A stretch of DNA of 22,589 nucleotides. Origin: a virus. Below are positions 1 through 22,589 of the stretch, one piece after another. Location: positions 1 to 22,589 of the IMG/VR virus record IMGVR_UViG_3300035698_002774; one strand, given 5' to 3'. Both the position numbers and the translations under genes were made by a program. How positions within the stretch are numbered: the stretch's first letter is position 1; each line of letters begins with the position of its first letter. Under the pieces are notes generated by a model. That model was not told where the DNA came from. It searched no databases and saw only the letters and a list, made by a program, of their open reading frames with translations.

Positions 1-596
1 AAAAATAATTCATCAAATTGTTCTGCCTTTGATGAACTATCAACTTCATTAAGTTTTTCTGTTGGAATATTTCCCTTATCAACCCTGCTCGATGCTGAAT
101 CCGACACACCCTCAGCGAAATTTTCGTCATTTATAACACTAGAATAAACAAAATCTATTTGCTTTAATGTCGCTGTGAATCTTAACGCTCTGCCAACTGA
201 TGCGTCCCTGCTAACGCTTAAATCCTGTAAAATCATATTTTCATATGACCTTAGTCCAGTAACAACTGAAAAAGGGATTTTGTCTTCTTGTAGTTTTAAC
301 AATGATTGATAAGCATCCGATGACCTTGAGCTTTGTCCGAATATAGTGCCAAGCCCGGCTTTGAATTTTTCAAATTGAAATATAGAAAGTGGCGCGTCTG
401 AAATAACGCCCTCAATCTGCAATGTTTTCTGTTGTAAGATAACATTATCAGATATAGATTTCCCGCCCTCAACTGGATTTTCAGTTATAGTGGCCACGCT
501 TGAATGTAGCTCCCTAACTGACGCGTCAAGTGGTATGCCACCTATAACAGCCTTTGACCGTTTAAATATGAATCCAACAACATCCCCATAAGCCAT
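1..596 (-). CDS. Dit-like baseplate/tail protein, N-terminal part (runs off left edge)
   Basis: My own translation from the ATG at 596 stays open to the window edge (about 198 codons) and begins MAYGDVVGFIF. The pattern of a short beta-hairpin (IGGIPLDASVRE), then ENPVEGGKSISDNV, then QIEGVISDAPLS is that of the Dit-like N-terminal domain of phage tail proteins, which helps form the baseplate hub next to the tape measure. The later region (LQDLSVSRD, ALRFTATLKQI) fits the end of the same beta-sandwich. The start overlaps the tape-measure stop as TAATG, so the two are probably translationally coupled. Position right after the tape measure supports a baseplate role. The C-terminus is outside the window. 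Family call is by pattern only. Confidence 0.8.
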   Translation of the reverse strand, partial: MAYGDVVGFIFKRSKAVIGGIPLDASVRELHSSVATITENPVEGGKSISDNVILQQKTLQIEGVISDAPLSIFQFEKFKAGLGTIFGQSSRSSDAYQSLLKLQEDKIPFSVVTGLRSYENMILQDLSVSRDASVGRALRFTATLKQIDFVYSSVINDENFAEGVSDSASSRVDKGNIPTEKLNEVDSSSKAEQFDELF

Positions 597-2038
597 TATA
601 TGCCCCCATCTGCTAAGTCACGGTCAGCTTGTGCCAGCATTGTTTCAAGTGGATTAGGTATCGCATCAGCTATTGATTGACCTAATTCATCGGCACTTTG
701 GCCGGGTGCGGCCTTAACCTCAATTTTTATATTGTTAGTCATTGGGATGTTTTTTACGTTATAACCAGCTTTTTCAGCGGAAAGAGCTTGATATTTCAGA
801 TTGACCCCTGCCTCAACTTGTTTTAATTGAGCTTCATCAAAGCCATAACTTTTAGGCTTGGCGTTGTAATTACCGGTTTTGTCATAACTACGACCACCAA
901 GCAATTTCTCCATTCTCTTAAATGGATTTAATAAATTATTGACCCACGTTGCAGTCAGTTTTATTAAGTCCGTGAACTTTTCCCATTTAAAAAATATCAA
1001 ATCTATTAGTTTTGCAAAAACATAGACTACCGCAATTATTGCAATCAACCATGAAAAACTCGCGCCAACTGCTATGCCAGCGAACTTTGCGGCGACTAGG
1101 TTTTTTGTCAATCCTACAATTCCGCTTGCCATCATGCCGATACTCATAATTGTTTTAACAGCAAAAACAGTTATTAAAACTTTTCCTAATTTTTCAGCGA
1201 CCGAAATAACTTTGTCAAAATTCAATACAAGCGAAACAAATTTCTCACCTAACCAAGTTATAACTTTACCAACTTGGTCGCCCATCCTTTTTATTTTCTT
1301 GCGGAAAACTTCATTGTTAGCAACAGCATCCTTAAACTTGTCTATGTATTTTTCAATGACCGGTAGCACGCCCTCAACAAAAGCAAATTTTAATCCCATG
1401 AATACACGTTGAAGTCTGAGCATTGTGTCAGTGAACTTTTCCGAATCTCGCGCTGTCTTGTCTGTCATTATAGCGCCAAGGGCTTTGAGTTCTTTACCTT
1501 GCGCCCTTATAGCATCTGAGCCTTGATTTAATAGATTGATAAGTTGAGTTCCGGAACGTCCGAATAGTTCTTGAGCAATCGCTGTTTTTCTAAGGTCTGT
1601 CATGCCTAAATTCTTAAAGGCATCAGATACAGCAAACACGGCTGTTTCCATGTCGGTCAATTTTAATGGGTCTATTTTTAATTCATCAAAAACGCGGGTA
1701 TATGTTTCAAGTCCGAATCCTGCGTCTTTAATAACACGCGCAAATCTACCGGTTGCCTTATTAAATGATTCTTGGTCTGAGCCTGCAAGCTCTGCGGCAT
1801 AACCAAACTTCTGTAAGTTTTCTATTGATAGGCCAACCCGTGCTGAATTTTTTGCCATGTCATCGCCGAACTTAGCGACTTCTTTTGTAATGCGATAAAC
1901 ACCATAACCAAAAGCCGCACCTGCCGCTGATAATCCAAGCATGGTGCGTCTGAGGTTCTTAAAACCCTTTTCATATCGAGCAAGTGCGCGGTCATCAGCC
2001 TTTAATCCAAGTTTTGTAATAAGCTCACGAACTATCAT
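596..2038 (-). CDS. Tail tape measure protein
   Basis: 480 residues. The protein sets tail length and is expelled ahead of DNA. It starts with a basic, helical N-terminus, has a long helical stretch with Ala/Gly-rich turns, and a block at about 64-180 (ARVGLSIENLQ, ELFGRSGTQLINLL) that is common in phage tape measures. Residues about 285-350 are strongly hydrophobic (LITVFAVKTIMSIG to AIIAVVYVFAKLIDLIFF), the usual membrane-active region. 480 residues is short for the family; at roughly 1.5 angstrom per residue it predicts a tail near 70 nm. The ATG overlaps the stop of the frameshifted chaperone reading frame upstream (TAATG) and its own stop overlaps the Dit-like start. Confidence 0.85.
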   Translation of the reverse strand: MIVRELITKLGLKADDRALARYEKGFKNLRRTMLGLSAAGAAFGYGVYRITKEVAKFGDDMAKNSARVGLSIENLQKFGYAAELAGSDQESFNKATGRFARVIKDAGFGLETYTRVFDELKIDPLKLTDMETAVFAVSDAFKNLGMTDLRKTAIAQELFGRSGTQLINLLNQGSDAIRAQGKELKALGAIMTDKTARDSEKFTDTMLRLQRVFMGLKFAFVEGVLPVIEKYIDKFKDAVANNEVFRKKIKRMGDQVGKVITWLGEKFVSLVLNFDKVISVAEKLGKVLITVFAVKTIMSIGMMASGIVGLTKNLVAAKFAGIAVGASFSWLIAIIAVVYVFAKLIDLIFFKWEKFTDLIKLTATWVNNLLNPFKRMEKLLGGRSYDKTGNYNAKPKSYGFDEAQLKQVEAGVNLKYQALSAEKAGYNVKNIPMTNNIKIEVKAAPGQSADELGQSIADAIPNPLETMLAQADRDLADGGI

Positions 2039-2690
2039 TAAGACCTTCCCTTTTTGCTATTTGCCCGCTTTATTTTTTCAATTTGGTTCTTTTCTGCTTT
2101 TTCCTTTGCATCTAAAACATCATGCGCATCAAGTAAGTCTAACAAGCTCCAATGTGTTTCTATTTCTTGCAAGGTTGCCAACCGAGCAACCACAATGCGC
2201 CAGATAAGCCATGATGGGCCATCTATTTCTTTTTCGATGCCTGTATTCGTGAAGTTGGCTCGCTGACCATCTCGCTTTCCGCTTCCATCTGTTTTGCCCC
2301 AACGGTGGCCAGCCCTCCGAAAAAATCGTTATATTGAAATTGTAAAATTTCACCCAATAATTTAAAAAGATGCAAATATTTACCAACGAAATCCATGTCA
2401 AAATTGATTTCTCTATAACGACCATTATCACTTATTTCTGTTGTCGATATTATTTTCGTAATTATTGGTATAACTTCTTCTTCTGGTAATGTATCAAACG
2501 CTGACGAAATAATCTCAAATATCATTGTCGCATCAACTTTTGCCTTCTCATCTTTTGACATTAAGATAGCCATTGGCTTTCCAAAATATCTACCAAGTTT
2601 TGTCATCAAGTTCAAACCTTGCGTTGGCATATAGTGATTGGTTTGATAAAATACTCCCTCAACTTCCATTCGTTTATAATGCTTTGCCAT
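2038..2690 (-). CDS. Tail assembly chaperone, predicted -1 frameshift (gpGT-like) product
   Basis: Predicted fusion of about 217 residues: 124 residues of the upstream chaperone, then 93 residues in the -1 frame after a T TTT TTC site at 2319-2325. I translated the -1 frame by hand. It has no stop until TAA at 2038-2040, which overlaps the tape-measure ATG, and it contains a convincing protein core (IDGPSWLIWRIVVARLATLQ followed by an acidic-amphipathic helix and a Lys-rich tail). That core has no ATG and no plausible upstream start with a ribosome binding site in its frame, so a frameshift is the simplest way to express it. Position directly before the tape measure matches the lambda G/GT arrangement. 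Whether the shift occurs, and where, is inference. Confidence 0.7.
2223..2690 (-). CDS. Tail assembly chaperone (gpG-like)
   Basis: 155-residue unshifted product. It is helical, with central acidic segments and a charged, low-complexity C-terminus (SRIQASKKK). The ATG has AGAGGTGAAC upstream. Phage genes in this position, between tail tube and tape measure, encode chaperones that coat the tape measure during tail assembly, and most are expressed as a short form plus a frameshifted long form. The identification rests on position, size and the open overlapping -1 frame rather than on a motif I can name. Confidence 0.7.
   Translation of the reverse strand: MAKHYKRMEVEGVFYQTNHYMPTQGLNLMTKLGRYFGKPMAILMSKDEKAKVDATMIFEIISSAFDTLPEEEVIPIITKIISTTEISDNGRYREINFDMDFVGKYLHLFKLLGEILQFQYNDFFGGLATVGAKQMEAESEMVSEPTSRIQASKKK
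2319..2325 (-). promoter_or_regulatory. Candidate -1 ribosomal frameshift site, T TTT TTC
   Basis: On the minus strand the bases T TTT TTC lie in the exact X XXY YYZ register of the chaperone gene (codons GAT TTT TTC, residues 122-124), so both tRNA-Phe can re-pair after a one-base slip. GGAGGG follows immediately. A second, weaker A-rich candidate (codons AAA AAG AAA) lies just before the stop at 2223, but its -1 re-pairing is imperfect (GAA AAA). Confidence 0.6.
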
Positions 2691-2710
2691 CTGTTCACCT
2701 CTTTATGCTT

Positions 2711-3127
2711 TTAGTTAACACCCATTACCTCTTGAATCATATGCGCTGTTGCAAGCGTCCATTCTCTGGTACCTTCTTCTCTGCCGAATGAACTATCTGG
2801 CATTTTCTGAATCCAAGCGGCGGCGGCTGTGTAGATTGAACCTTCATATTTTGCAAAGAATGGGAAACTCCCGCCATCTCCGTACCTGTCGCCTGTCGCA
2901 AAAGCTGATAAGACCTTGTTAAATGAAGATGTTGCTTTTAGCGTTAGAACCATGGTCGCCCCAAAGTTATTCAACTTTGAACGACTACCCTCGCCATCTG
3001 AACCAATGTTTTTACTATATCTGTCGGAGTCTTCGGTAATGTTTAAAAAATCACCGTCTGCAAGGCCGTGTGCCCTAAAACCACCACAAATAATCTCGAC
3101 TTCTGCACCATTATATGTTGCTGTCAT
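2711..3127 (-). CDS. Tail tube protein (DUF3277-like)
   Basis: 138 residues forming the inner tube inside the contractile sheath. Visible family-like features are the N-terminal beta segment (TYNGAEVEIICGGFRAHGLADGD), the middle GSDGEGSRSKLNNFGATMVLTLKATSSFN, and the end with AAAWIQKMPDSSFGREEGTREW, matching the DUF3277 pattern of tube proteins that follow DUF3383 sheaths. The start has a strong AAAGGAGG site. It lies 11 bases after the sheath stop, the standard sheath-tube order, and is followed by the tail chaperones. Confidence 0.85.
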   Translation of the reverse strand: MTATYNGAEVEIICGGFRAHGLADGDFLNITEDSDRYSKNIGSDGEGSRSKLNNFGATMVLTLKATSSFNKVLSAFATGDRYGDGGSFPFFAKYEGSIYTAAAAWIQKMPDSSFGREEGTREWTLATAHMIQEVMGVN

Positions 3128-3138
3128 GTGTTCCTCCT

Positions 3139-4491
3139 TTAAATTCTAATATAAACTCTCATGCCTACTTTATGAATTGCCCCGGCAAAAGTTGCTTGTG
3201 CTTCGCCATCAGGTAAATATCTATTTCCTTTATCGGCTGACGATATGTCAGAAACATCTGGGAAATTTACATAATATGCTTGGTCATCGTAATTATCTGG
3301 GTCAGCAACGATGATGTCATCCTCAATCGCTTTGTTGAAAATCCCTCTAACGATATTTTCCATTATTGCAATACCGCCGTTTGTAAATGGAACTTTATCA
3401 ACTGCTAATAATTGAGATAATATTTCTGTCTGAATTTCGTTTTTAATATAATCAGCACCTCTTATTGTATCAACATAATCGCCTGATGACATTCTGCCTT
3501 GCTCTGTGAAATCCTGTCCTGAATCCGAATATAGATTAAACCTCTTAGCCAAAACAGTTGCCCTCTGTGTTGCTGTTAATTCATTGGCTATAAATTTGAC
3601 CAATGTCATAAACATCCATGTCTGGGTTCCGGGATTGTTAACAAATCCGCGAGCAAACCAAGCGGCTTCTGGAAAAACTGTACCTGTTTTATACCATAAA
3701 CCGAAAGTTCTTGTGTAGTTCAATGCCTCTAACAAATAAGCAATATCTGTTGTTGAAGCGGCATCGTAAATATCCACATCGTTTCTTGATGTTGAGTAAA
3801 TCTTTTCGTTGGCTTCTGTCCATGCGGCGGCCTGTAAAATAAAACCATCTACTTTATCTATCGTCATTAAGCCATACCATTCAGGGTCAAAAGCTAATAA
3901 AGTGTTTAAATCTTCTGTCATTCCGTGATTGTCAACTGTTGTCGTAATAACAATTCCAGCTTGTGTCACACCACCTGTGATGCCTGCGGCCGATAAGACA
4001 ACTGGCAATCCTGCGGTTGCGGCTGTAATTGTAATTGTTCTATCACCTACTCCGCCAACAACTGCCGTTGCAACTCCTGCCTCTGCTTGAATCAATGCGG
4101 CAAAAGAGTTCATTGTTGTCACATGGGAGGCACCATCATAAATCAAACTGATGACCACACCATCAACTGTGACTGCGATTGTATTGGCCGCAATTAAATC
4201 GTCATCGAGTACGAATGTTTGAACTTGTGCGACCTTTGCGTCCTGCTCACCAATTTTTAAAATATTGGGATGCGGGTTCTGACCAAAAAAAGCACCTGCG
4301 GCAATATATTCCGGGTCAGTTACGGCGTAATCATCGGCAACACCCAATAAAGATGTGTATTCGTTAATTGTGCCCACTGGTATCTTTCCGCTGTCACCAA
4401 CGATAAGCAATGTTCCAAAACTCGCTTTCTGTATTGTTCTTGTTGCTAAACTCACTGTAACATCTACATATTGACTGATATCTACTGGCAT
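3139..4491 (-). CDS. Contractile tail sheath protein (DUF3383-like) with an inserted beta domain
   Basis: 450 residues. The N-terminus (PVDISQYVDVTVSLATRTIQ, then FGTLLIVGDSG) and the region AAGAFFGQNPHPNILKIGE match the start of DUF3383-type sheath proteins; the C-terminal half has the conserved layout AWFARGFVNNPGTQTWMF and a final segment with GAIHKVGMRVYIRI. Residues about 89-187 interrupt this with a Thr/Val/Gly-rich domain closely similar to one in the cement protein and more distantly to one in the 230-residue connector gene. Such an insert would probably sit on the outer face of the sheath (inference). The start has AGGAGG at good spacing. The sheath shows that the virion is a myovirus. 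Confidence 0.88.
   Translation of the reverse strand: MPVDISQYVDVTVSLATRTIQKASFGTLLIVGDSGKIPVGTINEYTSLLGVADDYAVTDPEYIAAGAFFGQNPHPNILKIGEQDAKVAQVQTFVLDDDLIAANTIAVTVDGVVISLIYDGASHVTTMNSFAALIQAEAGVATAVVGGVGDRTITITAATAGLPVVLSAAGITGGVTQAGIVITTTVDNHGMTEDLNTLLAFDPEWYGLMTIDKVDGFILQAAAWTEANEKIYSTSRNDVDIYDAASTTDIAYLLEALNYTRTFGLWYKTGTVFPEAAWFARGFVNNPGTQTWMFMTLVKFIANELTATQRATVLAKRFNLYSDSGQDFTEQGRMSSGDYVDTIRGADYIKNEIQTEILSQLLAVDKVPFTNGGIAIMENIVRGIFNKAIEDDIIVADPDNYDDQAYYVNFPDVSDISSADKGNRYLPDGEAQATFAGAIHKVGMRVYIRI
3931..4227 (-). repeat. Shared beta-domain copy 1 (in sheath)
   Basis: Residues about 89-187 of the sheath. Key shared strings with the cement copy are YDGA-H, TM, AG, VGG-GDRTIT, LSAA and GVTQAG-V. 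The underlying DNA is also visibly similar between the two copies. Confidence 0.75.
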
Positions 4492-4506
4492 GAAATCCTC
4501 CTTATT

Positions 4507-4995
4507 TTATTCTGGTATATCGTTTCCATTAACTTGCACTTTTTCTATCCAGCCCGCTTCTTCCTCTATAACGTATGCAAAGCCTGCTAAATAATCTATA
4601 ACTGCTCGTTCTTGTCCTTCTGTTTCCAAAACATTTGACAAGTTTTGATAATTTAAAATGCCCTGAATACTAACCTCATAATCGGTATATAATCTTTTTA
4701 AAACTGTTGGCGCATCTGTTAATGACATTATTTTTAAGATGGCTTCGTTCGCACCTTCACCAATTATATCAACTGTCACTGTCGCTTGCCTATCTCCAAT
4801 TATTTTTCTATTTCCCTCTGCATCAACATCGCCTATCCTATCAAACGAACCTATCTTATTTATAGTTCCAACACGAATAACCGCATATGGGTATCGCTCC
4901 GGCCTAGTCTTAAACTGGTCTGACTTAATAGCAGTTATGCCGAGGTATCTCTCAACCAACCAAACAAACGATTCTTGTAAATTTAAGATGCTCAT
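4507..4995 (-). CDS. Tail terminator / neck protein (LIC_12616/gp12-like)
   Basis: 162 residues. The layout, an N-terminal helix (FVWLVERYLGI) then alternating strands (YPYAVIRVGTINKIGS, RQATVTVDIIGEGANEAIL) and a C-terminal strand pair (YLAGFAYVIEEE), resembles small neck proteins of the gp12-like/LIC_12616 group that cap the tail tube. It sits between connector genes and the sheath, where the tail terminator is normally found. Start at 4995 has GGGGAAAG before the ATG. The family call is moderate; the role is supported mainly by synteny. Confidence 0.6.
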   Translation of the reverse strand: MSILNLQESFVWLVERYLGITAIKSDQFKTRPERYPYAVIRVGTINKIGSFDRIGDVDAEGNRKIIGDRQATVTVDIIGEGANEAILKIMSLTDAPTVLKRLYTDYEVSIQGILNYQNLSNVLETEGQERAVIDYLAGFAYVIEEEAGWIEKVQVNGNDIPE

Positions 4996-5004
4996 CTTTC
5001 CCCA

Positions 5005-5697
5005 TTAAGGCATTACTTCAAGGGCCTCCCCCCCTGCCATTTCCCCATGTTCATTATTCATTTCTGCAAATAAGATGCTGTAATGATTTAAATCCATCGG
5101 TGTCCATTTTTCCACTTGCTGAACTTCAAACAGTGCGTTGTCATAATAGATTCTGTCGGCATTGCTGGCGGTGGCTTCGTTTTCAGTGTAAAGTCTTGTC
5201 GATGTGTAACCTCTTAAATATCGCCTGTTTCTATTTCCCTCTGATAATAATAAAAGCTCTTGTCCTGTTATTGGTTGCAATGAAATAACGGCCTCAAACG
5301 TTGTTGTATCTCCATCTTGAAAATCGCCGTCAATATAACCACCATTAGCATCTAACATTGCATTTGCCTGTGTAGCTCCGCCACTTACTAAAATTTCAAA
5401 AATCAATATTTCATTTCCTGCGTCCAATGCTGTAATAAGGATTGTATCGCCAAACATAGCCGTTGCAGACGCTATTGTTGCAATGTCAGCAATTTCATCG
5501 GCCAAATCCGCTAAGGTCTGTTCGTTTGTCGCATTAAAAGGAACTGGCCCAACCTCTACACCGTCAACGAGTAATGTAATCACGTTCCCTGTTATTAAGG
5601 GCGCATCGAAAGATATAGTTTTCTGTTGTGTGGATGACGCAAATCTCATAACTGGGTAAACCTTACCGAAACTTGCAATCAATTCTGAGCCACTCAT
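5005..5697 (-). CDS. Head-tail connector/neck protein with the shared beta domain
   Basis: 230 residues. Residues about 23-115 form a Val/Thr/Ala-rich domain (ITGNVITLLVDGVEVG, then TLADLADEIADI, then GDTILITALDAGNE, then GGATQANAML) that follows the same strand-helix-strand order as the inserts in sheath and cement. The rest (ISLQPITGQELLLLSEGNR, YLRGYTSTRLYTENE, DRIYYDNALFEVQQVEKWTPMD, then HYSILF) resembles small head-closure/stopper proteins that bind DNA-filled heads. It overlaps the gp10-like gene as ATGA. The connector role is inferred from fold-like pattern and position between adaptor and terminator; no specific family is certain. Confidence 0.55.
   Translation of the reverse strand: MSGSELIASFGKVYPVMRFASSTQQKTISFDAPLITGNVITLLVDGVEVGPVPFNATNEQTLADLADEIADIATIASATAMFGDTILITALDAGNEILIFEILVSGGATQANAMLDANGGYIDGDFQDGDTTTFEAVISLQPITGQELLLLSEGNRNRRYLRGYTSTRLYTENEATASNADRIYYDNALFEVQQVEKWTPMDLNHYSILFAEMNNEHGEMAGGEALEVMP
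5353..5631 (-). repeat. Shared beta-domain copy 3 (divergent, in connector gene)
   Basis: Residues about 23-115 of the 230-residue protein. It has the same order of elements as the sheath and cement copies but low identity; the best anchors are V-VDG, the Ala-rich helix, GDTI-ITA and GGATQA. Confidence 0.45.
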
Positions 5698-6185
5698 ATT
5701 TTAACCTCGTATGCAATTTTTCCCCTCATTGCGCCTGTATCAACTAAAGGAACTATTCTACCAACCTTGCCCCTTTTGCCTTTGCCTTTATTACGCTTTG
5801 CTTCTGTTGTTGATGGGGCGTTTGGTTCAAATAAGCCGGGAGTAAGAATCGTTTTCTTAACTTGCCCCGCGTGAAGCTCGCCCAATTTCTTTAAAAATAT
5901 GGCCATAGTAGAGCGGCCTCTAAGCACATTGCTATATGCAACTTTTTTAAACTGGTGCAGTTGCTCTTTGTTCATATCAAAAGACTTAGCCATGAAAGGT
6001 CTGGATGGTATGTTTTTGGACGGAACGCCGAACTCGTTGGCACTTGCTACTTTCGCAATTGTTGTTTTTCCGTCTTCTGTATCACCAGCATCTTGTAAGA
6101 TGCCGACATTCACATATGCGTTATCAGCTTTTTTCATCTGCTTAACGATGCGTTTCCATCCCTTATCAATTACCCTCACACTCAT
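5694..6185 (-). CDS. Tail completion / HK97 gp10-like protein
   Basis: 163 residues from the chosen start (MSVRVIDKGWKRIVKQ). An upstream in-frame ATG at 6230 exists, but the start at 6185 forms an ATGA overlap with the preceding stop and gives the family-like N-terminus. Diagnostic blocks are VNVGIL, then ANEFGVP-KNIPSRPFMAKSF, then a C-terminal VPLVDTGAMRGKIAYEV. These are typical of gp10-like and Mu-type virion morphogenesis proteins that finish the tail end joined to the head. A Lys/Arg/Gly-rich stretch (AKRNKGKGKRGKVGR) lies in the last third. Its stop overlaps the next start as ATGA. Confidence 0.78.
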   Translation of the reverse strand: MSVRVIDKGWKRIVKQMKKADNAYVNVGILQDAGDTEDGKTTIAKVASANEFGVPSKNIPSRPFMAKSFDMNKEQLHQFKKVAYSNVLRGRSTMAIFLKKLGELHAGQVKKTILTPGLFEPNAPSTTEAKRNKGKGKRGKVGRIVPLVDTGAMRGKIAYEVKI

Positions 6186-6562
6186 GTTGGATAAATCCCG
6201 TCTGTTATGATAATAGGTCTGGTTGCGCATTCGCGCACCAACCTTTGAAATTCTTGTCCGTATTTTGTAAGATTTAAACTTGATTCAGTTGCCGTTCCAC
6301 CAACGGAACCATAATTCCGCGACAATTGACCAACTTTTTCTGATGTTACAACTAGCGCCGTTGTCCCCGGTGCTTCTGTTGACGATACACTTCTAGACAA
6401 CATATGGGCGGTCATGTAAGTAACAGCCAAATCATATTTTAAGCCGAAAACTTTTTCGTTTGCAGATAGTTTTGCACGCTCGATAAATCTATTTATCTTA
6501 GCGATCGCAACCGCCGAAAATTCGGGGGCTATATCCAAAACATCTGTTGCTGATACGCTCAT
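6182..6562 (-). CDS. Head-tail adaptor (DUF4054-like)
   Basis: 126 residues, largely helical. The pattern APEFSAV-IAKINRFIERAKLSANEKVFG, then YDLAVTYMTAHMLS, then TSEKVGQLSRNYG fits DUF4054 head-tail connector proteins, which attach to the portal and start the neck. Start overlaps the upstream stop as TAATG, and its stop overlaps the gp10-like start as ATGA, so it belongs to a tightly coupled connector operon. Confidence 0.75.
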   Translation of the reverse strand: MSVSATDVLDIAPEFSAVAIAKINRFIERAKLSANEKVFGLKYDLAVTYMTAHMLSRSVSSTEAPGTTALVVTSEKVGQLSRNYGSVGGTATESSLNLTKYGQEFQRLVRECATRPIIITDGIYPT

Positions 6563-7002
6563 TATTCACCCAATTTTTTGTCAATAAGTTTAATAACTGT
6601 TTTGTAAGTTGTTTTATCAAGCATTTCTGCGAGCATATCTTTGTCATCCATTTGCTCAACCATGTCTGCTTGATTCTTAGAATTGGCACCTTCAAATGAT
6701 TCGAGCCATTCACCAGAGTCAACAGCTTCGACTTCTTCTCTGTCATCTTCTTCAGCTTCGATATCTTCATCTAAATCGGATTCAACTGGTTCTGTATGCT
6801 TTACATCTTTTATCACTTTCGCACCTTTAGCCACAATAACACCCTTGGCTATACGGTCTTTAAATGCTGGAAATTTAAGCATTGAGCTATAATCTTCTTC
6901 ATTTACATAATTCATGCCGGGCTCAAGTATAAATAAATTTCCTGCGAAATAATGAGATGTTCCATTATAAGTTACTTCAAAAAGTTGTTTTTTGTTAGTC
7001 AT
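6562..7002 (-). CDS. Acidic protein of unknown function after the capsid gene
   Basis: 146 residues. I recognise no family with confidence. The N-terminal half is a small beta-rich unit (QLFEVTYNGTSHYFAGN-FILEPGMNYVNEEDY). The middle is very acidic (EPVESDLDEDIEAEEDDREEVEAVD), and the end is helical (DMVEQMDDKDMLAEMLDKTTYKTVIKLIDKKLGE), somewhat like short HeH-type helical ends seen on phage head-region proteins. Start at 7002 has AGGAG upstream. Location between major capsid and adaptor suggests a head-associated or head-completion role. Confidence 0.6.
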   Translation of the reverse strand: MTNKKQLFEVTYNGTSHYFAGNLFILEPGMNYVNEEDYSSMLKFPAFKDRIAKGVIVAKGAKVIKDVKHTEPVESDLDEDIEAEEDDREEVEAVDSGEWLESFEGANSKNQADMVEQMDDKDMLAEMLDKTTYKTVIKLIDKKLGE

Positions 7003-7020
7003 TTTGCTTTACTCCTGTCT

Positions 7021-7055
7021 GCCATTAGCCTCCGGCTAAATGTCGGAGGCTTGGC
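7021..7055 (-). other. GC-rich hairpin between capsid gene and next gene
   Basis: An 8-bp stem (AGCCTCCG at 7027-7034 with CGGAGGCT at 7044-7051) is extended by GCCA/TGGC at the outer ends. It has no U-tract on the minus strand, so it is not a canonical terminator. A competing hairpin (TTAGCC at 7025-7030 with GGCTAA at 7034-7039) uses part of the same bases. It may reduce read-through or stabilise the capsid mRNA end. Confidence 0.55.
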
Positions 7056-7074
7056 GTTTGCGAAAAGAAGATTA

Positions 7075-8076
7075 TTAAATACTATCTGCAATTCTGGCGG
7101 CTTTTGGATAAAACCAAGTTACGCCAGCAAATCTCTCGTGACATTTTACTTTCCAGATAACACCGTCAGTTGTGGCTGGTGTGAACTGTTCAAAATCCTG
7201 TGGAATATCCATTGCCAAGATTCTTGGGTTGCGATGGTAAGCCATCATAACATCAACTACAAACAGGTCGTTATTCGCGGCGTCTAATTGCCATAATGGC
7301 ACTATCATTAGTTCGCGGCCAATTCTTGCGGCCCATACTGATTTGACAAAATTCAAGATTGTCATATCTGAACCATCACCCATGCGCTGTGTGGAAATTA
7401 GATTATATTGCTCATCTGGCAATATAAGTGTGTCAGCCATTTCAACGCCTTTAGTAGCATTGAACGGTGCGGCCAATGCGGCCATAATATCGCGCACAAT
7501 TAAGTCTGGTGTTTTGGTTGTCCATTCTGTTGCACCACCAACGCCATCGGCTGGAACTGTGCCGCTTGGAATGTTAGAATCACTTAAAAGACCTGTTAAA
7601 CCTGCGGCTGTGTTGCCGAAATAAGCATTGTCTTGTTCTTCTTTCATTATCGCACGTTTGGCGGCATCTGCTCTTTTTGTTTCAAGGTCAGTGTTTGCCA
7701 TACGGGCTGAACGAACTTCTTGGATATTATACTGATAAGAATCTCCGAAACTCTGAACGAGCTTAGAAAATCTTTTACCACTTGCATCAACATTTGGCCA
7801 ATCTGAACCCCAATCGGCAATAATTTTTGCTTTGCCACTGGCATCATATTGGTCATAAGCAATTGACTCTGCGCCGGTATTGGCTGAACCGTCAACCGGT
7901 ATCAACTGACGCTGTTTAAATTCTGGATACTTAATGTCGTATGTCTGACTTCTTATGCTTTGCAACTGTTGTGCAAAAAATAAAGTGTCATCGGCATCAA
8001 TATGCTCTGGGCATAAAGTATCAAATCTTTTCTTTAAAAAAGATAGTTCATCTTGTTTGTTCATCCTGATAATCAT
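7075..8076 (-). CDS. Major capsid protein (DUF2184-like)
   Basis: 333 residues from the chosen start. The ATG at 8088 overlaps the upstream stop, but GGAGGA lies right after it and is ideally spaced for the ATG at 8076 (MIIRMNKQDEL), which I prefer. Features typical of DUF2184 capsid proteins include an N-terminal helix (LSFLKKRFDTL), the GAESIAYDQYD and ADWGSDWPNVD region, KRAIMKEEQDNAYFG followed by GLTGLL, and the end IWKVKCHERFAGVTWFYPKAARIADSI. The shell is made of hundreds of copies. It follows scaffold-protease and cement genes in the usual order and is followed by a hairpin. Confidence 0.88.
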   Translation of the reverse strand: MIIRMNKQDELSFLKKRFDTLCPEHIDADDTLFFAQQLQSIRSQTYDIKYPEFKQRQLIPVDGSANTGAESIAYDQYDASGKAKIIADWGSDWPNVDASGKRFSKLVQSFGDSYQYNIQEVRSARMANTDLETKRADAAKRAIMKEEQDNAYFGNTAAGLTGLLSDSNIPSGTVPADGVGGATEWTTKTPDLIVRDIMAALAAPFNATKGVEMADTLILPDEQYNLISTQRMGDGSDMTILNFVKSVWAARIGRELMIVPLWQLDAANNDLFVVDVMMAYHRNPRILAMDIPQDFEQFTPATTDGVIWKVKCHERFAGVTWFYPKAARIADSI

Positions 8077-8087
8077 ATTGTCCTCCA

Positions 8088-8858
8088 TTATCCTACATAG
8101 TTAAGTTGTATTGGGGCGATTTTAACTCCGTTAACTGTTTGTGGCCCATCCATGAAAATAGCATTTGGAAAGATGACGGCGGTTGCACCATCAGCGTCTG
8201 TTCTTGCATATCCAAAATTGTCTGTAGAAACTGGCTCTGTTCCTTCTGTCAAAACAACGCCTGCTTGTGTAACGCCTAATGTTACCGATGCGGCAGATAA
8301 TACTAAATCAAAATCAAGTGAAGTAACGACCGTGATTGTTCTGTCACCTGCTCCGCCGACTGTTGCTGATTCAATTCCGGCAACTGCGGCAATCTTAACG
8401 GCCATTGCTTGCATCGTTGAAAGATGAGCGGCTCCATCGTATGTTTGAGTAACGGCTGTTGTTCCAACTGTTACTGCAAGCACATTGTCGGCGATTAAGT
8501 CAGCGTCTGAAACTAAAGTCTGCGACTGCTGTACTCCGGCAACGCGAGCATAAACTGCATCGCCTTTAACTGGTGTATCTTCAACGCGAACCCAAATCCT
8601 ACCCTGAACCATGAAAGACACGGCTTCGGTTTCCTTGTAGTAGCCGTATTCACTATTGGCTTTTCTAACTGTCCATCCACCATCAAGTGCGGCGGCGGCG
8701 GCTGGTAATTCAACTTTTGAATCGCCATCATAATTAACACACACTCCATATTCAACGTTTTCACCTGCTAATGCAGATAGGATATCATTTGGGCCACTGT
8801 CTTTTTGAAGACCGGCCATTGCATAACCCATTGCGCCATTGTAAGTTAATTGACTCAT
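8088..8858 (-). CDS. Capsid cement/decoration protein (Gp24-like) with inserted beta domain
   Basis: 256 residues. The N-terminal part (TYNGAMGYAMAGLQKDSG, then VCVNYDGD, then FMVQGRIWVRVEDTPVKGDAVYAR) and the C-terminal end (FGYARTDADG, IAPIQLNYVG) look like the structural cement family that stabilises capsids from outside. Residues about 111-206 are an insert nearly matching the insert in the tail sheath (YDGAAHLSTM, VGGAGDRTIT, LSAASVTLGVTQAG). Without the insert the protein would be near 160 residues. Strong AGGAGG at the start. It lies between scaffold and major capsid protein, the expected place for a cement gene. Confidence 0.78.
   Translation of the reverse strand: MSQLTYNGAMGYAMAGLQKDSGPNDILSALAGENVEYGVCVNYDGDSKVELPAAAAALDGGWTVRKANSEYGYYKETEAVSFMVQGRIWVRVEDTPVKGDAVYARVAGVQQSQTLVSDADLIADNVLAVTVGTTAVTQTYDGAAHLSTMQAMAVKIAAVAGIESATVGGAGDRTITVVTSLDFDLVLSAASVTLGVTQAGVVLTEGTEPVSTDNFGYARTDADGATAVIFPNAIFMDGPQTVNGVKIAPIQLNYVG
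8241..8528 (-). repeat. Shared beta-domain copy 2 (in cement protein)
   Basis: Residues about 111-206 of the cement protein. By eye about half of the positions match the sheath copy over the 80 best-aligned residues, and the order of elements is identical. Confidence 0.75.
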
Positions 8859-8867
8859 ATATTCCTC

Positions 8868-9422
8868 CTAATTTGATTTCCAAGCATCCTTGGAGTCTTT
8901 GATTGATTTTGCCCTAGCTTCTGAACTAGACATATTGTTTTCTTTATCTTCTTTCTTGCCTTCTACTTTTTTATTGGCAATTTCTGTTTTTTCTTTTTTA
9001 ACTTTTTCATCAACTTTTTTTTCATTTTTTGTTATGGTCGCGAAAACACCATCAACAAATTCTTCTGTTTTGTTTTCCAATTCAATGTCGGCATTCTTTT
9101 TGGCAATAATAGCTTTCTTGATTTCGATGTCTTTTGCATCTGCTTTGAACTCGTCACCCAATATTTCTTTTGCTGTATCTTCTAGTGATAAGCGGGCGCG
9201 GGCTTCATCCATCAATTTTTCACGGCTGTTTGAATCTTTCAATTTCTTGTTTTCATCTTCTAATGCGGCAACCTTGCCCTCATTAGTGTCGAGTTTTGCG
9301 CTAAGGTCTTTGTTCTCTGCCTTTAAAGCGTCTGCTTCCTTTGCGTCAACTCTATTAAGAGCGTCAGCAACTTCTTGTGGCACTTCAAATTCTTTGCCAC
9401 CTACTTTAAGTTTCACAAGCAT
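8868..9422 (-). CDS. Nested scaffold protein (internal start in the protease gene)
   Basis: Predicted 184-residue in-frame product starting at residue 207 of the long ORF (MLVKLKVGGKEFEVP). The ATG at 9422 is preceded by CGGAGGAG with a five-base spacer, among the strongest ribosome binding sites in the window and of no use to the long protein. The product is the complete coiled-coil scaffold without the protease. This is the logic of the lambda C/Nu3 pair, where scaffold is needed in large excess over protease. An earlier in-frame ATG at 9494 (MATQNKTEK) has a weaker site. Confidence 0.65.
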   Translation of the reverse strand: MLVKLKVGGKEFEVPQEVADALNRVDAKEADALKAENKDLSAKLDTNEGKVAALEDENKKLKDSNSREKLMDEARARLSLEDTAKEILGDEFKADAKDIEIKKAIIAKKNADIELENKTEEFVDGVFATITKNEKKVDEKVKKEKTEIANKKVEGKKEDKENNMSSSEARAKSIKDSKDAWKSN

Positions 9423-10040
9423 AATCTCCTCCGTTTTGTCTTGTTTCTTATTAGCTTCCTTTATCTTTTTTTCCGTTTTATTTTGAGTTGCCATATTAAG
9501 AGTTTCCTCTTTGCCTGAATCCATCATTATTTTAATATTTGGCCCTGCTCTGCCTCTGTCAACTATGGCAACATGATTATATCTTATGTTCCTTTGAATG
9601 GCGTCATACCTCTCGCCGTTAAATTCTCCGGGTGTCATCTCTAGGTCAGCAATATAGCCGCAAGAAATCTCACGCTTGCCATCGTTCACAATTTTATCAA
9701 TAGTGTCTTGGTCAAAAACAGTTAACAACGATTTTATTTTTTCTTGTTCAATATCGACATTGCTTGACGTATATCCGACTGATATACCACGCGTGTTGCG
9801 TGTATTAAGAAATTGAGCCGGATGGTCATTTGTTATAGGCAGGTCTTCTAAAGTCTTTTTTGAATCTTCATTGAATACTTCATCGGCTGGTCTTAACTCT
9901 CTAAACACTTCACCGTCTTCGGTGATATAATCAAAAACGCCAACCCTCGTTAAATAGGCCGGGACGCGCAAATAACCATTGGGCGCCTGTTCTATGGCGT
10001 CAATGGTGAAATAATCAATCCTTGCGACTCTCTTAGTCAT
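8868..10040 (-). CDS. Prohead protease fused to scaffold (DUF2213-like)
   Basis: 390 residues. Residues 1-175 are a DUF2213-type prohead protease: NDHPAQF (candidate catalytic His), GISVGYTS, GKREISCGY (candidate catalytic Ser) and RYNHVAIVDRGRAGP. Residues about 185-390 are Lys/Glu-rich coiled coil (VDAKEADALKAENKDL, VAALEDENKKLKDSN), a classic internal scaffold, ending in a conserved-looking tail (SSSEARAKSIKDSKDAWKSN) suited to bind capsid protein. The protease matures the prohead and removes scaffold. A promoter lies just upstream. A three-codon ORF (MSN stop, 10051-10040) ends on this start as TGATG and holds the better-spaced Shine-Dalgarno, so coupling or a minor leader is possible. 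Confidence 0.85.
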   Translation of the reverse strand: MTKRVARIDYFTIDAIEQAPNGYLRVPAYLTRVGVFDYITEDGEVFRELRPADEVFNEDSKKTLEDLPITNDHPAQFLNTRNTRGISVGYTSSNVDIEQEKIKSLLTVFDQDTIDKIVNDGKREISCGYIADLEMTPGEFNGERYDAIQRNIRYNHVAIVDRGRAGPNIKIMMDSGKEETLNMATQNKTEKKIKEANKKQDKTEEIMLVKLKVGGKEFEVPQEVADALNRVDAKEADALKAENKDLSAKLDTNEGKVAALEDENKKLKDSNSREKLMDEARARLSLEDTAKEILGDEFKADAKDIEIKKAIIAKKNADIELENKTEEFVDGVFATITKNEKKVDEKVKKEKTEIANKKVEGKKEDKENNMSSSEARAKSIKDSKDAWKSN

Positions 10041-10051
10041 CAGTTGCTCAT
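10040..10051 (-). other. Three-codon leader ORF (MSN) overlapping the protease start
   Basis: ATG AGC AAC TGA; its TGA shares bases with the ATG of the protease gene. The Shine-Dalgarno GGAG at 10058-10061 is six bases from this ATG but 17 from the protease ATG. Confidence 0.35.
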
Positions 10052-10076
10052 AGACTTCTCCTCTTTTCGCAACTAC

Positions 10077-10105
10077 GTTATCGCATAAATTAGATTTTCT
10101 GTCAA
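10077..10105 (-). promoter_or_regulatory. Sigma70-type promoter before the protease/scaffold/capsid genes
   Basis: TTGACA (10105-10100, perfect -35), a 17-base spacer and GATAAC (10082-10077) with an upstream TG in extended -10 position. It lies in the only sizeable gap (10041-10119) of the head operon and could raise output of scaffold, cement and capsid relative to portal and terminase. Confidence 0.65.
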
Positions 10106-10119
10106 AGAACTTTTTTTTG

Positions 10120-10974
10120 TTAGGCTTTCACAATTGGAATTGCAACGCATCTGCAATTTATATCTTCGCCGGGATGTCCAGTTGAGGGCGGGTCATCCCA
10201 TGAAAAAATACGTCCTTCGTTTGCAAGGTGTTCATCCCTTACACGGTTATCACCAGCGGTTGACCAAACATATTGATTGATGCCTAAAGATTTTTGTCTG
10301 TATTGATTCAGGTTTCCAACCAACTTTGAAGTTTGGTCGCGAGCAATTAGTTTCGCTTTATTTTTTGGAATATGAATTTGCGCTTGCAAGTCTTTCGCAA
10401 TATCGGTCGCAAGTCTTCCATCTCTCAAGCCGGATAATGTCGCTTGCTCTATTCTCGAAAACTGTTCCTCTGATATCTTGGTGATAAGTTTCCGCTGTGT
10501 ATTCATAAAAGCGTCACGTTCTGACAATAACCATCCCTCTGCTGATAACGACGGTATTGAAATAAGCGACTGAGTTGCTCGTTGATAGTAGCGTCTATTC
10601 TGGTTTTCTATTTGTCCGAATGTAGTTTCAGCCATATCGTTTAAGGTGGATTGTGGATATTTCTGGTAAAACTGAACCTTCATATCATTCAGCACGCCCT
10701 CAAAATCATCTGAATAGGTGTCTGTTCTCATATCTTGTGTTCTTGGCCGTGATAGGTTAGCCAACTCAACAAGATTGCTTATTTGGGGAAATAGGCGCCC
10801 TTTTTCGATTTCTATTAGGTCGCGGACGTATTGTCTCAATTTTCTTAGATAACTCATTTCCGCCGCCATAGATGACGGTGGCTTGCCCAACTTCTTGTAA
10901 CCCTTTGGCAACTTTCCATCTATCACCCGTTTAGCTCGGATGTAAAGTCTTGCCCTATTATTTAACAACGTCAT
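10120..10974 (-). CDS. Minor head protein, Mu gpF-like
   Basis: 284 residues from the chosen ATG at 10974 (MTLLNNRARLYIRAKR), which overlaps the portal stop by 17 bases and has GAGGGGG upstream; longer in-frame starts run deep into the portal gene. The C-terminus carries the gpF hallmark: IARDQTSKLVGNLNQYRQKSLGI, then YVWSTAGDNRVRDEHLANEG, then DDPPSTGHPGEDINCRCVAIPI, with the ordered Arg, His, Pro-Gly and Cys-Arg-Cys residues. These proteins sit near the portal, a few copies per head, and may enter the host with DNA. The N-terminal 170 residues are helical and variable. Confidence 0.85.
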   Translation of the reverse strand: MTLLNNRARLYIRAKRVIDGKLPKGYKKLGKPPSSMAAEMSYLRKLRQYVRDLIEIEKGRLFPQISNLVELANLSRPRTQDMRTDTYSDDFEGVLNDMKVQFYQKYPQSTLNDMAETTFGQIENQNRRYYQRATQSLISIPSLSAEGWLLSERDAFMNTQRKLITKISEEQFSRIEQATLSGLRDGRLATDIAKDLQAQIHIPKNKAKLIARDQTSKLVGNLNQYRQKSLGINQYVWSTAGDNRVRDEHLANEGRIFSWDDPPSTGHPGEDINCRCVAIPIVKA

Positions 10975-12499
10975 CGCCTGCCCCCTCTGCGGGTTTTGGT
11001 TCTTCCCGGGATATATCGAAACCCATGCGCGTTCCCCTTCGGGTATGAACATCATAAGCATGTTGAGGAACTTCAATATTTTCACCATCTGGCTTTGGCT
11101 CCTCTTTTGGTTCGGGTCCTTCTGTTGGTTCTGGTGCAAGTTCTTTTATCATGTCGCGCAATTCTATATCAAGTTGGGTATCAACTGAAAAGCCATCACC
11201 GCCAAACCTAGACTCTGCGGCTTCCTCGACTGTTATCATTCCAAGGCCAACATTGTTTGCGTCTGCTTCTGACATAATTTTTCGGATATCAGCCTGTTCT
11301 TTTTCTGACAATTGCCATAATGGCAAGAAAACTATTTCATAGTCAATGCCAGCTTGTTTCATCTGTGCGAATATCACATCAAACAAAACTCTAAGGTTTG
11401 GCTCCAATGTTTTATATTGCAAATTCCTTATCATGTCATACCAGCTTAGAGTTGAACTGTTCCCGGTAGCATTGGAACCTGATGGGGATTCGCCAAGCAA
11501 TATTGTGTGCGGAATATCTACGGCCGCAACTAATCTGTTCCCGGCTATTTTTACGGCGTCATTGTAGCCTGTGACTTGTGATGTGATGACTTGATAATCA
11601 TCGTTTTTATCTAGCACCATCATGTTTAAAACAGATTGATAAAGTTGAGTTGCTCTAAACCTAGCAATGACAAGATTTTCCTGACCGCTGGCAATTAAAT
11701 CCATTAAGCCCTCAATCTTGGCCACCTTCTGAACCGCATCCGTTGTTATTGAAGCCAATGACTTATATGCTTGTTCATAATCTCTGACTGATTCATATAT
11801 CGCCTTGATGATACTATCGCCCCAATAATTATTTGTTTTTAAAAGTTTATATGGTAACTGAACGCCGTCAAATCTTAAAAATCTTGAAATGTGTATTTTA
11901 GCGGCCTCTGTTTTAGAGGTTGAGTTGAACGTGAAAAATGCTGGCATTCCGAAAAAGTTTGAAGCCAAGTCTTTTATGATTGAAGTTGTGTCAATTATTA
12001 AATCTGTTTTATCGAACACGACAAGATATTCAATTTCTTTGCCGAGACATTCCTCGATAGGCGCATCCAAAGTTTTGCCTTTAAACCCTATGACAACCCC
12101 GGCTGTTCCGTATAGACGACCCCATTGCATGGCCTCAAGTAACTTGCTTTCTGAATTGAACTGGCGGTAAATCTCCAACGCTTTCAGTTCTAATTCTGCG
12201 GCTTTCTCATTGTCTTTTATTTTAATCTCAAAACCTTCACGCATCATCTCATAAGGGATTCTATTCACAATACGCTGTGTGATGTCATTGTTTCGATACA
12301 TCGTTTCGAGTTGTGAATCATCCACAATGTTTTCTGTGAACGTGGCCGACATCTTTTTGTCTCGGCCTGTTATTCCTAACGCTGTTATGACATTGGCTAA
12401 TCCGTCATTTATCTTTTGCTCATTTGATGTTCTAATACTGTCCTGCCTGCCGAAAACTCTACTAGTCATCGCTTTAAACCCGTTCATATATTTGCCCAT
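10958..12499 (-). CDS. Portal protein (DUF1073-like)
   Basis: 513 residues, the usual portal size. It forms the ring through which DNA enters and leaves the head. Signature-like regions: RNNDITQRIVNRIPYEMMREGFEI, then EAMQWGRLYGTAGVVIGFK, IHISRFLRFDGVQLPY, WGDSIIKAIYESVRDYEQAY, and VDIPHTILLGESPSGSNATG followed by WYDMI, the core DUF1073 pattern. The C-terminal 60 residues are Pro/Glu-rich (EPTEGPEPKEEPKPDGEN) and probably disordered. Some databases label this family 'anti-CBASS Acb1' because of fused members; I see only portal features here. It follows terminase with a 13-base gap and has GGAG before the ATG. Confidence 0.88.
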   Translation of the reverse strand: MGKYMNGFKAMTSRVFGRQDSIRTSNEQKINDGLANVITALGITGRDKKMSATFTENIVDDSQLETMYRNNDITQRIVNRIPYEMMREGFEIKIKDNEKAAELELKALEIYRQFNSESKLLEAMQWGRLYGTAGVVIGFKGKTLDAPIEECLGKEIEYLVVFDKTDLIIDTTSIIKDLASNFFGMPAFFTFNSTSKTEAAKIHISRFLRFDGVQLPYKLLKTNNYWGDSIIKAIYESVRDYEQAYKSLASITTDAVQKVAKIEGLMDLIASGQENLVIARFRATQLYQSVLNMMVLDKNDDYQVITSQVTGYNDAVKIAGNRLVAAVDIPHTILLGESPSGSNATGNSSTLSWYDMIRNLQYKTLEPNLRVLFDVIFAQMKQAGIDYEIVFLPLWQLSEKEQADIRKIMSEADANNVGLGMITVEEAAESRFGGDGFSVDTQLDIELRDMIKELAPEPTEGPEPKEEPKPDGENIEVPQHAYDVHTRRGTRMGFDISREEPKPAEGAGDDVVK

Positions 12500-12512
12500 A
12501 AAAACTCCTCAG

Positions 12513-13397
12513 TTAGATTTCACAAAATTTAAGATATTTGTCCAAAATACGCATTTTCTTATGAAAGTAATACCATGCTTGCGTGCTACCGTCAACTTGG
12601 TCATTATTTTGATTCTTAATTGACGGGCTGAACGCTTCCATTTCTGTCGTGTATTCTTCGAGCCAAGCCGCATTGCGCGGTAAGTGGATGTTCCCACATT
12701 CAGGTAAATATGAAACAGCGTTCGCCCTCGCCCCTTTACTTTCAGTTGGGTTAATAGGCGTGATGCCAACAATTTGATTTTTAAGCACCTCGATAATTGC
12801 GGTTCCGTTGGCCTTGTCTTCAATTAGTTTTTTAATGGCCTGTGGATATGCCGCCGACATTTTGAGAATCGCATTTTTTGTGGCTTGAAAACCAAGATGC
12901 TCTCTTATGCGGTGAACCAGATATATATTTGAGCCCGACCTTGCCCACACCATACCCACCACATAAGACGAACTGGGGTCGTCTTTGAATGCACAATCCC
13001 AACTCTGAATCATCTCATCAATATGTTTTGGCAATGTATCGTAAAGTTTCCAGTAAGATGCCTTGAATATATTACCCTCTTTTTCGGACGGCCTTTGCAA
13101 TATCTGACCAAGGTAAAATCGGCGACCAGCTTTCTTGAGGTTGTCTAAATAGCCTCTCGTGAATCTCTTTGGGAAAAATAAGCCCTTCTTATTATAGAAT
13201 TTTCTTAGTTCTGGCGGTTCTGGGTCTGCCCCGTCCAACTCTCCCGGAATACAAATATGTCTGTATTGGCCAGCGTATTTTTTAAGTATGTGTCCCGTTA
13301 AATCGTCATCGTGTAGCCTTTGCATGATAACTATCCGCAAGCCCACCTCTTGGTCATCCAGCCTTGAATAGAGCGTTGAATCATAAACGTTATTTGT
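12513..13397 (-). CDS. Large terminase, C-terminal part (nuclease domain), out of frame with N-terminal part
   Basis: About 294 codons. The conserved entry (YDSTLYSRLDDQEVG, then LRIVIMQRLHDDDLTGHI) is the link between ATPase and nuclease in large terminases, so this is not an independent gene. RNase H-like nuclease motifs are visible: QSWDCAFKDD (first Asp), KKLIEDKANGTAII (second acidic site) and NDQVDGSTQAWYYF (third Asp). This part cuts concatemeric DNA during packaging. The only start codon near its beginning is a GTG at 13346 inside the conserved linker. Together with the N-terminal part, read through with one -1 step, the protein would be about 491 residues, normal for the family. Confidence 0.82.
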   Translation of the reverse strand, partial: TNNVYDSTLYSRLDDQEVGLRIVIMQRLHDDDLTGHILKKYAGQYRHICIPGELDGADPEPPELRKFYNKKGLFFPKRFTRGYLDNLKKAGRRFYLGQILQRPSEKEGNIFKASYWKLYDTLPKHIDEMIQSWDCAFKDDPSSSYVVGMVWARSGSNIYLVHRIREHLGFQATKNAILKMSAAYPQAIKKLIEDKANGTAIIEVLKNQIVGITPINPTESKGARANAVSYLPECGNIHLPRNAAWLEEYTTEMEAFSPSIKNQNNDQVDGSTQAWYYFHKKMRILDKYLKFCEI

Positions 13398-13987
13398 TTT
13401 TTCAAAACATCAGGTGAGTTCATATTTTTAGGGTTATTAAAATCATCTGCAATTATTATATCACCGCCAAATCCTGTAACAGAGCCGGTGACACTTGTTG
13501 CAAAGCGTTTGCCCCTGTGATTGTTATCATAATTTGATTTTGCATTTTGGTCTGTAGTTAGAAAAAACTTATCTTTCCAATAGTTCTGGAACCAATCACT
13601 CAATATCAAATCCCTGCTTTTCTTGCATAAATCAATTGATAGTGGTTGTGAATAAGATGCTGTTATGAAACGCAAATGAGGATAATTTATCCAGCACCAA
13701 GCCGGGAACATAACCGTGCATAAAAGAGATTTTGTTGAACGTGGCGGGATGTTGACAAGAATATCTTGAGTTTTGGGTTTCCTAGCGACTATGCGCTCGA
13801 CTTCTTTCTGTAAGATGTCGCATAAGTATTTAATATGCCAATTGTCTTTTAATGGTGTTACAGGTTCTAAAACGTCCCATGCCATCTTAAAAAATGAATA
13901 GAAATCAACTTCACATTCACGTTTAATCTGTTCATGCAAAATTTTAATCTCTTGTGCCTCAAGCTCTCTAATTGCATTATCATCCAT
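13331..13987 (-). CDS. Large terminase, N-terminal part (ATPase domain), frame-disrupted
   Basis: 218 codons. It is the packaging motor ATPase: Walker A in VNIPPRSTKSLL, Walker B in GGDIIIADDFNN, and the segment ITASYSQPLSIDLCKKSRDLI between them. After residue 197 (the Lys-Lys of an A6 run at 13397-13402) the frame departs from the family: the annotated tail (IQRSIQGWMTKRWACG) is meaningless, while the -1 frame reads TNNVYDSTLYSRLDDQEVG as expected. The start overlaps the DUF5681 stop as TAATG. Either a one-base loss (true mutation or sequencing error in a homopolymer) or programmed frameshifting could explain it. Confidence 0.82.
   Translation of the reverse strand: MDDNAIRELEAQEIKILHEQIKRECEVDFYSFFKMAWDVLEPVTPLKDNWHIKYLCDILQKEVERIVARKPKTQDILVNIPPRSTKSLLCTVMFPAWCWINYPHLRFITASYSQPLSIDLCKKSRDLILSDWFQNYWKDKFFLTTDQNAKSNYDNNHRGKRFATSVTGSVTGFGGDIIIADDFNNPKNMNSPDVLKKQITFMIQRSIQGWMTKRWACG
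13397..13402 (-). other. A6 run where the terminase frame breaks
   Basis: Codons TTG AAA AAA CAA. One more A would restore the reading frame. The -1 frame is closed upstream by TGA at 13410-13412, so the shift must lie between there and the conserved YDSTL codons, and this run is the only homopolymer in that interval. A -1 slip here would re-pair as GAA AAA, a poor slippery site. Confidence 0.7.
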
Positions 13988-14430
13988 TATTTTTTCAGCT
14001 TTTTAAGTCTCGCCCTAGTTTCTTTGAGTTCCCTGTTCAATCTTTTATTATCCATATCTTTTATTTTTTCGCCTATGGCGTCATGGGGTATAATATTAAC
14101 CGTGTCAGCAACTTTGCCATCGGTTCTGTTCCACACCTCTTTTAATGCGGCTGGATTGCCCTTCATAGCCAAGTCCATTGTTTTAAGAACTAACAAATCT
14201 AACCATTTGCGATTTTTGCTATCCTGTGGGTGTGCTTTAGACAATAATTTATTAAGCATTGTTGTCATCCGTGGCCCCTTTGGCCCCCCTTTGGGATTGC
14301 CACTCTCTCCGGGTTTCCACGCAGGCTGAAGGTTCTCAAGGCGCTTTTCCTTGGCTGTCTTCGTCTTTACCTTCTTAGTTGTCTTTTTAACCTTTTTCGG
14401 TGTATTTTTCGGTGTATTTGTCTTTTTCAT
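13987..14430 (-). CDS. DUF5681 protein, possible small terminase subunit
   Basis: 147 residues. It starts with a Lys/Thr-rich basic arm (KNTPKKVKKTTKKVKTK), then the DUF5681 signature PAWKPGESGNPKGGPKG (usually W-PGQSGNP-GRPKG), a helical region (LLVLKTMDLAMKGNPAALKEVWNRTDG) and a basic coiled C-terminus (RLNRELKETRARLKKLKK). Proteins with this motif often sit next to large terminases and are suspected DNA-recognition subunits. Both ends overlap neighbours as TAATG. The terminase role is inference from position and basic character. Confidence 0.7.
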   Translation of the reverse strand: MKKTNTPKNTPKKVKKTTKKVKTKTAKEKRLENLQPAWKPGESGNPKGGPKGPRMTTMLNKLLSKAHPQDSKNRKWLDLLVLKTMDLAMKGNPAALKEVWNRTDGKVADTVNIIPHDAIGEKIKDMDNKRLNRELKETRARLKKLKK

Positions 14431-15095
14431 TATCTACTATCCTTATCAAAACTTACAATCTTGTCATAAAAATCGTGATAGAAATCAAATATGTCTTTCC
14501 CGATTGTGATGCAACCGTTCTCTACTCTCGGATTTGTGTTTATGTTAGCACTTGTTTCAACAGCAAAATGAAATTTCTCACCATATCCGGCGAATGTCTT
14601 GGAATGGTTCCTGAATACGGCAATGCGTCCGCCTGTTTTTGTGGCCAATTCTTTCAAGTGGTCAAACTCTGTGGAATAGCTCCCTTTAAATATCTCTCCA
14701 ACAAATACGTCTAGTTTTTTTATTTTACCGTCTGTTATCCACTCCTCAATCTGCAAAACATCGTCTGACGCCATACACCACGTTGAAAACATACAATAAT
14801 CAAGGTCTTGTTGTCTTAATATAACTTTCAGGTATGACAATGCGTCAACGTCCCCGCCTGTTAAGCAATGATAGCTTTCCCCGTCTTTAAAATTAGAGCC
14901 TACCGCATCCAGTAAATTAGTTTCCGAAAAAGCTCTCCGATATATATTTTTTTGTTTTCGCACGAAACAGCCAACTTTAGTTCTCGGTGGTAAGCATCCC
15001 GACTTTGACGTTTTTTTATTTTTTAATTCATTATCATCGTCAAGACCAAGATTGAGGTCAAGGTTAAGGTTTAAATTGAGATTGTTTTCATTCAT
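14430..15095 (-). CDS. Phospholipase D-like (HKD) protein, probable nuclease or DNA-binding
   Basis: 221 residues from ATG 15095 (MNENN), which has GAGGG upstream and overlaps the ParB-like stop by eight bases; a longer in-frame start at 15239 lies deep inside that gene. Residues 5-18 are an (Asn/Asp)-Leu dipeptide repeat. The C-terminal half follows one PLD half-site: GGRIAVFRNHSKTF (His164, Lys166), then ETSANINTNPRVENG (Ser-Ala-Asn at 182-184, Glu192). PLD-family members with one such site act as dimers and cut phosphodiester bonds. The canonical Asp after the Lys is not obvious, so activity is uncertain. Location beside terminase genes suggests a packaging or DNA-processing role. Confidence 0.6.
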   Translation of the reverse strand: MNENNLNLNLNLDLNLGLDDDNELKNKKTSKSGCLPPRTKVGCFVRKQKNIYRRAFSETNLLDAVGSNFKDGESYHCLTGGDVDALSYLKVILRQQDLDYCMFSTWCMASDDVLQIEEWITDGKIKKLDVFVGEIFKGSYSTEFDHLKELATKTGGRIAVFRNHSKTFAGYGEKFHFAVETSANINTNPRVENGCITIGKDIFDFYHDFYDKIVSFDKDSR

Positions 15096-15651
15096 TTTTT
15101 CCCTCATCGACATTAAATTTGTGCCCACAAGCTGGGCATTTGACAATTTGTTCTTTTTTGTTTCCGGCGTTTTTTTCGTCATCGTCATCATCTGGTTCAT
15201 TTTCAAAATCAAAATCAAGCGCAAGTTCCGGGATGTCAATCATTTCATTTATTTCAGCAACGTCAATGCCAGCATTTAAAAAGTAGTCAGCGGCACCGGT
15301 GTCATCAATGCGCCCATATCTGGATGACGCTAAAAGTAGTTTTTCTTTTGCTTCTTTTCTATCTTTTGCGGTGATATAAACAACTGGGACTTTATTATTT
15401 TCGATTGTATAGCCATCGTTTAGCATCTGTTGGAGTACGAAGAGCCGTTGATGTCCGTCAATCGTATATTTAACGCCGTCATCATTCCACACGAATAGAG
15501 GAAATGAAAAGCCGAAAGCAATGAAGGATTTTTTTAATTTTTGGGCTTGCTTGTCGTGCAACTTTTTGAATGTCCCCTGAAAGTGTTTTAATTCATCCAT
15601 ATGAACCATGTCAGTTGCTTCACAAGTGATTTTTATAAGTTTTTCATCCAT
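15088..15651 (-). CDS. ParB/Srx-like domain protein with C-terminal Cys pair
   Basis: 187 residues. The block LKHFQGTFKKLHDKQAQKLKKSF, then FPLFVWNDDG-KYTIDGHQRLFVLQQML, then VPVVYITAKDRKEAKEKLLLASSRYG is the ParB N-terminal domain; GHQRL is its nucleotide-binding core. An acidic linker (FDFENEPDDDDDEKN) is followed by CPACGHKF, half of a zinc ribbon. Phages often carry such proteins beside terminase, where they are thought to bind or nick DNA; CTPase, nuclease or regulatory activity cannot be told apart here. Start at 15651 has GAGG upstream. Confidence 0.72.
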   Translation of the reverse strand: MDEKLIKITCEATDMVHMDELKHFQGTFKKLHDKQAQKLKKSFIAFGFSFPLFVWNDDGVKYTIDGHQRLFVLQQMLNDGYTIENNKVPVVYITAKDRKEAKEKLLLASSRYGRIDDTGAADYFLNAGIDVAEINEMIDIPELALDFDFENEPDDDDDEKNAGNKKEQIVKCPACGHKFNVDEGKNE

Positions 15652-15674
15652 TGCATTGCCTCGGCTCTCGTTGT

Positions 15675-15953
15675 TTATTTTTTAGGCGCTGGTTTGTAGT
15701 ATTTACTCATAACAGTTTTCAGTTCTTCGTTATCAATCTGACTTAATTCCTGCAACATCACGTTCACTGTTCTTATTTCTTTTTGAGTTTGTGCAATTGC
15801 GTTGTTTGCTTTTAATACTAATGCGCTCGTTTGAGTCTTTTTGCCTTTCCAACTCTCATACATATACATTGAGCCACTTACCATTACTTGCAACATACAA
15901 AACCACAATGAAAATACCATCACACTAATTAGAATATTTTGCATTTTCTTCAT
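15675..15953 (-). CDS. Small membrane protein with a helical tail
   Basis: 92 residues from ATG 15953, chosen because AAAGGAG repeats lie just before it; an in-frame ATG at 15992 is farther inside the upstream gene. One N-terminal membrane segment (ILISVMVFSLWFCMLQVMVSG) precedes a charged helix (SALVLKANNAIAQTQKEIRTVNVMLQELSQ) and a Lys/Pro end. The single membrane segment plus periplasm-facing helix is the shape of an inner-membrane spanin subunit or a holin-associated protein, but no motif fixes this. The start overlaps the previous gene by 29 bases. Confidence 0.55.
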   Translation of the reverse strand: MKKMQNILISVMVFSLWFCMLQVMVSGSMYMYESWKGKKTQTSALVLKANNAIAQTQKEIRTVNVMLQELSQIDNEELKTVMSKYYKPAPKK

Positions 15954-16347
15954 CTCCTTTTTCTCCTTTTGTTTTTTCGTTTTTGTCGACATTAACTATT
16001 TGCAACAGCCAAGTGTCTTCTTGGCAGGCACATGGTATATTACCCCCTTGTGGTAAATCAAGACAACTTTCAAATATTCTTTTGCACGTTTTGTCGTCCT
16101 GACAAGTTACTTTTAATATCAGCGGCCACTTAAATCCATTTCCAGCCAACGCATCGCACGTTGTCATTTCTTTAGGTTTTTGGATATAGAGCGCGACCGT
16201 TTCCGTTCCATCTACGGCCATCAAAGTGGTAAGTGCGTTCGCCATATGTTTGGCCTGCTTTTTGTCGTTAAATAACATTATGGCAAGCGTTCCCAATATA
16301 ATGCCTGCTAATAAAATACATACAACCTTTTTTCTTTTTTTACCCAT
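15925..16347 (-). CDS. Small membrane-anchored Cys-rich protein
   Basis: 140 residues from ATG 16347 (MGKKRKKVVCILLAGI), preceded by GAGGGGAGG at about nine bases; an in-frame ATG at 16404 with GGGG nearby is the alternative. One membrane segment (VVCILLAGIILGTLAIMLF) follows a positive N-terminus, so the rest is probably outside the cytoplasm. The exported part holds six cysteines (TTCDALAG, KVTCQDDKTCKRIFESCLD, IPCACQEDT), suggesting disulfides. No family recognised. Paired and overlapping with the next small membrane protein, so the two may act together at the envelope. Confidence 0.55.
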   Translation of the reverse strand: MGKKRKKVVCILLAGIILGTLAIMLFNDKKQAKHMANALTTLMAVDGTETVALYIQKPKEMTTCDALAGNGFKWPLILKVTCQDDKTCKRIFESCLDLPQGGNIPCACQEDTWLLQIVNVDKNEKTKGEKGDEENAKYSN

Positions 16348-16431
16348 TTTTGAAAACCTCCCCTCGACAATTGTTAGTCTTTCTAAACCTCGTTTAATTC
16401 CCATAGTTACCCCGATTGAGGGTATGCTTAT

Positions 16432-16806
16432 TTAATATTCAATTCCTGTATTGCAAACATTATCTCCGGCCAAATATCGTTGAACGACATCTATGAAATA
16501 ATCTAAACTTCTGGCCTCTGCCACTGCATAACCCTCGCTTAGTAGTTTTTTAATTTTACTTATTTGATTTGCTGAAAATACACCTTCTGGACTTTTCATT
16601 TCAATATAAAGCCCGTGATAAGGTGTCAATGGATGTGCTAAAAACAAGTCTGGTATTCCGGGACGAACGCTCTCTTTTTTTAGAAAAAATCCCGTCTTCG
16701 CTGTTCTATACCCGCCATTAGGTATAGCGTAAAGCAATAGACTTGTGTGCTGATAATCGAACCACTCAATACAAGCGCATTGTATTTTAGATTCTTTAGG
16801 ACGCAT
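16432..16806 (-). CDS. VRR-NUC domain nuclease
   Basis: 124 residues, the normal size for stand-alone phage VRR-NUC proteins. Core motifs: an N-terminal Glu/Gln helix (ESKIQCACIEWF), then SVRPGIPDLFLA (the catalytic Asp of the PD part), LYIEMKSPEGVFSANQ (the E-x-K part) and a C-terminal helix-strand (LLSEGYAVAEARSLDYFIDVV). The fold is PD-(D/E)XK; relatives cut branched DNA or resolve junctions. Lies three bases after the previous stop. Substrate is unknown. Confidence 0.85.
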   Translation of the reverse strand: MRPKESKIQCACIEWFDYQHTSLLLYAIPNGGYRTAKTGFFLKKESVRPGIPDLFLAHPLTPYHGLYIEMKSPEGVFSANQISKIKKLLSEGYAVAEARSLDYFIDVVQRYLAGDNVCNTGIEY

Positions 16807-16809
16807 AAA

Positions 16810-17013
16810 TCAACCTTCTTCGCTATTATCAAAATCTTCCGGCTTTTGTTTCCTGATATGGAACTCAAATTCTTTTGGAATCATATCAAGATAAACATTT
16901 ATTGACCCGTCTTTGTTTTCAAACCCTATTCCAACCTTTGTCCAGATAGGCTTTTTGTTGTCTTTGCGCTGTTTGATATTAAATACATCAAATCTTTGTG
17001 AATCTTTTGGCAT
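16810..17013 (-). CDS. Small conserved-looking phage protein of unknown function
   Basis: 67 residues from ATG 17013 (MPKDSQRFDVFNIKQ), with AAGGG upstream. A longer in-frame ATG at 17055 lies within a few bases of where the promoter at 17065-17073 would start transcripts, so it is unlikely. The pattern W-KVGIGFENKDGSINVYLDMIP is common in small phage proteins near replication genes, and resembles a short OB-like or beta-hairpin unit. Function unknown. Confidence 0.65.
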   Translation of the reverse strand: MPKDSQRFDVFNIKQRKDNKKPIWTKVGIGFENKDGSINVYLDMIPKEFEFHIRKQKPEDFDNSEEG

Positions 17014-17064
17014 ATGTTTTTCCCTTTTAAAGTTATCAGGGCAACAAACTATCATTTTTTATAA

Positions 17065-17073
17065 ATTATAGCA
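17065..17073 (-). promoter_or_regulatory. Extended -10 promoter (TGCTATAAT)
   Basis: A perfect TATAAT (17070-17065) with TGC directly upstream, no good -35. Predicted transcription start near 17058. It would drive the small gene at 17013, VRR-NUC and the following genes separately from the replication genes. Confidence 0.6.
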
Positions 17074-17095
17074 AAAACTAAATTTCAGCGCATTT

Positions 17096-17356
17096 TCAGG
17101 AATCAAAAAAACCCCTATTGTTCATTCTGGCTTTTAATAAGTTATCCAACCGGACTATCCAATTTTCCTCATCTACTTCAAATATTTCTAGTTCCGGCCT
17201 GTTAGCATAAACAAACAATTTCATTTTCTTATATAGTATATTCAACCGCAATTGCTCTTTGGCGTTCTTTTTGGCCTGTTTAAGATTCATATACATCGAG
17301 ACACTAACACCGACAACGCCTATTAGATTTATGATTGTTAAGAAAGTAAATCCCAT
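17096..17356 (-). CDS. Small membrane protein
   Basis: 86 residues. The N-terminal 20 residues are one hydrophobic segment (FLTIINLIGVVGVSVSMYM), followed by a basic helix (LKQAKKNAKEQLRLNILYKKMK) and a short acidic end. AGGA precedes the ATG. No family recognised; the single anchor and cytoplasmic or periplasmic helix do not decide a role. Confidence 0.55.
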   Translation of the reverse strand: MGFTFLTIINLIGVVGVSVSMYMNLKQAKKNAKEQLRLNILYKKMKLFVYANRPELEIFEVDEENWIVRLDNLLKARMNNRGFFDS

Positions 17357-17358
17357 AA

Positions 17359-17877
17359 TTATCCTAAAAGAGTTGTTTGTTTTTCTCTTGCAATAAGTTG
17401 CTCATAAACTTTTATAAAATGCGCACGGGTAACTCCAACGGTTGGTGACTTACACATATTATTCCAACCCAAAATATTTATTGCTTTTAAAATATACTTG
17501 TCCGATATGATGTTTGTGGGGCTACCATAAAAACCTTCTTTGCTTAATGCTTGGTTAACCTGTCCCCATGCTTCGGCGGCTGTTGAGTAGCTTAGTTCAT
17601 CAATGAGCGCATACTCCCGGATGTACGCACCGACATTTGTGTTCGGATATATCTCTTTATGTATTTGACAAAACTTCATAATCCCTTTTTCAAACTGTGC
17701 TGGCTTTAAGTCCATTAAAAATCTATACATAATTTGGGCTTCATCAGAATCAATATCAAGTCCCCGGAATCGACCACGCAATATTGTAATACCACCGGCA
17801 AACTGTTTTTTTTCTAGGTTAACCTTCGTTAACGAATTGTTGAAGACCTTTTGCAAAATCCCTGATACTTTTTCCAT
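17359..17877 (-). CDS. Possible replicative helicase loader
   Basis: 172 residues from ATG 17877 (MEKVSGILQ), which has AAGGA upstream and overlaps the initiator gene by 59 bases; the in-frame ATG at 17931 would enlarge the overlap. It is mostly helical, with blocks FRGLDIDSDEAQIMYRFLMDLKP, then FEKGIMKFCQIHKEIYPNTNVGAYIREYAL, without a Walker A motif, so it is not a DnaC-type ATPase. Size, helical content and position right after an initiator resemble lambda P-type loaders. The function is inference from position. Confidence 0.5.
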   Translation of the reverse strand: MEKVSGILQKVFNNSLTKVNLEKKQFAGGITILRGRFRGLDIDSDEAQIMYRFLMDLKPAQFEKGIMKFCQIHKEIYPNTNVGAYIREYALIDELSYSTAAEAWGQVNQALSKEGFYGSPTNIISDKYILKAINILGWNNMCKSPTVGVTRAHFIKVYEQLIAREKQTTLLG

Positions 17878-18610
17878 TAGCTTTGTTTCCTTTTTGCTTG
17901 TAATTATTAAACGGGTCAGCCTCATTGACAAATTTATCGAGCCCCCTGTCTAAAAATTCTTTCAAGTTCCATTTGTGCGACCAGTAATATTCATCACCCT
18001 TTAAAATACTTGAATAGTTTTCTATAGCGGATGATATGTCATCAACACTTTTTCTTGCAAGTGCTGTTTTTAAAGATGTCTTCAACCCTCTAATGCTTTT
18101 AATTTCTTTGTGTTTTATAATACACTGGTCATTCCATTTTACGAGTATATATATATCTTTCTTTAATTCTTTAATTCTTATGTTCTTTAATTCTTGTTTG
18201 TGGTCACCTGCTGGTCGCTTGCTGGTCACTTGCTGGTCACTTGCTGGTCGTTCAATTGGCTGGTCACTTGGTCGTTTAGGGTTTTCCGTGTCTTGATATT
18301 CGTTATAATTACATACAGTTATGACACTAAATCTGTTGGTCGTTTCGATGGTTATTCTATTGGTCGATTTTAGGTACTTTAGTGAAGTGCGGATTTGTCT
18401 TTCGGTTAAGTTACAGGCCAGAGCGAGTTTCTTCCGGCCTGTTACCGTTTGACCTCGTTCACATTGCACTTGCTGACCGTTCATAAAAAACTTTCTAGGC
18501 TCGTGATTTGCATCTAATAATAAATAGGTAAATAAAGCAAAGGCTTTCCGATTTTGGAAAAGGTCGCTTTTTATTATTTTTCTATGTAGTTTTATCCAAC
18601 CGCTTTCCAT
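17819..18610 (-). CDS. Replication initiator with N-terminal winged helix
   Basis: 263 residues. Residues 1-108 follow the phage initiator pattern: GWIKLHRKIIKSDLFQNRKAF, then LLLDANHEPRKFF-NGQQVQCERGQTVTGRKKLALACNLTERQIRTSLKYL, then TVCNYNEYQD. That is a winged helix-turn-helix that binds origin DNA. Residues 112-137 are low complexity (SDQ, QVT, SKR, PAGD) because they are encoded by 11-bp iterons. The C-terminal half (LVKWNDQCIIKHKEIKSIRG, then FNNYKQKGNKANGKSIRDF) resembles the partner-binding part of such initiators. Start overlaps upstream stop as TAATG. Confidence 0.78.
   Translation of the reverse strand: MESGWIKLHRKIIKSDLFQNRKAFALFTYLLLDANHEPRKFFMNGQQVQCERGQTVTGRKKLALACNLTERQIRTSLKYLKSTNRITIETTNRFSVITVCNYNEYQDTENPKRPSDQPIERPASDQQVTSKRPAGDHKQELKNIRIKELKKDIYILVKWNDQCIIKHKEIKSIRGLKTSLKTALARKSVDDISSAIENYSSILKGDEYYWSHKWNLKEFLDRGLDKFVNEADPFNNYKQKGNKANGKSIRDFAKGLQQFVNEG
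18134..18200. other. AT-rich tract with direct repeats, candidate unwinding element
   Basis: A strongly AT-rich stretch with (TA)n at about 18145-18156 and repeated TTCTTTAATTCTT units at about 18157-18196. It directly abuts the iteron block, the arrangement seen in lambda ori. Confidence 0.6.
18201..18274. repeat. 11-bp iterons inside the initiator gene (candidate origin)
   Basis: Plus-strand TGGTC begins at 18201, 18212, 18223, 18234 and 18245 (exact 11-base steps), then 18261 and 18269. The consensus unit is TGGTCACTTGC. The period is one helical turn, so bound protein would line up on one face of DNA. The repeats run through all three codon frames of the gene, which points to selection on DNA. 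Confidence 0.75.
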
Positions 18611-18807
18611 TACTTACTCCGATAAGTATAATCTGTTTTCCCCTCTACCATAAAGCCAGACTCCATCCCTAGTCTATGCCAACAGCTTGAACAGATGCCT
18701 TGATGTGGTGTTTCTTCGTTGTCAAATTGATAAATTCTAGGGTCAGATAGGACGAACCAACTCCTACAAAAAAGACAAAAAACATCCAAAGTGTTGTAGA
18801 TTTTCAT
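18610..18807 (-). CDS. Small zinc-finger-like protein
   Basis: 65 residues from ATG 18807 (MKIYNTLDVFCLF), which has GGGGG upstream; the long in-frame extension to 18978 would cross the structured intergenic stretch and is rejected. Two Cys pairs (CLFC near residue 11 and CSSC near 40) form a four-Cys zinc knuckle, followed by a short basic end. It overlaps the initiator start as TAATG, so translation is coupled. No family recognised; binding of nucleic acid or protein is possible. Confidence 0.6.
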   Translation of the reverse strand: MKIYNTLDVFCLFCRSWFVLSDPRIYQFDNEETPHQGICSSCWHRLGMESGFMVEGKTDYTYRSK

Positions 18808-18827
18808 AATACCCCCAATAAATACAA

Positions 18828-18915
18828 ATCCACGCAGGTAAAGGTAGACAGCGACCAAGAAGTTTCCCTTTGTGATTCCCACGTGGATATGAATGTTTTG
18901 GATTCGGTCGCTATC
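18828..18915 (-). other. Possible RNA pseudoknot in the replication-operon leader
   Basis: On the minus strand: arm A GATAGCGACC (18915-18906), arm B ATCCACG (18888-18882), arm A' GGTCGCTGTC (18856-18847), arm B' CGTGGAT (18834-18828). A pairs A' over ten bases with one G-U; B pairs B' over seven. The order A-B-A'-B' is the H-type pseudoknot topology. The seven-base pair alone could be chance. CCACGTGG is also a perfect eight-base palindrome. Confidence 0.35.
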
Positions 18916-18923
18916 ATTTCCCC

Positions 18924-18951
18924 ACCTTACATGAATAATACACAAAGTCAA
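18924..18951 (-). promoter_or_regulatory. Candidate promoter for the replication genes
   Basis: TTGACT (18951-18946), 16-base spacer, TAAGGT (18929-18924). The -35 lies in the 3' arm of the hairpin. The -10 is weak, so this is tentative. Confidence 0.35.
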
Positions 18952-18975
18952 GGGCGTTTCAATCCCCTGACCTTG
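18943..18975 (-). other. 12-bp RNA hairpin after the coiled-coil gene
   Basis: Arms CAAGGTCAGGGG (18975-18964) and CCCTTGACTTTG (18954-18943) with a nine-base loop. It pairs fully as minus-strand RNA using two G-U pairs; on the plus strand these become A-C mismatches, so the structure favours the minus transcript. No U-tract follows. Confidence 0.55.
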
Positions 18976-18989
18976 CATAAAAAATCTTG

Positions 18990-19580
18990 TTAACTACGAC
19001 TTGCGGATGTAATGATATCCGTGTAAACCTCAATGGCACCAACGCCTACAAGTTTTTCGGCATCCTTACCCATTGCATTAACTAGCTGATTTATTTTTGT
19101 TGAGTTGACCATCATAAAATCTTTTTTGATTCTGGATTCATTCTTGATGCGCCATTTGAGAACCTTTCTCGTTGACAATCCCTTGACCTTTGGCTTCGCG
19201 GGCTGCATCGGCTCGACCGGGATGTCCTTATGCCCTGCCTTGTCAAGTTCTTTGCGCCTTGCTATGATCTCAGCGTTCCTTTTGCGCTCTTGCTCGATCG
19301 TATAGGTTCCAATCTTTCGCTTGATGATCTGCTCGGCTTCGCTCAGAGGCTCGGTGTATTTTGTTTCGGCCTTTTTTGCTTCCTTGTGCGCCAGGTGAGC
19401 GGCCTTAATAAACGGGCTGTGATGATCTTCGATTTCGGTTTTCATGGCTTTGATGTTCTTGAGAAATTCGGCGGCTTGCTCAAAGGTATTTCCATCGACG
19501 ATCTGGATCTGATCCGCTTGCTCCGGGATCGTTAGCGCCCTCTCTTCTACCTTCTGAATCTGAGTCATTTCGTTAGTCAT
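18990..19580 (-). CDS. Coiled-coil protein of the recombination module, function unknown
   Basis: 196 residues from ATG 19580 (MTNEMTQIQKVEERAL), preceded by AAAGGAGATCAA; the in-frame ATG at 19610 has no such site. The central part is long charged helix (FEQAAEFLKNIKAMKTEIEDHH, then AHKEAKKAETKYTEPLSEAEQIIKRKIGTYTIEQERKRNAEIIARR), then a Pro/Lys linker and a small C-terminal unit (LSTRKVLKWRIKNESRIKKDFMMVNSTKINQLV). Proteins of this shape are common beside phage recombinases and may be accessory or nuclease-inhibiting factors. The upstream two thirds lie in the GATC-rich island. Start overlaps the upstream stop as ATGA. Confidence 0.65.
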   Translation of the reverse strand: MTNEMTQIQKVEERALTIPEQADQIQIVDGNTFEQAAEFLKNIKAMKTEIEDHHSPFIKAAHLAHKEAKKAETKYTEPLSEAEQIIKRKIGTYTIEQERKRNAEIIARRKELDKAGHKDIPVEPMQPAKPKVKGLSTRKVLKWRIKNESRIKKDFMMVNSTKINQLVNAMGKDAEKLVGVGAIEVYTDIITSASRS

Positions 19581-19780
19581 TTGATCTCCTTTTGGGTTTG
19601 CTCGATGCAAACTCCTGTCGTTTTAAAGTCGTTTATGTGGCATTCGCAATACGCTCCGCATTGGATGTCAAATCTACATTCAATCGTCTTGCAAGTCCAG
19701 CACTTCGCCTGGGATATCCCGATTAGCGTTATTAGGCTCACCAGGGTTGTCAATATTGCTATTCTCTTTTTTATCGTCAT
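19577..19780 (-). CDS. Small secreted Cys-rich protein
   Basis: 67 residues from ATG 19780, preceded by AAGGAGGCC at good spacing. It begins with a clear signal peptide (MTIKKRIAILTTLVSLITLI, then GISQA and a likely cut before Lys-Cys). The mature part of about 42 residues has seven cysteines (CWTC, EC, QC, YCEC, VC), so it is probably disulfide-bonded outside the cytoplasm. No family recognised. It overlaps the zinc-ribbon gene by about 100 bases in a different frame and ends in an ATGA overlap with the next gene. It lies in the GATC-rich island. Confidence 0.55.
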   Translation of the reverse strand: MTIKKRIAILTTLVSLITLIGISQAKCWTCKTIECRFDIQCGAYCECHINDFKTTGVCIEQTQKEIK

Positions 19781-19862
19781 TTTGGGCCTCCTTCGTGTCG
19801 GCTCCGCAGTTCCAGCAAAACCGACCCAGGTTATTAGCAAGACATTTCTTGCATCTCTTCAT
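19680..19862 (-). CDS. Zinc-ribbon mini-protein overlapping the secreted Cys-rich gene
   Basis: 60 residues from ATG 19862 (MKRCKKCLANNLGRFCWNCG), with GGGGGG before it. Two Cys pairs (CKKC, CWNC) 13 residues apart form a compact zinc ribbon; the rest is polar and acidic (DDKKENSNIDNPGEPNNANRD). The last third overlaps the signal-peptide region of the next gene in another frame. Both frames have good ribosome binding sites and sensible proteins, so I keep both, with this one slightly less certain in its C-terminus. Confidence 0.5.
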   Translation of the reverse strand: MKRCKKCLANNLGRFCWNCGADTKEAQNDDKKENSNIDNPGEPNNANRDIPGEVLDLQDD

Positions 19863-19873
19863 TGACCCCCCGA

Positions 19874-20449
19874 TCAATCTTGCAGCCAAGACTTGTTGCG
19901 CTGCTTCCAGTTTGCGACTACGAGCGCCGCTTTGAACTCCGCAAAATCCTTCTCGTCATCTTCATACCTCGGATGCAGCTTATACTTTCCATTGGCCTTT
20001 AGTTGCAGGATCCGCCTCGATGCCTCAACGCCTCTGGCCTTCTTATAAGCCATTGTTTGCAACTTTGCCCAATCCTGCGGAGCCCCGGTCTTGAGATCGA
20101 TGATCGTATATTCCTTATTGACGAATCCTTCGCGATCCAGGGTTCCGGCGTAAAAAAGAAGAGGATCGAAAACTCTCTTTTCGATGCAATGCCATTCGAC
20201 ATCATTATCTTTTAAAAATTTCTGATATGCCTCAAGGTATGGAATAAAGTTATCGTGAACTGTTGCCCAATCCAAGCACCCATCGTCAAGATAAGTTGAC
20301 GCGATATGCACCGCCGTACCTCTGTGCATTGCTGCATCATTAAAATATTTGGTTTCGATCATACCTGCCTCGCTGAGGATCGTTGTAACATTCGGAACGA
20401 TTCTGTCTTTGAAGGTATAAATATGATCCTCTTCGTTAAATTCTAACAT
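19874..20449 (-). CDS. RecB/Cas4-type PD-(D/E)XK exonuclease
   Basis: 191 residues from ATG 20449 (MLEFNEEDHIYTF), preceded by GGAGGG; the in-frame ATG at 20482 is inside the ERF gene. Motifs of RecB-family nucleases are in order: VPNVTTILSEAG, HRGTAVHIAS (motif with His), FYAGTLDREGFV (Asp), EYTIIDLKTGAPQDW (Asp, then Glu-x-Lys-like Asp-Leu-Lys), and KLQTMAYKKA (Gln-Tyr motif). It would chew double-stranded ends to make single strands for the adjacent ERF protein, a Red-like pair. Entirely within the GATC-rich island. Confidence 0.8.
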   Translation of the reverse strand: MLEFNEEDHIYTFKDRIVPNVTTILSEAGMIETKYFNDAAMHRGTAVHIASTYLDDGCLDWATVHDNFIPYLEAYQKFLKDNDVEWHCIEKRVFDPLLFYAGTLDREGFVNKEYTIIDLKTGAPQDWAKLQTMAYKKARGVEASRRILQLKANGKYKLHPRYEDDEKDFAEFKAALVVANWKQRNKSWLQD

Positions 20450-20451
20450 TT

Positions 20452-21150
20452 TCAGCCCTCCACCTTTTGAGCCGATACCCAATCACAAATTTTTTCATAA
20501 TCTGATTTTAGTATTTTACTAGATGAGTCAATTCCATATACCTCAAAAAGATGCACCTTGATTTCATCGTAGCTGATTTCACTTTTGTTGCCTATTGTAA
20601 AAAGTCTTTTCCTTTGAGGTTCTGTTATTACTTTGGATGGAATCTTTTGAGGCGTGGCTGGTAGATCCTGGCCCTGTTTTTTCTTGCTTCCGCTTGCTGC
20701 ATTGCCATCATCATCGTCATCAGGCGCTATACCAACCATTGCGCTCAATCCATATCGTCTGCCGTAAGTTATTGCAGAACCTAATCCTTGAGCATTATTT
20801 TTATCTGGTTTGATTGTGATATGTCCCCTTATCCACTCGCCGGACGAATGAGCAAGTGTTGTTCTAATAATAACTTCACCGTTGATGGTTGATGTGGTTT
20901 GTATAACGGCCAATTCGTTTCTAGATAACTGGTTTCTGCACGCATTCCAAACTGAACTAAGGTCGGCATATTTTGATTTAAAAAATGGATTTTCGCTATC
21001 TTCCTTAGCAGGCTGGATGAGACCTTGTGCTTTTGATAAAGCCAGAACTAACTTTCCTATTGTTGCAGATTGATTTTTTTCATTTGGTTTAATCTCATTA
21101 TTCTTTACTGGCAATTCTGTGGCTTCTTTAACGTCATTTGGGTTGGTCAT
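20452..21150 (-). CDS. erf: ERF-family single-strand annealing protein
   Basis: 232 residues. ERF hallmarks are clear: LVLALSKAQGLIQPAKEDSE, then NPFFKSKYADLSSVWNACR, then LAVIQTTSTI, HSSGEWIRGHI, QGLGSAITYGRRYGLSAMVG and the acidic run APDDDDDGNAA. It anneals complementary strands during phage recombination and genome end joining. A linker and a C-terminal helical unit (ITEPQRKRLFTIGNKSEISYDEIK) follow, as in other ERF proteins. AAAGGAG precedes the ATG, which overlaps the stop of a 24-codon ORF as ATGA. The exonuclease follows two bases after its stop. Confidence 0.88.
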   Translation of the reverse strand: MTNPNDVKEATELPVKNNEIKPNEKNQSATIGKLVLALSKAQGLIQPAKEDSENPFFKSKYADLSSVWNACRNQLSRNELAVIQTTSTINGEVIIRTTLAHSSGEWIRGHITIKPDKNNAQGLGSAITYGRRYGLSAMVGIAPDDDDDGNAASGSKKKQGQDLPATPQKIPSKVITEPQRKRLFTIGNKSEISYDEIKVHLFEVYGIDSSSKILKSDYEKICDWVSAQKVEG

Positions 21151-21221
21151 TTTTTACTCCTTTTTTTCATTCGATAATACCATGCGACAATTCGATTATT
21201 CAATTTGTGATACTTTTTCAT
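21147..21221 (-). CDS. 24-residue basic mini-ORF linking two genes
   Basis: ATG 21221 (MKKYHKLNNRIVAWYYRMKK) ends at TGA 21147-21149. It overlaps the upstream 56-residue gene as ATGA and the ERF start as ATGA, and GGGGG lies before its start. It may be a real small basic protein or only a coupling device that keeps ribosomes on the message. Confidence 0.4.
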   Translation of the reverse strand: MKKYHKLNNRIVAWYYRMKKRSKK

Positions 21222-21388
21222 CTAACCCCCTTTTTGATTTTTTCTTTTGCGGCATCCTTATAAAATGTTGTCATTGAATAAAGGCCACCCATTTTTTTCG
21301 ACATCTGTTTGCAATATTTCTTGACTTCTTTTTTCTCATCTTTTGACAGTTTAAAATGTGCTGTCTCTTGGTCAAATTTATAGCTCAT
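21218..21388 (-). CDS. Small basic protein, function unknown
   Basis: 56 residues by my own translation from ATG 21388 (MSYKFDQETAHFKLSKDEKK), ending at TGA 21218-21220. It is Lys-rich and helical (KKEVKKYCKQMSKKM), with a C-terminal YKDAAKEKIKKG. GGGG precedes the start by about seven bases. No family recognised; it lies just upstream of the recombination genes. Confidence 0.55.
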   Translation of the reverse strand: MSYKFDQETAHFKLSKDEKKEVKKYCKQMSKKMGGLYSMTTFYKDAAKEKIKKGVR

Positions 21389-21441
21389 CTTTTACCCCTT
21401 TCGATTGTTGTTGTAGCATACTTGTTGTTCTTTTGCAACAT

Positions 21442-21768
21442 CTATTTTTTATTTTCTTTTTCTATCTCGTTCGCGTCCCAATAAGACTTGGCCACCTTGC
21501 GGAGCATTTCAACATCATATGCGCCTCTATTGTCTTCAACGTATCTATGGCAACCCATCGGCTTTTTCTTGTCATTAGTAAGGCCAACGCAAGCCGGAAC
21601 TGTTAAATCGTCCCGACTTCTTTTGCGTGTTATTCCATCGCCGACATGATGCGGTGTTATTGTTAAAACATCGGAGGCGCTCGCTCCGCAGAACCAACAA
21701 ACTTGCTTTCTAATCCACGCAAGATGTTTTTTATCAATTACCTTCTTTTGTTTCCAAAACGATTTCAT
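21442..21768 (-). CDS. HNH-like nuclease / recombination protein
   Basis: 108 residues from ATG 21768 (MKSFWKQKK), six bases after GGGAG. Metal-finger layout: CWFCG (Cys24, Cys27), ITPHHVGDG (His40, His41), RDDLTVPAC (Asp53, Cys60), then GCHRYVED (His74). This Cys-Cys / His-His / Asp / Cys-His order is that of small HNH-type phage proteins that act in DNA recombination. Substrate and activity are not shown by sequence alone. Overlaps the previous gene by 35 bases. Confidence 0.68.
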   Translation of the reverse strand: MKSFWKQKKVIDKKHLAWIRKQVCWFCGASASDVLTITPHHVGDGITRKRSRDDLTVPACVGLTNDKKKPMGCHRYVEDNRGAYDVEMLRKVAKSYWDANEIEKENKK

Positions 21769-21997
21769 GCACATCTCCCACCCTTGAATATTTAATTATA
21801 ATTCCATTTGATACTACTGTCTGTTTGTCTATTTTTGGCGGTTTACAAGGTGGTGTTTTGGGCGGCTCAATATTACTTAAATCGTCCATGACTTCATACG
21901 TTTCGGGCGTGAAACTTACAGCACCACATCCGGAGGCCGCCAAATCCTTAAATGCCTTTTCAATATTCCTTCGTTGTATCACAATATTCTTTTTCAT
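21734..21997 (-). CDS. Hypothetical early protein
   Basis: 87 residues. The start has AGGAGG at ideal spacing. The first 45 residues are mixed (IVIQRRNIEKAFKDLAASGCG, then TPETYEVMDDL), the middle is Pro/Lys-rich (EPPKTPPCKPPKIDKQT) and the end is beta-like (SNGIIIKYSRVGDVHEIVLE). No family recognised. Confidence 0.55.
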   Translation of the reverse strand: MKKNIVIQRRNIEKAFKDLAASGCGAVSFTPETYEVMDDLSNIEPPKTPPCKPPKIDKQTVVSNGIIIKYSRVGDVHEIVLETKEGN

Positions 21998-22021
21998 TTG
22001 TCTTTTTCCTCCTGTTGTTGT

Positions 22022-22210
22022 TTATTTTTTTCGGGTATGGTTGTTGACCTTTAAGTCATCAACAATAATAGATTTAGCTTTTTGACCCTCTATTTTATGT
22101 TGTCTAATCTCCATTAGTTTTAAAACATAAGTTCCTTCTAGGGTGGCAAAGGCGAGAACCTCACCCTCTTTCATTTTTTTTATTGCTATAGCTATTGAGT
22201 AATTTTTCAT
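22022..22210 (-). CDS. Hypothetical early mini-protein
   Basis: 62 residues from ATG 22210 (MKNYSIAIAIKKMKEG), with GGAGG inside the last codons of the upstream gene. A short beta unit (GEVLAFATLEGTYVLKLMEIRQ) is followed by a basic end. The upstream in-frame ATG at 22294 lies within the preceding gene and is rejected. No family recognised. Confidence 0.5.
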   Translation of the reverse strand: MKNYSIAIAIKKMKEGEVLAFATLEGTYVLKLMEIRQHKIEGQKAKSIIVDDLKVNNHTRKK

Positions 22211-22211
22211 T

Positions 22212-22457
22212 TTATCGCCTCCACATAATTGGCCGCCATTCGCCCCTACATTCATATTTGCCCGTTTCCCAATCATAGTCAAACCCGTCCGCATAATTAC
22301 TGCAAACGATTGACGCCCAAATAAATCCTAGATTGCTTCCCTTGTCTTCTGCTTTTGGTTGTTCTTTGAGCGTTTCGATTTTCGATTCGCAAACCCTGAA
22401 TACGTCAAAGCCCCCGCCTATTGGGAATATTCTAACTTCACATTTTGGTTCTGACAT
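22212..22457 (-). CDS. Hypothetical early protein
   Basis: 81 residues, start preceded by GGGAGGG. Begins with a beta segment (CEVRIFPIGGGFDVFRVCESK), has four cysteines in total, and ends WETGKYECRGEWRPIMWRR. No family recognised. It stops one base before the next ATG. Confidence 0.5.
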   Translation of the reverse strand: MSEPKCEVRIFPIGGGFDVFRVCESKIETLKEQPKAEDKGSNLGFIWASIVCSNYADGFDYDWETGKYECRGEWRPIMWRR

Positions 22458-22470
22458 CTATCCCTCCCCT

Positions 22471-22589
22471 TCATTGTTGTTGTCCTCTTTTGGTGACCTT
22501 AACTTCTTTACCATGCAGGTCGTTTTTTGCGTCAATCCCTGTCACTTCTTTAAATATATCAGCGTCCCATTCATCTAAAGACTTTAAAT
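22471..22589 (-). CDS. C-terminal end of a gene entering from the right edge
   Basis: By my own translation one minus-strand frame is open from the window edge to TGA at 22471-22473 and reads SLDEWDADIFKEVTGIDAKN, then a short basic tail ending GQQQ. Codon use looks real, but only 39 residues are visible and no family can be named. Confidence 0.5.
   Translation of the reverse strand, partial: LKSLDEWDADIFKEVTGIDAKNDLHGKEVKVTKRGQQQ

Follow-up and report, generated by a model that had tools for sequence, protein, structure and literature searches.

A phage lineage with a contractile tail, purged of the word GATC, has probably undergone a recent swap in which an island of 1.3 kb was obtained from a GATC-tolerant donor; we assign this reading a probability of roughly 0.7. 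The window, i.e. the whole stretch of DNA analysed here, is the complete virus record itself (22,589 bases, linear). By its gene content, the contig is a fragment of a contractile-tailed phage: on the minus strand, small early genes are followed by ERF, an exonuclease, two Cys-rich mini-genes, a coiled-coil gene, a DnaD-like helicase loader, VRR-NUC and terminase, then by portal (PF06381), a Mu F-like protein, head maturation protease (PF09979) and capsid (PF09950), and finally by sheath (phrog_205), tape measure and a Dit-like protein. The features to which the argument refers are the following.

1–19099, no strand: GATC-purged left part with structural, packaging and replication genes; 1 GATC.
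6503–6506, no strand: sole GATC beyond the island, within a small gene of the head-tail region.
18990–19610, minus strand: coiled-coil gene just downstream of the exonuclease region, 9 GATC; weak match to phrog_10477 'exonuclease' (E 1.5e-8).
19100–20460, no strand: block of foreign composition with 18 of the 20 GATC (first 19266, last 20425), delimited by GATC positions, GC3 and codon usage; edges approximate.
19577–19840, minus strand: Cys-rich mini-gene 1, 1 GATC; an open reading frame with, from an internal ATG, a signal-peptide-like stretch and then a Cys-rich tail.
19680–19889, minus strand: Cys-rich mini-gene 2, 1 GATC; zinc-ribbon-like by its sequence (CxxC...CxxC).
19874–20482, minus strand: phage exonuclease, 8 GATC; phrog_298 exonuclease, E 5.6e-18.
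20452–21150, minus strand: ERF single-strand annealing protein, with a lone GATC at 20664; PF04404, E 1.6e-25.
20461–22589, no strand: GATC-purged right part with ERF and small early genes; 1 GATC.

The ERF domain (PF04404) adjoins the exonuclease gene (phrog_298) in an Erf/exonuclease recombination module, and the exonuclease is probably the recombination partner of ERF. Alignments suggest that the true start of the exonuclease is likely the ATG at about 20449; that of the coiled-coil gene is probably the ATG near 19579. The two mini-genes overlap (19577–19889), and no match was obtained in family and phage-relative searches with mini-gene 1 or in family searches with mini-gene 2.

GATC occurs 20 times in the 22,589 nt, once at 6503 and 19 times within 19266–20664 (19266, 19296, 19326, 19424, 19500, 19506, 19511, 19527, 19583, 19872, 20009, 20095, 20102, 20134, 20164, 20357, 20378, 20425 and 20664). 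The dense block comprises the 18 sites from 19266 to 20425, while 20664 stands apart, in the ERF gene. Against the single site outside the island, a maximal-order Markov model predicts 66 (Poisson P ~1e-27) and synonymous codon shuffling 53.5 ± 5.6 (Poisson P ~3e-22); for positions 1–19264, where one site is seen, the Markov expectation is 60.1. In a two-rate scan, 19266–20664 is selected and the log-likelihood rises by 48.9, compared with at most 14.5 in 300 random placements. No other 4-base palindrome is nearly as depleted as GATC, the sole one near zero (CATG and GTAC are mildly low window-wide), and the break at the island is peculiar to it, being absent for every other 4-base palindrome. 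A first-pass annotation of this DNA had reported one GATC outside the island (6503) and 19 inside, which the computed counts bear out; its expectation of about 70 sites in the rest and its strong local break are upheld by the Markov value and the scan, and its statement that other frequent tetramers (CATG, GCGC, TCGA) lack such a break agrees with the palindrome counts relative to the Markov model. Its GC content of about 37% has to be corrected to 39.8%. The island was also described as packed with GATC. This holds relative to the genome, whose codon frequencies applied to the island proteins give 5.5 sites against the 18 seen, but the density is only mildly above that given by the codon usage of the island itself, 12.3 ± 2.6 sites (P = 0.03).

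The depletion reflects selection acting on DNA, not on protein. Where Asp precedes C outside the island, its codon is GAC in 41 of 41 cases, whereas before other bases 275 of 422 Asp codons are GAT; likewise, ATC accounts for one of 86 Ile codons after G and for 92 of 418 after other bases. GATC is cleared there in both codon-boundary phases, and its avoidance is independent of the reading frame. Inside the island, the same contexts contain GAT in 8 of 8 cases (Asp before C) and ATC in 11 of 17 (Ile after G); because the counts reverse in this way, the avoidance, which spans codon boundaries, is wholly lost in the island. No sign of partial purging is seen.

Composition sets the island apart as well. 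Its GC3 is 0.54 (0.539) over 460 codons, compared with 0.355 in the rest, where the highest 440-codon window reaches 0.452. Synonymous codon usage is the most deviant of the contig (island versus rest, chi2 189.5, 41 df): TTA is used for Leu in 2 of 31 cases in the island and in 184 of 541 elsewhere, and AAG for Lys in 30 of 51 and 171 of 615 cases, respectively. In principle, such a codon shift could stem from expression. Measured in 90-base windows, GC3 climbs within the 3' part of the coiled-coil gene at ~19.1 kb and drops at ~20.46 kb, at the ERF/exonuclease boundary, and GC3 and GATC shift together along the contig; the ERF gene, with a GC3 of 0.31, is recipient-like. We place the left joint within the coiled-coil gene, toward its 3' end, and the right joint at the ERF/exonuclease boundary, at about 20.43–20.48 kb; both positions are approximate. 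The interval proposed earlier, 19265–20667, captured the dense GATC correctly, but its right limit of 20667 lies beyond this joint.

The nearest kin of the window are two contigs, G001 (23,032 bases) and G002 (37,243 bases), which are almost identical to each other. Most genes of the window have collinear counterparts in G002, at 25–45% protein identity (mostly 35–45%) or, for ERF, 67%, and the order ERF, exonuclease, coiled-coil gene is kept there. The exonuclease is 42% identical to its G002 homolog, and the coiled-coil protein 40% identical to the protein at the matching place. The two mini-genes are missing from G002, which has ~85 bases there versus ~411 in the window. To judge by this comparison, the exonuclease and the coiled-coil gene appear to be old members of the genome plan. 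Because G002 has both genes at the matching place and in matching order, the island is most readily interpreted as an allele replacement and not as an added cassette. The simple gain of foreign genes is ruled out by this gene order, the mini-genes being the only net gain. Thus, of the earlier proposal that the island is newly acquired and not yet purged, the foreign composition and the missing sign of purging stand, but the exonuclease and the coiled-coil gene are not new genes. Two further observations concern this genome pair. The large terminase of the window lies in two overlapping frames (13331–13987 and 12513–13346) that match successive parts of phrog_38, and that of G002 is a single frame of 445 aa; the split (12513–13987) is a frameshift or sequence error near 13340. 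The sheath (3139–4491), a tail-region gene (5005–5697) and a capsid-side gene (8088–8858) have a segment of about 100 residues in common, which cross-matches several places in G002.

In the ERF tree, the window and G002 are sisters (support 99/99) with a path length of 0.57. In the exonuclease tree, the window falls into an unresolved group with no supported sister, and its path is 2.14 to G002, about four times that of ERF, and 2.48 to L044. The contrast between the two trees is consistent with a joint between these genes. The distance of the exonuclease from G002 is matched by that of most other genes, so the tree is silent on which side moved; ERF, and not the island, may even be the unusual gene in this comparison, since identity to G002 is mostly 35–45% across the genome. 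It is composition that points to the exonuclease side as the moved one. As a separate observation, the ERF core (20674–21150) has 77% protein identity to G002, compared with ~40% in other genes, and may itself have been exchanged recently.

G002 is GATC-poor, too (30 sites versus 109 expected by the Markov model), and its genes matching the island contain only 3 GATC. The sites left in G002 tend to clump to some degree (dispersion P = 0.014; largest gap P = 0.044), a hint that the window may not be the only mosaic of purged and unpurged DNA. Four GATC fall within 105 bases of one G002 gene (L033, 16510–16615, gene 16476–17693). G002 also seems to avoid a second word: CGCG is absent (L033, L034) versus 38.6 expected by the Markov model, and it occurs 30 times in the window.

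According to our preferred model, the phage lineage has long been under DNA-level selection to lose GATC, imposed most likely by host restriction of the DpnII/MboI type. A piece of 1.3 kb, spanning the exonuclease, both mini-genes and the greater part of the coiled-coil gene, would then recently have been exchanged by homologous or homeologous recombination between one joint in the coiled-coil gene and another at the ERF/exonuclease junction. Orthologs would have been in place for the swap, because G002 keeps the order of ERF, exonuclease and coiled-coil gene. The ERF/exonuclease pair encoded by the phage itself is a plausible catalyst: recombination of diverged DNA is known for Erf recombinases, and Erf/exo pairs catalyse exchange between diverged phages (PMC3945230; PMC2327257). 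The donor would have been a phage lineage with a higher GC3 that does not avoid GATC, and the new segment is still unpurged.

The depletion, the island, its codon shift, the conserved gene order and the unequal relatedness of ERF and exonuclease are direct observations. Because the best match to the island has only ~42% protein identity, we infer the event from composition and trees, and its recency and the kind of selecting enzyme are likewise deduced. Searches with the exonuclease, the coiled-coil gene and the mini-genes against phages, viral contigs and genome contigs yielded nothing closer, and neither a high-identity donor nor an unrecombined sister was found among them. A search of the island apart from its flanks had been advised in the first-pass annotation; blastn of 18.5–21.8 kb against phage records gave a single match, 107 bases within ERF, and no close relative of the island. 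When viral contigs were scanned with a degenerate DNA pattern matching the first part of the exonuclease gene, no second contig was retrieved; near-identical records may escape this kind of search. Exonuclease homologs were gathered from 45 viral loci and 3 genome loci; a coiled-coil homolog adjoins the exonuclease in L044, L047, L052, L062 and others, and the pair occurs together in GATC-replete contigs of 58–63% GC (L044, L047, L052, L062, L063, L070). These contigs show that possible donors of a suitable kind exist, although none is close. Relatives of the portal, capsid and ERF proteins are scattered over Proteobacteria, Firmicutes, Cyanobacteria and Chlorobi, all at <60% identity, and no host was assigned. 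In one of the capsid relatives (L026, 1–16685), GGCC is wholly absent and CATG, GATC and CTAG are almost so; several 4-base palindromes are avoided together there.

Restriction of the DpnII/MboI type is the likely, though unproven, purging force. Under plain restriction, 19 clustered sites should be nearly as harmful as 19 sites anywhere, and the benefit of having cleared about 65 would be mostly forfeited; for this reason, the purging pressure is probably off or countered, or the swap is very young. The island could be very young, the present host could lack the enzyme, protection genes could lie outside the fragment, or the pressure could be something other than cutting. We consider it quite possible, at somewhat less than even odds, that selection has been relaxed or countered by GATC methylation in the phage or a recent host, or by loss of the enzyme, which may accompany the swap and would not replace it. 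A restricting host should cut most genomes with 19 uniform sites, and G002 likewise carries its 30 GATC. Against this, no Dam-type methylase was found among the scanned genes of the window, which would leave ~40% of the genome beyond the fragment if it is of G002 size.

A less probable variant retains the recent swap and attributes the purging to MutH/Dam mismatch repair instead of a restriction enzyme, so that 19 clustered sites would be cheaper. GATC is the MutH/Dam site, phiX174 is devoid of GATC, and the effect of added sites on mutation rate depends on their location (PMC5014478); such a force would ease the paradox of a phage bearing 19 sites. On the other hand, restriction is a well-documented cause of near-total site elimination, and GATC is under-used by all 46 phages whose hosts carry a matching enzyme (PMC6286503). 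Of the long selection by a GATC-cutting system proposed earlier, the codon contexts confirm selection at the DNA level, but for restriction itself the MutH/Dam mechanism is a published alternative (PMC5014478).

The main alternative considered initially was a chimeric assembly. An arbitrary misjoin is unlikely, because reading frames and gene order continue across both joints, the latter as in G002; moreover, two joints within 1.4 kb would require two misjoins. A chimera of reads from two related phages in one metagenome, joined via the conserved exonuclease and coiled-coil genes, stays as a rival, since the window is a single contig and a chimera of homologous strains would preserve frames and gene order and leave identical marks. 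We regard it as improbable relative to a recombination event in the phage itself. More doubtful still is a purging pressure that is not simple cutting anywhere, such as location-dependent MutH or timed DNA entry, from which one module would be exempt and of which G002, given its clumped residual sites, would be a second case.

Least probable of all is a functional cluster whose sites in the recombination region are kept by selection, e.g. for Dam regulation or protein binding: although a few sites are spaced by 30 bases and their number exceeds the expectation from the island's own codons, this excess is slight, the sites are spread over several coding genes, the matching G002 genes hold only three, and the same module occurs without a cluster in at least four GATC-poor lineages and at ordinary density in GATC-replete ones. 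Seven GATC-poor contigs with an exonuclease homolog (≥4 lineages) represent the former, i.e. L051, L053, L058 and L086 with no GATC in 10–20 kb, and L071–L073, apparently one lineage, with one GATC each; none has an island. Because these homologous loci lack an island and the exonuclease region of GATC-replete loci is ordinary, the module shows neither a need for GATC nor a special tolerance of it. A functional tie of the cluster to the recombination module was rejected on the basis of these GATC-poor control loci.

Two well-known processes, the avoidance of a site and the mosaicism of phages, are clearly exemplified by this probable recent exchange of an island in a purged genome, which is not a new kind of system. 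The near-loss of a 4-base palindrome resembles restriction-site avoidance in dsDNA phages, where GATC is among the most consistently avoided words (Rusinov et al. 2018, PMC6286503); in the window, a single sharply bounded block interrupts the avoidance. Coliphages such as phiX174 also lack GATC, with ~20 sites expected, and mismatch repair/Dam has been offered as the cause (PMC5014478), whereas the window belongs to a dsDNA contractile-tailed phage with an exempt island. Exchange of segments between diverged phages is known from homeologous mosaicism via Rad52-like phage recombinases (PMC3945230, PMC2327257), and the window has an Erf/exonuclease pair of a type with demonstrated capacity for such exchange; here, the swapped segment belongs to the recombination module and is revealed by an avoided word. 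In mycobacteriophages, compositional outliers in sliding-window tetranucleotide usage, GATC included, were read as possible recent transfer (PMC4841201); the GATC change of cluster B3 is, however, a genome-wide enrichment, and that of the window a depletion with one local exception.

A word cleared by selection serves as an internal clock and as a recombination map, in that blocks retaining it arrived after the clearing or escaped it. The signal in the window is unusually clean, with joints marked to ~200 bases even without a known donor, and it suggests a simple scan of uncultured phages for young recombinant segments and host changes.
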